In this document: positions 1 to 64,000 of the stretch, in pieces
How positions within the stretch are numbered: position 1 is the first letter of the stretch
How the letters are laid out: every line of letters starts with the position of its first letter
NCBI RefSeq assembly: GCF_001522585.2
Contig: NZ_CP013372.1
Location: forward strand, 1,116,001 to 1,180,000
Origin: Burkholderia sp. NRF60-BP8
Lineage (GTDB): Bacteria > Pseudomonadota > Gammaproteobacteria > Burkholderiales > Burkholderiaceae
Direction of reading: 5' to 3'
Length of the DNA: 64,000 bases
Notes under the pieces: generated by a model
Seen by the model: only the letters and a program-made list of their open reading frames with translations
The model's database searches: none
Told to the model about the DNA's origin: nothing
Made by a program: the position numbers and the translations under genes

Positions 1-503
1 GCATGGTGATGGCTGAAGAAATATCGCGGGAAAAGGGTGGGGGCTCGGGAATAAAGGCCCCTCTCGCGCCCGTGCGAACAACCTCTTGAGCTGCGCCCTG
101 GGCAAACTCGACGATTATCCCACAGCCGCCGGGCCGGCGGCGCCGGCGGGCGCGGGCGAGCGGCGCGGGGCGGGGCGGGGCGGCGCGCCGGGGCGGCTGA
201 ATACACGAAGGCCACCAAGGCACCAAGGCACCAAGGCACCAAGGCACCAAGGCACCAAGGCACCAAGGCACCAAGGCACCAAGGCACCAAGGCACCAAGG
301 CACCAAGGCACCAAGGCACCAAGGCACCAAGGCACCAAGGCACCAAGGCACCAAGGCACCAAGACACCAAGACACCAAGACACCAAGCCCACCAAACCCA
401 CCAAGCACGACGCCCGATGCAAACCATTGCTGGCGCAACCGGGCGGCGGCTTCATCGCCCGTCCCGCGGACGATGAAGCCGCACCGTGCCGCCCGATCGC
501 GCA
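1..503. other. Left-edge noncoding stretch
   Basis: No convincing gene is visible. The stretch holds a G+C-extreme segment at about 130-195, the 8-bp tandem repeat at 213-388, and about 115 bases of unremarkable sequence before the stop codon of the reductase gene at 504. Open frames crossing it exist only because the repeat lacks stop codons in the frames concerned. Confidence 0.6.
213..388. repeat. 8-bp tandem repeat (VNTR-like), 22 units
   Basis: Reading the plus strand, the unit CACCAAGG is repeated 18 times without a mismatch from 213 to 356. Three CACCAAGA units and one CACCAAGC unit follow, ending at 388. The unit length is not a multiple of three, and the array lies downstream of the 3' end of the reductase gene, so it is probably noncoding. 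Clean homogeneity at one side and a single-base variant at the other is the usual pattern of slippage-driven expansion. The copy number may differ between strains. Confidence 0.97.
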
Positions 504-1550
504 TCAATCGAGCAGCGTCAGGATCTCGTCGTACAGCGCCTTCGGAATCCGCACGCCGTTCGCGATGCTGCGCGCGCGGGCGTCGAAGCGCCGTTGCGAC
601 GGCAGCCGCGCGCCCTGCGCGACGATCGATTCGAACATCCGCTCGGCGCGCGCGAGCCCCGCGTCGAGATCGTCGCCGAGAAACACCTTCGGATCGAACG
701 CGATCACGAGTTCGCCGTGGCAGGGCGTCGCGCCGACGCCTTCGTCGAAGTCCATCGATTCCCGGCTCGTCATGTCGCCGATCAGCGCGCCGCCGAGCAG
801 TTCGACCATCGCCGCCAGCGCCGAGCCCTTGTGGCCGCCGAACGTGCGCATCGCGCCTTGCAGCGCGGCCTTCGGATCGGTAGTCGGCTGGCCGTCCGCG
901 TCGATCGCCCAGTGCGACGGAATCGCCTTGCCCTGTTTCGCGTGCAGCTCGATGTCGCCGCGCGCGATCGCGCTCGTCGCGAAATCGAACACGAACGGCT
1001 CGCCGAAGGGCTCGCCGAAGGGCTCGCCGCCCGGGCGCGGCCACGCGAACGCGATCGGGTTGGTGCCGAATACGGGCTCGCGGCCGCCTTCCGGCGCGAC
1101 CCAGCTATGGCTCGGGTTCATCGCGATGCCGACCAGCCCTTCGGCGGCGATCGCCTCGACCTCGGGCCACAGCGCGGAGAAGTGATAGCAGTGGTTGATC
1201 GCCATCGCGGCGATGCCGTGCTGCTTCGCCATCTCGACGAGCACCGGCAGGCCGGTCTCGAAGCTCAGCAGCGAGAAGCCGCGATGCGCGTCGACCGCGA
1301 CGATCGACGACGACAGCCGGCGCAGCGTCGGCACGGCCTGCGGATCGACCTTGCCCTTCTTCAGCGAGCGCACGCACACGAGCAGCCGGTACACGCCGTG
1401 CGAGTGGCACTCGTCGCGCTGGCCCTGCGCGATCACGTTGGCGATGGCCCGCGCATGCGCGTCGGACATCCCGTTGTGCGTCAGCACGCGCAGCGCGAGC
1501 GCGTGGACTTCATCGAGCGACAGGACGACTTCGGCGGTGCGCTCAGACAT
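504..1550 (-). CDS. lhpI: Ldh/malate dehydrogenase-family imine reductase (Delta1-pyrroline-2-carboxylate reductase-like)
   Basis: This 348-residue protein belongs to the Ldh_2 (malate/L-lactate dehydrogenase) family. Its members with this context reduce Delta1-pyrroline-2-carboxylate or Delta1-piperideine-2-carboxylate to L-proline or L-pipecolate with NADPH, which completes breakdown of trans-3-hydroxyproline. Visible family features are the N-terminal helical segment, the conserved [10 protein letters not shown] stretch near residue 47, the NHCYHF segment near 120, the [13 protein letters not shown] stretch near 160-175 and the GHKGSAL stretch near 245. It overlaps the upstream aldehyde dehydrogenase gene by 8 bases (1543-1550), so it is the last cistron of the minus-strand hydroxyproline arm. 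An in-frame 12-bp duplication adds GEPF repeats at about residues 174-185. The substrate is inferred from family and context; a malate dehydrogenase-like role is less likely. Confidence 0.85.
997..1029 (-). repeat. In-frame 12-bp tandem repeat inside the reductase gene
   Basis: The plus-strand unit GGCTCGCCGAAG occurs twice in a row (997-1008, 1009-1020), followed by a nine-base exact partial copy (1021-1029). In the protein this reads [12 protein letters not shown], where relatives normally have a single short Pro-rich turn before the VFDFATS segment. It looks like a recent slippage expansion that keeps the frame. Confidence 0.9.
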
Positions 1551-3135
1551 GGTTCACCTCGCGCGGGGCGGGCACGCCGTCGATGCGTTGCGGCACGTGC
1601 AGCGGATTGCTGCTGCGGATCGCGTCGGGCAGCAGCGCGTCCGGCACGTCCTGGTACGACACGGGGCGCAGGAAGCGCTCGATCGCGCGTGCGCCGACCG
1701 ACGTCGTGCGCGTGTCGGACGTCGCCGGGAACGGGCCGCCGTGCACGATCGCGTGGCCGACCTCGACACCCGTGCCGAAACCGTTGACGAGGATGCGGCC
1801 GGCCTTGCGTTCGAGCGTCGGGCGCAGCGCGGCGAACAGCGCCGCGTCGCCGTCGGCGAGATGCGCGGCGATCGTCAACTGGCCTTCGAGCGATTTCAGC
1901 ACGCGATGCAGCGTGTCGGCGTCCGGGCAGCGCACGATCAGCGACGCAGGGCCGAACACTTCGTCGCGCAATTCGCGATGCGCGACGAATGCGTCGGCGG
2001 ACGTCGCGAACAGCGCTGCGCGGGCCTGGTGACGGCCGCCTTCCGCGCCTTCGGCGAGCAGCTCGACCGCATCGTGAGCGCGCAGCGCCGCGACGCCTTG
2101 CGCATAGCTCGCGTGGATGTGGGGTGTCAGCATCGTTTGTGCGGCTGCCGCGCGCAGCGCATCGGCCGCCGCGGCTTCGAATGCGCGCAGCGCGGCGCCG
2201 TCGATCGCGAGTACGAGGCCCGGGTTCGTGCAGAACTGGCCGGCGCCGAGCGTGAGCGACGCGACGAACTGCGGTGCGATGGTGTCGTGACGGGCCTCGA
2301 GCGCGGCGGGACACAGCACCACCGGATTGACCGAGCTCATTTCCGCATAGACGGGGATCGGCTCGGCTCGCGCGGCCGCGATATGCATCAGCGCCACGCC
2401 GCCGCGGCGCGAGCCGGTGAAGCCGACGGCCTGGATGCGCGGATCGGCGACCAGTGCCTGGCCGATCTCGCGCGACGCGTCGAACAGCAGCGAGAACACG
2501 CCGGCCGGCATCCCGCATTCGCGCGCGGCCTGCTGGATCGCGCGGCCGACGAGCTCTGACGTGCCCGGATGCGCGGAATGCGCCTTGACGATCACCGGGC
2601 AGCCGGCCGCCAGCGCCGACGCCGTGTCGCCGCCGGCCACCGAGAACGCGAGCGGGAAGTTCGACGCGCCGAATACGGCCACGGGCCCGACCGCGACGTT
2701 GCGCAGGCGCAGGTCGACGCGCGGCAGCGGCTTGCGCTCGGGGCGCGCCGGGTCGATGCGTGCGTCGAGAAACCCGCCGTCGCGCACGAGCGACGCGAAC
2801 AACGCAAGCTGGCCGACCGTGCGGCCGCGTTCGCCTTCGATGCGCGCGCGCGGCAACCCCGTTTCGACGACGCAGCGCTCGATCAGGTCGTCGCCGAGCG
2901 CCATGATGTGGCGGCCGATCGCGTCGAGGAACGCGGCGCGCGCGTCGAGCGACGTTTCGCGATACGTGTCGAACGCATCGTCGGCGAGCGCGCACGCCGT
3001 TTCCAGGTCGTGCAGGCTCGCGCCGCCGAACGCCGGTTCGAGCGGTTCGCCGGTGGCGGCGGCAAGCGCATGGAAGGAGCCGTTCTGTCCGGCGACGGCC
3101 GATGGGCCGATCAGGAGCTGACCTGTGAGTTGCAT
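1543..3135 (-). CDS. NAD(P)-dependent 2,5-dioxovalerate (alpha-ketoglutaric semialdehyde) dehydrogenase
   Basis: This 530-residue aldehyde dehydrogenase oxidises alpha-ketoglutaric semialdehyde to 2-oxoglutarate, the last step that feeds hydroxyproline carbon into the TCA cycle. Catalytic residues are in place: N159 in GASNF, E265 in AEMSS and the nucleophile C302 in GQFCTNPG. Length and the AEMSSVNP and [14 protein letters not shown] signatures match the type III KGSADH group, which is longer than ordinary aldehyde dehydrogenases. It lies 72 bases after the permease gene and overlaps the reductase gene downstream by 8 bases, which suggests one transcript. The assignment to hydroxyproline rather than sugar-acid catabolism rests on the neighbouring deaminase and epimerase. 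Confidence 0.92.
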
Positions 3136-3207
3136 GGTTTTCCTCGGGAAAAAGCGGGGCCGGGCGTGCTGCGCCCGACCGATGGAAGGGGAAAGGGCGC
3201 GGGCGCG

Positions 3208-4833
3208 TCAGTCCTCGTCGTCGTCGAGTTGCAGCTTGTCGGCGCGCACGCCGGTGCGAGCGCCCCAGTAGTAGATGACGAGCGCGACGGCCGCGACGAC
3301 GGCCGTGTCGTACGGGTGCGCGAGCCGGCCCGTGCCGCCGAAGCCGCCGAGATACGACAGCACGATCATCGCCGCATAGAACGCGATCAGCCACGCGGAC
3401 GAGCGCACCTGCTCGGCGAGGCTCAGGTGCGCGGTCGGCACCCAGCGGCGGCACGCGAGATAGATCGCGAACATCGCGATCTGCAGGCCGAGCAGCCAGG
3501 ACACCGTGCTCCAGCCGGACCAGTAGACGATCAGCGCGGCGATCACGAACGACGCGGGGCCGGTGATGCCGAACGCGCTGGCGCGGAACGGCCGCGGCAG
3601 GTCGGGCGCGGTGCGGCGCAACGCGGCGACCGACACGGGCGCGACCGCATAGCTGAGCACCAGCGCGGCCGACACGATGTTGATCAGCGCTTCCCACGAC
3701 GGGAACGGCAGCGTCCAGAAGATCGCGAGCCCGAACGTGAGCCACAGGCCCGCGCGCGGGATGCCCGACGCTTCGTCGACGCGCGTGAACACCTTGAAGA
3801 ACGTGCCGGTCTTCGCCCAGCCGTAGACGACGCGCGGCGTCGCGTTCATGTAGATGTTGCCGCAGCCGCTCGGCGAGATCATCGCGTCGGCGACGACCAT
3901 CACCGCGAGCCAGCCGACGCCGAGCGCGAGGGCGATGTCGCGGTACGGCAGCGAGAATGCCTTGCTCACGTCGTGCCAGCCGGCGGCGAGCATCGCCGTC
4001 GGGATGCTGCCGATGAACGCGAGTTGCAGCAGCACGTAGATCAGCGTCGACAGCAGGATCGACAGGATCAGCGCGATCGGGATCGTGCGCTGCGGATTGC
4101 GCACTTCGCTCGCGACCGACACGATCGGCGTGAGCCCGAGATACGCGAAGATGATGCCGCCGGCCGACACGGCCATCTCGATGCCCGGCATGCCGAACGG
4201 CGCGAAGCCGTGCACGGTCAGGTTCGCGGACTTGAAGAACGCGAACAGCACCGCGATCACCGACAGCGGCACGATGAACTTGAAGAGGCTGATGATGTTG
4301 TTCGCCTTCGCGAACGTCTTCACGCTCGAATAGTTCAGGTAAAAGAAGAAGCACAGCAGCGCAGCCTGCACGAGCCAGCCGAGCGTGGTCGGGTCGCTCG
4401 ACCCGACGGCCGTCAGGCCCGGAAACCACGCGGCCGCGTACTGGCGTGCGGCGACGACTTCGATCGCGATCAGGCTCGAGAAGGCGATCAGCGTGATGAA
4501 GCCCATCAGGTAGCCGAGCAGCGGGCCGTGCGAGAACACCGGGTAGCGCACCACGCCGCCGGCGCGCGGCAGCGCGGCGCCGAGTTCGCAGTAGACGATG
4601 CCGAGCAGCAGCACCGCGAAGCCGCCGAGCAGCCACGAGAAGATGCCGGCCGGCCCCGCGATCGTCGACACGTGACTCGCGGCGAACAGCCACCCCGAGC
4701 CGAAAATGGCGCCGAGACCGATGAACGTGAGATCGGTCAGCGACAACTGTTTCTTGAACTTGCCGTGACCCGCGCCGGGATGCGCGGAACGGGAAAGCGG
4801 GACGGACGGATGGGCATTGCCTTGGCCTGGCAT
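3208..4833 (-). CDS. APC-superfamily amino-acid permease, probable hydroxyproline transporter
   Basis: The product is a roughly 541-residue integral membrane protein of the amino acid-polyamine-organocation superfamily. About twelve hydrophobic segments are visible. The first carries the family glycine motif (FIGLGAIFGSGWL, about residues 30-42). I chose the start at 4833 because a good AGGAG site lies 7 bases upstream; the open frame continues to 5031 but with Arg/Pro-rich sequence unlike a transporter. The C-terminus ends in an acidic tail (DDDED). It sits between the deaminase and dehydrogenase genes of hydroxyproline catabolism, so uptake of hydroxyproline or a related imino acid is the likely job. 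The substrate is inferred from context only. Confidence 0.85.
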   Translation of the reverse strand: MPGQGNAHPSVPLSRSAHPGAGHGKFKKQLSLTDLTFIGLGAIFGSGWLFAASHVSTIAGPAGIFSWLLGGFAVLLLGIVYCELGAALPRAGGVVRYPVFSHGPLLGYLMGFITLIAFSSLIAIEVVAARQYAAAWFPGLTAVGSSDPTTLGWLVQAALLCFFFYLNYSSVKTFAKANNIISLFKFIVPLSVIAVLFAFFKSANLTVHGFAPFGMPGIEMAVSAGGIIFAYLGLTPIVSVASEVRNPQRTIPIALILSILLSTLIYVLLQLAFIGSIPTAMLAAGWHDVSKAFSLPYRDIALALGVGWLAVMVVADAMISPSGCGNIYMNATPRVVYGWAKTGTFFKVFTRVDEASGIPRAGLWLTFGLAIFWTLPFPSWEALINIVSAALVLSYAVAPVSVAALRRTAPDLPRPFRASAFGITGPASFVIAALIVYWSGWSTVSWLLGLQIAMFAIYLACRRWVPTAHLSLAEQVRSSAWLIAFYAAMIVLSYLGGFGGTGRLAHPYDTAVVAAVALVIYYWGARTGVRADKLQLDDDED

Positions 4834-5058
4834 GAGCGTGTCTCCTGGGAATGTCGGTGCAGGCGCGCGTGGCGCGCGCTCCGACGGAGCAGCGCACACG
4901 CCTGCCGGCCGGCGTCGCCCGGTTCGAACGACCGGGGCGGGCCGCGGCCCGTTCACGCGCGGCGCGGGCGGGCGCCGGGGCGTGCGGACCCGCGGGCCAT
5001 GCCGGACCGCGGACGGCGACGCACCGGGCAAACCCGCGCGCCGCCGCAGGGGCGTCGA

Positions 5059-5979
5059 TCAGAGACCGACGTCGGGCAGCGCAGGGCGCGTGTCGAGCGC
5101 CTTCGCGACGATGGCCTTCACTTCCGCGAGCGTGTCGCCTTGCAGCGCGAGGCGCGGCGGACGCGTGACCGCGCTGCCGCGGCCGACCAGTTCCTCGCAC
5201 AGCTTGATGCACTGCACGAGATCCGGGCGCGCGTCGAGGTGCAGCAGCGGCATGAACCAGCGATACAGCGCGAGCGCTTCGTCGAAGCGCTTTTGCTTCG
5301 CGAGGCGGAACAGCGTCTCGCCTTCCTTCGGGAACGCATTCGACATGCCCGACACCCAGCCTTCGGCGCCGACCGCGATGCTCTCGACCACGACGTCGTC
5401 GAGGCCCGCGAACAGCACGAAGCGATCGCCGACCGCATTGCGCAGGTCGATGAAGCGGCGCGTATCGCCCGACGAATCCTTGAAGCAGACGATGTTCTCG
5501 CAATCCTGCAGCGCGATCAGCACGTCGGGCGTCACGTCGTTCTTGTAGATCGGCGGGTTGTTGTAGACCATCACCGGCAGGTCGGTGCTCGTCGCGACCG
5601 CCCGGAAGTGCGCGGCGGTTTCGTGCGGCTTCGCCGAGTACACGAGCGCGGGCATCACCATCACGCCGTCGACGCCGACGCGCTGCGCTTCGCGCACCGT
5701 GTTGCGCGCGAATTCGGTCGTGAATTCGGCGATGCCGGCGATCACCGGAATCTTGCCGCCGGCCGCGTCGCGTGCGGCTTCGATCACCTGGAGCTTCTCG
5801 CTCGTCGACAGCGACGTGTTCTCGCCGACCGTGCCGCAGACCACGAGGCCCGACACGCCGTCGTTCACCAGGTTCTTGACCACGCGGTGCGTGGCGTCGA
5901 TGTCGAGGGAAAAGTCCGGCTTGAACTGGGTGCTGACGGCCGGGAAAACCCCGGTCCACTGAATGGCTTTGCGGCTCAC
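5059..5979 (-). CDS. lhpC: Delta1-pyrroline-4-hydroxy-2-carboxylate deaminase (DapA/NAL family)
   Basis: The 306-residue protein is a member of the dihydrodipicolinate synthase/N-acetylneuraminate lyase family with a TIM-barrel fold. In hydroxyproline catabolism this enzyme deaminates and dehydrates Delta1-pyrroline-4-hydroxy-2-carboxylate to alpha-ketoglutaric semialdehyde. The substrate carboxylate-binding GTVGENTSLS loop (about residues 49-58), catalytic Y139 in YNNP and Schiff-base K167 in CFKDSSGD are all present. It is the first gene of the minus-strand arm and is divergent from the epimerase at 6230. A distance of 225 bases separates it from the permease start. Regulation is probably from the divergent promoter region, which holds a 13-bp inverted repeat. 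Confidence 0.92.
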   Translation of the reverse strand: MSRKAIQWTGVFPAVSTQFKPDFSLDIDATHRVVKNLVNDGVSGLVVCGTVGENTSLSTSEKLQVIEAARDAAGGKIPVIAGIAEFTTEFARNTVREAQRVGVDGVMVMPALVYSAKPHETAAHFRAVATSTDLPVMVYNNPPIYKNDVTPDVLIALQDCENIVCFKDSSGDTRRFIDLRNAVGDRFVLFAGLDDVVVESIAVGAEGWVSGMSNAFPKEGETLFRLAKQKRFDEALALYRWFMPLLHLDARPDLVQCIKLCEELVGRGSAVTRPPRLALQGDTLAEVKAIVAKALDTRPALPDVGL

Positions 5980-6084
5980 TGAAATCTCCTACGTTCGTAT
6001 CGGTCGGCCGACGGTGTGTCGGTGTGGCAACCAGTATCGCCGCGCAAACGCCCATCACGCTTGAGTCGTATCGCGGAGCAAAAT

Positions 6085-6147
6085 GACGAAATCGGCACAG
6101 CGGCCGGCGAGGGCGCGAAGGGCGTTTCGCACTATGCCGATTTCGTC
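6085..6147. promoter_or_regulatory. Candidate operator: perfect 13-bp inverted repeat in the divergent hydroxyproline promoter
   Basis: GACGAAATCGGCA (6085-6097) and its exact reverse complement TGCCGATTTCGTC (6135-6147) lie in the 250-base region between the divergent deaminase and epimerase genes. The centres of the two arms are 50 bases apart, close to five helical turns, so two regulator dimers could bind on the same face. No regulator gene is adjacent to the locus; an AraC-, LysR- or GntR-type factor elsewhere is possible. Confidence 0.6.
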
Positions 6148-6229
6148 GTCGTCCTCATCGAAAAGCCACAAGCGGACGGACGCGCGACGGAGGAAGCTAT
6201 GCTCCTTTCCCCACTTCGGACAGCTCATG

Positions 6230-7162
6230 ATGAAGCGCATCCAGATCATCGATTCGCACACGGGCGGCGAACCCACTCGGCTCGTCGTGTCCGGTTTTCC
6301 GTCGCTCGGCAACGGCACGATGGCCGAGCGACGCGACGTGCTCGCGCGCGAGCACGACCGTTACCGCACCGCGTGCATTCTCGAGCCGCGCGGCAGCGAC
6401 GTGCTGGTCGGCGCGCTGCTGTGCGAGCCGGTAGCGGCCGACGCGGCGGCCGGCGTGATCTTCTTCAACAATAGCGGCTATCTCGGGATGTGCGGGCACG
6501 GCACGATCGGCGTCGTGCGCACGCTGCATCACATGGGACGCATCGCGCCCGGCGTGCACCGGATCGAGACGCCGGTCGGCACCGTCGAGGCGACGCTGCA
6601 CGACGACCTGTCGGTCAGCGTGCGCAACGTGCCCGCGTATCGCCACGCGCAGGGCGTCGAAGTCGACGTGCCGGGATACGGCCCCGTGAAGGGCGACGTC
6701 GCGTGGGGCGGCAACTGGTTCTTCCTGATCAGCGACCACGGGCAGCGCGTCGCCGGCGACAACGTCGCGGCGCTCACCGCGTATGCGTCGGCCGTGCGCG
6801 AAGGGCTCGAACGCGCGGACATCACCGGCGCGAACGGCGGCGAGATCGATCACATCGAGTTGTTCGCCGACGATCCCCGGCACGACAGCCGCAGCTTCGT
6901 GCTGTGCCCGGGCCTCGCCTACGACCGTTCGCCGTGCGGCACCGGCACGAGCGCGAAGCTCGCGTGCCTCGCGGCCGACGGCAAACTCGCGCCGGGCGCC
7001 GTGTGGCGGCAGGCGAGCGTGATCGGCAGCGTATTCCACGCGAGCTACGAACTGGTCGACGGCGGCATCGTGCCGACGATTCGCGGCAGCGCGCACCTGA
7101 GTGCGGAAGCGACGCTGCTGATCGACGAAGACGATCCGTTCGGCTGGGGCATCGGGTCGTGA
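6230..7162 (+). CDS. lhpA: 4-hydroxyproline 2-epimerase (proline racemase family)
   Basis: This roughly 310-residue enzyme converts trans-4-hydroxy-L-proline to cis-4-hydroxy-D-proline. Both catalytic cysteines are present: C88 in GMCGHGTIG and C236 in [10 protein letters not shown], which separates it from the Ser/Thr dehydratase branch of the family. The N-terminus [17 protein letters not shown] is characteristic. Two adjacent in-frame ATG codons (6227 and 6230) are possible starts; the open frame continues upstream but loses family similarity. Its stop overlaps the GTG start of the dehydrogenase alpha subunit (GTGA), so translation is probably coupled. It is the first gene of the plus-strand hydroxyproline arm. 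Confidence 0.93.
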
Positions 7163-8286
7163 GCGAAACGAAGACCGACGTCGTCGTGATCGGCGCCGGC
7201 ATCGTCGGCGCGGCGTGCGCGCACGAGCTCGCGCAGCGCGGGCTGCGCGTGCTCGTCGTCGACGACGCGAGCGGCGGCGCGACCGGCGCGGGCATGGGGC
7301 ACCTCGTCGCGATGGACGACAATGCGGCCGAACTCGCGCTGAGCCATTACTCGATCGAACTGTGGCGCGCGTTGAGCGGCGAGATGCCCGACGGCTGCGC
7401 ATACCGCAACTGCGGCACGCTGTGGCTCGCGGCCGATGCGCACGAGATGGATCTCGCGCGCGCGAAGCAGGCGACGCTCGCCGCGCACGGCGTGGCCGGC
7501 GCGCTGATCGACGCGGCGGCGCTCGCGCAACTGGAGCCGATGCTGCGCGCGGGCCTCGGCGGCGCGCTGAAGATTCCGGGCGACGCGATCCTTTATGCGC
7601 CCGTCACCGCGAACTGGCTGCTGCAGCGCGCGCCGCGCGTCACGCTGCGCCGCGAGCGGGCCGTCGCGGTCGATGGCCCGAGCGTGACGCTCGCGAGCGG
7701 CGACGTGCTGCGCGCGGAGCGTGTGGTCGTCGCGAACGGCGTGGCGGCGCGCACGCTGCTGCCCGAATTGCCGCTGCGCCCGAAAAAGGGCCATCTGCTG
7801 ATTACCGACCGCTATCCGGGCCAGGTGTCGCACCAACTCGTCGAGCTGGGCTATGCGGCGAGCGCGCATGCGAGCGACGGCACGCCGGTCGCATTCAACG
7901 TGCAGCCGCGGCCGACCGGGCAGTTGCTGATCGGCTCGTCGCGCCAGTTCGACACCGAGGATGCGCAGGTCGAGCCGCCCGTGCTCGCGCGCATGCTGCG
8001 CCGCGCGGCCGGCTACCTTCCGGATCTGGCCGACCTGAACGGCATCCGCGCATGGACGGGTTTTCGCTCCGCGAGCCCCGACGGCCTGCCGCTGCTCGGC
8101 GAGCACCCGGCGCGGCCGGGCGTATGGCTCGCGGTCGGGCACGAAGGGCTCGGCGTGACGACCGCGTCGGGCAGTGCGCGGCTCGTCGCCGCGCTGATGG
8201 CCGGCGAGCGGCCGCCCATCGATATCGAACCGTATTTGCCGGGGCGCTTCCTGACCGCGTCCCCCGTAGCCGGAGCGCTGACATGA
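7159..8286 (+). CDS. lhpB: FAD-dependent D-hydroxyproline dehydrogenase, DAO-family catalytic subunit
   Basis: The 375-residue protein is a D-amino-acid oxidase-type flavoprotein that oxidises cis-4-hydroxy-D-proline to Delta1-pyrroline-4-hydroxy-2-carboxylate. The N-terminal Rossmann dinucleotide site reads [14 protein letters not shown] (about residues 8-21), followed by the acidic VVDDASGG turn. The C-terminal third has the DAO-family segment with [18 protein letters not shown]. The GTG start at 7159 is chosen because it overlaps the epimerase stop by GTGA and gives the natural N-terminus before the FAD motif. With the next two complete subunit genes it matches the heteromeric dehydrogenase type, which passes electrons through an iron-sulfur subunit rather than to oxygen. 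Confidence 0.9.
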
Positions 8287-8417
8287 AACGACCCCCACGC
8301 GCACTTCGTTCGCCGTTGGCCGGAGTGGGCGCTTCGGCGCTTACTCCGGTCCCATGCAAGGCGACCCCCACGGAGGCGGTCCGCCTCGTTGGAACGGTCC
8401 GGCGGAGGTTGACATGA
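8283..8417 (+). CDS. Possible 44-residue coupled ORF between dehydrogenase subunits
   Basis: An ATG at 8283 overlaps the stop of the upstream flavoprotein gene as ATGA. The frame runs 44 codons to a TGA at 8415-8417, which overlaps the ATG of the ferredoxin-like gene again as ATGA. It would encode a small basic peptide beginning [11 protein letters not shown]. No similarity is recognised. If translated, it would carry ribosomes across an otherwise 127-base gap and keep the ATGA/GTGA coupling seen at every other junction of this operon. The region is also occupied by a stable hairpin (8320-8349), and a good CGGAGG site serves the next gene directly, so it may simply be spacer. Confidence 0.3.
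   Translation: MKRPPRALRSPLAGVGASALTPVPCKATPTEAVRLVGTVRRRLT
8320..8349 (+). promoter_or_regulatory. Intercistronic stem-loop with UUCG tetraloop
   Basis: The arms 8320-8332 and 8337-8349 pair over 13 base pairs (two of them G-U in RNA) and close on the extra-stable TTCG tetraloop at 8333-8336. A second, shorter dyad (GAGGCGG/CCGCCTC around T8380) follows at 8373-8387. No U-tract follows, so this is not a standard terminator. A role in mRNA stability or in setting subunit ratios within the dehydrogenase operon is plausible. Confidence 0.75.
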
Positions 8418-8647
8418 TCATTCATCTGGACGGCCGCGCGCTGACGGTGGCCGACGGTGCGACCGTCGCGGCCGCCGTCGCGGCGAGCGGCGACGACACG
8501 ACGCGTGTGTCGTGCACGGGCGCGGCGCGAGCGCCGTTTTGCGGGATGGGCATTTGCCAGGAATGCCGGATGACGATCGACGGCCGGCGCCGGCTGGCGT
8601 GCCAGACGCTGTGCCGCGACGGCATGCAGGTGGAGCGCACGCGATGA
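8414..8647 (+). CDS. [2Fe-2S] ferredoxin-like subunit of D-hydroxyproline dehydrogenase
   Basis: The 77-residue protein matches the small HcnA/SoxA-type subunit of heteromeric amino-acid dehydrogenases. The cysteine pattern CTGAARAPFCGMGICQEC followed by a later LACQTLC segment supplies the iron-sulfur ligands. The start at 8414 has a strong CGGAGG Shine-Dalgarno at 8403-8408. Its stop overlaps the start of the next subunit by ATGA (8644-8647), so the two subunits are translationally coupled. Its role is electron transfer between the substrate-oxidising flavoprotein and the NAD/FAD-type subunit. Confidence 0.88.
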   Translation: MIIHLDGRALTVADGATVAAAVAASGDDTTRVSCTGAARAPFCGMGICQECRMTIDGRRRLACQTLCRDGMQVERTR

Positions 8648-9912
8648 AACAGGAACGATTGAGCGTCGACGTCGCGATCGTCGGCGCGGGGCCGGCCGGG
8701 CTGTCGGCCGCGCGGGCCGCCGCGCGCAGCGGCGCGACCGTCGCGATCGTCGACGACAACCCGCGGGCGGGCGGGCAGATCTGGCGGCAGCCGGCCGCGG
8801 CCGCACCGACGCGTGCCGCGGCCGAACGCCTCGCCATCCTGAGGCAGCCGAACGTCACGCATCTCGCGGCGACGCGCATCGTCGCCGAAACGCAGCCGGG
8901 AACGCTGCTGCTCGAGGATGACGAACGCGGGCTGCTGCTCGATTTCCGGACGCTGATTCTCTGCTGCGGCGCCCGCGAGCTGCTGCTGCCGTTCCCGGGC
9001 TGGACGCTGCCCGGCGTGACCGGCGCAGGCGGCTTGCAGGCGCTGATCAAGTACGGGCTCGACGTGCGCGGGCAGCGCACGGTGATCGCGGGCAGCGGGC
9101 CGCTGCTGCTGGCGAGCGCGGCGACGGCCCGGCAGGCCGGCGCACGCGTATCGCACGTGCTCGAACAGGCCGCATGGAGCGACGTGGCCGGCTTCGGCGC
9201 GGGGCTGTGGCGCTGGCCGTCGAAGCTCGCGCAGGCCGCGAAGCTCGTCACGTCGGCGTATCGGCCCGCTGCGCACGTCGTCGAAGCCTTCGGCGACGTG
9301 CGGCTCGAACGCGTGCGGATTCGCCAAGGCGATCGCGAATTCGACGTCGACTGCGACCGGCTCGCGTGCGGCTTCGGCCTCGTGCCGAACACCGTGCTGC
9401 CGCGCCATCTCGGCTGCCAGATCGAGAACGGCGCCGTGGCGGTCGACGCGCATCAGCGTACGAGCCGCGACGGGTATTTCGCGGCGGGCGAATGCACGGG
9501 CGTCGGCGGCAGCGAACTGGCAATGGTCGAAGGCGAAATCGCGGGCTACGCGGCGACCGGGCAGACCGCACAACTGGCCGAGCTCGTCGCACGGCGGGCC
9601 CACTGGCAGGCGTTCGCGGATGCCGTCCGCGAGCGCTTCGCGATCCGGGAGCCGATCCGCCGGCTCGCGCGGCCCGACACGCTGCTGTGTCGTTGCGAGG
9701 ACGTGCGGTTCGACGCGGTCGCACGAGAGCCGGGCTGGACGGCCGCCAAACTGCAGTCGCGTTGCGGGATGGGCGCGTGCCAGGGCCGCGTGTGCGGCGC
9801 GGCCGCGCAGGCACTGTTCGGCTGGGCGCCGCAGGCGCCGCGCACGCCGCTCGTGCCCGCGCGGGTCGGTACGCTGATGCTCGACGGCCCGGGATCCTGC
9901 GACGGCGCATGA
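8644..9912 (+). CDS. NAD(P)/FAD-type and BFD-like [2Fe-2S] subunit of D-hydroxyproline dehydrogenase
   Basis: This 422-residue protein resembles HcnB/SoxA-alpha electron-transfer flavoproteins. It has an N-terminal FAD site (VAIVGAGPAGLSAARAA, about residues 10-26) and a second pyridine-nucleotide-type fold in the middle (RTVIAGSGPLLLASA, about 145-160). A C-terminal bacterioferredoxin-type domain carries the cysteine set CRCEDV and CGMGACQGRVCG (about residues 346-385). It overlaps the ferredoxin-like gene by ATGA and is the last gene of the plus-strand arm. Together the three proteins form the heteromeric dye-linked dehydrogenase rather than an oxidase, which is inferred from the subunit set. 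Confidence 0.88.
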   Translation: MKQERLSVDVAIVGAGPAGLSAARAAARSGATVAIVDDNPRAGGQIWRQPAAAAPTRAAAERLAILRQPNVTHLAATRIVAETQPGTLLLEDDERGLLLDFRTLILCCGARELLLPFPGWTLPGVTGAGGLQALIKYGLDVRGQRTVIAGSGPLLLASAATARQAGARVSHVLEQAAWSDVAGFGAGLWRWPSKLAQAAKLVTSAYRPAAHVVEAFGDVRLERVRIRQGDREFDVDCDRLACGFGLVPNTVLPRHLGCQIENGAVAVDAHQRTSRDGYFAAGECTGVGGSELAMVEGEIAGYAATGQTAQLAELVARRAHWQAFADAVRERFAIREPIRRLARPDTLLCRCEDVRFDAVAREPGWTAAKLQSRCGMGACQGRVCGAAAQALFGWAPQAPRTPLVPARVGTLMLDGPGSCDGA

Positions 9913-9982
9913 CGCGTGCGGGCTTGCGAATACGCGAGTGCGCCGGCCGGACGCGGTACCGAAGCGGCAAGCCGCCGCCATC

Positions 9983-10261
9983 TCATCGGCCGACCGCGTG
10001 TGTGGCGAGGTGCTGGCGGATCAGCGACAGGTAACGATCGCCGACCGAGAAATCGCGGGCCGCGCGCGGCCGGGCCGGAGCCGGCCGCAGCGTGGCCGGC
10101 GCGCTCATGCCCAGATACCGGCACACGGCGGACGGAAAGGGCTTGCGCGTATGCCCGAGCTGACGCGCCGCGCGCTCGACGCGGGCATCGCCGACCTGGG
10201 CACGAAGCCACGCCAGCACTTGGCGATCGGTGTCGTTGACGATACGGACCAGATGTTCCAT
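9983..10261 (-). CDS. Uncharacterised small protein under LexA-type control
   Basis: The 92-residue product beginning MEHLVRIVNDTDRQVLAWL is not recognised. It is predicted soluble, with no signal peptide. The N-terminal half is helical and charged, and a basic RKPFPSAVCRYLG segment sits near residues 39-51. A Pro/Arg/Ala-rich linker precedes a final DRYLSLIRQHLA helix. The start at 10261 is supported by a GAGGTG site just upstream; the longer start at 10273 would run into the operator. A perfect SOS box lies 12-27 bases before the start codon, so the gene is probably derepressed after DNA damage. It lies downstream of, and on the same strand as, the di-haem peroxidase but appears to have its own promoter. 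The function is unknown; a DNA-damage response accessory protein is only a guess. Confidence 0.7.
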   Translation of the reverse strand: MEHLVRIVNDTDRQVLAWLRAQVGDARVERAARQLGHTRKPFPSAVCRYLGMSAPATLRPAPARPRAARDFSVGDRYLSLIRQHLATHAVGR

Positions 10262-10272
10262 CGCGCACCTCA

Positions 10273-10306
10273 CTGTTCATAAATACAGTACTGTAAATAT
10301 AACCAG
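10273..10306 (-). promoter_or_regulatory. LexA (SOS) box plus adjacent degenerate second box
   Basis: CTGTTCATAAATACAG at 10273-10288 is an exact CTGT-N8-ACAG LexA operator, extended on the right by TA as in the long consensus. A second near-match, CTGT-N8-CCAG, occupies 10291-10306, offset by 18 bases. The first box lies immediately upstream of the Shine-Dalgarno of the small minus-strand gene at 10261, where LexA would cover the promoter and transcription start. No gene starts on the plus strand nearby. Confidence 0.85.
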
Positions 10307-10357
10307 TAGTTGCGGTAATCGCAAGCGGTGGCGCGTCGACTGGCCGTTCGGCCAGGG

Positions 10358-11743
10358 TCAGCGCGCCGGTGCGACGGTGCGCGCGATCCGCGCGTCGGGC
10401 GCGGCCGACGCGGCGCGGCCGGTATAGCGCGCGTCAGTCAGCGTGCCGAGGAACGCGACGATGTCGTCGATTTCCGCGTCGGTCAGCGCGGGCGCCGTGC
10501 CGGGCCGGCGGTTCATCGGCGTCGAGTTGACGTTGATGTTGCCGCGATAGGCGGCCGGCACGTCGTCGAACGTCTTGGCGCCGTGATACCAGAAGCCGGG
10601 ATCGGTCGAGCGCGTGTTGTAGAACGCGACCGCGTCGCGCAGCGTCGTGAACACGCCGTTGTGCATGAACGTCTGCTTGACCGCGACGTTGCGCAGCCCG
10701 GGCGTGCGCAGGTAGCCGCACCATTGCGTCGGTTCGGGCCAGCGCAGCCGCCGCGCGGTATCGCACAGCCCGTTGTCGAAATGGCGCGGATCGCGGTTCG
10801 CCGGCAGCGCGCGGTTGCGCGGCACCGCGATCGCGTCGTAGCCGAAATCGGTGAAGAGCGAGCGTTCCGGGCGGCTCGACGTATCCGACAGCGTATGGCA
10901 GGTCATGCAATTGCCCTTGTCCGGATTCCGGAACAGCGCGAGGCCGCGCATCTCGGCCGGCGCGAGCGGCGTGCGCGTGCGCAGGAACGCGTCGAAGCGC
11001 GACGTGAACGGCGCCATCTCGTCGCTCTGCAGATAGGCTTCGACGGCCGAGCCCAGCGCGCGCACCAGTTGCTCGGGATCGCGCCGTACCGGCGCGCCGA
11101 AGCGCGCGGCGAGATCGGGCGCGAGTTCGGTCGCATCGACCTTGCGCAGCAGCGCGGCCGGCGACCGGTTGTTCATCTCGTTCGGATCGAACAGCGGCCC
11201 GCGGATCTGCTCGGCGAGCGTATCCGCGCGACCGTCGCTGAACAGGCCGCCGAACGGCGACGGGGCCGGCGCATCGTCGTCCTGGTAGAAGTGGCGGCGC
11301 GGCACGTAGCGCACGTACAGCAGCGACGGCGCATTGCGTCGGCTGAAGCGCCCGGGCCGGCTGCCTTCCGGCACGCCGGGCCCCGCGAGCGATGCGGCCG
11401 ACAGCGTCGGCGCGAACGCGCGGCCCGGATCGTGGCAGCCCGCGCACGACATGCCGCGCGGCTCGGACAGCCGCGGATCGAAGAAGATCCGGCGGCCGAG
11501 CGCGACGAGCGTCGGGTCGGGCGCGAAGCGGGCGGTGGCCGCGTCGATCTTGCTCGTCACCTGCGGCGTGCCGTTGCCGATCGTGTCGACGACGCGCGAA
11601 GGCGGCGCGCCGGGAAGCAGGACCGTTTCGGCCGGCGCGGCGTGGGCCGCGAGCGTCAGGCCGGCGAGCACGGTCGCGGCAAGCATGTGCAGCGTTTGCC
11701 GGCCGCGCCCGCCGTGGCCGTCGCATCGAACTGCTTCTGTCAC
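10358..11743 (-). CDS. Di-haem cytochrome c peroxidase/MauG-family protein
   Basis: The 461-residue exported c-type cytochrome has two CXXCH haem sites: C100-A-G-C103-H104 and C279-M-T-C282-H283. That is the layout of bacterial cytochrome c peroxidases and MauG relatives, which reduce hydrogen peroxide or oxidise protein side chains in the periplasm. The GTG start at 11743 overlaps the stop of the phosphoesterase gene (GTGA) and gives a basic n-region before the hydrophobic LAATVLAGLTLAAHA segment. The alternative ATG at 11686 would give a signal peptide with almost no n-region. The tight overlap with a phosphoesterase lipoprotein suggests a joint extracytoplasmic role, but no substrate can be named. 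Confidence 0.87.
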   Translation of the reverse strand: MTEAVRCDGHGGRGRQTLHMLAATVLAGLTLAAHAAPAETVLLPGAPPSRVVDTIGNGTPQVTSKIDAATARFAPDPTLVALGRRIFFDPRLSEPRGMSCAGCHDPGRAFAPTLSAASLAGPGVPEGSRPGRFSRRNAPSLLYVRYVPRRHFYQDDDAPAPSPFGGLFSDGRADTLAEQIRGPLFDPNEMNNRSPAALLRKVDATELAPDLAARFGAPVRRDPEQLVRALGSAVEAYLQSDEMAPFTSRFDAFLRTRTPLAPAEMRGLALFRNPDKGNCMTCHTLSDTSSRPERSLFTDFGYDAIAVPRNRALPANRDPRHFDNGLCDTARRLRWPEPTQWCGYLRTPGLRNVAVKQTFMHNGVFTTLRDAVAFYNTRSTDPGFWYHGAKTFDDVPAAYRGNINVNSTPMNRRPGTAPALTDAEIDDIVAFLGTLTDARYTGRAASAAPDARIARTVAPAR

Positions 11744-13203
11744 GGCGCGATGAACCCCGTCTTGTCGCAGGCGAGCGTCGTGCCCGACTGGTTGCACGAC
11801 GCGAGCCGCTTGCCGGCCGCCGAATACGCATGGAACACCCAGCCCGTCGCCGGTGCCGGGTTGCGCTCCATGATCAGGAAACCGAAGCTGTTGTTGTGCG
11901 AAAGCCGCTCGATCACGGCGCCCGGCGCGGGCGTCAGGCCGGCCGGGAATGGGTCGGGCAGCGCGACGTCGAGGTTGTCGCCGCCGTTGCCGGAGACGAT
12001 CGTCGCCGGGTGCCCGGACGAGAAGTTGATCGCCTGGAAATCGTGCACGTGGCCGTGCAGCGCGACGTGGACGCCCGGCGGGTAGTACGCCTGCGCGTTG
12101 AGGCTCGACATCACCGACTGCAGCGCGAGGTTGCCCGGCGCCGGCGTGCTGCCGGCGATCGGCGCGAACGCGAGGATCGGGTGATGGTTCGTGAAGATCG
12201 TCGTCGTCATGCCGGGCTTCGACGCGAGCGAGCCGACCGTCTGGAACTGCTTCTGGTAGATGCCGAACTGCGCGTCCGTCGTCTTCAGCGGGCTGCGGCC
12301 GACCTTCGCGGTGTCGAACACGATCACCTGCGAGCCGCCGCCGAGCGACACCGCATAGGGTTCCGAATAGTTCGCGCTGTTGTCGTTGGCCGGATCGTCG
12401 CACGAACGTGCGGCCGAATACGGGTGCGGGTCGAGGAAACGGAACCAGCCCTGGCCCGCGCGCGCGCATTCCTCGTGATTGCCGCGCACGACCACCCACG
12501 GCGCCTTCGCGAGCAACGGCGCGGCCGGGCGGAACAGGTCGGCCTGCCACGTATCCCAACCATAGCCCCACGGGCTGTCCTTGCAGCCGGCGATGTCCGG
12601 CGGGCACGCGTTCTCGCGATAGTGGTAGTCGCCGACGTGCAGCACGAGATCGGGCGCCAGCTTCGCGACGCTGGCCGCGATCGTGTCGAGCGGCCAGACC
12701 GCGGCGTCGTTGCACGCTTGCCATGCGTTGTCGGCCTTCTTCATCCGGCAGCCCGTGTCGGCGATGATCGCGATGCGCTGCGGCTGCGCTTTCGGCAGCG
12801 GCAGCGTGCGGCCCGCGACGCTGGCCGCCTGCGCGCCGGCCGGCAACGTCGCCTCGCAGACGGACACCGGGAAGCTCGACGGTTTCGAATCGGCCGGGTC
12901 GCTGGCGGTCGGCCGCTGGGCGACGGTCGCGGCGCCCGCGCGCAGCGCCATGCGCGACAGCTTGCCGTCGACGGTCAGTTGCGGGCACGGCGAATCGCCG
13001 GCCGACGCGGGCGTGTAGTTCGTGACGACGCGCGCGATGGCCTGGTTCGCATCGCCGATCTCGACCCATGCGGCCTGGACGTTGACCGACGCGCTGGCCG
13101 GATCGTCCGGCGTATCGATGTGATTCGAGCACGCGGACAACGCGGCGAGGGCAACAAGAGGAGCGCAGCGCACGAGCAGCGCACGCGTGATGAGTCGTCG
13201 CAT
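11740..13203 (-). CDS. Secreted lipoprotein metallophosphoesterase (calcineurin-like)
   Basis: The 487-residue protein begins with a lipoprotein signal peptide ending in LSAC (lipidated C25). The calcineurin-like metal-binding set is present: IADTG with D149, GDYHY at 191-195, GNHE at 241-244, the NHHP motif near 335, and GHVH near 382. Such enzymes hydrolyse phosphoesters with a binuclear metal centre; this group includes purple-acid-phosphatase-like proteins. The substrate is unknown. The ATG at 13203 was chosen because it gives the lipoprotein signal; the open frame extends to 13431 without a plausible signal. The stop overlaps the GTG of the di-haem peroxidase, so the two are translationally coupled. 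Confidence 0.85.
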   Translation of the reverse strand: MRRLITRALLVRCAPLVALAALSACSNHIDTPDDPASASVNVQAAWVEIGDANQAIARVVTNYTPASAGDSPCPQLTVDGKLSRMALRAGAATVAQRPTASDPADSKPSSFPVSVCEATLPAGAQAASVAGRTLPLPKAQPQRIAIIADTGCRMKKADNAWQACNDAAVWPLDTIAASVAKLAPDLVLHVGDYHYRENACPPDIAGCKDSPWGYGWDTWQADLFRPAAPLLAKAPWVVVRGNHEECARAGQGWFRFLDPHPYSAARSCDDPANDNSANYSEPYAVSLGGGSQVIVFDTAKVGRSPLKTTDAQFGIYQKQFQTVGSLASKPGMTTTIFTNHHPILAFAPIAGSTPAPGNLALQSVMSSLNAQAYYPPGVHVALHGHVHDFQAINFSSGHPATIVSGNGGDNLDVALPDPFPAGLTPAPGAVIERLSHNNSFGFLIMERNPAPATGWVFHAYSAAGKRLASCNQSGTTLACDKTGFIAP

Positions 13204-13298
13204 GGGAGGAGAAGGCGCCGTAGGAAAGTCGTCAACGATACGCAGCGCGAATGTAAGAAATGTGAAAAGCGGGGCGTGACGGGGCGCACAAGGACCGG

Positions 13299-13329
13299 CC
13301 TTGACCTCAAGCCGGCTTGAAGTAGCACA
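13299..13329 (+). promoter_or_regulatory. SoxR/MerR-type promoter: -35 TTGACC, 19-bp spacer with CCTCAAG-N4-CTTGAAG dyad
   Basis: TTGACC (13299-13304) is followed by a 19-base spacer that contains a 14-bp perfect palindrome (TCAAGCCGGCTTGA, 13305-13318), then a weak -10 at 13324-13329 (CACAGT). The 18-bp element CCTCAAG-CCGG-CTTGAAG (13303-13320) differs from the SoxR box CCTCAAG-N4-CTTGAGG at one arm position. An over-long spacer with the dyad between -35 and -10 is the hallmark of MerR-family activated promoters. It points at the methyltransferase gene starting at 13368. Confidence 0.7.
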
Positions 13330-13367
13330 GTCCGGTTCGTCATCAATGAATCGGAAGGGGATCGACG

Positions 13368-14216
13368 ATGGAAGCCAACCGGCCCAACGAAGCGCAATCG
13401 GCGCTATGGAACGGTCCGTCGGGGCGCGCATGGGTCGATGCGCAGGCGTCGCTGGACCGGATGTTCGAGCCGTTCGAAGCGCTGCTGGCGGATGCCGCGG
13501 CAGCGTCGTCGGCCAGTCGCGTGCTCGATGTCGGTTGCGGCACGGGCGCGGTCACGCTCGCGATCGCGCGGCGGCTCGGCGCGAACGCGCAGTGCACGGG
13601 CATCGATATTTCGGCGCGGATGATCGACGCCGCCCGGGCGCGCGCCGAACGCTGCGGCCTGCGCGCCCGCTTCGTGTGCGCGGACGGGCAGACGCATGCG
13701 TTCGAGCCGGCGAGCGTCGACCTGATCGTGTCGCGCCTCGGCGTGATGTTCTTCGACGACCCGGTGCGGGCGTTCGCGAACCTGCGGCGGGCGGCGCGCC
13801 CGGGTGCGCAGATGCGGTTCGTCGCGTGGCGTGGCGCGGCCGACAATCCGTTCATGACGACGGCCGAGCGGGCGGCCGCGCCGCTGCTGCCGAATCTGCC
13901 CGTGCGGCAGCCCGGTGCACCGGGGCAGTTCGCATTCGGCGACCGGCAGCGGATCGCATCGGTGCTGTCGGACAGCGGCTGGGCCGACGTCGCGATCGAG
14001 CCGGTCGACCGGGCGTGCGTGCTGCCGGAGCCTGCGCTGGACGACTACATTGCCCGGCTGGGCCCGGTAGGCCTCGCATTGCTGGAGACGGACGAAGCGA
14101 CGCGGCGGTGCGTGATCGACACGATGCGCGCGGCGTTCGAGCCGTACGTGCATGGCGCCGAGGTGCGTTTCGATGCGGCGTGCTGGCTCGTGACGGCGCG
14201 CGCGCCGAGCGCATGA
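13368..14216 (+). CDS. Class I SAM-dependent methyltransferase
   Basis: The 282-residue protein has the Rossmann SAM-binding motif VLDVGCGTGAVT (about residues 52-63), followed by the acidic residue in GIDISARMI and the VSRLGVMFF post-motif. It resembles UbiE/Methyltransf_25-type small-molecule methyltransferases; the acceptor cannot be told from sequence. The start has an AAGGGG site at about 13352. It is divergent from the phosphoesterase lipoprotein gene. Upstream lies a SoxR-like promoter, which suggests induction by redox-cycling compounds and perhaps a role in modifying quinones, phenazines or similar compounds. That role is inference. Confidence 0.85.
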   Translation: MEANRPNEAQSALWNGPSGRAWVDAQASLDRMFEPFEALLADAAAASSASRVLDVGCGTGAVTLAIARRLGANAQCTGIDISARMIDAARARAERCGLRARFVCADGQTHAFEPASVDLIVSRLGVMFFDDPVRAFANLRRAARPGAQMRFVAWRGAADNPFMTTAERAAAPLLPNLPVRQPGAPGQFAFGDRQRIASVLSDSGWADVAIEPVDRACVLPEPALDDYIARLGPVGLALLETDEATRRCVIDTMRAAFEPYVHGAEVRFDAACWLVTARAPSA

Positions 14217-14317
14217 TGTGTCGCATGAAAGGAGCGGATCAGGGAGTGGTTGGCCATCCGCTGGCCCCGCGCGTGACCGTGCCCGCGTGACGCAGCGGAT
14301 GGCGCGGCGCGCGGTCG

Positions 14318-14629
14318 TCAGCGTTTCCGCGCGCGCAGCATCAGCCACGCGCAGCCACCGGCGACCAACGCGAGTCCGAGCAGGACGGCCTCGGCGCCGA
14401 GCGCGAAACCGGGCGGCATTTCGCCGCTGTTCGGTACCGGCGACAGGTTGCCGCTCATCGCGACTGCGCCGCCGCCGAGCAGCGCCGCGCAGACGATCCA
14501 GTAGACCTTGCCGAGCGGCGCCGCGGCGCGGATCCGCCACAGCGCGATGCCGGCGCCGCCGAGGTACAGCACGGCGAGCGTGCCGAGTGCGATGACGTCG
14601 ACGGCGCGGCTTTGCAGCAACCCGCTCAC
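14318..14629 (-). CDS. Small three-helix membrane protein coupled to the BCCT transporter
   Basis: The 103-residue protein has three hydrophobic segments (about residues 10-32, 42-58 and 77-97) and an Arg/Lys-rich C-terminal end (RARKR). No family is recognised. It starts with GTG at 14629, overlapping the transporter stop by GTGA, so its translation depends on the transporter gene. This suggests an accessory or regulatory subunit of the transporter, but nothing in the sequence proves interaction. Confidence 0.7.
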   Translation of the reverse strand: MSGLLQSRAVDVIALGTLAVLYLGGAGIALWRIRAAAPLGKVYWIVCAALLGGGAVAMSGNLSPVPNSGEMPPGFALGAEAVLLGLALVAGGCAWLMLRARKR

Positions 14630-16656
14630 TCGGCCTCCGTCGCGTGCCCCGGCGCGCGGCTCAGCAGGTGCGTGCGAGTGTCCGCGGCGAGCGACACGTA
14701 GCGTTCGTACTGGCGCAGCACGTCGGCGATCACTTCGTCGCCGCGCAGGTATTCGACGTCGTAGCCGAGCCGGCCATCCTCGAAGAACGTGACGATCCCG
14801 TACACGTGCGCCCGCGCGGCTTCCGGCTCGGCCGCCTCGCGCATCAGGAACGCGGCCGCGGATTTCGCGGTGACGCGCACGCCATACACGAAATCGCGGT
14901 GTTCGGCGGTCGGCACGGTGAGCCGCACCGCATCGTCGCCGTCGCGCTGCACGTGCGCATCGACGCCGCTTGCGCGCAGCTCGTCGGCGACCTTGCGCAG
15001 CGCGGGCTCGACCGTTTCGGCGACGAACTGGCGCGCCTCGGCCTCGGTCGTCTGCCGCAGGATGTGCGTCAGGCGATGGCGCCAGTGCTGGCCGGTCCAG
15101 AAGCTCGCCGCAGGCGCGATGTCCTGCGAATAGTGCGCACGGTCGGCCGCGAGCCCGCGCCACAGCCCGTAGCACAGCGCGAGCATGATGAGGGCGACCG
15201 GCAGCGCCGCGATCAGCGTCATCGCCTGCAACGCGCCGAGCCCGCCCGCGACGAGCAGCACCGCGGCCGTCACGCCGAGCAGCGCGGCCCAGAACAGCCG
15301 CTGCCAGACCGGCGAATGCGCGTTGCCGCGCGTCGCGATCTGGTCGATCACGAACGCGCCCGAATCGGCGGACGTGACGAAGAACACCGCGATCAGCACG
15401 ATCGCGACGATCGACAGCAGTTGCGGAAACGGCAGGAAATCGAAGAAGCGGAACAGCAGCGCATCGACGTTGGTCGCCGTCTGCGCGAGCGCGCCGGCCG
15501 CGCCGTGCGTGTCGAGCCAGATCGCGCTGTTGCCGAACACGGTCATCCACACGAGGTTGAACGCGGTCGGCACGAGCAGCACGCCGATCACGAACTGGCG
15601 GATCGTACGGCCGCGCGAGATGCGCGCGATGAACATGCCGACGAACGGCGACCACGACACCCACCACGCCCAGTAGAGAATCGTCCAGCCGCCGAACCAG
15701 CCTTCCTCCCGCGGCGGCGCGTAGGCGTACGTACGGAACGACAGGTCGACGAGGCTCGACAGGTACTGGCCGATGTTGTCGCCGAGCGCGCGCAGCAGGA
15801 ATGCGGTCGGGCCTGCGACCACCACGAAGGCGAGCAGCAGGAACGCGAGCAGCAGGTTCAGCTCGGACAGCCGGCGCACGCCCTTGTCGAGGCCGGTCGC
15901 GGCCGACACGCCCGCGAGGATCACGACCACCGCGACGAGCCCGATGCGGAACAGGTTGCCGCCCGTGTCCCACCCGGCGGCCGTATGCAGGCCCGCGCTC
16001 AGTTGCATCACGCCGTAGCCGAGGGTTGTCGCGATCCCGGCGACCGTGCCGACGAGCGCGAACGCGTCGACCGTGTGACCGACCCAGCCGTCGATGCGCT
16101 CGCGCAGCACCGGATACAGCCCCGAGCGCAGCGTGAGCGGCAGGTTGTAGCGGAAGCCGAAGTACGCGAGCACGAGCCCCATCAGCCCGTAGATCGCCCA
16201 CGCGTGGAAGCCCCAGTGGAAGAACGTCATCAGCATCGCTTCGCGCGCGGCGGCAGGCGTGCCGGGATCGACGGTCGGCGGCTTCAGGAAATGCTGCATC
16301 GGCTCGCCGACACCGAAGTACATCAGCCCGATGCCCATGCCGGCCGCGAACAGCATCGCCGTCCACGACACGAAGCTGAATTCGGGTTCGGCGTCGTCGG
16401 GGCCGAGCCGGATATTGCCGAAGTCGCTGGCGGCGATCAGCACGAGAAACACGAGGAAGCCGGTGACGGCGAGCACGTAGAACCAGTCGAACCGTGCGAT
16501 GACCCATTGCTGGCCGGCGGAGAACAGTGCGCCGGCTTCGCTCGGGTGCAGTGCGCACACGACGAGTAGCGCGCCGATGACGGCGAGCGCGGGCAGGACG
16601 ACCTGCGGCTTGAATGTCGTGCGGGGCGAGGGACGGGAATCCGGCATGGCGGGCAT
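14626..16656 (-). CDS. betT: BCCT-family choline/betaine transporter, BetT-like
   Basis: The 676-residue protein is a betaine/choline/carnitine transporter. About twelve hydrophobic segments are visible, with the conserved aromatic box WAWWVSWSPFVGMFIARISRGRTIR in the middle and the glycine stretch FAAGMGIGLMYFGVGEP in the first third. A long cytoplasmic C-terminal tail of about 150 residues follows the last membrane segment, the feature of BetT-type carriers where the tail senses osmolality. Choline uptake for glycine-betaine synthesis is therefore the likely function. The exact start is uncertain: ATG at 16656 and a second at 16647 are both possible. No betIBA genes are in the window. Confidence 0.87.
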   Translation of the reverse strand: MPAMPDSRPSPRTTFKPQVVLPALAVIGALLVVCALHPSEAGALFSAGQQWVIARFDWFYVLAVTGFLVFLVLIAASDFGNIRLGPDDAEPEFSFVSWTAMLFAAGMGIGLMYFGVGEPMQHFLKPPTVDPGTPAAAREAMLMTFFHWGFHAWAIYGLMGLVLAYFGFRYNLPLTLRSGLYPVLRERIDGWVGHTVDAFALVGTVAGIATTLGYGVMQLSAGLHTAAGWDTGGNLFRIGLVAVVVILAGVSAATGLDKGVRRLSELNLLLAFLLLAFVVVAGPTAFLLRALGDNIGQYLSSLVDLSFRTYAYAPPREEGWFGGWTILYWAWWVSWSPFVGMFIARISRGRTIRQFVIGVLLVPTAFNLVWMTVFGNSAIWLDTHGAAGALAQTATNVDALLFRFFDFLPFPQLLSIVAIVLIAVFFVTSADSGAFVIDQIATRGNAHSPVWQRLFWAALLGVTAAVLLVAGGLGALQAMTLIAALPVALIMLALCYGLWRGLAADRAHYSQDIAPAASFWTGQHWRHRLTHILRQTTEAEARQFVAETVEPALRKVADELRASGVDAHVQRDGDDAVRLTVPTAEHRDFVYGVRVTAKSAAAFLMREAAEPEAARAHVYGIVTFFEDGRLGYDVEYLRGDEVIADVLRQYERYVSLAADTRTHLLSRAPGHATEAE

Positions 16657-16882
16657 CCAGTTGTGGGCGCAACGAAGCGCGACGCCGCCCGGCGCGCACG
16701 TCGCGCGTCGGACCCTGATACGGCGTGCGTCGAGTGTACCGCGGTGTCAGGACTGCAAGAAGGGGTATGCAGAAGGATGAACCTGACGGATTGTAAGGTA
16801 TCGCGGCCATCGAGAAAACCCGCGCGATGCGCGCGGCGGGCCGGCGAGGCGGGGAACGCGCCGCGACGAACGCGTATCGGGC

Positions 16883-16919
16883 GCCCGGACGGCGCGCGCG
16901 GCAAGCGCATCGTCCGGGC
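16883..16919. repeat. 9-bp inverted repeat downstream of the porin gene
   Basis: GCCCGGACG (16883-16891) and CGTCCGGGC (16911-16919) can form a stem with a 19-base GC-rich loop. It lies 36 bases past the porin stop, where a terminator is expected on the minus strand, but no T-tract follows in either direction. The 298-base interval between the porin and transporter genes shows no gene. Confidence 0.55.
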
Positions 16920-16954
16920 CGGAGACGGCGCGCGGAAGGCGCCGCTGGACGGGC

Positions 16955-18142
16955 TCAGAACGTGACGGCGATCCCGGCCATGCCGACGAACTGGCCGTGC
17001 GTCGTCGACGGCGTGAGCTGCTGCGAATCGCCGACGATCGGCGCCGCGTCGACGATGTGGCCGGCGCCTTGCGCGCCGAGCGTCCGCCCGCTCGAATGCG
17101 TGTACGCCTGCAGCGCGTAGAGCGTCGTGCGTTTCGACAGGCTGTACGACTCCTTCAGCGAATACTGCTGATAGCGGGCCGCGTTCGCGACGCCGTTCGC
17201 CTTCGACGCGAGCGTATACGCGAATGCGCCGGCCACCGAGAACGTCGGCGTGAAGCGGTACGCGGCAAGCGCGCCGTAGGTGTTGAACACGGCCGTGTCG
17301 GTGAAGGTCGAGCCGTTGCCGGGCAGATACTTCACGTTCGAATAGTTGAGCCCCAGCGTCAGGTCGCCGAGCGTGTAGTTGCCGGCCGCCGCGACCTGCT
17401 CGACGGCTTTCGCGGTGAGGTAGCCTTGATTCAGCACGGATACCGCGAAGCTGCCCGACGATGCGGTGGCCGGATTCAGGAAGCCCGCCGACGAGCCCGA
17501 GCTGTTGATCCGCAGGTAGCCGGCCGCGATCCCGACCGGCCCGTTCGCATAGCGCAGCGCGGCGCTGAACGTGTTGCCCTTGCCGGTCGCGCCGGCAATG
17601 CCGCCGAATGCGTACATCGCGCTCGCGCTCAGCCCGGCGAAGGTCGGCGACGTATAGGTGACCGAGTTGTTTACGCGAATCGTCGTGTCGAGGCCGTCGA
17701 TGTCGCCCGGATGCGCGCCGGTGGCGCCCGTCAGCCAGCTGCTCGACGCGTACGGGCCGACGAACAGAAAGTAGGGCGTGTACTGGCGGCCGGCCGTGAC
17801 CGTGCCGTAGCGAACGTTGCGCAGGCCGACGAACGCCTGGCGATTGAACAGCGTGCCGGCGGCGGCCTGCGCGCCCGTATTCAGGTTGAAGCCGGCCTGC
17901 AGGTCGAAGATCGCGTGCGTGCCGCCGCCGAGATCCTCGTCGCCGCGCAGCCCGAACTTCGACGCATATAGGTTGCCGTCGCGCATGTAGACGTTCGAGT
18001 GTCCCTGCTGGTTGTTCACGTACGCGAGCGAATCGTCGACGACGCCGTACAGCGTGACGCTGCTCTGCGCGTGGGCGGCGGTCGTGCCGAGCGACGCGGC
18101 CGATAAAATCAGGATTGCATAACGGTTGGCGGATGCTTTCAT
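16955..18142 (-). CDS. Gram-negative general porin (OmpC-like, Burkholderiales type)
   Basis: The 395-residue protein has a signal peptide ending at AHA-QSS (about residue 25), then the typical first strand SVTLYGVVDDSLAYV. Alternating beta-barrel strands and the FGLRGDEDLGGG segment follow, and it ends with a C-terminal aromatic (GIAVTF) as BAM substrates do. It forms a trimeric 16-strand diffusion pore in the outer membrane. It follows the GH31 glycosidase gene by 125 bases on the same strand, so it may supply entry for the oligosaccharide that this locus uses, although a hairpin separates the two genes. Confidence 0.92.
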   Translation of the reverse strand: MKASANRYAILILSAASLGTTAAHAQSSVTLYGVVDDSLAYVNNQQGHSNVYMRDGNLYASKFGLRGDEDLGGGTHAIFDLQAGFNLNTGAQAAAGTLFNRQAFVGLRNVRYGTVTAGRQYTPYFLFVGPYASSSWLTGATGAHPGDIDGLDTTIRVNNSVTYTSPTFAGLSASAMYAFGGIAGATGKGNTFSAALRYANGPVGIAAGYLRINSSGSSAGFLNPATASSGSFAVSVLNQGYLTAKAVEQVAAAGNYTLGDLTLGLNYSNVKYLPGNGSTFTDTAVFNTYGALAAYRFTPTFSVAGAFAYTLASKANGVANAARYQQYSLKESYSLSKRTTLYALQAYTHSSGRTLGAQGAGHIVDAAPIVGDSQQLTPSTTHGQFVGMAGIAVTF

Positions 18143-18209
18143 TGTCGATCTCCGGGTCTCTTCATCTTTTCAAGGGGCGGGAGGTTGAATGCCTCCTCTG
18201 TGACAGGGA

Positions 18210-18231
18210 GCGGGCCGCGCGAACGGCCCGC
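18210..18231 (-). terminator. Hairpin after the GH31 gene, weak terminator candidate
   Basis: An 8-bp GC stem (18210-18217 with 18224-18231) and a 6-base loop lie 37 bases beyond the glycosidase stop. There is no T-tract on the minus strand, so termination may be partial or factor-dependent and the porin could be partly co-transcribed. Confidence 0.4.
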
Positions 18232-18267
18232 CCGATCGGGTTTGCTTCGGCTTTCGTGTTCGGTGGT

Positions 18268-20688
18268 TCAGTGGTCGAACGCGACGACGAGGCGGCGCCA
18301 CGCACCGTCCCGCGCATCCTGCTCGACCCGCGCACCGCGCACGGCAACCGGGCCTTGCAGCGACGCGGGCAGCAGGATCTCGACGCGATCGGCCGGGCGC
18401 GCCGGGCGGCCGTCCCAGCGGACCGACACGCCGAGCACGCCCGACGCCTCGCGGCCGGTCTCGATGCGCCACAGGCCGTATTCGCCGTCGCGCCATGCTT
18501 CCGTCTCGCCGTCGTCCTCGACGCATTCGCCGTACGCGACGCCGTCCTCGATCCGCGGTGCGACGAGGAAGCCGCGCGTATCGGCGCGCGCACCGAAATG
18601 CTGTTCCGCGACGTTCAGCGGCAGCACGCGGCCTTCGCGCAGCAGCGTCACCGGCGTGTCGAGCGGCGCGGGCAGCGTCACGCTCGCGCCGCCGTCGAAC
18701 GACTGCGCGCTCGCACAGCACGTCCAGCGTGCGCCCGCCGGCAGGTAAACCGTGCGCTCGGTCAGACCGGGATCGACGACCGGCGCGACCAGCAGCGCGT
18801 CGCCGAGCATCATGTCGTCGCATGCGTCGTAGCAGCGCGCATCGCCGGGGAAATCGGCGAAGGTCGGCCGCAGCACGGGCTCGTAGCGCGTGGTCGACAG
18901 CCACAACAGGTGATAGAGGTACGGCAGCAGCCGGTAGCGCTGCTTGATCAGCGACGCGATCTGCGCGGTGATCTCCGGGTACATCCACGGTTCGTTGACG
19001 GTGCCGTCGTCGTTCCACGAATGAATGCTGAAGCGCGGCATGAAGATGCCGAACTGCACCCAGCGCAGCAGCAATTCGGGCGACGGCGCGGGGCCGGAGA
19101 AGCCGCCGATGTCGTGGCCGATGTTCGACACGCCCGACAGCGCGAGCCCGAGGCCCATCTTCAGGTTGTAGCGCAGCGTTTCCCAGGACGTGAAGTTGTC
19201 GCCGGACCACGTCTGCACGTAACGCTGCATGCCGGCGCCGCCGGAGCGCGACACGAGGAACGGTCGGCGCGCCGGCGCATGCGCGCGCTGCGCATCGCGC
19301 GACGCACGCATCATCAGCATCGTCTGGAGCACCTTGGCTTCGCGTGCCGGAAACGGTTGGCCGAAGCCGTGCGCGATCGCGTCGGGCGACCAGATCTCGT
19401 ATTCGTTGTTGTCGTTCCAGGTCGACTCGATTCCGTATTCCAGCAGCGCCGACGTGACCTGCTCCTGCCACCATCGGTAGGTGTCCGGCTGCGTGAAGTC
19501 GAGATACGCGCCGACTTCGTCCCAGAACTGCACCCATGCGGGTTCGCCGGATGCCGAGCGGATCAGCAGAGCGCGCTGCGCGGCTTCTTCGAACGCGGGA
19601 TGGTCGCGCAGCAGGCACGGCTTGATGTTCGCGCACAGGCGGATGCCGTGGTCGCGATAGTGCTGCACGAAGCCCTTCGCGTCGGGAAACTTGTCGCGGT
19701 TCCAGTTGAACACGTAGCGCTTCGCGCCGATCGACGTATAGCCCGACGACAGGTGGAACGAATCGCACAGGATGTCGTGCGCGTCGCACTGCTCGACGAA
19801 CTGGTTCATCTGCTGCTGGGCGTCCGGCGCGTCGGTGTAGCTCATCGTCGAGCCCGAATAGCCGAGCCCCCATTTCGGCGTGCGCGCGGGGCGCCCGGTC
19901 AGCCACGTGAAGCGCCGCGCGGCCGCGAGCGGCGTATCGGGCGACGCGATGAAGTAGTAGTCGAGATCGCCGTGCTCGGCGACGAAATAGCGATAGGGCC
20001 CGTGATAGTTGTCGAGCTCGCGGCCCATGTCGAACGAGCAGTCGGACAGCGTGTCGTAGAACAGCCCGAACCCCTGGCACGCATCGGGCGACCACGTGAT
20101 GTAGAACGGGATGTGCTTGTACAGCGGGTCGGTATGCTTCGCGCTGTAGCCCATCGCGTCGATGTTGCGCATCTCGAAGCGTGCGCCCGTGCGATCGAGT
20201 TCGCCTGCGCGTTCGCCGAGGCCGAATACCTTGTCGCCGCGCGCGCGGGCGACGTAGTGATACGCGCGCTCGTCCCACCAGCCGAAGTTGTACGCCTGCG
20301 TCGGGCGGTCGGCGAGTGCGACGCGCCATGCGCCGTCCGCGCCGCGCATCGACCACGTGCAATGGCCGCCTTGCCGGCGCACCGTGAGCCGGACCTGCGC
20401 GGTTTCGATGCGCATGCCGTCGTCGTCTTCCACGAAGTCGTAGTGGGGCAGCGCGAAGCCGCTCAGGTCGAGGCGGTCGCGCCCGTCGAGCGGCACGTCG
20501 TCGAGACCGGGCGCGATCGTCCACGTGCGCGGGTTGCGCGCCGTCGCGTCGGGGAGCACGCGCACGCGCACGATATCGTCCTCGAGCACGAAGATTTCGA
20601 GAGTCGCGCCCGTATCGGAGGCGAGCAGCACGCGGTTCGCGTGGTGACTGGCGACGCGGAACACGGGCGGATGAAGAAGCGAAGTCAT
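18268..20688 (-). CDS. Glycoside hydrolase family 31 (alpha-glucosidase/alpha-xylosidase type)
   Basis: The 806-residue enzyme carries an N-terminal beta-sandwich region and a central TIM barrel. The GH31 nucleophile motif is present as W424-N-D426-N-N-E, and the acid/base region as WSGDNFTSWETLR (about residues 500-512). The HDIGGFSG segment is also typical. No signal peptide is visible, so it probably acts in the cytoplasm on imported alpha-linked glycosides. It is 28 bases downstream of a sugar-type MFS permease and upstream of a porin, a plausible uptake-and-cleavage unit. The exact sugar cannot be told. Confidence 0.9.
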   Translation of the reverse strand: MTSLLHPPVFRVASHHANRVLLASDTGATLEIFVLEDDIVRVRVLPDATARNPRTWTIAPGLDDVPLDGRDRLDLSGFALPHYDFVEDDDGMRIETAQVRLTVRRQGGHCTWSMRGADGAWRVALADRPTQAYNFGWWDERAYHYVARARGDKVFGLGERAGELDRTGARFEMRNIDAMGYSAKHTDPLYKHIPFYITWSPDACQGFGLFYDTLSDCSFDMGRELDNYHGPYRYFVAEHGDLDYYFIASPDTPLAAARRFTWLTGRPARTPKWGLGYSGSTMSYTDAPDAQQQMNQFVEQCDAHDILCDSFHLSSGYTSIGAKRYVFNWNRDKFPDAKGFVQHYRDHGIRLCANIKPCLLRDHPAFEEAAQRALLIRSASGEPAWVQFWDEVGAYLDFTQPDTYRWWQEQVTSALLEYGIESTWNDNNEYEIWSPDAIAHGFGQPFPAREAKVLQTMLMMRASRDAQRAHAPARRPFLVSRSGGAGMQRYVQTWSGDNFTSWETLRYNLKMGLGLALSGVSNIGHDIGGFSGPAPSPELLLRWVQFGIFMPRFSIHSWNDDGTVNEPWMYPEITAQIASLIKQRYRLLPYLYHLLWLSTTRYEPVLRPTFADFPGDARCYDACDDMMLGDALLVAPVVDPGLTERTVYLPAGARWTCCASAQSFDGGASVTLPAPLDTPVTLLREGRVLPLNVAEQHFGARADTRGFLVAPRIEDGVAYGECVEDDGETEAWRDGEYGLWRIETGREASGVLGVSVRWDGRPARPADRVEILLPASLQGPVAVRGARVEQDARDGAWRRLVVAFDH

Positions 20689-20716
20689 GAATGCGATTTC
20701 CTGGTGAAAACGGATG

Positions 20717-21988
20717 TCACGCGTGCTGCGCGAGCAGGCGTTCCTGCTTCGACTGCCCGCGGATCAGCACCGCGAGCAGCGTGACGCCGACGATGTCGAA
20801 CAGGCCGAGGCACGCGAACAGCGGCGCATAGCCGATCTTGTCCGCGAGCGCGCCGACCAGCAGCGAGAAGCCGAGGCCGCCGATCCACGCGGCCATCCCG
20901 GCGAAGCCGCTCGCGGTGCCGACTTCCTCGGGATCGAACACGTCGGCCGACAGCGTGTTGACGAGCGCCGAGATCATCTGGTGCGCGAAGCCGCCGACGC
21001 AGAACAGCGCAATCGCCGTGTACGGCGACGACACGAGACCGATCATCGCGGGCCCGAGCATCAGCACCGCGCCGAGCGCGACGCCGGCGACGCGCGACCA
21101 CACGAGCGGCAGCCTGAAGCGATTGGCGAGATACGGCGACAGATAGCCGCCCGCGATGCCGCCTGCGTCGGCCGCGAGAAACGGCATCCACGCGAACACC
21201 GCGATCTGCGTGAGCGGCATGTGGCGCTCGGTCGCGAGGTACAGCGGAATCCAGAAGCTGAAGGTCTGCCACGCGGGTTCCGCGAAGAAGCGCGGCAGCG
21301 CGATCGCCCAGAAGCGGCGCGCGGTGACGACGTCGCGGATGCGGCGCTTCGACACGGGCGGCATCGTGGCCTGGCCGTCGCGGATCAGCGTGCGCTCCTG
21401 CGGCGTGATGCGCGGATGATCGGCCGGGGACCGGTACTGCGTGTACCAGAGCGCGGCCCACACGAATCCGAGCGCGCCGGTGACCATGAACGCGGCCTGC
21501 CAGCCGAACCGCATCGACAGGAACACGACGAGCGGCGGCGCGATCGCGGCGCCGAGCGACGTGCCCGCGTTGAAGTAGCCGACCGCGACCGATTTCTCGC
21601 GATCGGGAAACCATTCGGCGACGGCCTTCATCCCGGACGGAATCGCGGCGGCCTCGAACAGGCCCAGAAAGCCGCGCAGGATGCCGAGCGACAGCCAGCC
21701 GGACGCGAAGCCGTGCGCGACGCCGACCACCGACCACAGCATCGCGAACAGCGCGAAACCGAGCCGCAGCCCGATCAGGTCGACGATGAACCCGCATACC
21801 GGTTGCATGATCGTGTAACCGATCTGGAAGGCGCCGACGATGTACGAGTACTGCTGCGTCGAGATCGCGAACACCTGCTTGAGCTCGGGCGCGAGCACCG
21901 CGAGGGAATTCCGTGCGAGGTAGTTGAGGATCGTGCCGAGACACACGAGCACGATGATCCACCAGCGCAACGCCTTGACTGTCTTCAC
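20717..21988 (-). CDS. MFS transporter, anion:cation symporter (hexuronate/sugar acid) type
   Basis: The 423-residue protein shows twelve hydrophobic segments. The N-terminal signature WWIIVLVCLGTILNYLARNSL and the loop ILRGFLGLFEAAAIPSGMKAVAEWFPDREK are typical of ACS-family permeases such as ExuT and GudP. It is the promoter-proximal gene of the MFS-GH31-porin unit and is divergent from the RpiR regulator at 22458. The substrate is probably a sugar, sugar acid or glycoside given the adjacent GH31 enzyme; the family alone does not decide. Confidence 0.88.
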   Translation of the reverse strand: MKTVKALRWWIIVLVCLGTILNYLARNSLAVLAPELKQVFAISTQQYSYIVGAFQIGYTIMQPVCGFIVDLIGLRLGFALFAMLWSVVGVAHGFASGWLSLGILRGFLGLFEAAAIPSGMKAVAEWFPDREKSVAVGYFNAGTSLGAAIAPPLVVFLSMRFGWQAAFMVTGALGFVWAALWYTQYRSPADHPRITPQERTLIRDGQATMPPVSKRRIRDVVTARRFWAIALPRFFAEPAWQTFSFWIPLYLATERHMPLTQIAVFAWMPFLAADAGGIAGGYLSPYLANRFRLPLVWSRVAGVALGAVLMLGPAMIGLVSSPYTAIALFCVGGFAHQMISALVNTLSADVFDPEEVGTASGFAGMAAWIGGLGFSLLVGALADKIGYAPLFACLGLFDIVGVTLLAVLIRGQSKQERLLAQHA

Positions 21989-22189
21989 TGCTGTCTCCTG
22001 TCAGGGAGGGCGGGCGCGCGGCGCCTGCCCGGTCCGTGAGGGCCATCCGTCCGGATGGCTTGTTTCGTTTTGTTCGTACGATGTCCGATCTTGATGCGCG
22101 CCGGTTTTACCGGTTTATATCGAAATCACGGTGTTCGAGCGAACATTCGGTCGTCTTCGAGCTGCAATGTTATCTGACGACTGATCATT

Positions 22190-22210
22190 TTCGAACATCC
22201 TATGTTCGAA
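22190..22210. promoter_or_regulatory. 21-bp operator-like palindrome, 9-bp perfect arms
   Basis: TTCGAACAT (22190-22198) and ATGTTCGAA (22202-22210) are exact reverse complements around a 3-base spacer. A related shorter dyad (TGTTCG-AG-CGAACA) lies 58 bases to the left at 22132-22145, and a lone TTCGAA lies to the right at 22238. Confidence 0.75.
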
Positions 22211-22331
22211 TGCGAATCCGGTCAACGTGAATCTGCATTCGAACGAACGTACTCGGGGTTTTCCCGATGAACGGTCGCGACCGGGCGAGCGGCAGCGCAG
22301 GCGGTTGCCCGTCGAAGGCCCGTGCGGCGGC

Positions 22332-22347
22332 CCGGACGATCGTCCGG
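22332..22347. promoter_or_regulatory. 16-bp perfect palindrome CCGGACGATCGTCCGG
   Basis: The sequence is its own reverse complement with no spacer. It lies between the TTCGAACAT-type operator and the RpiR gene, about 110 bases before the start codon. It may be a regulator site or a short cruciform. Confidence 0.6.
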
Positions 22348-22383
22348 ACGGTCGACGCACGCCGGGTGGGGCGTGACAACCCT

Positions 22384-22435
22384 GATGAAAATTTATTTCT
22401 TTTCGGAAGACGGATTGTGTAAATTGATTTTCATC
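22384..22435 (+). promoter_or_regulatory. Candidate RpiR autoregulatory operator, 9-bp inverted repeat
   Basis: GATGAAAAT (22384-22392) and ATTTTCATC (22427-22435) flank a 34-base AT-rich interval 22-74 bases before the regulator start. AT-rich TGAAA-type dyads are usual RpiR-family sites. The interval contains the only plausible -10-like sequence (TGTAAATTGA) in the area. Confidence 0.5.
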
Positions 22436-22457
22436 GAACCTTGCAACAACCCTTCGC

Positions 22458-23402
22458 ATGACGCCTCTCATTCCGCCCGATGTCAGTCACGACGAACCCG
22501 CGATCGCCGAGCGGATCGCGTCGGCGATGCCGTTGATGACGCCGATTCACCGGCGCATGGGCGAATTCGTGCTCGCGAACCCGTTTCGCGCGGCGACGAT
22601 GCGGATCGACGAGCTCGCGCAGGCGGTGAATGCGTCGATCGCGACCGCGAACCGCTTCGCGAAGGCGCTCGGTTTCGACGGCTATCCGGCGATGCGCGCG
22701 GCGCTCGTGCGCGGCTTCGAGGCCACGCTCGGGCCGGTCGAACGGCTGCGTTCCGCGCAGGAGCAGGAATCCGGCGTGCGCGGCGCGGTCTGGATCGACG
22801 CGGTGTTCGACCAGGCTGCCGCCAACATCGAGAACACGCGTGCGCAACTGGACGCAGCCGATGTCGAGGCGGCGGTCGAGGCGATCGTCGGCGCGCGGCG
22901 CGTGCTGATTCTCGGCGCCGGGTCGAGCGCGTTTCTGGCCGGATTGATGGAGCACGGACTGTCCGTCTGTCATGACAGCGTGCAGTCGCTCGCGCTGCTC
23001 GGCGGGCCGTCGCATGCGGCGCGACGCCTGTACACGGCCGATTCGCGCGATCTCGTGATCGCGCTCGCGTTTCCGCGCTACGTGAAGGACACGATCGAGC
23101 TGGCCCGTCGTGCGGCGGCGCGCGGCGCGCGCGTGCTCGGCATCTCCGACGGCCCGCAATCGCCGCTCGCGCCGATCGCGTCGCTGAACCTGTACGTCAA
23201 GGCCGAGCGGCGTTTCGCGGCCACGTCGGAAGCCGCCGTGCTGACGATGATCGAGGCGCTGATCGATGCGGTCGCGCTGCGCACGCACCGGTCCGCGAAA
23301 TCCGCCGCCGAGATGACCGAATTCCTGCTGCCGTGGCTCGTGCAGCCGCAAGCGGCGTTGCCGGCCGCCAACCCTTCTTTCCCCCGTCCGAAAAAATCAT
23401 GA
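22458..23402 (+). CDS. RpiR/MurR-family transcriptional regulator (HTH plus SIS domain)
   Basis: The 314-residue protein has an N-terminal RpiR helix-turn-helix (about residues 15-85, with RIDELAQAVNASIATANRFAKALGFDGYPAMR) and a C-terminal SIS phosphosugar-binding domain. The SIS domain starts near LILGAGSSAFLAGLM (about residues 151-165). RpiR regulators respond to phosphosugars such as glucosamine-6-P or MurNAc-6-P. Its stop overlaps the isoaspartyl peptidase start by ATGA, so it is co-translated with the peptide-uptake operon it probably controls. It is also divergent from the MFS-GH31 unit, which it might regulate instead or as well. Confidence 0.9.
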   Translation: MTPLIPPDVSHDEPAIAERIASAMPLMTPIHRRMGEFVLANPFRAATMRIDELAQAVNASIATANRFAKALGFDGYPAMRAALVRGFEATLGPVERLRSAQEQESGVRGAVWIDAVFDQAAANIENTRAQLDAADVEAAVEAIVGARRVLILGAGSSAFLAGLMEHGLSVCHDSVQSLALLGGPSHAARRLYTADSRDLVIALAFPRYVKDTIELARRAAARGARVLGISDGPQSPLAPIASLNLYVKAERRFAATSEAAVLTMIEALIDAVALRTHRSAKSAAEMTEFLLPWLVQPQAALPAANPSFPRPKKS

Positions 23403-24397
23403 CTTCATCCGCGATCGTCGCGATTCACGGCGGCGCAGGCACGATCCTGCGCGAAGCGATGGACACCGACACCGAACGTCGGTACCGCGCCGAACTCACC
23501 GCGATCCTGCAGGCCGCACAACGGGTGCTGGCCGACGGCGGCAGCGCGCTCGACGCCGTCACCGTCGCGGTGCGGATGCTCGAGGATTGCCCGCTGTTCA
23601 ACGCCGGGCGCGGCGCCGTCTATACGGCGGAAGGCAAGCACGAACTCGATGCGGCGGTCATGGACGGCGCGACGCTCGGCGCCGGCGCGATCTGCTGCGC
23701 GACCCGCGTGCGCAATCCGGTGCTCGCCGCGCGGCGCGTGATGGAGGCGAGCGAGCACGTGCTGTTCGCCGGCGCGGGCGCCGATGCGTTCGCGGCCGCG
23801 CAGGGGCTCGAACTCGCCGAGCCCGGCTACTTCGACACCGAGGCGCGGCATGCGCAGTGGGTGAAGGCGCGCGCGGCGGCCGGCGCGATGCTCGACCACG
23901 ATGCGGCGACGTTCGTGTTCGGCCAGTCTCAGCAACAGACGCAGCCGGCCGAGCCGCTCGATCCGGACCGCAAGCACGGCACGGTCGGCGCGGTCGCGTG
24001 CGACCTGAACGGCCACATCGCGGCGGCGACGTCGACAGGCGGCATCACGAACAAGCAGCCGGGGCGCGTCGGCGATTCGCCGATCATCGGCGCGGGCTGC
24101 TATGCGGACGACGCGACCTGCGCGGTATCGTCGACGGGCACCGGCGAGATGTTCATGCGGCTCGCGACGGCCTACGACGTCGCCGCGCAGATCGCGTATC
24201 GCGGCGCGTCGCTCGCCGATGCCGCGCACGACGTCGTGATGAACAAGCTGCCGCGCCTGGCCGGCCGCGGCGGGATCATCGCGGTCGACGCACGGGGCAA
24301 CGTCGCGATGCCGTTCAACACCGAAGGGATGTACCGCGGCTACGCGCGCGTCGGTGAAGCGCCGGTCGTCGGCATCTACCGCGACGACGCGGCGTGA
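23399..24397 (+). CDS. iaaA: Isoaspartyl peptidase/L-asparaginase (plant-type, Ntn hydrolase)
   Basis: The 332-residue precursor is an N-terminal-nucleophile hydrolase that self-cleaves before a threonine. The cleavage site is visible as HG-T195-VGAV, followed by the [22 protein letters not shown] substrate-binding loop and STGTGE. The family removes N-terminal isoaspartyl residues from damaged or peptidoglycan-derived peptides and has weak L-asparaginase activity. The start overlaps the RpiR stop (ATGA), and the ABC transporter ATPase follows after 25 bases. In Escherichia coli iaaA likewise heads the gsiABCD operon, which supports the assignment. Confidence 0.93.
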
Positions 24398-24422
24398 TCG
24401 CGAATCGCACGAGGAGAGACGC

Positions 24423-26321
24423 ATGACTTCGAGCCGTAACCCGTCGGTCCTGACGCTGCCCGAGCAGCGCGTGGTGGCCGTCGACGATCTGTCGGTGACG
24501 TTCCGCCGCGAAGGCGCGACGTTCGACGCGGTGCGCAACGTGTCGTTTCACGTCGATCGCGGCGAGACGCTCGCGATCGTCGGCGAATCGGGCTCGGGCA
24601 AGTCGGTCACGTCGCTCGCGCTGATGCGCCTCGTCGAGCACGGCGGCGGCGAAATCACGAGCGGCCGGATCGCGTTCCGGCGCCGCGGCGGCGCGCTGGT
24701 CGATCTCGCGCAGGCGCGTGCCGCGACGATGCGCGGCATCCGCGGCGCGGACATCGCGATGATCTTCCAGGAGCCGATGACGTCGCTGAATCCGGTATTT
24801 ACGGTCGGCGACCAGATCAGCGAGGCGATCGCGCTGCACCAGTCGAAGGGCGCCGCCGAAGCACGCGCGGAAGCGCTGCGGCTGCTGGATCTGGTGCGCA
24901 TTCCCGAAGCGCGCCGCGTGTTCGCACGCCATCCGCACCAGTTGTCGGGCGGGATGCGGCAGCGTGTGATGATCGCGATGGCGCTGTCGTGCCGGCCCGC
25001 GCTGCTGATCGCCGACGAGCCGACGACCGCGCTCGACGTGACGATCCAGGCGCAGATCCTGCAGTTGATCCGCGGGCTGCAGGACGAAATGAACATGGGC
25101 GTGATCTTCATCACGCACGACATGGGCGTGGTAGCCGAGGTCGCCGACCGCGTGCTCGTGATGTATCGCGGCGAGAAGGTCGAGGAGGGCGAGTCCGAGC
25201 GGATATTCGCGACGCCCGCGCATCGCTACACGCGGGCGCTGCTCGCGGCGGTGCCGCGGCTCGGCTCGATGCAGGGCACCGACGTCCCCGAGAAATTCCC
25301 GCTGCTCAAGGTGGACGGCGCGAGCGCGACGGCGCCGACCACGGCGTCCGCGGCGAACGACGCGCAGCCGCCCGTCGATCACGCCGCGCCGCCGATCCTG
25401 CGCGTGCGCGATCTTGTCACGCGCTTTCCGGTGAAGAGCGGCGTGTTCGGCCGCGTGTCGCAATACGTGCATGCGGTCGAGCGCGTGAGCTTCGAGCTGC
25501 GCGCGGGCGAGACGCTCGCGCTCGTCGGCGAATCGGGCTGCGGCAAGTCGACCACCGGCCGTTCGCTGTTGCGCCTCGTCGAGTCGCAAAGCGGCTCGAT
25601 CGAATTCGACGGCCGCGACATCAGCGCGCTGAAGGGCCCGGACCTGCAGGCGTTGCGCCGCAACATCCAGTTCATCTTCCAGGACCCGTTCGCGTCGCTG
25701 AACCCGCGCCTGACCGTCGGCTTCTCGATCATGGAGCCGCTGCTGGTGCACGGCGTCGCGAGCGGCGGCGAAGCGCAGGCGCGGGTCGACTGGCTGCTCG
25801 ACAAGGTCGGCCTGCCGCCGGAGGCCGCGCGCCGCTATCCGCACGAATTCTCGGGCGGTCAGCGCCAGCGGATCGCGATCGCGCGTGCGCTCGCGCTGAA
25901 CCCGAAGGTCGTGATCGCCGACGAGTCGGTGTCGGCGCTCGACGTGTCGGTGCAGGCGCAGATCGTCAACCTGATGCTCGACCTGCAGCGCGAGTTGGGC
26001 GTCGCGTACCTGTTCATCTCGCACGACATGGCGGTGGTCGAGCGCGTCAGCCATCGCGTCGCGGTGATGTATCTCGGCCAGATCGTCGAGATCGGCCCGC
26101 GCCGCGCGGTGTTCGAGGCGCCGCAGCATCCGTACACGAAGAAGCTGATGAGCGCGGTGCCGGTGGCCGACCCCGCGCGCCGGCATGCGCCGCGCCAGCT
26201 CGCGGCGGACGAGATTCCGAGCCCGATCCGCGCGGTCGGCGACGAGCCGCTCGTCGCGCCGCTCGTCGCGGTCGGCCCCGATCATTACGTCGCGACGCAT
26301 CGTGTCGGCGGCGCGTATTGA
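24423..26321 (+). CDS. gsiA: Peptide ABC transporter ATPase, two nucleotide-binding domains (GsiA type)
   Basis: This 632-residue protein fuses two ABC ATPase domains, as in glutathione importer GsiA. The first has Walker A GESGSGKS (54-61) and signature LSGGMRQR; the second has Walker [10 protein letters not shown] (about 369-377) and signature FSGGQRQR. Each half ends with the peptide-transporter C-terminal extension ([12 protein letters not shown] in the second). It energises import of glutathione or short peptides through GsiC/GsiD. A GAGGAG-type ribosome site precedes the ATG. It lies between the peptidase gene and the binding-protein gene in the operon. Confidence 0.92.
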
Positions 26322-26329
26322 GTGGGGGA

Positions 26330-26355
26330 GCGTGCGCGGCGACGACGGCGCACGC
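26330..26355 (+). promoter_or_regulatory. Intercistronic hairpin between gsiA and gsiB
   Basis: GCGTGCGC (26330-26337) pairs perfectly with GCGCACGC (26348-26355) across a 10-base loop, just past the gsiA stop. No T-tract follows. Such hairpins commonly protect or process polycistronic mRNA next to the highly expressed binding-protein cistron. Confidence 0.6.
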
Positions 26356-26422
26356 ACCCGCAGGCAGTCGAAACCGAAACGCCCGTGAGGCGTCACCGAT
26401 TCACCGATAGGAGCCCAGCAAA

Positions 26423-27985
26423 ATGACCCAGCAGCATCCGTTTTCGATGTTCCGTCCGCGCGCATGCTTCGTCGCGCTTGCCGGCGCGTTTGCGCTGTCG
26501 GCCGCGCTGCCCGCGTACGCGCAGCAGACCGCGGTGATGGCGGTGGACTCGACCTTCACGACGATGGACCCGTACGACGCGAACGACACGGTGTCGCAGG
26601 CCGTCGTCAAGTCGTTCTACCAGGGCCTGTTCGGCTTCGACAAGGACATGAAGCTCGTCGACGTGCTCGCGACGGGCTATGAAGCCAGCCCCGATGCGAA
26701 GACGTACACGATCAAGCTGCGCTCGGGCGTGAAGTTCCACGACGGCACCGATTTCAACGCGGCCGCCGTGAAGGCGAACTTCGACCGCGTGACCGATCCC
26801 GCGAACCACCTGAAGCGCTACAACATGTTCCGCGTGATCGAGAAGACCGAGGTCGTCGATCCGACCACGGTGAAGGTCACGCTGCGCGAGCCGTTCTCGG
26901 CGTTCATCAACACGCTCGCGCACCCGTCGGCCGTGATGATCTCGCCGGCCGCGCTGAAAAAGTGGGGCCGCGACATCGCGCTGCATCCGGTCGGCACCGG
27001 GCCGTTCGAGTTCGTCGAGTGGAAACAGACCGACGACCTGAAGGTGAAGAAGTTCGCGGGCTACTGGAAGAAGGGCTATCCGAAGATCGACGCGATCGAC
27101 TGGAAGCCGGTGGTCGACAACAACACGCGCGCGGCGCTGATGAAGACGGGCGAAGCCGATTTCGCGTTCCGCATTCCGTTCGAGCAGGCGACCGAGCTGA
27201 AAGGCAACCCGAAGGTCGACGTCGTCGAGCGGCCGTCGATCGTGCAGCGCTACGTGTCGCTGAACATGCTGCAGAAGCCGTTCGACAACCCGAAGGTGCG
27301 CCAGGCGCTGAACTACGCGGTGAACAAGGAAGCACTCGCGAAGGTCGCGTTTTCCGGTTTCGCGACGCCGTCGACCGGCGTGGTGCCGCAGGGCGTCGAT
27401 TACGCGACGAAGCTGGGCCCGTGGCCGTACGACCCGGCGAAGGCGCGTGCGCTGCTGAAGGAAGCCGGCTATCCGAACGGCTTCGAGACGACGCTGTGGT
27501 CCGCGTATAACAACTCGACGTCGCAGAAGGCGATCCAGTTCGTGCAGCAGCAGCTCGCGCAGGTCGGCGTGAAGGTGCAGGTGCAGGCGCTGGAAGCCGG
27601 CGAGCGCGTCGCGAAGGTCGAGAGCGCGCCGGATCCGGCGAAGGCGCCGGTGCGGATGTACTACATCGGCTGGTCGTCGTCGACGGGCGAAGCGAACTGG
27701 GCGATCACGCCGCTGCTGGCGGCCGCGTCCGCGCCGCCGAAGCTCGTCAATACCGCGTACTACAAGAACGACGCGGTCGACGGCGATCTGACGAAGGCGC
27801 TCGAGACGACCGATCGCGCGAAGAAGGCCGAGTTCTACGCCGATGCGCAGAAGCAGATCTGGGCCGATGCGCCGTGGATCTTCCTCGTGCAGGAGAAGAT
27901 CGTGTATGCGCGCAGCAAGCGGCTGCAGGGCGCGTACGTGATGCCGGACGGCTCGTTCAACTTCGACGAGATCTCGCTGAAATGA
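26423..27985 (+). CDS. gsiB: Periplasmic peptide/glutathione-binding protein (SBP family 5, GsiB type)
   Basis: The 520-residue protein begins with a Sec signal peptide (cleavage likely after AYA at residue 33). The family 5 solute-binding fold follows, with the characteristic [21 protein letters not shown] stretch (about residues 108-128) and [13 protein letters not shown] (about 293-305). It captures glutathione or small peptides for the GsiACD importer. A GATAGGAG ribosome site lies before the ATG. Hairpins flank the gene on both sides, consistent with separate control of its mRNA level. Confidence 0.92.
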
Positions 27986-28006
27986 CGGCGGTTCGTCCGC
28001 CATGCC

Positions 28007-28032
28007 GTGCCGGCGGCGCGAGCCGCCGGTGC
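28007..28032 (+). promoter_or_regulatory. Intercistronic hairpin with GNRA tetraloop after gsiB
   Basis: CCGGCGGC (28010-28017) pairs with GCCGCCGG (28022-28029) around a GCGA loop, and three further pairs (two G-U) extend the stem to 28007-28032. It lies in the 67 bases between gsiB and gsiC with no T-tract. It probably protects the upstream binding-protein mRNA from 3' decay or lowers read-through to the permeases. Confidence 0.7.
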
Positions 28033-28052
28033 GCTGATTCGATCGGTGCCCC

Positions 28053-28973
28053 ATGCTGAATTTCCTCGTCAAACGCCTGTTCGGCCTGCTGCCCACGCTC
28101 GCGATCGTCGCGGTGCTGGTGTTCCTGTTCGTGCACCTGCTGCCGGGCGATCCCGCGCGACTCGCGGCCGGCCCCGAAGCCGACGACGCGACGATCGCGC
28201 TCGTGCGCGCAGATCTCGGGCTCGACAAGCCGATGCCCACGCAGTTCGCGAACTTCTTCGTGAAGATCGCGCACGGCGATTTCGGCGTCTCGACGCGCAG
28301 CAAGCGGCCGGTCTCGACCGAGATCGGCGAACGTTTCATGCCGACGCTGATGCTGACGCTCGTCAGCATGGGGTGGTCGACGCTGTTCGGGATGGCGATC
28401 GGGATTGCGTCGGCGGTCTGGCGCAATCGCTGGCCCGACCGTCTCGGGATGACGCTCGCGGTGTCGGGCATCTCGTTTCCCGCGTTCGCGCTCGGCATGC
28501 TGCTGATGGAAGTCTTCTCGGTGAAGCTCGGCTGGCTGCCGGTCGTGCCGGACGGCTCGTGGAAGAGCTACGTGCTGCCGTCGCTGACGCTCGGCGCCGC
28601 GGTCGCGGCCGTGATGGCGCGTTTCACGCGCGCGTCGTTCGTCGAGGTGCTGAACGAGGACTTCGTGCGTACCGCGCGCGCGAAGGGCGTGCACGAGCCG
28701 ATGGTCGTGCTCAAGCACTGCCTGCGCAATGCGATGATCCCGGTCGTCACGATGATGGGGCTGCAGTTCGGCTTCCTGCTCGGCGGCTCGATCGTCGTCG
28801 AGGTCGTGTTCAACTGGCCGGGGCTCGGGCGCCTGCTCGTCGACGCGGTGACGATGCGCGACTACCCGGTGATCCAGGCGATCGTGCTGCTGTTCTCGCT
28901 GGAATTCATCCTGATCAACCTGACCGTCGACGTGCTGTACGCGGTCATCAACCCGACCATCCGGTTCAAGTGA
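28053..28973 (+). CDS. gsiC: Peptide ABC transporter permease (GsiC/DppB type)
   Basis: The 306-residue inner-membrane protein has six hydrophobic segments. The first is [34 protein letters not shown], the standard DppB-type N-terminus. The EAA loop that contacts the ATPase is seen as [29 protein letters not shown] (about residues 202-230). With GsiD it forms the translocation pore for glutathione or short peptides. It follows gsiB by 67 bases and precedes gsiD by 7 bases. Confidence 0.92.
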
Positions 28974-28980
28974 GGCGCGA

Positions 28981-29874
28981 ATGAACGCGACTGCCCAGCC
29001 CGCGGCGCCGGCCGCACCGACCGCGATCCGCACGCCGTGGCGCGAATTCTGGCGCAAGTTCCGCAAGCAGACCGTCGCGCTCGTCGCCGGCGGCTTCGTG
29101 CTGGCGCTCGTGGTGCTCGCCTTCGTCGGCCCGCACATCGTGCCGTTCGATCCGGAGAACTATTTCGACTACGACGCGCTGAACGCGGGGCCGTCGGCCG
29201 TGCACTGGTTCGGCGTCGATTCGCTCGGCCGCGACATCTTCAGCCGGATCGTCGCGGGCACGCGCATTTCGCTCGCGGCCGGCTTCTTCTCGGTTGCGCT
29301 CGGCGCGGCGATCGGCACGTTGTTCGGGCTGCTCGCCGGCTATTACGAAGGCTGGTGGGACCGCATCACGATGCGCATCGCCGACGTGCTGTTCGCGTTC
29401 CCGGGCATCCTGCTCGCGATCGGCGTGGTCGCGATCCTCGGCAACGGGATGGTCAACGTGATCTGCGCGGTCGCGATCTTCAGCATCCCGGCGTTCGCGC
29501 GGCTCGTGCGCGGCAACACGCTGATGCTCAAGCACATGACCTATGTCGAGGCCGCGCGCAGCATCGGCGCGTCCGACTGGACGATCATCATGCGGCACAT
29601 CCTGCCGGGCACCGTGTCGTCCGTCGTCGTCTACTTCACGATGCGGATCGGCACGTCGATCATCACCGCCGCGAGCCTGTCGTTTCTCGGGCTCGGCGCG
29701 CAGCCGCCGACGCCGGAGTGGGGCGCGATGCTCAACGAGGCGCGCGCGGACATGGTGACGGCGCCGCACATCGCGGTGTTCCCGAGCCTCGCGATCTTCC
29801 TGACCGTGCTCGCGTTCAACCTGCTCGGCGACGGGCTGCGCGACGCGCTCGACCCGAAGCTGGAGCGCCGTTGA
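28981..29874 (+). CDS. gsiD: Peptide ABC transporter permease (GsiD/DppC type)
   Basis: The 297-residue protein has an N-terminal cytoplasmic segment, then six membrane segments typical of DppC-type permeases. [22 protein letters not shown] (about residues 77-98) is the conserved periplasmic/first-domain motif, and [23 protein letters not shown] (about 189-211) is the EAA loop. It pairs with GsiC. Its TGA overlaps the ATG of the P1-type peptidase by one base (TGATG), which couples uptake and peptidase synthesis. Confidence 0.92.
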
Positions 29875-30956
29875 TGCGCGCCGCACCGATGTGGGCGGCG
29901 ACGCTGACGGCCGGGCCGCGCGGCACGATCGCCGACGTGCCGGGCGTGACGGTCGGCCATTGCACGCTCGATGCCGGCAACGTGCAGACGGGCGTGACCG
30001 TCGTGAAGCCGCATCCGGGCGACGTGTACCGCAGCAAGGTGCCGGCCGGGGCGGCCGTGATCAACGGTTTCGGCAAGAGCGTCGGGCTCGTGCAGGTCGA
30101 CGAGCTCGGCACGCTCGATACGCCGATCGCGCTGACCAATACGTTCGGCGTCGGCGCGGTTGCCCACGCGCAGATCCGTGCGGCGATCGCGGCGAATCCG
30201 CAGGTCGGTCGCGACTGGCCGACCGTCAATCCGCTCGTGTTCGAGTGCAACGACGGTTACCTGAACGATATCCAGGCATGCGCGGTCACCGCCGCGCATT
30301 ACGACGACGCATGCCGCGCGGCGTCTCGCGACGTCGCACGCGGCGCGGTGGGCGCCGGGCGCGGGATGTCGTGCTTCGACCTGAAAGGCGGGATCGGCTC
30401 CGCGTCGCGCGTGGCCGTCGCGGCCGGCCGGCCCTATACGGTCGGCGCGCTCGTGCTCGCGAATTTCGGCCGGCTGCCGATGCTGACGCTCGGCGGCGTG
30501 CCGCTCGGGCGCATCGTCGCGCAACGGCGCGCGGCCGAAGCCGCCTACGCGGCGCCGCCCGAGCAGGGCTCGATCATCCTGTTGCTGGCCACCGATGCGC
30601 CGCTCGACGCTCGGCAGTTGTCGCGGCTCGCGCGCCGCGCGGCGGCGGGGCTGGCCCGCACGGGCTCCGTCTACGGACATGGCAGCGGCGATATCGCGCT
30701 CGCCTTCTCGACCGCCTACACGATCGCGCACGACGCATCGACGATCGCGCTGCCGGCCCTCGTGGCCGATGCGGCGCTCGATCCGCTGTTCATGGCCGCG
30801 GCCGAAAGCGTCGAGCATGCGATCGCCGACGCGTTGCTGCAGGCAGTGACGGTCGCCGGGCGCGACGGCCACGTGCGGTCATCGCTGCGCGACGCGGTGC
30901 CCGATCTCGACCGGTTGTTCAACGAAGACGACGAAGGACGTTCGACCCCGTCATGA
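29874..30956 (+). CDS. P1/S58-family aminopeptidase (DmpA-like L-aminopeptidase/D-esterase)
   Basis: This 360-residue protein is an Ntn-like self-processing peptidase of the DmpA family. The autocleavage/nucleophile site is visible as KGGIG-S176-ASRV. The conserved NTFGVGAVAHAQIR and ECNDGYLND segments precede it, and YGHGSGDIALAFSTAYTI follows in the small subunit. Family members release N-terminal D- or L-amino acids, beta-alanine or similar residues from small peptides and esters. The gene overlaps gsiD (TGATG) and the next peptidase gene (ATGA), so it is part of the peptide-uptake operon. Confidence 0.9.
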   Translation: MRAAPMWAATLTAGPRGTIADVPGVTVGHCTLDAGNVQTGVTVVKPHPGDVYRSKVPAGAAVINGFGKSVGLVQVDELGTLDTPIALTNTFGVGAVAHAQIRAAIAANPQVGRDWPTVNPLVFECNDGYLNDIQACAVTAAHYDDACRAASRDVARGAVGAGRGMSCFDLKGGIGSASRVAVAAGRPYTVGALVLANFGRLPMLTLGGVPLGRIVAQRRAAEAAYAAPPEQGSIILLLATDAPLDARQLSRLARRAAAGLARTGSVYGHGSGDIALAFSTAYTIAHDASTIALPALVADAALDPLFMAAAESVEHAIADALLQAVTVAGRDGHVRSSLRDAVPDLDRLFNEDDEGRSTPS

Positions 30957-31780
30957 AGATCCTGATCTCGACCGACATCGAAGGTGTCGCCGGCGTATTC
31001 GCCACCGAGCAGACGCGCGCCGGCAATCCGGAATACGAGCGGGCGCGCCGCTGGATGACCGCCGAGGCGAACGCGGCGATCGAAGGCGCATTCGCCGGCG
31101 GTGCGCAGGCCGTCTGGGTCAACGATTCGCACGGCGGCTTTCGCAACCTGCTGCCCGACGGGCTCGATGCGCGGGCGCGCGTCGTGCTCGGCAAGCCGCG
31201 TACGCTCGGGATGATGGCGGGCCTCGAACAGCAGCCCGACCTCGTATTCATGATCGGCTATCACGCGAAATCGCAGACGCGCGGCGTGCTCGCGCACACG
31301 ATCAACAGCTTCGCGTTCACGCAGGTGTGGCTGAACGGCGTCGAGCTCGGCGAAGCCGGGCTGTACGGCGCGCTGGCGCATGAATACGGCGCGCACGTCG
31401 CACTCGCGACGGGCGACGACGTATTCGCCGAGGAAACGCAGCCGCTGTTCCCGGATGCGCGTTTCGAGACGGTCAAGACGGCCGGCGGCGCATCGAGCGG
31501 CGAGACGCTCACGCCGTCCGCGTCGTGCGCGCGCATCGCGACCGCCGCACGGGAGACGGTCGCGCACGCGCTGTCGTCCGGCCGGCGCGCGGGCGCCCAT
31601 CGGCCCGCGCCGGCCGCTTGCACGCTGCGCGTGCAGACGGCCGCGCAGGCCGACCTGTTCTGCGTGCTGCCGTCGCTCGAGCGTGTCGATGCGGTGACGC
31701 TGCGTTTCGACGGGCCGTCGGTCGAGCACGCGGTGCGCACGCTGAACAGCCTGTCGGCGATGTCGTTCATGTTGCGGTGA
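30953..31780 (+). CDS. dppA: M55-family D-aminopeptidase (DppA type)
   Basis: The 275-residue zinc peptidase has the M55 signature at the N-terminus (STDIEGVAGV, with metal ligands D8 and E10). NDSHGGFRN follows near residue 60 and IGYHAKS near residue 104. DppA enzymes are decameric D-aminopeptidases that hydrolyse D-Ala-containing dipeptides imported by Dpp transporters. It overlaps the upstream P1 peptidase by ATGA and is the last gene of this operon. Two peptidases that accept D-residues, an isoaspartyl peptidase and an RpiR regulator suggest use of peptidoglycan-derived or aged peptides; this is inference. Confidence 0.9.
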   Translation: MKILISTDIEGVAGVFATEQTRAGNPEYERARRWMTAEANAAIEGAFAGGAQAVWVNDSHGGFRNLLPDGLDARARVVLGKPRTLGMMAGLEQQPDLVFMIGYHAKSQTRGVLAHTINSFAFTQVWLNGVELGEAGLYGALAHEYGAHVALATGDDVFAEETQPLFPDARFETVKTAGGASSGETLTPSASCARIATAARETVAHALSSGRRAGAHRPAPAACTLRVQTAAQADLFCVLPSLERVDAVTLRFDGPSVEHAVRTLNSLSAMSFMLR

Positions 31781-31877
31781 CGTGTGCCGCGCGATGCCGC
31801 CGGCGCATGGCCGGCCGGCCGATCGCGGCGGGGCGGACCGCCCTCGATAGCGAGTCATTGATGATGGAATTCGGGCC

Positions 31878-32657
31878 GTGAGAAATACGCTGCTAGATCC
31901 CTACGAACACATTCCCCGGAGCGTGGTCGTGCTCGCCAACGAATTCGCGGCGGGTACGACGTTTCCGGATCATGCGCACGTGCGCGGGCAATTCGCATTC
32001 GCGTCGCGCGGCACGATCAGCGTGTCCACGCCGCACGGCCGCTGGCTGGTGCCGCCGCAGCGCGCGTGCTGGGTGCCGGCCGGCGTGCGGCACGAAATGA
32101 CGATGACGGGGCCGGTCACGATGCTCAACGCGTTCGTGTCCGCCGACGCCGCGCAGGCGGCCGGGCTGCCCACCCAGTGCGGCGTGTATGGCGTGTCGCC
32201 GCTGCTGCGGCAACTGATCGACGATGCGATCGACTTGCCGGCCATGTACGACGTCGACGGCCGCGCGGGCAAGCTGATGGATCTGCTGATCGCCGAAATC
32301 GCGACGATGCCGCGTCTGTCGCTGCATGCGCCGTTACCGGCCGATGCACGGCTGGCGAAAGTCTGCCGGCATCTGTTCGCGGCGCCGTCGATCGCGGCCG
32401 ATCTCGACCGGGTCGCGGCCGACGCGGGCGTGAGCCGGCGTACCTTCACGCGGCAGTTCCGTGCGCAGACGGGCGTGAGTTTCGCCGCCTGGCGCCAGCA
32501 GGTATGCATGCTCGCGGCGATTGCGCGCCTGACCGACGGGCAGCCGGTGACGCGCGTCGCGCTCGATCTTGGCTACGCGAGTGCGAGCGCATTCACGTCG
32601 GCGTTTCGCCGCATTCTGGGCGACACGCCGAGCCGGTATCTGGAGATTCGTCGCTAG
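31878..32657 (+). CDS. AraC-family regulator with cupin sensor domain
   Basis: The 259-residue protein has an N-terminal cupin-like domain (FPDHAHVRGQFAFASRGTISVSTPHGRWLVPPQRACWVPAG, about residues 26-70). A C-terminal AraC double helix-turn-helix follows (about residues 155-257), ending in LGYASASAFTSAFRRILGDTPSRYL. It starts 97 bases after dppA on the same strand, so it may be co-transcribed with or regulate the preceding peptide operon. It could also act elsewhere. Proteins of this layout often control divergent transporters, but no divergent partner is adjacent here. Confidence 0.88.
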   Translation: MRNTLLDPYEHIPRSVVVLANEFAAGTTFPDHAHVRGQFAFASRGTISVSTPHGRWLVPPQRACWVPAGVRHEMTMTGPVTMLNAFVSADAAQAAGLPTQCGVYGVSPLLRQLIDDAIDLPAMYDVDGRAGKLMDLLIAEIATMPRLSLHAPLPADARLAKVCRHLFAAPSIAADLDRVAADAGVSRRTFTRQFRAQTGVSFAAWRQQVCMLAAIARLTDGQPVTRVALDLGYASASAFTSAFRRILGDTPSRYLEIRR

Positions 32658-32704
32658 GCGCAGGGACGCCGCGCGGGTCACGCCGGTGCGCGGGCCGCGA
32701 CGCC

Positions 32705-32741
32705 AAAAAAATACGCGTCCGCCAACTTCGACCGGACGCGT
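32705..32741 (-). terminator. Orphan intrinsic terminator, minus strand
   Basis: On the minus strand a perfect 9-bp stem (32741-32733 with 32721-32713), with an 11-base loop, is followed by A and seven T residues (plus-strand A-run 32705-32711). No plus-strand T-tract is present, so it does not serve the AraC gene. It lies about 290 bases beyond the pcaHG terminator. Confidence 0.75.
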
Positions 32742-33031
32742 TCAAAGGCACTCTGTCTGACAAATGCGCGGACCGCTTGTCCGGCAGCGTCGCACGTGAC
32801 GCCTGTCATTGTTGCTTCACAAGATTCAATTCTGCCGACTCGTTGCGGATAACGAAGAATACGCCGCATAACGCGCAAACGATATCGGGTCGACCCGACG
32901 ATTGATGTGCTGTCGCAGCATGCGCTTCAATGGCGCGTTCGATATCGGAGCGGGAAGCCGATGACGGCAGGATCCGCAGCCGTCACCGGGTACGACGCGG
33001 CGCACCATCGAATGACGACGACGCGTGCCCC

Positions 33032-33077
33032 AAAACGCCGTGTGGCGCGATGCCTGCCGGTATCGCGCCACACGGCG
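33032..33077 (-). terminator. pcaHG intrinsic terminator
   Basis: CGCCGTGTGGCGCGAT (33036-33051) and ATCGCGCCACACGGCG (33062-33077) form a perfect 16-bp stem with a 10-base loop. On the minus strand it is followed by TTTT (33035-33032). It begins 41 bases past the pcaG stop and is the strongest stem-loop seen in the window. Confidence 0.88.
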
Positions 33078-33117
33078 GTGCGGTTGCACACGAAGCCGGC
33101 GAGCGCCGGCGCATGCG

Positions 33118-33711
33118 TCAAACGTCGAAGAACACGGTTTCTTCCGGTCCCTGCATGCGGATGTCGAAGCGGTAGACGACCGGGCGGCCCGGCTGCGCGT
33201 CGCGTTTCGCGACGAGCGTCGCACGTCGCTCGGCCGGCACCGTGTTCAGCACGGGGTCGACCGCGTTCGCGGCGGCTTCGTCGTCGAAGTACACGCGCGT
33301 GAACGCGTGGGTGAGGATGCCGCGCATCATCACGGTCACGTTGATGTGCGGCGCCTCGTCGGCGGCGATGCGGCCCGGCTTCACCGTCTCGACGACGAAG
33401 CGCTGCTGCGGATCGGTGCCCGTGCCGACCCGCGCGAAGCCCGTGAAGCCGGATTTCGCGATGTCGTCGCGCGACGCGGGATAGCGGCCCGCGGCGTCCA
33501 CTTGCGTGAATTCGAGCACCGCGTCGCCCACGACGTTGCCGTCGCCGTCGAACACCTGCCCGACCAGCAGCACATGCTCGCCTTCGGCGTGCGCGGCGGC
33601 GATCGTCGGCGTGAACAGGCTTTTCAGGTCGTAGTCGTATTGCTGCGGGCACAGGCCGTACGCGAAGTACGGGCCGACCGTTTGCGAAGGGGTTTGCTTC
33701 AGCGTCGTCAT
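33118..33711 (-). CDS. pcaG: Protocatechuate 3,4-dioxygenase, alpha subunit
   Basis: The 197-residue protein matches the alpha subunit of the intradiol ring-cleaving dioxygenase, which converts protocatechuate to 3-carboxy-cis,cis-muconate. The N-terminal segment KQTPSQTVGPYFAYGL and the HINVTVMMRGILTHAFTRVYF strand are diagnostic of PcaG. As usual for the alpha chain, the iron ligands are contributed by PcaH. It starts 3 bases after the pcaH stop, so the subunits are made in equal amounts from one mRNA. A strong terminator follows. Confidence 0.95.
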   Translation of the reverse strand: MTTLKQTPSQTVGPYFAYGLCPQQYDYDLKSLFTPTIAAAHAEGEHVLLVGQVFDGDGNVVGDAVLEFTQVDAAGRYPASRDDIAKSGFTGFARVGTGTDPQQRFVVETVKPGRIAADEAPHINVTVMMRGILTHAFTRVYFDDEAAANAVDPVLNTVPAERRATLVAKRDAQPGRPVVYRFDIRMQGPEETVFFDV

Positions 33712-33714
33712 GGT

Positions 33715-34422
33715 TCAGCGCTCCATCGGGGTGGCGTCGCGGCCGCGCAGCACGATGTCGAATTCGTAGCCGAGCGCATAGCCTTCTTCGGTGATGTCCA
33801 TCGAGAAGCGCGAGATCAGGCGATCGCGCGCGGCTTCGGGCGTGCCCTGGAAGATCGGGTCGTACGCGAGCAGCGGATCGCCGGGGAAGTACATCTGCGT
33901 GACCAGACGCGAGCCGAAGTAATCGCCGAACAGCGAGAAGTGGATGTGATTCGGGCGCCACGCGTTCGGGTGGTTGCCCCACGGATACGCGCCGGGCTTG
34001 ATCGTCAGGAAGCGGTAGCGGCCTTCGTCGTCGGTCAGGCAGCGGCCCGCGCCGAGGAAGTTCGGATCGAGCGGTGCGTCGTGCTGGTCGACCTTGTGCA
34101 CGTAGCGGCCGGCCGCGTTGGCCTGCCACACTTCCACGAGCGTGTTGCGCACGGGCTTGCCGCCTTCGTCGAGCACGCGGCCGGTGACGACGATCCGCTC
34201 GCCGAGCGGCTCGCCGTTCTTCACGGCGTTCTTCGTCAGGTCGTGGTCGAGTGCGCCGAGATCTTCCGCGCCGTACACGGGTGCGTACTGGTCCCGCAGC
34301 TTCTCCTTCAGCGGGATCAGCGGGCGGGTCGGGCCGCGCTTCACGGACGAACGGTACTCGGGGTGAACATAAGCCGGATGCGACGGCCAGTCGCGCGGCG
34401 TGAGGATCGTGGGGGAATCCAT
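33715..34422 (-). CDS. pcaH: Protocatechuate 3,4-dioxygenase, beta subunit (iron-binding)
   Basis: The 235-residue beta chain carries the non-haem Fe(III) site of the intradiol dioxygenase. The Tyr and His ligands fall in the conserved WQANAAGRYVHKVDQHDAPLD segment (about residues 104-124), the PGAYPWGN segment (about 148-155) and the RPNHIHFSLFG segment (about 160-170). With PcaG it cleaves protocatechuate in the beta-ketoadipate pathway. A good AGGAG site precedes the ATG at 34422. About 55-110 bases upstream is a PcaQ-type binding region. The other beta-ketoadipate genes (pcaBDC, pcaIJF) are not in the window. Confidence 0.95.
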   Translation of the reverse strand: MDSPTILTPRDWPSHPAYVHPEYRSSVKRGPTRPLIPLKEKLRDQYAPVYGAEDLGALDHDLTKNAVKNGEPLGERIVVTGRVLDEGGKPVRNTLVEVWQANAAGRYVHKVDQHDAPLDPNFLGAGRCLTDDEGRYRFLTIKPGAYPWGNHPNAWRPNHIHFSLFGDYFGSRLVTQMYFPGDPLLAYDPIFQGTPEAARDRLISRFSMDITEEGYALGYEFDIVLRGRDATPMER

Positions 34423-34476
34423 CGGGGCGTCTCCTGATAGGTATTTCGCGAAGTGGACGACACGACTTTAGCCAAT

Positions 34477-34531
34477 CCGGAAAGTTATGAAAAATGACCT
34501 TTTTTCGCGAATTGCATAACCATTAGTTATG
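34477..34531 (-). promoter_or_regulatory. pcaH promoter region with PcaQ-type operator (55-bp block, copy 1)
   Basis: The plus strand contains ATAACC-N4-GTTAT at 34516-34530, matching the known PcaQ consensus ATAACC-N4-GGTTAA apart from its right end; the CATAAC/GTTATG arms are perfect. The block begins with CCGGAAAGTTATG at 34477. The same 55-bp arrangement recurs at 36150-36204 with 41 of 55 positions identical. On the pcaH strand the operator lies upstream of the putative promoter, as expected for LysR activation. Confidence 0.8.
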
Positions 34532-34546
34532 TTCGTCCCGCCCATG

Positions 34547-34581
34547 AAAATTCCGCCGGACAGGAACCCTGTCCGGCGGAA
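34547..34581 (-). terminator. Intrinsic terminator of the permuted-papain gene
   Basis: Arms 34551-34564 and 34568-34581 pair perfectly over 14 bases around a 3-base loop. On the minus strand the stem is followed by TTTTC. It lies about 120 bases beyond the stop of the gene at 34700 and shields the pcaH promoter from read-through. Confidence 0.82.
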
Positions 34582-34699
34582 AAAGCGATCGGGCTTCGCG
34601 TCGTCGGCGACGACCCCGTGCACGGCCCTCCAGCCAGCCCGTCGCTGTTTTTTGTCTTTCGTTCTCGTTGTTATTCGGCCTCCCCGAGCGTGCCCGTCG

Positions 34700-35266
34700 T
34701 CACGGATGGCGTGGATCGAACACGATTCCGTCGAATTCGAGCGCCAGCGTGCCGCTGCGCAGCAGGGCCGACGGTGTCGACGCGTGGCCGGCGCCGAGCA
34801 CGTCGTTCACGTACTGCGCGCAGAAGCCGCGCCGCGCGCGCAGGTTGAAGCGACTGCCGAGCAGCGCATCGATTCGCCGTTCGGCCAGCGCATGGACGTG
34901 GCGCTGCGCGTCGACCGATGCTGCCGCGATGCGGCGCGCCAGCGCGATGCGTCCGCCGTCGGCACGGGCGACGAAGCGCGACAGCGGCGTGAGCTTCGTC
35001 CACGCGAACGCCGCGGCCTCGGCGAGCATCGGTTCGTCGCCCGACGTATCGACGACGATGCCGAAGCGATTGGCCCAGACGCCCGCCGAGCCGGTCGCGG
35101 CATCCGGCACACCGGCCGGCTCGCGGATGAACACGAGATCGCCGACGTGCGCGCCGGCGGCCAGCGTGCGCACGGTGGCGAGCGGCATCGTGCGATCGGT
35201 GTCGCGTGCATCGCGCGGGGCGGCGTGGCGCGGTTCGCTGGCGGCTGTGTCGATTCGGGCGGTCAT
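34700..35266 (-). CDS. YiiX/YebB-like permuted NlpC/P60 (papain-fold) protein, catalytic His missing
   Basis: The 188-residue protein resembles the permuted NlpC/P60 group (DUF830/YiiX). In this fold the N-terminal part starts with HVGDLVFIREP (about 40-50) and should carry a catalytic His in an HVGI motif. Here the corresponding segment reads NRFGIVVD, with R67 at the His position. The C-terminal nucleophile Cys is kept (C149 in RRGFCAQYVNDVLG). No signal peptide is visible. It may bind or act on lipids, peptides or amides through a modified site. It is divergent from the XRE regulator at 35387, and the pair is inserted between pcaH and pcaQ. The family call is moderate; the function is not known. 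Confidence 0.6.
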   Translation of the reverse strand: MTARIDTAASEPRHAAPRDARDTDRTMPLATVRTLAAGAHVGDLVFIREPAGVPDAATGSAGVWANRFGIVVDTSGDEPMLAEAAAFAWTKLTPLSRFVARADGGRIALARRIAAASVDAQRHVHALAERRIDALLGSRFNLRARRGFCAQYVNDVLGAGHASTPSALLRSGTLALEFDGIVFDPRHP

Positions 35267-35310
35267 TTCGGCTCCGTCGTTGCGTGACAGGACGGAGCGG
35301 ATTATGCAGA

Positions 35311-35350
35311 CAAGTAACCTGAATTGCTGATATGGATGCGCGAGTAGCCT
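35311..35350. promoter_or_regulatory. Direct repeats in the divergent papain-like/XRE promoter
   Basis: CAAGTAACCT (35311-35320) and CGAGTAGCCT (35341-35350) match at 8 of 10 positions and are exactly 30 bases apart, about three helical turns. They lie in the 120-base region between the two divergent genes, where the XRE regulator could bind. Confidence 0.45.
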
Positions 35351-35386
35351 AATATCCGACCACGAGCATCATTTTTCGATACCGAC

Positions 35387-36124
35387 ATGACCGAGATCGC
35401 CCAACTCATCGAAACGCTGAAGCGCCAGTTGAAGGCGCAGGGAATGACTTACCGGGACGTCGCGCGTGCGCTCGACGTCTCCGAAACGAGCGTGAAGCGG
35501 CTGTTCGCAAGCGGCCGCTTCACGCTGGAGCGCGTCGCGGAGATCGCGCAACTGCTCGGCTATACGCTCGCCGAGCTCGTGCAGGAAGCGTCCGCGTCCG
35601 CGCCGCGCTTGCGCGTGCTGACCGAGCAGCAGGAGGCGCTGCTCGTGTCGGACGAGAAGCTGCTGCTGGTCGCCGTGTGCGCGATCAATTACTGGACCGT
35701 GCAGGACATCGTGTCGGCCTATCGCGTCACGCAGGCCGAGTGCGTGAAGTATCTCCTGATGCTCGACCGGATGAACGTGATCGCGCTGCTGCCCGGCGAC
35801 CGGATTCGCGTACGCGTCGCGCGCGATTTCGACTGGCTGCCGGGCGGGCCGATCCGCCGCTACTTCCATGCGCACGTGCTCGACGACTTTCTCGGCAGCC
35901 GCTTCGACGGCCCGGGCGAGACGATGACGTTCCTGCAAGGGATGCTGACGGACGCGGCCGCCGCGGAGCTCGAACAAGAGCTGCGGCGGCTGAGCAGCAA
36001 GGCGGCGGCGCTGCATGCGGAGTCGTCGTCCGCGCCGCTCGGGCAGAAGCACGGCACGGCCTTGCTGATCGCGAAACGGATCTGGGAGCCGACGGGATTC
36101 CACGCGCTGCGGCGCCATGCATGA
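35387..36124 (+). CDS. XRE-type transcriptional regulator with C-terminal sensor region
   Basis: The 245-residue protein opens with a Cro/CI helix-turn-helix (about residues 10-65, MTYRDVARALDVSETSVKRLFASGRFTLERVAEIAQLLG). A C-terminal region of about 170 residues follows, with a helical, possibly dimerising segment and no recognised ligand domain. Similar HTH proteins with long C-termini are chromosomal regulators rather than phage repressors. It is divergent from the papain-like gene, and a pair of direct repeats lies between them, so it probably regulates that gene. Its 3' end abuts the second PcaQ-type block. Confidence 0.8.
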   Translation: MTEIAQLIETLKRQLKAQGMTYRDVARALDVSETSVKRLFASGRFTLERVAEIAQLLGYTLAELVQEASASAPRLRVLTEQQEALLVSDEKLLLVAVCAINYWTVQDIVSAYRVTQAECVKYLLMLDRMNVIALLPGDRIRVRVARDFDWLPGGPIRRYFHAHVLDDFLGSRFDGPGETMTFLQGMLTDAAAAELEQELRRLSSKAAALHAESSSAPLGQKHGTALLIAKRIWEPTGFHALRRHA

Positions 36125-36149
36125 CGCCGTGCCGAACGCTTGGGCCTTT

Positions 36150-36204
36150 CCGGAAAGTTATGCAAAATGGCGATTCATCGTCATTCGCATAACCGCCCGT
36201 TATG
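36150..36204. promoter_or_regulatory. PcaQ-type operator region before pcaQ (55-bp block, copy 2)
   Basis: ATAACC-N4-GTTAT at 36189-36203 and CCGGAAAGTTATG at 36150-36162 repeat the arrangement seen before pcaH at the same spacing (41 of 55 bases identical, same DNA orientation). The right arm GTTATG includes the ATG of pcaQ (36202-36204). Binding there should repress pcaQ, which fits negative autoregulation. Confidence 0.75.
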
Positions 36205-37188
36205 AATAACCGTATCGCCGACGGTCGCGTCAAATTCCGGCACCTGCAGTGTTTCCTCGCGGTCGCCCAACTGGGCGGCGTGCAGAAGGCGGCCGAAAGC
36301 CTGTCGATCACGCAGCCGGCCGTGTCGAAGACGATCGCCGAGCTGGAGGCGATCCTCGGCGTGAAGCTGTTCGAGCGCGGCCGGCACGGCGCACAGCCCA
36401 CCCGCGAAGCGCAACTGTTCATGCCGCACGCGAATGCGTGCGTGCTGGCGCTGCGGCAGGGCGTCGGGCTGCTGGCGCGCGAGGGCGGGGCCGCTGCCGC
36501 GACGCTGGAAATGGGCATGCTGCCGACCGTCGCGGCTTCGCTCGCACCGGCGTTGATGAAGGCGTTGACCGCACGCTGGCCGCGCATCGTCGTGCGGATC
36601 GCGACGGCCGCGAACGCCGAGTTGCTCGAGCGTCTGAAATCCGGGGCGATCGAATGCGCGATCGGCCGGCTGTCGGAGCCGGAGCGGATGATCGGGCTCG
36701 CGTTCGAACAGCTGTACAACGAGCCGCTCGTCGCGGTCGTGCGCGCCGGGCATCCGCTGCTCGCGAGCGCGGCGCCGGCCGCCGAGCTGGCGCGCTACCC
36801 GGTCGTGCTGCCGCCGTTCGGCACGTTGATCCGCCAGTCCGCCGAGCAACTCCTCGGCGCATGCGGCGCGCCGCCGCTGGATTCGTTCATCGAGGTGCTG
36901 TCGGTATCGGTCGCGCGCGCACTGGCGCTCGAGAACGACGCGGTCTGGTTCGTGCCGCTCTATGCAGCCGAATACGATCTGTCGGCCGGCGCGCTGGCGC
37001 GCCTGCCGCTGCCGTCGGCGGGCACCGACGAGCCGGTCGGGCTCGTGCTGCGTACCGATGCGCAGCCGTCGCCGGTCGCGCGGACGCTGATCGATGCGGT
37101 GCGCGACATCGCGCGATCGCGGTTCGGTGCGGCGCGCCCGCACCAGGCGCCGCGCGCGTCGCGCAAGCCCACTCGCGGCAAGCGGTGA
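36202..37188 (+). CDS. pcaQ: LysR-family activator of protocatechuate genes
   Basis: The 328-residue protein has the PcaQ-type N-terminus (GRVKFRHLQCFLAVAQLGGVQKAAESLSITQPAVSKTIAELEAILGVKLFERG), which is the LysR helix-turn-helix (about residues 10-68). An effector-binding domain follows. PcaQ activates pca genes in response to beta-carboxy-cis,cis-muconate. It lies near pcaHG, and both promoters share a matching ATAACC-N4-GTTAT operator. The start codon lies inside the operator. In relatives pcaQ is usually directly divergent from or beside the pca genes; here a 1.6-kb insert separates them. Confidence 0.88.
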   Translation: MNNRIADGRVKFRHLQCFLAVAQLGGVQKAAESLSITQPAVSKTIAELEAILGVKLFERGRHGAQPTREAQLFMPHANACVLALRQGVGLLAREGGAAAATLEMGMLPTVAASLAPALMKALTARWPRIVVRIATAANAELLERLKSGAIECAIGRLSEPERMIGLAFEQLYNEPLVAVVRAGHPLLASAAPAAELARYPVVLPPFGTLIRQSAEQLLGACGAPPLDSFIEVLSVSVARALALENDAVWFVPLYAAEYDLSAGALARLPLPSAGTDEPVGLVLRTDAQPSPVARTLIDAVRDIARSRFGAARPHQAPRASRKPTRGKR

Positions 37189-37300
37189 TCCACCGGGCCT
37201 GGCGGATGCGCCGGGTCCGATCTGCGTCTTGCCGAAGCATTGGCCATCCGGTCAGTAGCCGGCATCGGGGTGCTTGGCATGTCGTACCGTTTTTGATGCG

Positions 37301-37675
37301 ATGGACGACAAGACGATGGCGAGACAGCAGATTCAGGTCACGCTCGGCGTGCGGTTCTTCCGGACGGCCCGCGGCCACGAGCCGGTGCGCGAATGGCTCA
37401 ATGCGCTCGGGCAAGCGGAGCGAAGGGCGATCGGCGAAGAGATCAAGACCGTTCAACTCGGCTGGCCGCTCGGCATGCCGCTGGTCCGGAAGATGGCGAA
37501 GGATCTGTGGGAGATTCGCGTGACGGTGCCGGGGCGAAGCGCGCGCGTGCTGTTCACGGTCGTCGGCGACACGATGGTGCTGCTGCACGGCTTCTTCAAG
37601 CAGTCGCGGGCCACGCCGTCGGACGATCTCGACGTCACCGTCGCGCGCCTGAAAGCGCTGACGCACGCCATCTGA
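37301..37675 (+). CDS. Type II toxin, RelE/HigB superfamily (phage Gp49-like)
   Basis: The product is about 124 residues. It fits the Gp49-like HigB group of RelE-superfamily mRNA interferases, with the hallmark segments EPVREWLNAL, WPLGMPLVRKMAKDLWEIRV and RVLFTVVGDTMVLLHGFFKQSR, the last carrying the conserved basic and aromatic residues. Start codons at 37301 and 37316 are both possible; neither has a strong ribosome site. The antitoxin follows 74 bases downstream, which is the toxin-first order of higBA modules. Confidence 0.82.
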   Translation: MDDKTMARQQIQVTLGVRFFRTARGHEPVREWLNALGQAERRAIGEEIKTVQLGWPLGMPLVRKMAKDLWEIRVTVPGRSARVLFTVVGDTMVLLHGFFKQSRATPSDDLDVTVARLKALTHAI

Positions 37676-37749
37676 ATTCCCCGGTTGCGCCGGAACGCAC
37701 CGTCTCCGACGGTCGGGCAGCCGGCAACGCCATGCACCTGGAGTACGAC

Positions 37750-38046
37750 ATGACGACCACGAACAATCCGCATATCGGCAGCGATTTCGACGCCTTCCTC
37801 GAAGCGGACGGCAATCTCGAAGCGGCCACCGCCACCGCGATCAAGCGCGTGATCGCGTGGCAGATCGGGCAGGAAATGAAGGCGCAGCACATCACGAAAA
37901 CCGCGATGGCCGCGCGGATGAAGACGAGCCGCGCCGCACTCAACCGTCTGCTCGACGAAACCGACACGAGCCTCACGCTGGCGACGCTCGCGAGCGCGGC
38001 CGCCGCGCTCGGCAAACGGCTCAGCTTCGAGCTGGTGCCGGCCTGA
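37750..38046 (+). CDS. HigA-type helix-turn-helix antitoxin
   Basis: The 98-residue protein contains an XRE-type helix-turn-helix (about residues 42-70, MKAQHITKTAMAARMKTSRAALNRLLDE) and a short C-terminal strand (RLSFELVPA). It should neutralise the upstream toxin and repress the pair. The ATG at 37750 has TGGAG at 37739-37743; the earlier ATG at 37732 lacks a good site. Confidence 0.82.
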   Translation: MTTTNNPHIGSDFDAFLEADGNLEAATATAIKRVIAWQIGQEMKAQHITKTAMAARMKTSRAALNRLLDETDTSLTLATLASAAAALGKRLSFELVPA

Positions 38047-38143
38047 CGGGCGCGAACCCACGGCGCACGGCCGGATCGACGCGAGTGTTCGCGCGATCGG
38101 TGCGGCGAGTCGGCGGGCGTCGGCGCCGCGGGCGCCTGCCGCG

Positions 38144-39418
38144 TCATCGGCGCGGGCCGGTGAGCTGCAGATAAAGCAGTGCGCCGCCCGCGAGCAGCAG
38201 CGGGCACAGGAAATACCATCCGGTCGTCACGAACAGCCCGGCGACGGCAATCAGCGAAATCCACGCGCAACGATATGCGATGCCGCCACGCGGCAGCAGC
38301 TTCAGCGCAGCCGCCGCGCCGAGCCCGTACACCATCACGAAACATCCGGACGTCACGAGCACGAGCGGCTTCGGCCCGACGTCCGACACCGCCGTGGCGG
38401 CCAGCGCGATGGCCGCGAGCACCGCGATCACGCCGAGGCTGCGGCGCGGCACGCCGCCGACCTGGCTGCCTTGCGCGAGCCATGCGGGCAGTGCGCCGTC
38501 GCGCCCGAGCGCCGCGCCGAGTTTGGCCGCGCCGGCGAAATACGCGTTCATCGTGCCGAGCGTGAGCAGCAGCGCGGCGGCCGCCGCCAGCACCTGCGCA
38601 TGGCCGCCAATGCCGCCCGCGATCAGTTCGGCGAGCGGCGCGCCCGATGCACCCGCGGAAGGCCCGAGCACCGTCACGCTCGCGGCGGCCACCGACAGAT
38701 ACAGGAACCCGACGACCACGACCGCGATGCCGGCCGAGCGCGGCATGTCGTGCGCGGGCCGGCGGAACTCGGCCGCGAGATGCGTGATCGCTTCCCAGCC
38801 GGCGAAGCTCCACACGAGCAACGCGGCGGCCTGGCCGACCGCGAGCCAGCCGTGCGGGGCGAACGGATGGAGGTTCGCGGCGCGGGCATGCGGCGCGGAC
38901 GCAAGCACCGCGGCAAGCAGTAGCGCGACGAGCAGCGCCGACAACACCAGTTGCATGCGGCCCGACACGGTGACGCCGAACGCGTTCGCGGCCGACACGG
39001 TCGCGATCAGCGCGGCGGCCGTGACGACGACCGTCGTGTGTCCGCCGCCCGTGACGGCCGCGACGTATGCGCCGCCGAACATCGCGGCGGCCGGCGCGCC
39101 GGCCGGCACCGCGAAGTAGAAGCACCAGCCGACGATCGCCGCCGCCTTCGGGCCGAATGCGCGCCGCGCGTAGGTCGACACGCCGCCGGCGTCGGGATAG
39201 CGGGCGCCGAGTGCGGCGAAGGTGGCCGCGAGCGGCCCGGACAGTACGACGAGCGCGGCCCATGCGAGTAGCGAGGCCGGCCCGGCGACTTCGGCGGCGA
39301 GCGCGGGCAGCGCGATCACGCCGGTGCCGAGCACCGCGCCGATATAGAGCGCGGCGCCCTGGAAAATGGTCAGCGAACCCGCGTGATGGGCAACGGGCGA
39401 ATCGGCATGCGAAGGCAT
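38144..39418 (-). CDS. APC-family amino-acid permease/exporter (YjeH-like)
   Basis: The 424-residue membrane protein has about twelve hydrophobic segments. The first repeat carries LYIGAVLGTGVIALPALAAEVAGPASLLAW, resembling the small APC carriers of the YjeH (L-methionine/branched-chain exporter) group. The WSFAGWEAITHLAAEFRRPAHDMPR loop in the middle is also typical. It stands alone on the minus strand with no adjacent enzyme, so no substrate can be given. Confidence 0.82.
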   Translation of the reverse strand: MPSHADSPVAHHAGSLTIFQGAALYIGAVLGTGVIALPALAAEVAGPASLLAWAALVVLSGPLAATFAALGARYPDAGGVSTYARRAFGPKAAAIVGWCFYFAVPAGAPAAAMFGGAYVAAVTGGGHTTVVVTAAALIATVSAANAFGVTVSGRMQLVLSALLVALLLAAVLASAPHARAANLHPFAPHGWLAVGQAAALLVWSFAGWEAITHLAAEFRRPAHDMPRSAGIAVVVVGFLYLSVAAASVTVLGPSAGASGAPLAELIAGGIGGHAQVLAAAAALLLTLGTMNAYFAGAAKLGAALGRDGALPAWLAQGSQVGGVPRRSLGVIAVLAAIALAATAVSDVGPKPLVLVTSGCFVMVYGLGAAAALKLLPRGGIAYRCAWISLIAVAGLFVTTGWYFLCPLLLAGGALLYLQLTGPRR

Positions 39419-39558
39419 GAGCGGCAGTCTCCGGAAGTCTTGTCTTGTGTAGGCGACGCGCGCAAGCTCGCGCGGTCGATCGTCCGATGCTACCCGAACG
39501 ATGGCGACCGCGCGGCCCGGCGATCAGTAGTCGTGTGCCGCGTGCGTGTCAGCCGATG

Positions 39559-42500
39559 TCAGCAGGAACGCGCGAGCCGCAGGCGCGCGTCCTCGCACGC
39601 GGCGGCCGACAGCTCGGGCGCGTAATGGAACGTACCCGATACCAGCGATGCGACGGGCACGCCGTCGCGAAACAGCACGCGGTTGCCGGCCAGCGCCGGC
39701 ACCTTGTCGCCGGGCAGCAGCGTGCCGGCGAGATTCAGCGGGTCGGCGCCCGTCACGCATACATACTGCCCATCGCCCGGTTGCCGGCGCAGTTCGCGCA
39801 GGATCGGGATGGCCTCGGGCAGCGCGAACTGCTCGCCCGCGAGCCCGGCGACGAAGCGACCGCCGCGAATCTCGCCGCGTGCTTCGAGGCGCTGCAGCAC
39901 GCGCACGAGTTCGCGCCAGCTCGGCAGCCAGTCGGCTTCGCGTTCGAGCAACCGCCAGAACACGACGCCGTAGCGGCGCAGCAGCGTCCACACGATGTGT
40001 TCGAGTGCGTCGGGATCGGTCGTGGCGGGGCCGCGTTTCGGTGCGGGCGCGTCGTCGTCCGGCGGTGCCCGACGCTGCACGAGCGCCCAGCGGCCGGCGT
40101 CGTCCATTCCGCCGATCAGCGCGCCGCCGCGTCGTGTACGCGGTGCATAGGTCGCACTGCGCTTGACGGCCGGCTTCAGCAGCGCGCGCAGGCCCGCGTA
40201 ACTGTCCGCGTTCACGAGGCCGGCCGACACGAGTTCGCCGAGCGCCTGTTCGAGTTCGACGGGCAGCATGTGCAGGTCGTCGAGCAATGCGTCGAAGAAC
40301 ATCGCGCCGTGCGCGGCGAGCGCGTCGCGCACCTGTGTGGCGCGTGCGGACAGCGCAGGCTGCGCATCGGGATCGCGCAGCGCCTGCCACGCGGAAAGAT
40401 GGCGGCGCGGCAGCAGCACGATCGGCGTCGTCTTCACGGGCGTGCCGGCTGCGCGCGCCGGCGCGCCGATGCGGGTCCACACCAGCTTGCCCGAGCGGCA
40501 CAGCTCGTCGAGTCCGCCCGCCGTGTAGTCGGTGAGCCGCGCGGGCAGCAGCGCGTCTTCCCAGGCGCTCGCCGCGGCCTCGTAGCCTTCGAGCTGTTCG
40601 ACCACGGCTGCCAGCGCGTCGCGACCGGTGCCACGCGTGTCGGGCGTCAGGTGCTGCCAGTGGAACAGGAAGCGCATGAAATCGGCGCGCTCGACCGGTT
40701 CGATCTCGCGGCGCAACCGCTTCACCGTATAGCGATGAATGCGCGCGAGCAGGTGACGTTCGCACCATTCGTCGGTCGTCGCGCCCGGCGTGAAGCGGCC
40801 GCGCATCACGTAGCCTTCGCGCTCCAGCGCCGCGAGCGCCGTCGCGATCGACGCGGGCGGCAGGCCGAGCGGCGCGGCGATCGCATCGACCGTGAGCGGC
40901 CCGAAGCCGGTGAGTCGCGCGCGGATCACGTCGACGAGCGCCGCATCGGTTTCCCACGGCTGCGCGCACGCGGCCGGCACCTTGAGCGCCGGTGTCGTGC
41001 GGGCGTCGGGATGCAGCGCGCGCACGCACACGAGCCGCTCGACCGGCACCCACAGCACGGCGCCGCCCGGTGTCGCGAGTTGCGTCGCGCGGCGGCGTTC
41101 CGCGAGTTCCGCGAGTCGCTCCGGCCAGCCTGCGTGCGCGTGCGCCTCGCTGTCGGCGACGCAGGCGAGCGTGAGCAGCGCATCGTGCATCTCGTCGGCG
41201 TCGCGCGCGAGCGGCCACGCTTCGTCGCGCACGGCGGCGATCGCATCGGCGTCGAGCGCGCCGAGATCGTCGGCCGATTCGGGATCGCTCCAGCGGCGCG
41301 ACTGCACGGCCTGCGTGCGGCGCTCCTCCAGCGGCGCATCGTCGAGGAACGCGTAGGGCTTCGCGTTCAGGATCTCGGCGGCGAGCGGCGACGGCGCGGG
41401 CAAGTCGCGCGCGACGAGTTCGATCGCGCCGCTCTCGATCCGGCGCAGCAGCGCAAGCCAGCCGTCGGTGTCCATCGCGTCGTGCAGGCAATCGTCGAGC
41501 GTCTGGTCGACGAGCGGATGATGCGGAATCTCGCGTTCGCCGACGACGTTCTCGAGGCACGCGACCTGATCGGGGAACACCGTCGCGAGCAGATCGTCGC
41601 TCTTCATCCGCTGCAGTTGCGGCGCGGTGCGCCGGCCGCCGGTGAAACGCGGCAGCGCGAGCGCGGTGGTCGCGTTCCAGCGCCAGCGCACGCCGAACAT
41701 CGGCGCGTCGAGCAGCGCCTGGATCAGCACGTGCTCGGCGCTGGCCGAACGCAGATAGCGCCACACTTCGTCGAGCGCGAAGCTGTGCGCGAGCGACAGC
41801 GACAGGATGATCGCGTCGTCGGTCGCGGCGGCCTGCAGCTCGAAGTTGAAGGTGCGGCAGAAGCGCTTGCGCAGCGCGAGTCCCCATGCACGGTTGATCC
41901 GGCTGCCGAACGGCGAATGGATCACGAGCTGCGTGCCGCCCGATTCGTCGAAGAAACGCTCCATCACGAGCGTGTCCTGCGTCGGCAATGCGCCGAGCGC
42001 CGCGCGAGTGCGCGCGAGGTAGTCGGCGATCTGGCGCGCGGCGTCGGGCGACAGGCGCAGATCGTCGACGAGCCAGCGCAACGCGGGCGCGAGGCGGCTT
42101 TCGGTGGGCGCGAGCGAGGTGGCGGCGGCAACGGTTCGCGAGTCGGCGACGACGCCGGTCTGGGCCGCTGGTTGGGCGTTGCCGTGCGTCTCGGTCTTGC
42201 CGGCCGCGTTGCCGGCCGCGCGCTTGCGTCCGCCGGCGTTCGCCTGCCGGTCGCCTTCCGCGAGCAGGCCGTCGATCCGTGCGCGCAGCCGCCCGACCGC
42301 CGCCGACAGCTCGTCGCTGCGTCCGAGCCCCTCGCCGAGCCAGAACGGAATGCTCGGCGATTGACCTTGCGCATCCTCGACGCGCACGCAGCCCGTTTCC
42401 ACGCGAATGATCCGGTACGACTGGTTGCCGAGCTGGAACACGTCGCCGGCGAGGCTCTCGATCGCGAAATCCTCGTTGACGGTGCCGACCTGGATGCCCT

Positions 42501-44061
42501 GCGGTTCGAGCAGCACCGCGTAGTCGGCCATGTCGGGGATCGTGCCGCCGGAGGTGGTCGCGGTCATCATCGCGTTGCGGCGGCCGCGCACGGTGCCGCC
42601 GATCACGTCGCGGTGCAGGTACGCGCCGCGCACGCCGCGGCGGCTCGTGAATCCCTCGGCGAGCATCTTCATCACTTCGTCGAAGCGTTCGCGCGTCAGC
42701 CGCGCGTACGGCGCGGCGCGCGTGAAGCTCGCATACAGTGCGTCTTCGTGCCATTCCGTGCACGCGACTTCGGCGACGATCTGCTGGGCGAGCACGTCGA
42801 GCGGCGCTTCGGGAATCCGCAGCGCATCGAGTTCGCCGCGTTGCACGCAGTCGAGCAGCGCCGCGCATTCGACCAGCTCGTCGCGCGACAGCGGAAACAG
42901 CCGCCCCTTCGGCACGCCGCCGACATGGTGCCCCGAGCGGCCGACGCGCTGCAGGAACGGTGCGATGCCGCGCGGCGAGCCGACCTGGCAGACGAGATCG
43001 ACGTCGCCGATGTCGATGCCGAGTTCGAGCGACGCGGTCGCGACGAGCAGCTTCAATTCGCCGCGTTTCAGGCGCTGCTCGGCGTCGAAGCGGTGCTCCT
43101 TCGCCAGACTGCCGTGATGCGCGGCGATCGCGTCCTTGCCGAGCCGGTCGGCGAGATGGCGCGCCATGCGCTCGGCGGTGCGCCGCGTGTTGACGAATAC
43201 CAGCGTCGTGCGATGCGCGGCCGCGAGCCCGGCGATGCGGTCGTACACCTGTTCCCACACGTCGGTCGCCATCACCGGTTCGAGCGGCACGTTCGGCAGT
43301 TCGAGCGCGAGATCGCGCTCGCGGGTGTGGCCGGTGTCGACGATCGCGCAGTCGCGCGGCGCGTCGGCCGGCCCGCCGACGAGGAAGCGCGCGACCGCGT
43401 CGATCGGCTTTTGCGTGGCCGACAGCCCGATGCGCGGCAGCGCGTGCCCGGCCAGCGCGTCGAGGCGTTCGAGCGACAGCGCGAGATGGCTGCCGCGCTT
43501 GGACGACGCCAGCGCATGGATTTCGTCGACGATGACCGAGCGCACGGTCGACAGCATCTGCCGTCCCGACGTGGACGACAGCAGCACGTACAGCGATTCG
43601 GGCGTCGTGACGAGGATGTGCGGCGCGCGCTTGCGCAGCGCCGCGCGCTCGGCCTGCGTCGTGTCGCCGGTGCGCACCGCGGTGCGAATCGCCGGCACCG
43701 GCAGGCCGAGTTGCGCGAGCGATTCGGCGATGCCGGCGAGCGGCGCGTCGAGGTTCACGTGGATGTCGTTCGACAGCGCCTTCAGCGGCGATACGTAGAC
43801 GACCAGCGTCGCATCGGGCAGCGTGCCGTCGTGCGCGAGCGCATCGCGCACCAGATCGTCGAGCGCGCACAGGAAGGCGGTGAGCGTCTTGCCGGAGCCG
43901 GTCGGCGCGGCGACGAGCGTCGAGCGGCCGGCCTTGATGTGCGGCCACGCGAGCGCCTGCGCGCCGGTCGGCGCGGCGAACGTGCGCCGGAACCACGCGG
44001 CGACGGCCGGGTGGAACACGTCGAGCGCGCGGGCGGCAGGGCGGGTAGCTGTGACGTCCAT
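39559..44061 (-). CDS. lhr: Large DEAD/H-box ATP-dependent helicase Lhr
   Basis: This roughly 1500-residue superfamily 2 helicase matches full-length bacterial Lhr in length. The two RecA domains carry Walker A APTGSGKT (about 52-59), Walker B DEIH (179-182), SATQKP (motif III), and motif VI as QRVGRSGHHVG (about 390-400). A winged-helix/beta-barrel Lhr core and the long C-terminal domain follow. In Escherichia coli this C-terminal half has been linked to uracil-DNA glycosylase activity; I infer conservation from length only. Lhr unwinds DNA:RNA and damaged DNA 3' to 5'. The ATG at 44061 is preferred over 44103 because the extra 14 residues look unrelated. No partner nuclease or ligase gene is adjacent. 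Confidence 0.93.
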   Translation of the reverse strand: MDVTATRPAARALDVFHPAVAAWFRRTFAAPTGAQALAWPHIKAGRSTLVAAPTGSGKTLTAFLCALDDLVRDALAHDGTLPDATLVVYVSPLKALSNDIHVNLDAPLAGIAESLAQLGLPVPAIRTAVRTGDTTQAERAALRKRAPHILVTTPESLYVLLSSTSGRQMLSTVRSVIVDEIHALASSKRGSHLALSLERLDALAGHALPRIGLSATQKPIDAVARFLVGGPADAPRDCAIVDTGHTRERDLALELPNVPLEPVMATDVWEQVYDRIAGLAAAHRTTLVFVNTRRTAERMARHLADRLGKDAIAAHHGSLAKEHRFDAEQRLKRGELKLLVATASLELGIDIGDVDLVCQVGSPRGIAPFLQRVGRSGHHVGGVPKGRLFPLSRDELVECAALLDCVQRGELDALRIPEAPLDVLAQQIVAEVACTEWHEDALYASFTRAAPYARLTRERFDEVMKMLAEGFTSRRGVRGAYLHRDVIGGTVRGRRNAMMTATTSGGTIPDMADYAVLLEPQGIQVGTVNEDFAIESLAGDVFQLGNQSYRIIRVETGCVRVEDAQGQSPSIPFWLGEGLGRSDELSAAVGRLRARIDGLLAEGDRQANAGGRKRAAGNAAGKTETHGNAQPAAQTGVVADSRTVAAATSLAPTESRLAPALRWLVDDLRLSPDAARQIADYLARTRAALGALPTQDTLVMERFFDESGGTQLVIHSPFGSRINRAWGLALRKRFCRTFNFELQAAATDDAIILSLSLAHSFALDEVWRYLRSASAEHVLIQALLDAPMFGVRWRWNATTALALPRFTGGRRTAPQLQRMKSDDLLATVFPDQVACLENVVGEREIPHHPLVDQTLDDCLHDAMDTDGWLALLRRIESGAIELVARDLPAPSPLAAEILNAKPYAFLDDAPLEERRTQAVQSRRWSDPESADDLGALDADAIAAVRDEAWPLARDADEMHDALLTLACVADSEAHAHAGWPERLAELAERRRATQLATPGGAVLWVPVERLVCVRALHPDARTTPALKVPAACAQPWETDAALVDVIRARLTGFGPLTVDAIAAPLGLPPASIATALAALEREGYVMRGRFTPGATTDEWCERHLLARIHRYTVKRLRREIEPVERADFMRFLFHWQHLTPDTRGTGRDALAAVVEQLEGYEAAASAWEDALLPARLTDYTAGGLDELCRSGKLVWTRIGAPARAAGTPVKTTPIVLLPRRHLSAWQALRDPDAQPALSARATQVRDALAAHGAMFFDALLDDLHMLPVELEQALGELVSAGLVNADSYAGLRALLKPAVKRSATYAPRTRRGGALIGGMDDAGRWALVQRRAPPDDDAPAPKRGPATTDPDALEHIVWTLLRRYGVVFWRLLEREADWLPSWRELVRVLQRLEARGEIRGGRFVAGLAGEQFALPEAIPILRELRRQPGDGQYVCVTGADPLNLAGTLLPGDKVPALAGNRVLFRDGVPVASLVSGTFHYAPELSAAACEDARLRLARSC

Positions 44062-44261
44062 CGGAGCGTTGAAATGGGGTGCGAGCGTGCGGATTGATCG
44101 CACGCGAATCGAATCGTCAGTGTGCCAGACGTCACCGGTGCGTGCCGGTCATGCATGCCGACGATTCCCCTCAGATGGGGGCCTGCCGTGCGCTTTCAAT
44201 GGACGGAAAGTTGCGTGCACGTCGGCATGCCGACCGCGTGCCGATTTGTGTCGAATTGCAA

Positions 44262-44786
44262 CTAGACGCGATGCAGCCAGCCGAGCCAGTGTTCGATCAG
44301 CGGCGCACGCGACCACAGCGATTGCGCGAGCCACAGCGTGCCGGCCCAGGCGGCGGCCACGATGATCAGGTCGCAATGCCCACTGTTCCACAGGTTGAGC
44401 GAGTGGCGCCGCCAGATCCACGGTACGCCGAGCGGATTGGGCCAGTCGGCGAGCAAATGCATCACGCCGCCGCACGCGAAGCCGAACAGCGGCGCGGCCC
44501 ACGGCGGATGCGGATGATGGATGAGCCCGTGCCATCCGAGCGCGAGCAGCGCGACCCAGCCGATGCCCCAGTGCGTGATGGTGCGATGCGTGATCCACAG
44601 GCGGCGCTTGCGGCTCCACCATGCGACTTCGAGCCAGTCGGGCGCGGTGCCGCCCGCGACGCCCGCCGCGAACGCGGCGAGCATGCCCGAGTGCCACGGG
44701 CCGGTTGCGCCGGTTTGCGCGACGAGGACGGCGGCGGCGACGCCGGCCGCGACGCCGGATGCATGATGCGCATTGTGTGATGCCAT
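44262..44786 (-). CDS. YdjM/DUF457-like inner-membrane metal-dependent hydrolase
   Basis: The 174-residue protein has four or five hydrophobic segments. The His/Asp pattern typical of the membrane-bound LexA-regulated-hydrolase-like (YdjM) family is visible as NAHHASG at the N-terminus, APDWLE, THRTITHW in the middle and HLLADWPNP. These residues would bind metal at the membrane face; no substrate is known. The start at 44786 is the first Met before the conserved MASHNAHH stretch; the longer frame is Arg-rich and not plausible. It lies alone between lhr and ggt. Confidence 0.78.
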   Translation of the reverse strand: MASHNAHHASGVAAGVAAAVLVAQTGATGPWHSGMLAAFAAGVAGGTAPDWLEVAWWSRKRRLWITHRTITHWGIGWVALLALGWHGLIHHPHPPWAAPLFGFACGGVMHLLADWPNPLGVPWIWRRHSLNLWNSGHCDLIIVAAAWAGTLWLAQSLWSRAPLIEHWLGWLHRV

Positions 44787-45169
44787 AGGGAGCGAGACGA
44801 GAAAACGTGAAGCGGCGCGTGCACGAAACGATGATGCGGCGCGCAAGCGGGGCGCTATCTTCGCAGATCGGCCTGAGTCGCGGGCAGGTCGTTCGCCGAT
44901 TTTTTTGTGCCGGCGACGACGGCTGCCGCGCGGTTCGCAACTTTCGGTTTTGTGCATTGCGCGATGGCGCGCACCGTAGGGGAGGTCGAGCGATCCCCGT
45001 GTGCGTCGCGGCGCAGCAACGTGAGCGCGCGTACCCAACCGGCACGCTTTCGCCGCCGCCGTGTGTTCGACCCTTTTTGTCCCCCTATACTACGAAGCCG
45101 GCATATGGCCGTCGGCGCGCCAGCGGCCATCCACGGATCAGGTGCTCGTCGCGCCTGAAGGAGATCCAC
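44787..45169. other. Gene-free stretch upstream of gamma-glutamyltransferase
   Basis: About 380 bases with no convincing gene. A TATACT hexamer at 45086-45091 is a possible -10 for ggt, but no good -35 stands at the right distance. A strong AAGGAG site ends the stretch. Confidence 0.45.
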
Positions 45170-45183
45170 ATGGGGGACATGCA

Positions 45184-45187
<4 letters not shown>
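45170..45187 (+). CDS. Five-codon leader minicistron MGDMQ overlapping ggt
   Basis: The strongest ribosome site before ggt (AAGGAG, 45158-45163) is spaced 6 bases from an ATG at 45170. That ATG opens a five-codon frame (Met-Gly-Asp-Met-Gln) ending in TGA at 45185-45187, which overlaps the ggt ATG as ATGA. Translation of ggt could therefore depend on re-initiation. The GGGGGA just before the ggt ATG might also serve directly. Confidence 0.4.
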
Positions 45188-46905
<1,718 letters not shown>

Positions 46906-46956
46906 CGTCGACATGAAGCGATGCGTGCGCGTCGGCGACAGCGGCCGCGCGCGCCG

Positions 46957-46996
46957 TTCGGCAGCCGGTGTTTCGATCCGGCTGCCGAATTTTTTT
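46957..46996 (+). terminator. ggt intrinsic terminator
   Basis: TTCGGCAGCCGG (46957-46968) and CCGGCTGCCGAA (46978-46989) form a perfect 12-bp stem with a 9-base loop, followed by seven T residues (46990-46996). The T-tract reaches into the stop codon of the convergent hydrolase gene. Confidence 0.95.
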
Positions 46997-47919
46997 CAGC
47001 CGGTCGTGCGGATGAAGCCCGCGATCCGCGCGCCAATGGCATCGGGCGCATCCTCGAAGCAGTAGTGCCCGACACCCGCCAGCCGCTCGATCGGCGCGGA
47101 TGGAAACAGGGCGGTAAAGAGCGGCAGGAAATGTTCGGCGCCGAGCGTTCGGTCGGCGTCTCCCCAGATCGCGAGCGCGGGTTTGCCGCGTATCGCGCGC
47201 AGCGCCGCCGCGTCGGGTTCCTCGAACCGGTGCATGCCGGCCGCGACCCCCCGGGGCCATCCGATTGCGCCGAGACAGTCGGCCGGTTGCGCGAACGGCG
47301 CGCCGTATGCGGCGATCCACGTATCGGTGATGATCGCGTGGTTCTCGAAGCCGTTCAGCTTCAGCGTGCTCAGGATATTGAAACCGAGCTGCCCGAGCAC
47401 CGTTTCGAGCGTGTCGTCGGCCGCCGCGTGCATGATCCACCGGAACCACGGCGCATCGCGGCCATTCGCCGTCAGGCGCTCGACGAGATCGGATTGCCCG
47501 AACGGCGTCGGTCCGTTGGCCGAGACGATGCGCCGAATTCGGTCCGGATGCCGCGCGGCGAGCCCCATGCCGACCGGGCCGCCGAAGTCGTGCATCACCA
47601 GCGTGATGCGATCGAGGTCGAGCGCGAGCACGAAACGCTCGAGATTGTCGATGTGATCCTGCAGCCAGTAGCTGCGGCCCCGCGGCGTCGCGCTTTTGCC
47701 GAAGCCCATGTGATCGGGCACGACGACGCGGCATGTCGGGCTCAGCGCCGTCACGAGGTGGCGGAACAGATATCCCCACGTGGGTTCGCCATGCAGACAC
47801 AGGACGATTTCACCGTCGCGCGGACCTTCGTCCACGTAGTGCATCCGGAAGCCGGATGCATCGTCGAAATGCGGGGCGAATGGAAAGGTGCCGTCGAACG
47901 TGGCATCGGACCGGATCAT
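46996..47919 (-). CDS. Alpha/beta hydrolase, haloalkane dehalogenase-like
   Basis: The 307-residue protein has the dehalogenase-like layout: LCLHGEPTWGYLFR oxyanion region (W48), nucleophile D111 in MHDFGGPVG, an acidic residue in IWGDADRTLG and the catalytic His in GVGHYCFED. Haloalkane dehalogenases normally have a Trp right after the nucleophile (DWGG) for halide binding; here it is F112, so true dehalogenase activity is doubtful and an esterase or epoxide-hydrolase-like role is possible. The gene is divergent from an HxlR regulator, and two matching palindromes lie within 85 bases upstream of its start. A GGAG site precedes the ATG. Confidence 0.82.
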   Translation of the reverse strand: MIRSDATFDGTFPFAPHFDDASGFRMHYVDEGPRDGEIVLCLHGEPTWGYLFRHLVTALSPTCRVVVPDHMGFGKSATPRGRSYWLQDHIDNLERFVLALDLDRITLVMHDFGGPVGMGLAARHPDRIRRIVSANGPTPFGQSDLVERLTANGRDAPWFRWIMHAAADDTLETVLGQLGFNILSTLKLNGFENHAIITDTWIAAYGAPFAQPADCLGAIGWPRGVAAGMHRFEEPDAAALRAIRGKPALAIWGDADRTLGAEHFLPLFTALFPSAPIERLAGVGHYCFEDAPDAIGARIAGFIRTTG

Positions 47920-47948
47920 CGAATGCTCCTTCGGTAGTCGAGCAGAGT

Positions 47949-47965
47949 GGTTTCAAATTGAAACC
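47949..47965 (-). promoter_or_regulatory. HxlR-type operator 1, GGTTTCAA-A-TTGAAACC
   Basis: A perfect 17-bp palindrome with 8-bp arms lies 30-46 bases upstream of the hydrolase start. It shares the GGTT..CAA-N-TTG..AACC form with the two following sites. Confidence 0.82.
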
Positions 47966-47986
47966 TGACGAAAGCGTAGATCATGC

Positions 47987-48003
47987 GGTTGCAAGTTGCA
48001 ACC
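47987..48003. promoter_or_regulatory. HxlR-type operator 2, GGTTGCAA-G-TTGCAACC
   Basis: A perfect 17-bp palindrome with the same form as operator 1, starting 38 bases to its right. Two related sites in tandem suggest cooperative binding over the hydrolase promoter. Confidence 0.82.
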
Positions 48004-48185
48004 GGGTAAATCGCGGAAGCGGTTGCCGGATGCAGGACGATGACGCGGGACGATGCGATAAAGCACAGAAATGTACGGTTTATAGGCTAAAAATGATGAA
48101 ACCGTGTACCAATCTGGAATGGCGAGCGCGTTTCGTTCACCTATCCCGAACAGTCGGCTCCCCGGCATTGATCTTTTTTTGACAA

Positions 48186-48202
48186 GGTTTTATATTGCAA
48201 CC
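48186..48202 (+). promoter_or_regulatory. HxlR-type operator 3 (half-conserved), GGTTTTATA-TTGCAACC
   Basis: The right arm TTGCAACC equals that of operator 2 and the left arm keeps GGTT and one A, at the same 17-base spacing. It lies 67 bases before the regulator start and would serve autoregulation. Confidence 0.6.
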
Positions 48203-48268
48203 ATTCATTTCAACGAGAACGACCGCCGTTCAGCCCGTATCCCGGGCACGGCATCGCCGTACGCACCG

Positions 48269-48718
48269 ATGAACAGACGCACCACGCACGAAGATTCCCT
48301 TTGCGGTGTCGCCCGCCCGCTGGACGCGATCGGCGACTGGTGGTCGCTGCTGATCGTCCGCGACGCGTTCGACGGGCTGCGCCGCTTCGGCGAATTCCAG
48401 AAGAATCTCGGCCTCGCGAAGAACATCCTGGCTGCCCGCCTGCGCAACCTGGTCGCGCACGGGATCATGGACGTCGTGCCGGCCGCCGACGGCGGCGCGC
48501 ATCACGAATACGTGCTGACCGAAAAAGGACGCGGGCTGTTTCCGCTGCTGGTCGCGCTGCGGCAGTGGGGCGAGGATTTCTTCTTCGAACCGGACGAGGC
48601 GCACGTGCTGTTGGTCGACCGGAAGACCGGGCTGCCGGTCAGGAAGCTGGAGTTGCGTTCTCAGGACGGCCGCGTGCTCGGCCCGGAGGACACGGTCGTG
48701 CTGCCGCCGCCCGACTGA
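48269..48718 (+). CDS. HxlR-family transcriptional regulator
   Basis: The 149-residue protein has the HxlR winged helix with the conserved N-terminal Cys segment (DSLCGVARPLDAIGDWWSLLIVRDAFDGLRRFGEFQKNLGLAKNILAARLRNLVAHGI, about residues 9-66). HxlR regulators sense aldehydes, electrophiles or redox state, often through this Cys. It is divergent from the alpha/beta hydrolase, and three shared palindromes lie between them, so the hydrolase is its probable target. The ATG at 48269 is the last Met before the domain; upstream frame sequence is not conserved-looking. Confidence 0.9.
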   Translation: MNRRTTHEDSLCGVARPLDAIGDWWSLLIVRDAFDGLRRFGEFQKNLGLAKNILAARLRNLVAHGIMDVVPAADGGAHHEYVLTEKGRGLFPLLVALRQWGEDFFFEPDEAHVLLVDRKTGLPVRKLELRSQDGRVLGPEDTVVLPPPD

Positions 48719-48902
48719 TGCATCTCGAATCGGCAGGTATCGCCGCTTCAGCCACGCATGCGGCTGCGCGCGGCTGAGGTAAGCGACGAGAGGGAGTCGC
48801 GATGTGCCGTCGTTGAACATCCGACCGGTCGGCACATCGACGTTGTTCTTGAAAGTTGTGCACGCAACGTTGCCCGGAATGCCGGTATGGATGAAATCGC
48901 GT

Positions 48903-50318
48903 TCAACTTCGATCGCTCGCCGCGTTGCTTTCGAGGAAACTATCCACCGCGATCAGCGACTGTTCGTCGAGCGTGCCGAGCACGCTTTTCAGCTTCAACT
49001 GCAACTTCAGCGCATCGAGATAGCTGTCGAACAGCTTCTGCCGGATGCCCGAGATGTCGCGCCGCAGGTTCAGCGTTTCGTACGTCGTGCTGTAGCCGAC
49101 CTGATGCGCCTTCATCGACGACTCGTACGCGAGCCGCGCGGCCTGCAGCGACTGCTGCAGCGCGCGAATGCGCTTGCCGGCCGACTCGAGCGCGGCCAAC
49201 GCCTCGCGACGATCGGTGCCCAGTTGTTCCTCGACCTCGCGCAGCCGGTTGCGGTACTGCTCGGTCACGTGCTCGGCCTCGACCTGCCGGTAGTACACGC
49301 TGCCGCCGGAGAAGATCGGAATCGTCACCTGTACGCCGACCGCGCTTTGATGGAAATCCGAGCGATCGGTGAGCCCGCGAAGGTTCGGATTGAGCCCGCG
49401 CGAATACGACGCGAAGAGGTCGACGGTCGGCAAGTGTTCGGCGCTGACACGCTTCGCGGCGAGCCGCGCGACCTGGACGTCGCGATAGGCCTGCCGGTAC
49501 GCGGGATTGTCCTGCGGCGCATAGTCGCCCGACGGAATGCGCGGGGACGACCCGCGCATCGCGAGCCGCGGCCAGCGGGAGAAGTCGATCGCCGAACCGA
49601 GCAACGTCTCGTAACGGGCGCGCCGCGCGTCCACGTCGGTCTGCGCGAGCGCTTCGTCGGATTGCGCGAGGCTGCGACGCGCCTCGATCTCGGCGGTATC
49701 GCCGATCGTCTTCATCCCGAGTTGCGCCATGCGCCGCGTATCGCTCTCGAGTCGCGTGAGCGCGCTGACTTCGTCGTCGGCCGATTGCAGTTTCTCGCGC
49801 GCGCTCAGCAGATCGAAGCATGCATTCGCGACCCGCAGGATCAGGTCCTGCTTCGCGACCTCGAGCTTCTGTTTCGCCGCTTCCTCGTACTCGGTCGCGC
49901 GCCGCATGTCGTACAGGTAGGGCACGTTGAACAGCGCCTGCGTGACCTGCGCGGAACCATATGCCGCGTTGCTCGAGCCGCTGACGTCGATGCCGAACAG
50001 GTTCGCGTGCGTGCCGTAGCGCCCCCACTCGAGCTGCGCGGCAGCCTGCGGCAGCATTTGCGCACGGGCCTCGGGAAATTTCTGGCGGGCCGCATCGTAT
50101 TCGCTGCGGGCCTGCAGGTAGCGCGGATCGTGCACGGACGCGTACTGGTAGGCGGTATCGAGGCAGAACGCACGGGCGTGTGCCGGCAGGCCGATTATCG
50201 TTACAGCGAACAATGTCATGGTTGCAAGCCGGGGATTCCACCTAGTCGAAAATCTTGATAGGGAAATACCCGCATCCGGTGTCGCCGACCCGCGATTCGT
50301 GCGCATCGTTTCAAACAT
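48903..50318 (-). CDS. TolC-family outer-membrane channel protein
   Basis: The 471-residue protein has the two-fold repeat of outer-membrane efflux proteins with long helical segments. An export segment (MTLFAVTIIGLPAHARA, about residues 34-50) follows an unusually long n-region of about 33 residues. The mature start FCLDTAYQYASVHDPRYLQARSEYDAARQKFPEARAQMLPQ is typical for type I secretion TolC homologues. The ATG at 50318 has a CAGGAG site. It is divergent from the two double-glycine peptides and the C39 exporter and HlyD adaptor genes, and so probably supplies their outer-membrane exit duct. Confidence 0.9.
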   Translation of the reverse strand: MFETMRTNRGSATPDAGISLSRFSTRWNPRLATMTLFAVTIIGLPAHARAFCLDTAYQYASVHDPRYLQARSEYDAARQKFPEARAQMLPQAAAQLEWGRYGTHANLFGIDVSGSSNAAYGSAQVTQALFNVPYLYDMRRATEYEEAAKQKLEVAKQDLILRVANACFDLLSAREKLQSADDEVSALTRLESDTRRMAQLGMKTIGDTAEIEARRSLAQSDEALAQTDVDARRARYETLLGSAIDFSRWPRLAMRGSSPRIPSGDYAPQDNPAYRQAYRDVQVARLAAKRVSAEHLPTVDLFASYSRGLNPNLRGLTDRSDFHQSAVGVQVTIPIFSGGSVYYRQVEAEHVTEQYRNRLREVEEQLGTDRREALAALESAGKRIRALQQSLQAARLAYESSMKAHQVGYSTTYETLNLRRDISGIRQKLFDSYLDALKLQLKLKSVLGTLDEQSLIAVDSFLESNAASDRS

Positions 50319-50415
50319 GGCCGTCTCCGTCTCCTGTCCGTGCCGCAATGCATTGCGGCGGGATTTAAACGTATTGAAATTGGAATTCAAACAGCATGAA
50401 TGCCTGATGATCGTC

Positions 50416-50469
50416 GCGCATCGGAAAACACGGCTGTAAGAGTGTGTCCTCCATTGAATTCCGATGCGC
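50416..50469. promoter_or_regulatory. 11-bp inverted repeat in the divergent peptide/TolC promoter
   Basis: GCGCATCGGAA (50416-50426) and TTCCGATGCGC (50459-50469) are exact reverse complements 32 bases apart. They sit in the AT-richer 278-base region between the TolC gene and peptide 1, so they may form a shared operator. Confidence 0.6.
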
Positions 50470-50596
50470 CCGCATGATAGCCTGATTTCGGCTGGTAATC
50501 GCAGTGATTATTGAATTAACGAGTCGCTCGGGATTAAAAGCCGTTTGTATTTTAATGAAGGTTCTTTGCATCGTCTTTATTTTTTACGAGGAGAGA

Positions 50597-50773
50597 ATGA
50601 TGAAGGTCATGACGACGGAACAGGTCAGGAATGTGCATGGCGGCGGTGCGATCAGCTCGCTGGGTAGCCTCGCCGTCGACGCTGCGCCGGTGGTGACCGC
50701 GCTCGGCCAGTTCCTGCCGAGCCTCGGCAATTACCTGCAGAACCCGAAGACGTTCAATAACACCGGCAAGTAA
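50597..50773 (+). CDS. Double-glycine-leader peptide 1 (bacteriocin/microcin-like precursor)
   Basis: The precursor is 58 residues. The leader MMKVMTTEQVRNVHGG (1-16) ends in a GG site with hydrophobic V at -4 and -7, as in class II bacteriocin leaders. The 42-residue core is hydrophobic and small-residue rich, without Cys, and ends NNTGK. The start at 50597 has a GAGGAGAG site at 50588-50595; a longer frame from 50504 lacks one. The C39-peptidase exporter that would cleave after GG is encoded downstream. The core has no resemblance to a named bacteriocin that I recognise. It might be an antimicrobial, a signal peptide or one of a two-peptide pair. Confidence 0.8.
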   Translation: MMKVMTTEQVRNVHGGGAISSLGSLAVDAAPVVTALGQFLPSLGNYLQNPKTFNNTGK

Positions 50774-50780
50774 CCGCCGT

Positions 50781-50803
50781 GCGCGGGGAGGCGCCCCCCG
50801 CGT
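50781..50803 (+). promoter_or_regulatory. GC hairpin between peptide 1 and peptide 2
   Basis: CGCGGGG (50782-50788) pairs with CCCCGCG (50796-50802), extended by a G-U pair, just past the peptide 1 stop. There is no T-tract; it may act as an attenuator or stabiliser so that the peptide is made in excess over the exporter. Confidence 0.6.
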
Positions 50804-50997
50804 CAGATGCTGCGAAACAGAAGGACAAGAATCGATCGCCGCAGTGGAAGTAAGGAGACTTCGAAATGCATTATTTCGAAATCGGGCGATTATCGGAAGA
50901 CTGGGGTGCCGGATTATCACGTAATAGAGTGAACGGCCATTTGGCTTGCGATTGGCTGACGGCTGTTGGCATTCCGACAATATAAAGGCCACAACAA

Positions 50998-51183
50998 ATG
51001 CGAGACATCACGGAAGAACAGGCCCGCCAGATTCGCGGCGGCGCGTCGCTTTACTCCAATTCGGCCGCCTATACGGTCGATCTCGTCAATCAGTCGATCG
51101 GGACCACGCTGCAGGGCCTGATGGCCCAGTACCAGGCCCACGCCGTCGAACAGTTCCGGATGTCGCTCGGCTCGTCGCACTGA
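50998..51183 (+). CDS. Double-glycine-leader peptide 2
   Basis: The precursor is 61 residues. The leader MRDITEEQARQIRGG (1-15) shares the pattern T-x-EQ-x-R-x-(V/I)-(H/R)-GG with peptide 1 and has I at -4. The 46-residue core (starting ASLYSNSAAYTVDL) is amphipathic, Gln-rich and Cys-free, ending SLGSSH. The ribosome site is weak (AAAGG). It lies 143 bases before the exporter gene. The two cores are unlike each other, which fits a two-component system. No GxxxG helix-pairing motif typical of class IIb bacteriocins is present. Confidence 0.8.
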   Translation: MRDITEEQARQIRGGASLYSNSAAYTVDLVNQSIGTTLQGLMAQYQAHAVEQFRMSLGSSH

Positions 51184-51325
51184 GCGGCCCGCCGAGCGGC
51201 CGGCAACACCGATCTTCCGTCGCAGCCGGACGCGCCGGCTGCGTTCATGCGTATCGCGCACGACCCGTCGCGGGCCTGCACCGGCTGGCCCGGGCGGCGC
51301 GTCGTCGCGCCCCGGGTGCCCGACC

Positions 51326-53446
51326 ATGCTCTTCAATACGCGTAAAGTCCGTCCGGTCCTGCAGGACGAAGTGACGGAGTGCGGCCTGGCCTGCCTCGCG
51401 ATGATCGCGTCATGGCACGGGCGCGACACGACGCTGCGTACGCTGCGCAACCGCTATCCGGTGCGGATCGACTCCGGCCTGTCGTTTTTCGACCTGATGG
51501 AGATCTCGAACGATCTCGGCCTGCGCGCACGCGGGCTGCAGTTCGATGCGGGCGAGCTCGACGCGCTCAAGACGCCGTGCATCCTGCACTGGGGGATGAA
51601 CCACTATGTCGTGCTGACGAAGGTCGGCTACGGCAGCGTGCACATCGTCGACCCCGCGCTCGGCGAGATGAAGCTGCCGCTCGCGCAGGCGCTCACGCAC
51701 ATCACCGGCTATGCGCTCGAACTGAATCCGGACATCGGTTTCACGCGGGCCGGGCAGGCCGACCGGATCCGGCTGCGCGACTACCTCGAAGGACTGACCG
51801 GCATCCGCAAGAGCCTCGCGATCGGCATCGCGGGCGGCGTCGCCGCGCAGCTCCTGCTGCTGCTCGGCCCGTCGTACGTACAACTGACGATCGACGAAGC
51901 GCTGAAGAAGACCGACGTCGACATCCTGTACCTGCTGACGATCCTGTTCGCGATCGTGTTCCTGTTCGACACGCTCTACGCGAACCTCGTCGGCAACATC
52001 AAGAGCTACCTGCGCAACATCGTGTCGCAGCAGTTGTCGGCGAACATGGTCGGCCATCTCGCGCGGCTGCCGATCGGCTATTTCCTGTTTCACAACACCG
52101 GCGATTCGATCTCGCGCGTGTCGTCGGTGTCGGAGGTCGGGCGGTTTCTCGTCGACGGGCTGATCGGCGGGCTGCTGAACATCGTCACCTGCACGCTGAC
52201 ACTCGTGCTGATGCTGTATTACAGCCCCGTGCTGGCCGGTATCAGCCTCGCCGGGATGGTGCTGTTCGCGTTGAGCCGGCTCGCGATCCAGCCGCAACTG
52301 CAGGACGCGATGTCGCAGATCCTCACGCGCGGCGCCGAGGCCGATGCGCTGCTGATCGAGAACATCCGGTCCGCGCATTCGATCAAGCTGCTGTCGGCCG
52401 AGACCGCGCGCAGCAGCCTGTGGGTCAACGCGTTCACGCAGAAACTGCAGGCGATGCGCCAGCAGGAGCGGCTGCAACTGCTGTTCGATGCGATCTCGAA
52501 GGGAATCGTGCACGTCGAGCAACTCGTGATCGTCACGTACGGCGCGTGGCTCGTGATGCACGGGCAAAGCACGATCGGCGTGATCTACGCGTTCATCCAG
52601 TACAAGAACCTGTTCGCGGACAAGTTCACCGATGCGATCCAGCTCTACGTGCGCCGCAAGGTGCTGCAGGTGCACATGGATCGCGTCGCGGACGTGTTGC
52701 AGACCGAAACCGAGGAACCCGCGCCGGATGCGGTCGTGCGGCCGGTCGACGGGTTCGACGGCGCGCTGTCGATCCGTGCGCTGTCGTACACGCCGAAGGG
52801 CGGCCGTCGCCCGATCCTGAGCGCTGTCGCACTCGACGTGCCGGCCGGCGGCAAGATCGCGATCGTCGGCCGTACCGGTAGTGGCAAGACGACGCTGCTG
52901 AACCTGATCTGCGGGCTCGTGCGGCCCGAGCCCGGCACGCTGTTTGTCGGCGGCGTCGATCTCGCGGAAGTGAACCTGCGGCAATACCGCAAGCATCTCG
53001 CCGCCGTCACGCAGTCCGACCAGTTGTTTCGCGGGACGATCCGCGACAACATCACGAACTTCGCGCCCGCGCCGCGGATCGGCGCGATGTACGACGCGGC
53101 GAAGCTCGCGTGCATCCACGACGAGATCGAGCGGCTCGACCATCGCTATGACACGCCGCTCGGCGATACGCAGAAATTCCTGTCGGCCGGCCAGATGCAG
53201 CGGTTGCTGATCGCGCGGGCGCTGTATTGCGAGCCGCGCCTGCTGATCCTCGACGAATTTTCGTCGAATCTCGACCAGGCGACCACGCACGAGATCTGCC
53301 GCAACGTGCTGACGCTGCCGTGCACGATCGTGCTCGTCACGCACGATGCGTCGATCCTGTCGATGGTCGACCGGGTCTACCGGATGCACGAGGGCGTCCT
53401 GACCGACGCGACGGACGCATGGCGCGCGAGCGAGGAGGTGCGGTGA
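51326..53446 (+). CDS. Peptidase-containing ABC transporter (C39 leader peptidase/exporter)
   Basis: The 706-residue protein processes and exports GG-leader peptides. The N-terminal C39 cysteine peptidase has Q13, C19 (TECGLACLAMIASWHG), H93 (WGMNHYVVL) and D109 (IVDPALG). Six membrane segments follow (about residues 160-430). The ATPase has Walker A GRTGSGKTT (about 515-523), signature LSAGQ (about 618-622; LSGGQ is usual) and Walker B LLILDEFSS. It resembles CvaB-type exporters that cooperate with HlyD and TolC proteins, both encoded here. Its TGA overlaps the next start as TGATG. Confidence 0.95.
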   Translation: MLFNTRKVRPVLQDEVTECGLACLAMIASWHGRDTTLRTLRNRYPVRIDSGLSFFDLMEISNDLGLRARGLQFDAGELDALKTPCILHWGMNHYVVLTKVGYGSVHIVDPALGEMKLPLAQALTHITGYALELNPDIGFTRAGQADRIRLRDYLEGLTGIRKSLAIGIAGGVAAQLLLLLGPSYVQLTIDEALKKTDVDILYLLTILFAIVFLFDTLYANLVGNIKSYLRNIVSQQLSANMVGHLARLPIGYFLFHNTGDSISRVSSVSEVGRFLVDGLIGGLLNIVTCTLTLVLMLYYSPVLAGISLAGMVLFALSRLAIQPQLQDAMSQILTRGAEADALLIENIRSAHSIKLLSAETARSSLWVNAFTQKLQAMRQQERLQLLFDAISKGIVHVEQLVIVTYGAWLVMHGQSTIGVIYAFIQYKNLFADKFTDAIQLYVRRKVLQVHMDRVADVLQTETEEPAPDAVVRPVDGFDGALSIRALSYTPKGGRRPILSAVALDVPAGGKIAIVGRTGSGKTTLLNLICGLVRPEPGTLFVGGVDLAEVNLRQYRKHLAAVTQSDQLFRGTIRDNITNFAPAPRIGAMYDAAKLACIHDEIERLDHRYDTPLGDTQKFLSAGQMQRLLIARALYCEPRLLILDEFSSNLDQATTHEICRNVLTLPCTIVLVTHDASILSMVDRVYRMHEGVLTDATDAWRASEEVR

Positions 53447-54447
53447 TGCTCGGGCGACTCTTCCTGCTCAATCCGTTCTCGTATGCGTTCCTGGTGCGTC
53501 GCGCGGTGCGCTCCGTCGCGCTGCGCACGTCGCCTGCGCGCGGGCTGCGACTGATGCGCTGGTGCTCGGGCGCGTGCCTGCGCTGCTTTCCGTGCATTCG
53601 CGAGTCGATCGAACGCGCGGTCGCTTACATGCTGGGCGCGCACCTGAACGACGATCCGCGGCGCGTGCGGGAAGTGTCGACCGCGATCGTGCGCGAGTTG
53701 TTCGAGGCCGAATTCGCGGGGCTCAAGCTGCGCACGCACAGCCTCGAATCGATGAAGACGATGATCGACGGGATGGCGTGCGAAGGCGACGACCAGTTGC
53801 GCGCGGCACTCGCACGCGGCGGCCCGCTGATGCTCGCGGGGCTGCATTTCGGTAACCTGATGCTGTTCGTCACGAAGCTGCGCTTCATGATTCCCGACGA
53901 CCGCAAGCTGATGGTGATCCTGCACCGGGATGCGCCTGGCGCGTTCTTCGACGATGCGCTGCGGCTCGTCGCCGAGTACGGCGCCGGCGAAGTCGAATTC
54001 ATCGACATCGAGGAGCGCGTGCACCTGCGGCGGTTGATCGCGAGCCTGCGGCGCGAGGCGCCGGTGTTCCTGCTGTTTTCCGACCTGCACGGCAAATTCG
54101 GCAAGACCAATCGCTGCCGGCTCGGCGGGCGCTGGGTGCGGATGGCCGGCGGCGGCGTGAAGCTCGCGGTCGAGCAGGGCATTCCGCTGCTCGTCGCGTA
54201 TGCGACCGGCGTGCCGTTCCGCGATCGCTGCGCGGTGCATTTCACCGAGCTCGCGGCCAGCCCGCTCGTGCCGATGCTGGGTAGCGACGACGACGCGTCG
54301 CCCGTGCGCGCGACGCACCAGCGCATCGTCGACCGTCTCGATCAGGCGCTCGTGCGCCAGCCCGAGCAATGGCACTTCTGGGAACACTTCACGCCTTACC
54401 TGATGCCGACGCCGCTGCTCGATGCGGCCCCGCGGCGTCGCGCCTGA
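53446..54447 (+). CDS. LpxL/HtrB-like (LABLAT fold) acyltransferase relative lacking the catalytic acid
   Basis: The 333-residue protein looks like the lipid A late acyltransferase family: LMLAGLHFGN (about 128-137) for motif I and FLLFSDLHGKFGKTNRCRLGGRWVRMAGGGVKLAVEQGIPLL for the later motifs. The family active site is H-x4-D/E; here H134 is kept but residue 139 is Met (HFGNLM). No signal peptide is seen; the N-terminal 30 residues are moderately hydrophobic. It overlaps the exporter stop (TGATG) with GAGGAGG upstream, so it is tightly coupled to peptide export. It may acylate a peptide, alter a lipid for self-protection, or only bind acyl chains. No precedent is known to me in a microcin cluster. 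Confidence 0.7.
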   Translation: MLGRLFLLNPFSYAFLVRRAVRSVALRTSPARGLRLMRWCSGACLRCFPCIRESIERAVAYMLGAHLNDDPRRVREVSTAIVRELFEAEFAGLKLRTHSLESMKTMIDGMACEGDDQLRAALARGGPLMLAGLHFGNLMLFVTKLRFMIPDDRKLMVILHRDAPGAFFDDALRLVAEYGAGEVEFIDIEERVHLRRLIASLRREAPVFLLFSDLHGKFGKTNRCRLGGRWVRMAGGGVKLAVEQGIPLLVAYATGVPFRDRCAVHFTELAASPLVPMLGSDDDASPVRATHQRIVDRLDQALVRQPEQWHFWEHFTPYLMPTPLLDAAPRRRA

Positions 54448-54459
54448 CGAGCCCGCCCC

Positions 54460-55755
54460 ATGCCGACCTGGAATTCCGCCCTCCGAGAACAGAAGCCGTC
54501 GCGCAAGCTCGCGCGCGGCACGACCTTCGGCACCGTGATTCACGGCGTCGTCGACGTGCCGGTGTCGATGCGGTTCTTCTGCTACCTGTCGCTGACGATG
54601 TTCGCGATGTTCGTGACCGCGCTCGTCGAACTGAGCTATGCGAATACCGAAAGCGTGTCGGGGATGCTGACGCCGCGCTCGGGGCTGATCGGCGTCGGTG
54701 CGCCGCCGGGGTGGGCGGTACGCGACGTCTACGTCGGCAAGGACCAGCACGTGAAAGCCGGCCAGCGGCTGCTCGCGGTGACGCGCGACACGAGCTTCGT
54801 CAGCCAGGCGAACAACGTGCAGGGAATGCGCGCGGCGCTCGACCGGCAGCGCGTCGAGGTGGCGCAGCAGATCGATGCGGCACGGCTCGAATACCGGTCG
54901 TCGGTGCAGCAGATCAATCAGCAGATCGCCGCGCAGGGCGAGAGCCGCGGGCTGATCGACCGGCAGATCCAGGACCAGAAGCGCATCGTCGACGAGTACG
55001 GCGAACGGCGCGCGCGCGTGAAGCAGTTGCTCGACGAACAGGTCGTGACGCTCGAACAGTACAACCAGGTCAACACGCAATACCTGCAGGCCGGGCAGGC
55101 GTACCAGGACTTGCTGCTGCGCCGGGCCGAACTCGCGAAGAACGCGATGAAGCTGCGCGGCGATCTCGACACGATGCAGAGCAAGTACGACGGCGCGAAC
55201 GCGGAACTGAAGATCAAGCAGGAGGAGCTCAACGCGAAGGAATACAACATCGACGAGAACGTGAACCAGGTGCTGTACGCGCCGGCTGACGGGCAGATCG
55301 TGCGGCTCGACGTCGTGCAGGGCGGTGTGATCGACCCGCCCGGCACGCGCGTCGTCGAGATCCTGCCAGCGAAGGCCGACGGGTTGATTGCCGAGGTCTA
55401 CATTCCGTCGTCGAAGGCCGGCTTCGTGAAGAAGGGCCAGGAGGTGAAGGTTGCGTACGCAAGCTATCCGGTAGAGAAATTCGGCACGTATCGCGGCAAG
55501 GTGTTGTCGATCTCGCCGGTCGCGTTCTCGGCGAAGGAGCTGAACCTGCCCGGCGATGCGGCCGTGCCGCAGACCTACTTCAAGACCTGGGTCGAACTCG
55601 CCGACCGCACGCCGTCGTTCGACGGCCGGCCGTTGTCGCTGCGGGCCGGGATGATGCTGAAGGCGGACATCGTGCTCGAGCGGCGCAGCCTGCTCGAATG
55701 GCTGTTCGAGCCGTTGTACCGGATCCGGCAGCGCCTGTTCGGCGTGCCGGCCTGA
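54460..55755 (+). CDS. HlyD-family periplasmic adaptor protein
   Basis: The 431-residue membrane fusion protein has one N-terminal membrane segment (FFCYLSLTMFAMFVTALVEL, about residues 39-58). A lipoyl/beta-barrel part and a long coiled coil (about residues 120-275, Gln/Lys/Glu-rich) follow, then the second lipoyl half (VLYAPADGQIVRLDVVQGGVIDPPGTRVVEILP). This is the CvaA/HlyD layout that bridges an ABC exporter to TolC. It follows the acyltransferase-like gene by 12 bases. Confidence 0.92.
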   Translation: MPTWNSALREQKPSRKLARGTTFGTVIHGVVDVPVSMRFFCYLSLTMFAMFVTALVELSYANTESVSGMLTPRSGLIGVGAPPGWAVRDVYVGKDQHVKAGQRLLAVTRDTSFVSQANNVQGMRAALDRQRVEVAQQIDAARLEYRSSVQQINQQIAAQGESRGLIDRQIQDQKRIVDEYGERRARVKQLLDEQVVTLEQYNQVNTQYLQAGQAYQDLLLRRAELAKNAMKLRGDLDTMQSKYDGANAELKIKQEELNAKEYNIDENVNQVLYAPADGQIVRLDVVQGGVIDPPGTRVVEILPAKADGLIAEVYIPSSKAGFVKKGQEVKVAYASYPVEKFGTYRGKVLSISPVAFSAKELNLPGDAAVPQTYFKTWVELADRTPSFDGRPLSLRAGMMLKADIVLERRSLLEWLFEPLYRIRQRLFGVPA

Positions 55756-55759
55756 GTCG

Positions 55760-57154
55760 ATGGCGAATCGCGACATCCGCCGCCGCCGCGCGCGGCCGGG
55801 CACCGTGCGTCCGCTGTCGCGCTGGCTCGGCGCGACGCTGTTCGCCTGCGCGGCGGCCGCGCAGGCCGCGCCGCCGCCCGACGGCGACGCCGCACCGCGC
55901 TGGCAGGCCGGCGCCGACGGGATCGGCTTCTGGCCGGGTGGCGATGCGGACGGCTTCGACGCGCGCGCTTGGACGACCGATCCCGGGCCGGCGCGCGGCG
56001 GACGCAACGAAGCTTCGGTCGACGGACGGCAAGCGAATACCATCCCGCTGACCGCCCGCAAGATCACGCTCGGGCAGCGAACCGGCGAAGCAGGGCGCGC
56101 CTGCGCGGCCGCAGGCGGCGAGGGCGCGGACGGCATCGGCTTCGACGAGGGCCGTGCCGGCGGCGGTTGCGATCCGGCCGCCACGCCCGATGTGCCGGCG
56201 GACGACGCAGCGGCGCGCGGCGTCGTCCACGCCGACCGGATGCCGTACGAACTGCATCCGGTCGATCCGTCGCGGCTGCCCGATCTGCCGGCCGCGCAGG
56301 CGCCGCCTTTGCTCGAGCAACTGATGGGCGACGACCGCAACATGGTCGGCCTCGGCTGGCACTTCGTCGGTACGACCGGCCGCTCGACGCCCGTGACGAC
56401 GCGCACCGACGCGCTCGGCCTGAACAGTTTCCAGAACGCGGGTTCGAGCCTGTCGCTCAGCAATACGAACACGCTGGCGTTCACGTTCACGCATTTTGTC
56501 TCGGAGCACTGGGCGGCCGAACTTGGCGCGGGCATTCCGCCGGTGCTGACGCTGCGCGGGCACGGCAGCATCGCGTTGCCGCTCGACCGCATCTTTGCCG
56601 GCGTCCACGGGCGCTTTCCGCTGATCGATCTCGGGAACACCCAAAGCAACCCGCTCGCGACCACGCGGGCCTGGCTCGGCTCGGTCGTGTTCAAGTACTA
56701 CCTCGGCGAGCGCGACGACCGTTTTCGCCCGTTCGCGGGCCTCGGCGTCAGCTACACGCGCTTCACGAACACGAACCTGAACCCCGTGTTCCAGCGCAAG
56801 CTCGCGTCGCTCGGCGGGCTGCTCGCGGCCGGCGCGGACATCGGCAGCCTGCAGTCGCTGCTGCTCGATCCGGCGTTGTTCCAGCGGATCTGGGATGCCG
56901 GCGGCGACCTGCTGCTGTCGGGGCGGACCAATGTGTCGGCGAAGGTGAAGAGCGTGTGGGAGCCGGTGTTCACCGTTGGCGCGAGCTACCAGATCACGCG
57001 CCGGTTCTGGGTCACCGGGATGGTGACCTACATCCCGCTGCGCACCAGGATCACGCTCGACATCAGCCAGCCGAACCGTACGCTTGCATCGAATACGTTC
57101 GATATTTCGGCGAACCCGGTGCTGGCCACCGTACTGCTGAACTTCCGCTTCTGA
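55760..57154 (+). CDS. OmpW-like outer-membrane barrel with long low-complexity N-terminus
   Basis: The 464-residue protein starts with a basic n-region and signal peptide ending AAAAQA (about residue 36). Some 150 residues of Gly/Ala/Asp-rich disordered sequence follow, then about 270 residues of beta-barrel pattern resembling OmpW/AlkL (MVGLGWHFVGT, FTFTHFVSEHWAAELGAGIPP, GVSYTRFTNTNL, terminal VLLNFRF with last Phe). The extra N-terminus is not usual for OmpW, which is about 210 residues. It starts 4 bases after the HlyD stop, so it belongs to the secretion operon. It could be a receptor, an immunity-type channel or an accessory pore. Confidence 0.75.
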   Translation: MANRDIRRRRARPGTVRPLSRWLGATLFACAAAAQAAPPPDGDAAPRWQAGADGIGFWPGGDADGFDARAWTTDPGPARGGRNEASVDGRQANTIPLTARKITLGQRTGEAGRACAAAGGEGADGIGFDEGRAGGGCDPAATPDVPADDAAARGVVHADRMPYELHPVDPSRLPDLPAAQAPPLLEQLMGDDRNMVGLGWHFVGTTGRSTPVTTRTDALGLNSFQNAGSSLSLSNTNTLAFTFTHFVSEHWAAELGAGIPPVLTLRGHGSIALPLDRIFAGVHGRFPLIDLGNTQSNPLATTRAWLGSVVFKYYLGERDDRFRPFAGLGVSYTRFTNTNLNPVFQRKLASLGGLLAAGADIGSLQSLLLDPALFQRIWDAGGDLLLSGRTNVSAKVKSVWEPVFTVGASYQITRRFWVTGMVTYIPLRTRITLDISQPNRTLASNTFDISANPVLATVLLNFRF

Positions 57155-57241
57155 CGGCGTAGCCGGCCATTTTCATGAATTTGACGCGCGACGCTGGGAT
57201 AATGGTCGAGTTTGGCCGCGTCAATGATGGAAGGAGGCCCC

Positions 57242-58192
57242 ATGGGCGACAACGATACCCGCACCGAGACCGACAACCGCACCGATACGCGCTCGATGGA
57301 GGCGCGCCAGCGCCGTTTCGAGGAGGATCTCGTCGATGCCTACGACGAAGAGCTCGAGATGGAACTCGACGACCGCCGTTTCGACAATGGTGAGGACCTG
57401 CTGTTCTCGCCCGAGCGTCGCGAGGCGCGCAAGGAGTATTTCCGCGAGCTGTTCCGCCTGCAGGGCGAGCTCGTGAAGCTGCAGGACTGGGTCGTGCATA
57501 CCGGGCACCGGCTCGTCGTCATTTTCGAAGGGCGCGATGCGGCCGGCAAGGGCGGTGCAATCAAGCGCATCACGCAGCGCCTGAACCCGCGCGTGTGCCG
57601 GGTCGCTGCGCTGCCGGCGCCGAACAACCGCGAGCGCACGCAATGGTATTTCCAGCGCTATGTCGCGCATCTGCCGGCCGGCGGCGAGATCGTGCTGTTC
57701 GACCGCAGCTGGTACAACCGCGCGGGTGTCGAGCGCGTGATGAATTTCTGTACCGACGACGAGTACGAGGAGTTTTTCCGCTCGGTGCCCGAGTTCGAGA
57801 AGATGCTCGTGCGCAGCGGGATCCAGATCGTCAAGTACTGGTTCTCGATTACCGACCACGAGCAGGAACTGCGCTTCCAGAGCCGGATCGAGGATCCGCT
57901 GAAGCAATGGAAGCTGAGCCCGATGGACCTCGAAAGCCGCCGCCGCTGGGAGGCTTATACGGCCGCGAAGGAAGAGATGCTGCAACGCACGCATATTCCG
58001 GAGGCGCCGTGGTGGGTCGTGCAGGCCGTCGACAAGAAGCGCGCGCGGCTGAACTGCATTCACCATCTGCTCGGCCAGGTGCCGTATCACGAGGTGCCGC
58101 GCCCGACGATCGATCTGCCGCAGCGCGAGCATCACGAGGATTACATTCGTCGGCCGGTGCCCGACAGCATGATCGTGCCGGAGATTTATTGA
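57242..58192 (+). CDS. ppk2: Polyphosphate kinase 2
   Basis: The 316-residue PPK2 family enzyme transfers phosphate between polyphosphate and nucleotides. Walker A GRDAAGKGG (about residues 97-105) and the catalytic/lid region FDRSWYNRAGVERVMNF (about 153-169) are diagnostic of one-domain PPK2. The N-terminal 40 residues are acidic. The ATG at 57242 has AAGGAGG at 57231-57237; starts at 57212 and 57224 lie in or before that site. A strong terminator follows at 58227. Confidence 0.93.
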   Translation: MGDNDTRTETDNRTDTRSMEARQRRFEEDLVDAYDEELEMELDDRRFDNGEDLLFSPERREARKEYFRELFRLQGELVKLQDWVVHTGHRLVVIFEGRDAAGKGGAIKRITQRLNPRVCRVAALPAPNNRERTQWYFQRYVAHLPAGGEIVLFDRSWYNRAGVERVMNFCTDDEYEEFFRSVPEFEKMLVRSGIQIVKYWFSITDHEQELRFQSRIEDPLKQWKLSPMDLESRRRWEAYTAAKEEMLQRTHIPEAPWWVVQAVDKKRARLNCIHHLLGQVPYHEVPRPTIDLPQREHHEDYIRRPVPDSMIVPEIY

Positions 58193-58226
58193 TCGGTTCG
58201 CGCCGGTCGATCGCGATGCGATGAAG

Positions 58227-58256
58227 CGCGCCGCTCGATGCGGCGCGTTTTTTTTT
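58227..58256 (+). terminator. ppk2 intrinsic terminator
   Basis: CGCGCCGC (58227-58234) pairs perfectly with GCGGCGCG (58240-58247) across a 5-base loop and is followed by nine T residues. It lies 35 bases past the ppk2 stop. Confidence 0.95.
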
Positions 58257-58462
58257 CGGGCGGCCGGTTGACGGCGGGCGATTCGGTTCGACAGGTTTTA
58301 CCGTCTTTCAGAATGTCGGACGGACAGCCTCGACGGCATGCCTGTAGGGGGGGCGTCGATATGCGGCGACGCCTTCGAAACGGGGCGATTCCGACGCCCT
58401 GGGGAAACGACGAGCGCCGAGCGCGCCGGGCGTGCGCCGCTCGGGGCTGTCGCCGCAACGGC

Positions 58463-59050
58463 TCAAATCTCCGGAAAACCCGAGCGCCCCTGCGTCAGAT
58501 CGAACAGTTCGACTCTTGCCGCGGCTTCGGCGGTTTCGGGCAGCTTGATCACGAGCTTCACCGTCATCCCGTACGCGCTGTCCACCAGCGCGTAGCCGGC
58601 CTGTTCGATCCAGCGACGCACGCGCGCTTCTTCCGGGTAGCCGATCTCGATCGCGAGCCGTGTGTGCCGAATGCGCTCGACGCGCTCGGCATCGAGCAGC
58701 GCCGATGCGATCGCGTCCGTATACGCCCGCACCAGCCCGCCCGCACCGAGCTTCACGCCGCCGTAGTAACGCACGACCGCGCCGAGCACGCCGTCGAGGT
58801 CGTGATGGCGCAGCACTTCGAGGATCGGCCGACCCGCGGTGCCCGACGGCTCGCCGTCGTCCGACATGCCCGACTGGCCGCCCGCCAGCAGCGCCCAGCA
58901 CACGTGGGTGGCCGCCGGATGCTCGTCGCGCAGGCGTTGCAGTACCTGCATCGCGGCATCGCGATCCTCGACGGGAACGGCATACGCGATGAAGCGGCTC
59001 TTGCGGATGTCGAGTTCGCGGGTGTAGGCGGTGGCGAGCGAGTAACTCAT
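58463..59050 (-). CDS. YigZ/IMPACT-family protein
   Basis: The 195-residue protein has the Impact N-terminal domain. RKSRFIAYAVPVEDRDAAMQVLQRLRDEHPAATHVCWALL (about residues 16-55) and SDDGEPSGTAGRPILEVL with VVRYYGGVKLGAGGLVRAY (about 63-110) are the diagnostic segments. A short DUF1949-like C-terminal domain completes it. YigZ proteins bind nucleic acid or nucleotides and are linked to translation control; the exact role is unsettled. The start at 59050 is the first Met before MSYSLATAYTRELDIRKSRF. It faces ppk2 convergently and shares no operon. Confidence 0.88.
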   Translation of the reverse strand: MSYSLATAYTRELDIRKSRFIAYAVPVEDRDAAMQVLQRLRDEHPAATHVCWALLAGGQSGMSDDGEPSGTAGRPILEVLRHHDLDGVLGAVVRYYGGVKLGAGGLVRAYTDAIASALLDAERVERIRHTRLAIEIGYPEEARVRRWIEQAGYALVDSAYGMTVKLVIKLPETAEAAARVELFDLTQGRSGFPEI

Positions 59051-59406
59051 GCGTCGCGACGCGGAAAGCGTAGGGAAATCAAGGCGATGATGGCTGGTGG
59101 ATGCGTTTGGCGTTGGCCCCGGGGGCGGATGGACATCGTCTGCCTGTGCGCGGGGCGAAGACGCAATTTTACCGTGGCGCGCGTCGAGAGGACCGGGTTT
59201 GGCTGGCGACTTCGGTCTGGACGGCGGAGGCCGGCGCGCGATATGCGCTGCTTTCGCGCCCGAAACCGGATTGAAAAAGCGCCGGAGATGGTTCGGTATT
59301 ACGGATGTCTCGATAGCCGAATCGCCGATACAACCGCGCACTCGGAAGGAAATTCGCACGCTGATATCATGCGTTTTCTTTCGGAAAATGCGTCGAGCGA
59401 TTGATC
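59051..59406. other. Gene-free stretch before a lower-GC gene pair
   Basis: About 350 bases with no convincing gene. From about 59260 rightwards the sequence becomes visibly richer in A and T than the rest of the window. A TATCAT hexamer near 59354 could be a -10 for the pair downstream, without a clear -35. Confidence 0.4.
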
Positions 59407-60204
59407 GTGACAGCGAAGAAGCCATTCAAAACGATTGCGATACGGGTCGTTCTCGTCGTCGTATTCGCCATGGCCGGCTATGGATGGTTCAAGTCGTCGA
59501 ATCTGTCTTCGGCCGCCTTCCCGAGTCCACCGTCCCGATCCGAGGCAGAAGCATTTGCGCGTCAGGATGCATTGCGCTACACGGCCCGCGAAGTTTGCGA
59601 CGATTATCGCCACTGGCCTGTCGTCTACGATTTCGATGCGCCGGTGTATACGGAAACGAAATATACGCTGGCGTTGATGGAGGCATTGGCCGGCGTGGGA
59701 TTCGTCACCCGGACGGTTGTGAAGAACCCGCATGGCGGGCCGGTTCAGTTTTATCCGCACGAGAAGCGAATTTACGACATTGCTCCGCGAGCGAAGCCGT
59801 ACGTGCGCGAACAGGCCGGAACGCCCGCTGCCGGCGGATCGCCAAAGGCGCTTTGCTTCGGCCGCTATGTATTCGATGGCTTCACTTCGGTCGAGGCGGA
59901 TTTTTTCGTCGGCGATTCGTCGGACCGGTCGAAAATCAACGGGAGCGTCTACAAGGATCTTGACGGCGCGTACAGGACGGATGTCAGGTATTCGATACGG
60001 GCCGCGTCGAGTTTCGACGATTGGGCAAATGCCATCGACATGAAGTTGCACGGGCACACCATCCGCGACGAACACGAATATCGTCCGTATCGCAAGCTTG
60101 GGAATCTGATGTTCTTTAGCGGCTATGACGAATCCAACGGGTTGGACAAATACGTGTCGCTGGAATACGGCGACGGTAAATGGAAGTTCGCGCCGAAATC
60201 CTGA
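59407..60204 (+). CDS. Membrane-anchored hypothetical protein, lower-GC
   Basis: This roughly 265-residue protein is not recognised with confidence. An N-terminal membrane anchor or uncleaved signal (IAIRVVLVVVFAMAGYGWF, about residues 9-27) is followed by a soluble domain. That domain holds conserved-looking DFDAPVYTETKYTLALMEAL and CFGRYVFDGF segments and many aromatic residues; it probably faces the periplasm. GTG at 59407 or TTG at 59401 are possible starts. The gene is less GC-rich than its neighbours and is followed after 11 bases by another small exported protein. The pair may be recently acquired. Confidence 0.6.
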   Translation: MTAKKPFKTIAIRVVLVVVFAMAGYGWFKSSNLSSAAFPSPPSRSEAEAFARQDALRYTAREVCDDYRHWPVVYDFDAPVYTETKYTLALMEALAGVGFVTRTVVKNPHGGPVQFYPHEKRIYDIAPRAKPYVREQAGTPAAGGSPKALCFGRYVFDGFTSVEADFFVGDSSDRSKINGSVYKDLDGAYRTDVRYSIRAASSFDDWANAIDMKLHGHTIRDEHEYRPYRKLGNLMFFSGYDESNGLDKYVSLEYGDGKWKFAPKS

Positions 60205-60215
60205 TCGAGATCGCA

Positions 60216-60632
60216 ATGAACGATACCAGGTGGAAGTGGGTTTTCCGTATGCGGAAATGGATCGCGGTATCGTGTTCGGCGCTCGTGTCGATGGGCCCGA
60301 TTCATGCCGACGCATCCGGAGATCGATGCGGTTGGCTCGACCTGTCGCAGAGTACGGTCAAGCGCGACGCGATCGAATTTCACGACAGCGAGCGGATCTG
60401 GCTCGTCAACCGGGATGCAGGGCAGTGGCCGCTCATTCGTCAGTCGGATATGTATCCGAACGGGGCGGCATCGTATGCGCATTCCGAAGTGCGCGAAGAG
60501 GACCAATTGACCTGCGCGTGCATGGCGTTCGAGTCCGTCGACGGTGGCGTGGTCAGCAAAATGCGTCGGGCGCGCCTCATTCCGATCGAACGTTGCCTGA
60601 ACGACCGGAATTTGTGGCAGCCGCCGGCGTAG
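60216..60632 (+). CDS. Exported DUF4087-like protein
   Basis: The 138-residue protein carries a signal peptide (basic MRKWIAVSCSALVSMGPIHADA portion; Met at 60216 or 60249). The mature part begins DRCGWLDLSQ and contains CACMAFESVDGG and IERCLNDRNL. The RCGW opening and the CAC and C-terminal RC cysteines match the pattern I associate with DUF4087, whose function is unknown. Four or five cysteines could form periplasmic disulfides. It follows the membrane-anchored gene by 11 bases, so the two are likely an operon. Confidence 0.6.
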   Translation: MNDTRWKWVFRMRKWIAVSCSALVSMGPIHADASGDRCGWLDLSQSTVKRDAIEFHDSERIWLVNRDAGQWPLIRQSDMYPNGAASYAHSEVREEDQLTCACMAFESVDGGVVSKMRRARLIPIERCLNDRNLWQPPA

Positions 60633-60888
60633 TTTGCGGCGAATATCCGTTGGTACGAAACGCGTCAGGCAATTGTGTCCGGCGTCGAGCGGGCCGCCCG
60701 TCGAAGGGCTGAAAGCGTCGCGCCATTCCGGTCCGACGGCGGCAATATCTCGCAACGACGACTCGCCGCCATCGCCCGCTCGATCGAGGACGCAAGCACG
60801 GAGTCACGTTCGTTTATCGGTTCGTCCGGCGCATGCATGCCATTTTCAGACAAGGGTTCACGCCGGTTCGTCGAACCCGCGCGCGGCA

Positions 60889-61746
60889 TCAACGCACGCC
60901 AACCGACGACCGTAGCGCCGCGCCCAGCGTGCGCAGTGCCTGCCTGGCGCGTGCATCGGTCAAATTCGAGTGGAGCACCACCTCGCGCGCGGGCAGCGGC
61001 GGCAGCCCGTACCGCGTACCCACGTCGACGGTGCCGGCGGGCGCCACGCGATGCCCGAGCGCCGCGACGGCCAGCCCCGCGGATACCGCTGCGCCGATCG
61101 TCGCCACGCCGCCGCCGACGAAGACTTCCGTCCATGCGACACCGGCTTGGTCCAGCGCGTCGACCGCCATGCGGCGCACGCTGCATGGTTCGGCCTGCGT
61201 GGCGAGCCGCAGCGGTTGCGGCGGACGGTGCTCGAAATCGGCCGCCGCCATCCAGCCGAACGACTCCGACAGAATGGTTTCGCCGTCGAGCCGCCGGCTG
61301 TCGTGCTGCAGCGCGACGGCCGCATCGAGCTGGCCGCGATCGAACGCATCGAGTACGTCGCGCGACGCGGCGACGCGGATCTCCAGCACGAGCGCCGGCT
61401 CCGCTTCGCTCATCCGCCGCAGCAGCATCGGGAGATCGGCGCCGACGACGTGGTGGCTGACGCCGATCACCAGCCGTCGCTGGCGCGTGCCGAATGCGCT
61501 GATCGCGCCGTGGTGAGCGGCCACCAGCTCACGCGCCGGTTCCAGGAACGCGGTGCCGTCGGCCGACAGGCGAACCTGCCGCGGCGTGCGCTCCAGCAGG
61601 CGGCGGCCGAGCCCGTCTTCCAGCCGCTTGATCTTCAGGCTCACCGCGGACTGCGTCGTGTCCAGCGCTTCCGCAGCCCGCGTGAAGCTCTTGAGATCGG
61701 CGGTCAGCACGAACGCCTGCACGGCTTCGATGTCGAGCGTTTTCAT
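60889..61746 (-). CDS. LysR-family transcriptional regulator
   Basis: The 285-residue protein has an N-terminal LysR helix-turn-helix (about residues 5-63, AVQAFVLTADLKSFTRAAEALDTTQSAVSLKIKRLEDGLGRRLLERTPRQVRLS). A two-lobed effector domain follows. The ATG at 61746 has GAGGGTG upstream and is preferred over 61761. It is divergent from the DUF4865 gene at 61877, and an 8-bp inverted repeat lies between, so the DUF4865 unit is its probable target. The effector is unknown. The 256 bases between this gene and the DUF4087-like gene show nothing notable. Confidence 0.9.
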   Translation of the reverse strand: MKTLDIEAVQAFVLTADLKSFTRAAEALDTTQSAVSLKIKRLEDGLGRRLLERTPRQVRLSADGTAFLEPARELVAAHHGAISAFGTRQRRLVIGVSHHVVGADLPMLLRRMSEAEPALVLEIRVAASRDVLDAFDRGQLDAAVALQHDSRRLDGETILSESFGWMAAADFEHRPPQPLRLATQAEPCSVRRMAVDALDQAGVAWTEVFVGGGVATIGAAVSAGLAVAALGHRVAPAGTVDVGTRYGLPPLPAREVVLHSNLTDARARQALRTLGAALRSSVGVR

Positions 61747-61770
61747 CGCACCCTCATTCATTTCCGAATC

Positions 61771-61811
61771 GAATCATTGAAATATTCTGCCATCGTCTTT
61801 TCAAATGATTC
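61771..61811. promoter_or_regulatory. Candidate LysR operator, inverted repeat GAATCATT/AATGATTC
   Basis: GAATCATT (61771-61778) and AATGATTC (61804-61811) are exact reverse complements in the 130-base divergent region between the LysR and DUF4865 genes, with TTTCAA/TTGAAA continuing the similarity inside each arm. Confidence 0.55.
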
Positions 61812-61876
61812 AAGGCCTTCTACGCTGCTTTCATGTCGTCCGGAATTCCGTCCGTTTCTTTCGCCAGGAGTCGATC

Positions 61877-62455
61877 ATGCTGACCGCGTACTACGTGCAC
61901 CGCCTGCCGGCGGACTACGACCTCGACATCATCCGCAATCGCGTGCGCGAGCGCGGCCGGCTGTGGGACGACACGCCTGACCTGCTGTTCAAGGGCTTCC
62001 TGCTGCGCGAGGCCGGTCGTCACGGCGCGACGGAAAACGGCTATGCGTCGTTTTACCTGTGGCGCAACGAACAGGCGTTCGCGCGGTTCGTGACGGACGG
62101 CCGCTTTCGGGGCGTGACGGACAGCTTCGGCCGCGCGCCGATCGACACGCAGGTTGCGCTCGACGCGCGCAAGGGCAGTGCGTCGACGGGACGTTTCGCG
62201 CGTCTGGAAACGATCGAGATTCCGGCGGACGCCGATCTCGACGCGACGCTGGCGCGGGAGATCGCACGCAATCGCGACGCGGCGGCTCGGCAGGGCGTGG
62301 TTGCGGCGACCGTCAGTGTCGATCCGCTGCGCTGGCGGCTGACGCGTGCGCTCGTGACGGAGCGCGAACCGGACGAAGGCGGCGCGGGCACGGTGTACCA
62401 GGTCCTGCATCTGGCGAAGCCGTTGCTCGACACGCTGGAAGCGGGCGGCGCGTGA
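61877..62455 (+). CDS. DUF4865 family protein
   Basis: The 192-residue soluble protein starts MLTAYYVHRLPADYDLDIIRNRVRERG and has the FYLWRNEQAFARFVTDGRF segment. It resembles DUF4865 proteins, which look like dimeric alpha+beta-barrel enzymes or binding proteins of unknown function, often beside LysR regulators. A CAGGAG site precedes the ATG at 61877. Its stop overlaps a 40-codon frame by TGATG. The family call is moderate and no reaction is known. Confidence 0.75.
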   Translation: MLTAYYVHRLPADYDLDIIRNRVRERGRLWDDTPDLLFKGFLLREAGRHGATENGYASFYLWRNEQAFARFVTDGRFRGVTDSFGRAPIDTQVALDARKGSASTGRFARLETIEIPADADLDATLAREIARNRDAAARQGVVAATVSVDPLRWRLTRALVTEREPDEGGAGTVYQVLHLAKPLLDTLEAGGA

Positions 62456-62577
62456 TGGCCGGCATCGCGTCGCGATTGCCGGCCGGCGTGGTGATTGCCG
62501 CGCATCTGGCGGGGGTGGTGGTGGGGATCGCCGCGATTGCGGCGCTGGCGACGGTGCTGGCGCTGTTGCTCAGGTGA
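62455..62577 (+). CDS. Possible 40-residue membrane peptide coupled to DUF4865
   Basis: A 40-codon frame starts at the A of the upstream stop (TGATG). The product is strongly hydrophobic from about residue 10 to the end (VVIAAHLAGVVVGIAAIAAL), one or two membrane segments with no charge inside. Coupled small membrane proteins are often accessory subunits. High-GC sequence gives such frames by chance, so the overlap and hydrophobicity are the only support. Confidence 0.45.
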   Translation: MAGIASRLPAGVVIAAHLAGVVVGIAAIAALATVLALLLR

Positions 62578-62660
62578 GCGAACTCCAGCATGGTGACGAT
62601 TGACGCGGGAGCGCCGCGCGTGCGATGCATGGCGCTCCCGGTCGCTTCATCGTCGCCCAG

Positions 62661-64000
62661 TCAGTGGCCCTGCAAGCGGATATCGCGCGACGACGCGCCG
62701 ACATACACGGTCCCGCCCGGGACGACCCGCCAGCCGTTGCGCGACGTATCCCAGACGCTCTGCATCCGCGGCGATACCGTCACACGCACACGCCGCGCTT
62801 CGCCCGGATTCAGCCGGATCTTTTCCCAGCCGACCAGCCGCTTCGGCGGCTCGTCCTTGTACGGCACGCCGAGATAGACCTGCGGCGTCTCCGCGCCGGC
62901 AACGCGTCCGTCGTTGCGCACGGTAAACGCCACGCTCAGCGAGCCGTCCCATTGCTTCGACACCGACAGACCCGAATACGCGAAGTGCGTATACGACAGG
63001 CCGTAGCCGAACTCGAACATCGGCTTGATGTTGCGCGCGTCATACCAGCGGTAGCCCATGTTCAGCTTTTCCGCGTACACCGGGTCGGTCTCGAACGTGC
63101 CGTTTTGCCCCCACGTCGGCGAATCCTGATCGCGCGCCGGGAACGTCACGGGCAGCTTGCCGGACGGGTTGACCGCACCGAACAGCACGTTCGCGATTGC
63201 CTTGCCGCCGGCTTCGCCCGGATACCACGCCTCGACGATGGCCGACACGTTGTCCTTCCACGGCATCAGCACCGGGTTGCCGCTCTGGACGACGACGATC
63301 GTATGCGGATTCGCGCGCGCGACGGCTTCGACGAGCGCATCCTGGTTCGACGGGTTCGCGAGGCTCAGGCTCTGCAGATCGCCGAAATCCTCGCCGGCCG
63401 GCTGCGCGACCACGACGATCGCGACGTCCGAGCGGCCCGCGAGCGCCGCGGCCTGGTCGATCTCCTGCTGCGTGTACGCGCGGAACGGCGACTGCTGGTC
63501 GCTGTTGCCCGCATACGTGACTTGCGCGGCCGGCGCCAACGCGCGGATCGCCGCGACGATCGGCACGTCGACCTTGAGCCACGGATTGCGCCACCAGCTG
63601 CAGCCGGTCGACGACCCGAACGTCAGGCCGCCGCAGCCAGCGAACGAACCCGATACGGGATCGCGCGTGTTGCCCGAACCGCCGCCGGACAGCACGGCCG
63701 CATCCGCATGGCCGCCGATCACGGCGATGCGCGACAGCGCCGACGCGACGAGCGGCAACTGGTTGCCGTCGTTCTTCAGCAGAACGATCGATTGCTCGGA
63801 GGCTGCCTGCGCGAACCGGTTGCCGGCCGCGAAATCGATCGTGCCGCCGCCTTTGGCCGGATCGTCCATCACGCCGACGCGGATCATCACGGCGAGCTTG
63901 CGGCGCACCATGTCGTCGAGGCGTGCGGTCGACACTGAGCCGTTCGCGATCGCCTGCTTCACGGCCGCAGGCGTCAGGTAGACGCTCGGCCCGACGTCCT
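62661..64000 (-). CDS. GH3 beta-glucosidase, C-terminal part (runs off the right edge)
   Basis: At least 446 residues of a family 3 glycoside hydrolase are visible; the N-terminal barrel with the nucleophile Asp lies beyond the window. Present are the end of the first domain (LDDMVRRKLAVMIRVGVMD), the second alpha/beta sandwich (SIVLLKNDGNQLPL, IAVIGGHAD, GGGSGN, WYPGEAGGKAIANVLFG, NPSGKLPVTFP) and the C-terminal fibronectin III-like domain (FEFGYGLSYTHFAYS to the end). It hydrolyses beta-linked glycosides. It stops at 62661, convergent with the DUF4865 unit. The reading frame is open to position 64000. Confidence 0.9.
   Translation of the reverse strand, partial: DVGPSVYLTPAAVKQAIANGSVSTARLDDMVRRKLAVMIRVGVMDDPAKGGGTIDFAAGNRFAQAASEQSIVLLKNDGNQLPLVASALSRIAVIGGHADAAVLSGGGSGNTRDPVSGSFAGCGGLTFGSSTGCSWWRNPWLKVDVPIVAAIRALAPAAQVTYAGNSDQQSPFRAYTQQEIDQAAALAGRSDVAIVVVAQPAGEDFGDLQSLSLANPSNQDALVEAVARANPHTIVVVQSGNPVLMPWKDNVSAIVEAWYPGEAGGKAIANVLFGAVNPSGKLPVTFPARDQDSPTWGQNGTFETDPVYAEKLNMGYRWYDARNIKPMFEFGYGLSYTHFAYSGLSVSKQWDGSLSVAFTVRNDGRVAGAETPQVYLGVPYKDEPPKRLVGWEKIRLNPGEARRVRVTVSPRMQSVWDTSRNGWRVVPGGTVYVGASSRDIRLQGH

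Follow-up and report, generated by a model that had tools for sequence, protein, structure and literature searches.

A vertically inherited Burkholderia locus for predicted double-glycine peptide export, with added acyltransferase-like and OmpW-like genes

Seven neighboring genes at positions 48903–57154 of the window (the whole 64,000-nucleotide stretch of Burkholderia DNA analyzed here) encode two double-glycine (GG) precursors, a C39 peptidase-containing ABC exporter (PCAT), an HlyD-type adaptor, a TolC-type channel, a distant acyltransferase relative (LPLAT), and an OmpW-like barrel; judged from sequence, they are one co-inherited set. The best reading, which we hold tentatively, is a vertically inherited, genus-level peptide-secretion system that would act at the surface of the producer, possibly with lipidation. 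A surface or signaling role for the whole lineage is expected, not that of a strain-specific diffusible toxin, and the appearance of the locus is not that of a typical bacterial toxin locus. Its features are as follows.

48903..50390, − strand: gene for a TolC-like outer-membrane channel, transcribed away from the operon (PF02321, OEP, 9.5e-51; TIGR01844 2.2e-56, below cut-off)
50473..50501, + strand: 29-bp element upstream of pepA with the inner dyad AGCC-N7-GGCT
50597..50773, + strand: pepA, GG precursor of 58 aa whose predicted 42-aa core has an unmodified monoisotopic mass of 4230.23
50782..50802, + strand: stem-loop directly 3' of the pepA stop codon
50998..51183, + strand: pepB, GG precursor of 61 aa whose predicted 46-aa core has an unmodified monoisotopic mass of 4944.38
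51326..53446, + strand: PCAT, 706 aa (Pfam, motifs)
53446..54447, + strand: LPLAT, 333 aa, distantly related to acyltransferases of the PF03279/PatA type (Pfam, NCBIfam, alignments)
54460..55755, + strand: HlyD-family periplasmic adaptor, 431 aa (HlyD_3 1e-17; TIGR01843 1.7e-37, below cut-off)
55760..57154, + strand: OmpW-like barrel with a long N-terminal extension, 464 aa (PF03922 3.1e-09, 37.5 bits against a cut-off of 24)
55868..56329, + strand: N-terminal extension of the barrel, residues ~37–190 (alignments), with variable linkers around two DGIGF motifs
56801..56887, + strand: barrel segment resembling PepA, residues ~348–376, within the insert of predicted extracellular loop 3 (profile–profile comparison; suggestive only)

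All seven reading frames are open at these coordinates, and the seven-protein locus described in the initial annotation (tolC, two precursors, exporter, acyltransferase-like, HlyD, and OmpW-like proteins) is confirmed. The same genes occur in the same order in 18 of 19 related loci, the exception being cut by a contig end; tolC adjoins pepA in 19/19, cut by a contig end in L028. The exporter matches Peptidase_C39 (1e-27), ABC_membrane (1.1e-26), and ABC_tran (6.6e-29), and its best solved relatives are a bacteriocin-type ABC transporter (4ry2), HlyB, and ComA. The catalytic residues originally reported for it (Q13, C19, H93, D109) are present and are retained, along with Walker A/B, the signature, and the H-loop, in 20/20 exporters (that of the window and 19 others). 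In NCBIfam, the best models for exporter, TolC, and HlyD all give scores short of their curated cut-offs, and the TTG start of the 495-aa TolC is uncertain. Precursors, C39 exporter, HlyD, and TolC together bear out the earlier description of a dedicated and complete type I export locus for GG peptides; the GG leaders, C39 exporter, adaptor, and TolC-type channel are features of class II microcin systems, but the assignment of the locus to class II microcin machinery is so far not supported. A role in anti-phage defense was rejected, as the sole matches were those of the exporter to two models, taken as generic ATPase similarity. Among the titles and abstract openings listed in literature searches there was no paper on the locus, in keeping with its original description as undescribed. 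A plasmid-collection record (H1) carries the region without annotation.

The PepA and PepB leaders align (M/I at −12, V/A at −7, V/I at −4, GG at −2/−1), and this alignment yields the core lengths of 42 and 46 residues proposed at the outset; PepA has a third G, so cleavage may be shifted by one residue. Both precursors, whose absence from relatives had been raised as a concern, were found in 19/19 related loci, which together with a synonymous excess in most pairs rules out chance or artefactual frames (TolC values for L021 and L028, impossible because of frame artefacts, were left out of the substitution counts). A database search with the PepA alignment identified 6 clusters, whereas a single LPLAT cluster represents 537 sequences; the peptides thus seem to be under-annotated. 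Upstream of pepA, the 29-bp element is near-invariant in an alignment of 20 sequences (10 printed) and is probably an operator or promoter. When ≤3 mismatches are allowed, the 7.08-Mb genome contains this one site, and membership in a regulon was rejected for that reason. The stem-loop is present in 20/20 sequences, with a paired change in L027 if that sequence is read without a gap (by eye); its folding energy alone is unexceptional (z −0.99), and it was rejected as an intrinsic terminator because no T-run follows it.

The conservation check that had been named beforehand as a possible refutation showed that pepA, a close exporter, LPLAT, and the full barrel share their distribution: of 50 Burkholderia genomes, the same 29 have all four (the co-occurrence count covers these four genes), and in every one of the 29 they are linked within ~7 kb, judged by eye from the coordinates. 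With the gene order given above, this supports the acyltransferase-like and OmpW-like genes as true members of the locus. That they are housekeeping envelope genes sharing the operon and unrelated to the peptides is highly improbable: elsewhere the genome does encode a PF03279 member, along with two OmpW relatives of the ordinary kind, but the shared occurrence in 29 genomes opposes this view, as do the LPLAT relatives at E 1e-6 among 398 genomes of the family: at least 28 have one, and these are without exception Burkholderia (best five candidates per genome scored). Among the 21 genomes without the set, three keep barrel fragments beside PPK2, indicating that the locus was lost there. The PPK2 flank is common to 17/19 loci (missing in L027, contig end in L030), and pairwise distances between locus proteins follow those of the PPK2 neighbor (Spearman 0.86–0.89, 17–18 loci). 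The shared flank, the remnants at the same place, and the tracking of distances led us to reject a mobile bacteriocin island; the locus is vertically inherited and has been lost in some species. It is found in the B. cepacia complex and other Burkholderia species, and OmpW-like homologs are annotated in the B. pseudomallei group also.

These distributions bear on a second reading, a possibility to be taken seriously if with some doubt, under which the locus would encode a two-peptide class II microcin-like bacteriocin aimed at locus-free relatives, with self-immunity given by the barrel (receptor masking) or LPLAT (envelope lipid change). GG leaders, PCAT, adaptor, and TolC constitute class II microcin machinery (PMC9746304), two exported proteins are likewise found in Cdz (PMC5380434), 21 of 50 congeners lack the set, and PepA has a weak Pfam match to Bacteriocin_IIc (E 0.03, below cut-off). 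In more distant loci PepA also diverges more quickly than the exporter does, with an identity of 57–59% in L024/L026 against 87% for PCAT, and of 77–79% in L027/L028, the exporter remaining at 87–89% across the most distant loci. Among close species, however, PepA is invariant: the precursor is identical to that of the window in 12/19 related loci, with 0 nonsynonymous and 2–5 synonymous changes. This invariance is a short-range fact, since only ~1.4–2.5 changes would be expected at the exporter rate in a gene of this small size and the 12 loci are related. The gaps between tolC and the exporter hold no ORF of ≥20 aa conserved into seven divergent loci (blastp at E 1e-3, 80% length) other than the peptides and short pepA-overlapping frames; a third peptide or small immunity gene there was accordingly rejected, and the initial annotation had likewise seen no obvious immunity gene. 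A large atypical or distant immunity gene is possible. Neither core contains a GxxxG motif, so glycine zippers are absent, while a separate locus elsewhere in the same genome encodes a glycine-zipper GG peptide with 12 such motifs. The vertical, not island-like, inheritance of the locus is a further point against a bacteriocin. The microcin reading is weakened by the identity of PepA in 12/19 loci, the lack of a conserved immunity ORF in the gaps, the absence of zippers, and the separate zipper locus.

Conservation of PepA across close species would also suit a peptide that is secreted, perhaps after modification, as a signal to a host or to other cells, in the manner proposed for RaxABC/RaxST of Xanthomonas and with LPLAT in place of RaxST. 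In the published Rax model, the gene for a modifying enzyme lies in the operon of a C39 ABC exporter and adaptor, and a leader-peptide substrate is secreted (PMC4216712); HetC, too, is a PCAT proposed to export a signaling peptide (PMC10986499). The conserved set nonetheless includes no receptor or regulator gene, and a signal would leave the barrel unexplained; we consider this account unlikely.

The first base of the LPLAT gene overlaps the final base of the exporter stop codon. The original label, a lipid A acyltransferase relative, holds at the level of a distant superfamily only; closer kinship does not, with 15.7 bits against PF03279 (cut-off 22.3, not reached) and, for the NCBIfam PIM-acyltransferase model, an E-value of 1.9e-08 at a score of 33.7 bits, where the cut-off is 209. 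H134 and D213 are invariant in 19/19 aligned sequences (one of 20 having been removed by a length filter), and within the HX4D/E motif H134 is kept but the acid is replaced by M139 in 9/9 and 19/19 sequences of two alignments. In PatA the catalytic His-Glu dyad is H126-E200, and a D131A variant retains 37% activity; VexE has Tyr at the position of the acid, yet is active. A reading of LPLAT as a pseudoenzyme, suggested by an acid missing throughout, is therefore unsafe and was rejected. The alignment of LPLAT with LpxL is unreliable, so an H134-D213 dyad is putative and LPLAT might be inactive. The sole structure model, that of LPLAT, was too poor for use (mean pLDDT 55.7).

The solved relatives of the barrel are OmpW, AlkL, and OprG, and by OmpW topology we take its N-terminal extension to be periplasmic. 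A segment of its loop 3 resembles mature PepA, a suggestive likeness that was first noticed by eye and scored afterwards. In a profile comparison of 207 windows, the best five all overlap loop 3, with a top score of 19.44, whereas no other protein exceeds 11.25. A length filter removed some proteins from these profile comparisons and from motif and distance comparisons. Column shuffles scored as high in 1/150 and 0/600 cases, or 2/600 with a wider sequence set, and in one set of 600 the highest shuffle reached 18.84 against a real score of 18.85. Cognate PepA–loop pairs are not the best-scoring, and both PepA and the segment are rich in L/G/S/A. Single-sequence tests are weak in 6/7 loci (31–226 of 500 shuffles as high), L027 giving 2/500; pairs with no relationship, PepB–HlyD for example, reach 6–7/500 in this test. 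A likeness of PepB to other locus proteins was rejected, its top score of 16.0 on TolC being taken as noise.

Under the favored reading, the C39 domain would cut both leaders and PCAT–HlyD–TolC would carry the resulting peptides of 42 and 46 residues out of the cell in a single step. A weaker proposal is that LPLAT may transfer an acyl chain, the acceptor being either the peptides themselves or a glycolipid of the envelope on which they are received, much as VexE serves the glycolipid anchor of the Vi antigen. Weakest of the three, and suggested by the PepA-like segment of the extracellular loop 3, is that the barrel could be the surface partner of the peptides, seeding, holding, or sensing them on the producer's own surface. 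CsgB is the curli nucleator for CsgA. By analogy, the barrel might present at the cell surface a built-in near-copy of part of the secreted peptide, and exported and lipid-modified PepA (with PepB) might dock on or polymerize from loop 3, giving a lineage-specific Burkholderia surface peptide assembly, a specific scheme that we regard as improbable.

Double-glycine peptides of Gram-negative bacteria are mostly regarded as microcins, and the Burkholderia locus is a candidate for another use because its peptides are invariant in close species, it is vertical with losses, and it carries two dedicated extra genes. Should the peptides prove to be the substrate of LPLAT, a member of the LpxL superfamily would be lipidating a ribosomal peptide that is secreted; binding of PepA by the barrel loop, if it occurs, would offer a directly testable mechanism of surface assembly or self-recognition.

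Compared with known systems, the locus shares GG-leader precursors, a C39 ABC exporter, an HlyD-type adaptor, and a TolC-type exit with class II microcins of the MccV/CvaAB-TolC type, but differs in its own linked tolC, its two extra conserved genes, the lack of a recognizable immunity gene, and a peptide invariant among close species. With Cdz (CdzABCDI), the contact-dependent bacteriocin of Caulobacter, it shares two small exported proteins, a type I system, and possible surface association, whereas it lacks glycine zippers and, in the gaps, a small CdzI-like TM immunity gene; LPLAT and the barrel are additional, and the cdz cluster itself has no TolC gene. The available passages on Xanthomonas RaxSTAB/RaxABC describe a lineage-conserved operon in which a modifying enzyme accompanies a C39 exporter and adaptor and has a proposed leader-peptide substrate; that enzyme is a sulfotransferase, not an acyltransferase, and these passages mention no barrel gene. 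LPLAT has distant sequence kinship with VexE, PatA, and LpxL, keeping the conserved His and, as in VexE, an altered HX4D/E acid, but it falls below curated cut-offs and adjoins a peptide exporter, not a polysaccharide exporter. Finally, the barrel shares the OmpW domain of OmpW, AlkL, and OprG (PF03922 above cut-off), to which it adds an N-terminal extension of ~150 residues bearing the two DGIGF motifs and, in loop 3, an insert of ~50 residues that appears to resemble PepA.

The window (C1:1116001-1180000 of G000, a 7.08 Mb Burkholderia genome) contains a seven-gene locus with a polyphosphate kinase 2 (PPK2) gene immediately after it, laid out as follows:

48903-50390, minus strand, tolC, the divergent end of the locus
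50597-50773, plus strand, pepA, double-glycine (GG) precursor
50998-51183, plus strand, pepB, GG precursor
51326-53446, plus strand, PCAT exporter (C39 peptidase-containing ABC exporter)
53446-54447, plus strand, LPLAT (putative acyltransferase)
54460-55755, plus strand, hlyD
55760-57154, plus strand, OmpW-like barrel
57212-58192, PPK2 gene, next after the barrel

A single scan for LPLAT relatives recovered 19 loci, the closest named one by LPLAT being from B. cenocepacia (97%). All seven genes are present in a shared order in 18 of these; the exception is L030, whose contig ends inside hlyD, and the tolC of L028 is likewise cut by a contig end. The C39 residues that the initial annotation had read in the exporter (Q13, C19, H93, and D109) are kept, together with the ATPase motifs, in 20/20 sequences.

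Because these loci were chosen by LPLAT, co-occurrence was also tested in the opposite direction in 50 Burkholderia genomes, made up of G000, every one of the 24 same-genus genomes in one draw, and the same-genus rows listed in a family-wide LPLAT draw (28 LPLAT-positive, counting G000, and 20 LPLAT-free). The LPLAT-free genomes are thus a sample, with 350 further matchless rows lying outside it. An exporter of at least 88% identity, PepA, and a full-length barrel of the locus type were each present in 29/50 genomes (in three, the barrel match consists of two pieces of one frame), and LPLAT in the same 29 (28 from the family-wide draw, plus G014); ordinary OmpW relatives occur in all 50. In 29/29, pepA, exporter, LPLAT, and barrel share a single contig and are no more than about 7 kb apart (coordinates read by eye). 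This co-occurrence covers those four genes; tolC, hlyD, and pepB, outside it, were present in the three further stretches inspected (L097-L099). The acyltransferase-like and OmpW-like genes, which the initial annotation had grouped with the exporter, are therefore conserved with it. In one genome (G761:C2:632517-633523), LPLAT is interrupted and reads as two frames, whereas full-length matches were obtained for pepA, exporter, and barrel.

Of the other 21 genomes, 17 contain only exporters of at most 35% identity, and 4 have no exporter match at E 1e-60. Three of them, G603 (L094), G609 (L095), and G001 (L096), retain a barrel fragment beside PPK2 with the rest of the operon absent; these fragments are scars of operon loss and show that the locus disappeared there, as opposed to having arrived late elsewhere. 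An HxlR-family regulator gene beyond tolC (48104-48718) also adjoins the remnant in L094 and has a match in only 3/19 loci (L015, L017, L021), and so is considered a neighbor rather than a member. With the best five candidates per genome scored, LPLAT was found in 28/398 genomes of the family-wide draw, all of the same genus, and in 1/399 of the order-wide draw, G000 itself. Paraburkholderia acidicola (L027) has all seven genes, but no adjoining PPK2. The next exporters elsewhere reach at most 36% identity in 299 phylum genomes and about 35% in plasmids.

The PepA and PepB leaders align with each other, and both fit the GG-leader pattern. The PepA precursor is identical in 12/19 loci, with 2-5 synonymous and 0 nonsynonymous differences; at the exporter pN of the same loci (0.011-0.019), no more than about 1.4-2.5 changes would be expected for a gene of pepA's short length. 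In the more distant loci (L024, L026, L027, L028), PepA falls to 57-79% versus 87-89% for the exporter. As judged from these alignments, PepA shows no variation between close species and can be aligned at full length across the genus; given its drop at distance, it does not change more slowly than the exporter overall. Conservation is highest in the C-terminal part, G.YLQ(N/D)PK..N..GK. A database search with the PepA alignment matched only 6 protein clusters, and pepA (50597-50773) is therefore probably often missing from annotation.

The region upstream of pepA contains a 29-bp element that is nearly invariant in the alignment and has one site in the genome. A GC-rich stem-loop immediately following the pepA stop codon is kept in 20/20 sequences; its folding energy alone is unexceptional (z -0.99), and no T-run follows it. 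In L027, a paired G-C to A-U change appears if the sequence is read by eye without gaps; MAFFT places a gap there. The stem-loop may act as a stabilizer or attenuator lifting pepA above the downstream genes. No Rfam family reached the gathering threshold in the 64-kb window; ARAGORN called an unusually long (95 nt) tRNA-Gly (gcc) at 36979-37073.

The OmpW domain is clear in the barrel, which is set apart from OmpW by an extended N-terminal region where variable linkers accompany two DGIGF motifs; in B. stagnalis (L023 10315-11910), a TQA-type amino-acid repeat enlarges the N-terminal linker. The barrel is the fastest changing large protein of the locus (pN 0.033-0.097 in the 11 close loci having it). 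In alignment, it carries an insert of about 52 profile positions versus about 10 residues in a solved OmpW chain, which, by OmpW topology, we take to be extracellular loop 3. A likeness of this insert to mature PepA was first spotted by eye and scored afterwards: the profile score was 18.85, with shuffles as high in 1/150 (maximum 18.88) and 0/600 (maximum 18.84), and in a wider sequence set 18.18, with 2/600 column shuffles as high. The reversed insert scored 10.86. Among 207 windows from nine locus and neighbor proteins, the top five overlap the insert (19.44 to 13.47), the best elsewhere reaching 11.25; the best pepB window scored 16.0. Single-sequence scores are weak: in six of the seven loci, 31-226/500 shuffles scored as high (L027, 2/500), and unrelated pairs gave 6-7/500 in the same test (pepB-HlyD, L024 and L026). 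Cognate PepA-insert pairs are not top-scoring. The insert appears to resemble mature PepA.

LPLAT, initially described as a lipid A acyltransferase relative, is distantly related to PF03279 and to the PIM acyltransferase of mycobacteria; the relationship stands at that distance, with scores under curated cut-offs. H134 and D213 are invariant, and methionine occupies the acid position of HX4D/E (9/9; wider set 19/19). Excerpts of the PatA report give E200, from another block, as the histidine partner and 37% retained activity for D131A (PMC4792965); those of the VexE report describe an enzyme that is active despite tyrosine at the acid position and that serves the glycolipid anchor of an ABC-exported polysaccharide (PMC9597891). 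Since both tolerate such changes, loss of the acid is no proof that LPLAT is inactive, and the pseudoenzyme reading was rejected as unsafe; LPLAT is a putative acyltransferase that may be active. Comparison with the genome's own LpxL yielded no usable profile or multiple alignment, sequence searches found no solved structural relative, and a single structure model was poor.

From the exporter anatomy, we can safely infer that the C39 exporter would cleave the leaders and export the peptides in one step. LPLAT would add a lipid step, and barrel and PepA would form a surface partnership; the former hypothesis is better supported than the latter, and both rank below cleavage and export. The main rival explanation, that the locus encodes a toxin, stays plausible, although the absence of a recognized immunity gene and the lack of island behavior make it less likely.

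C39 exporters have been proposed to serve signals in excerpts describing the RaxABC/RaxST model (PMC4216712) and HetC (PMC10986499). The accessible part of a review from 2026 on secretion systems in Burkholderia covers T1SS cargo of the hemolysin/RTX type and describes no peptide exporter of the C39 class (PMC13391677). No description of the locus was found in the titles and opening abstract lines that open-access searches listed, some of these searches being aimed at Cdz and PatA-type enzymes and subscription papers being outside this scope. The same genome contains a second locus, L093 (G000:C2:38000-52000), with TolC, HlyD, PCAT, and two GG precursors at 5719-11344; that stretch yielded no relative of LPLAT or of the barrel. 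One of its precursors is rich in glycine zippers, with 12 GxxxG versus none in the PepA or PepB core. L093, which we take to be of the microcin/Cdz (CvaC/Cdz-type) kind, looks like a usual locus of that type, and the window locus like something else. The Cdz paper, in its accessible part, mentions Cdz-like systems in B. cepacia with no locus detail (PMC5380434), and this mention fits L093 better than the window locus.
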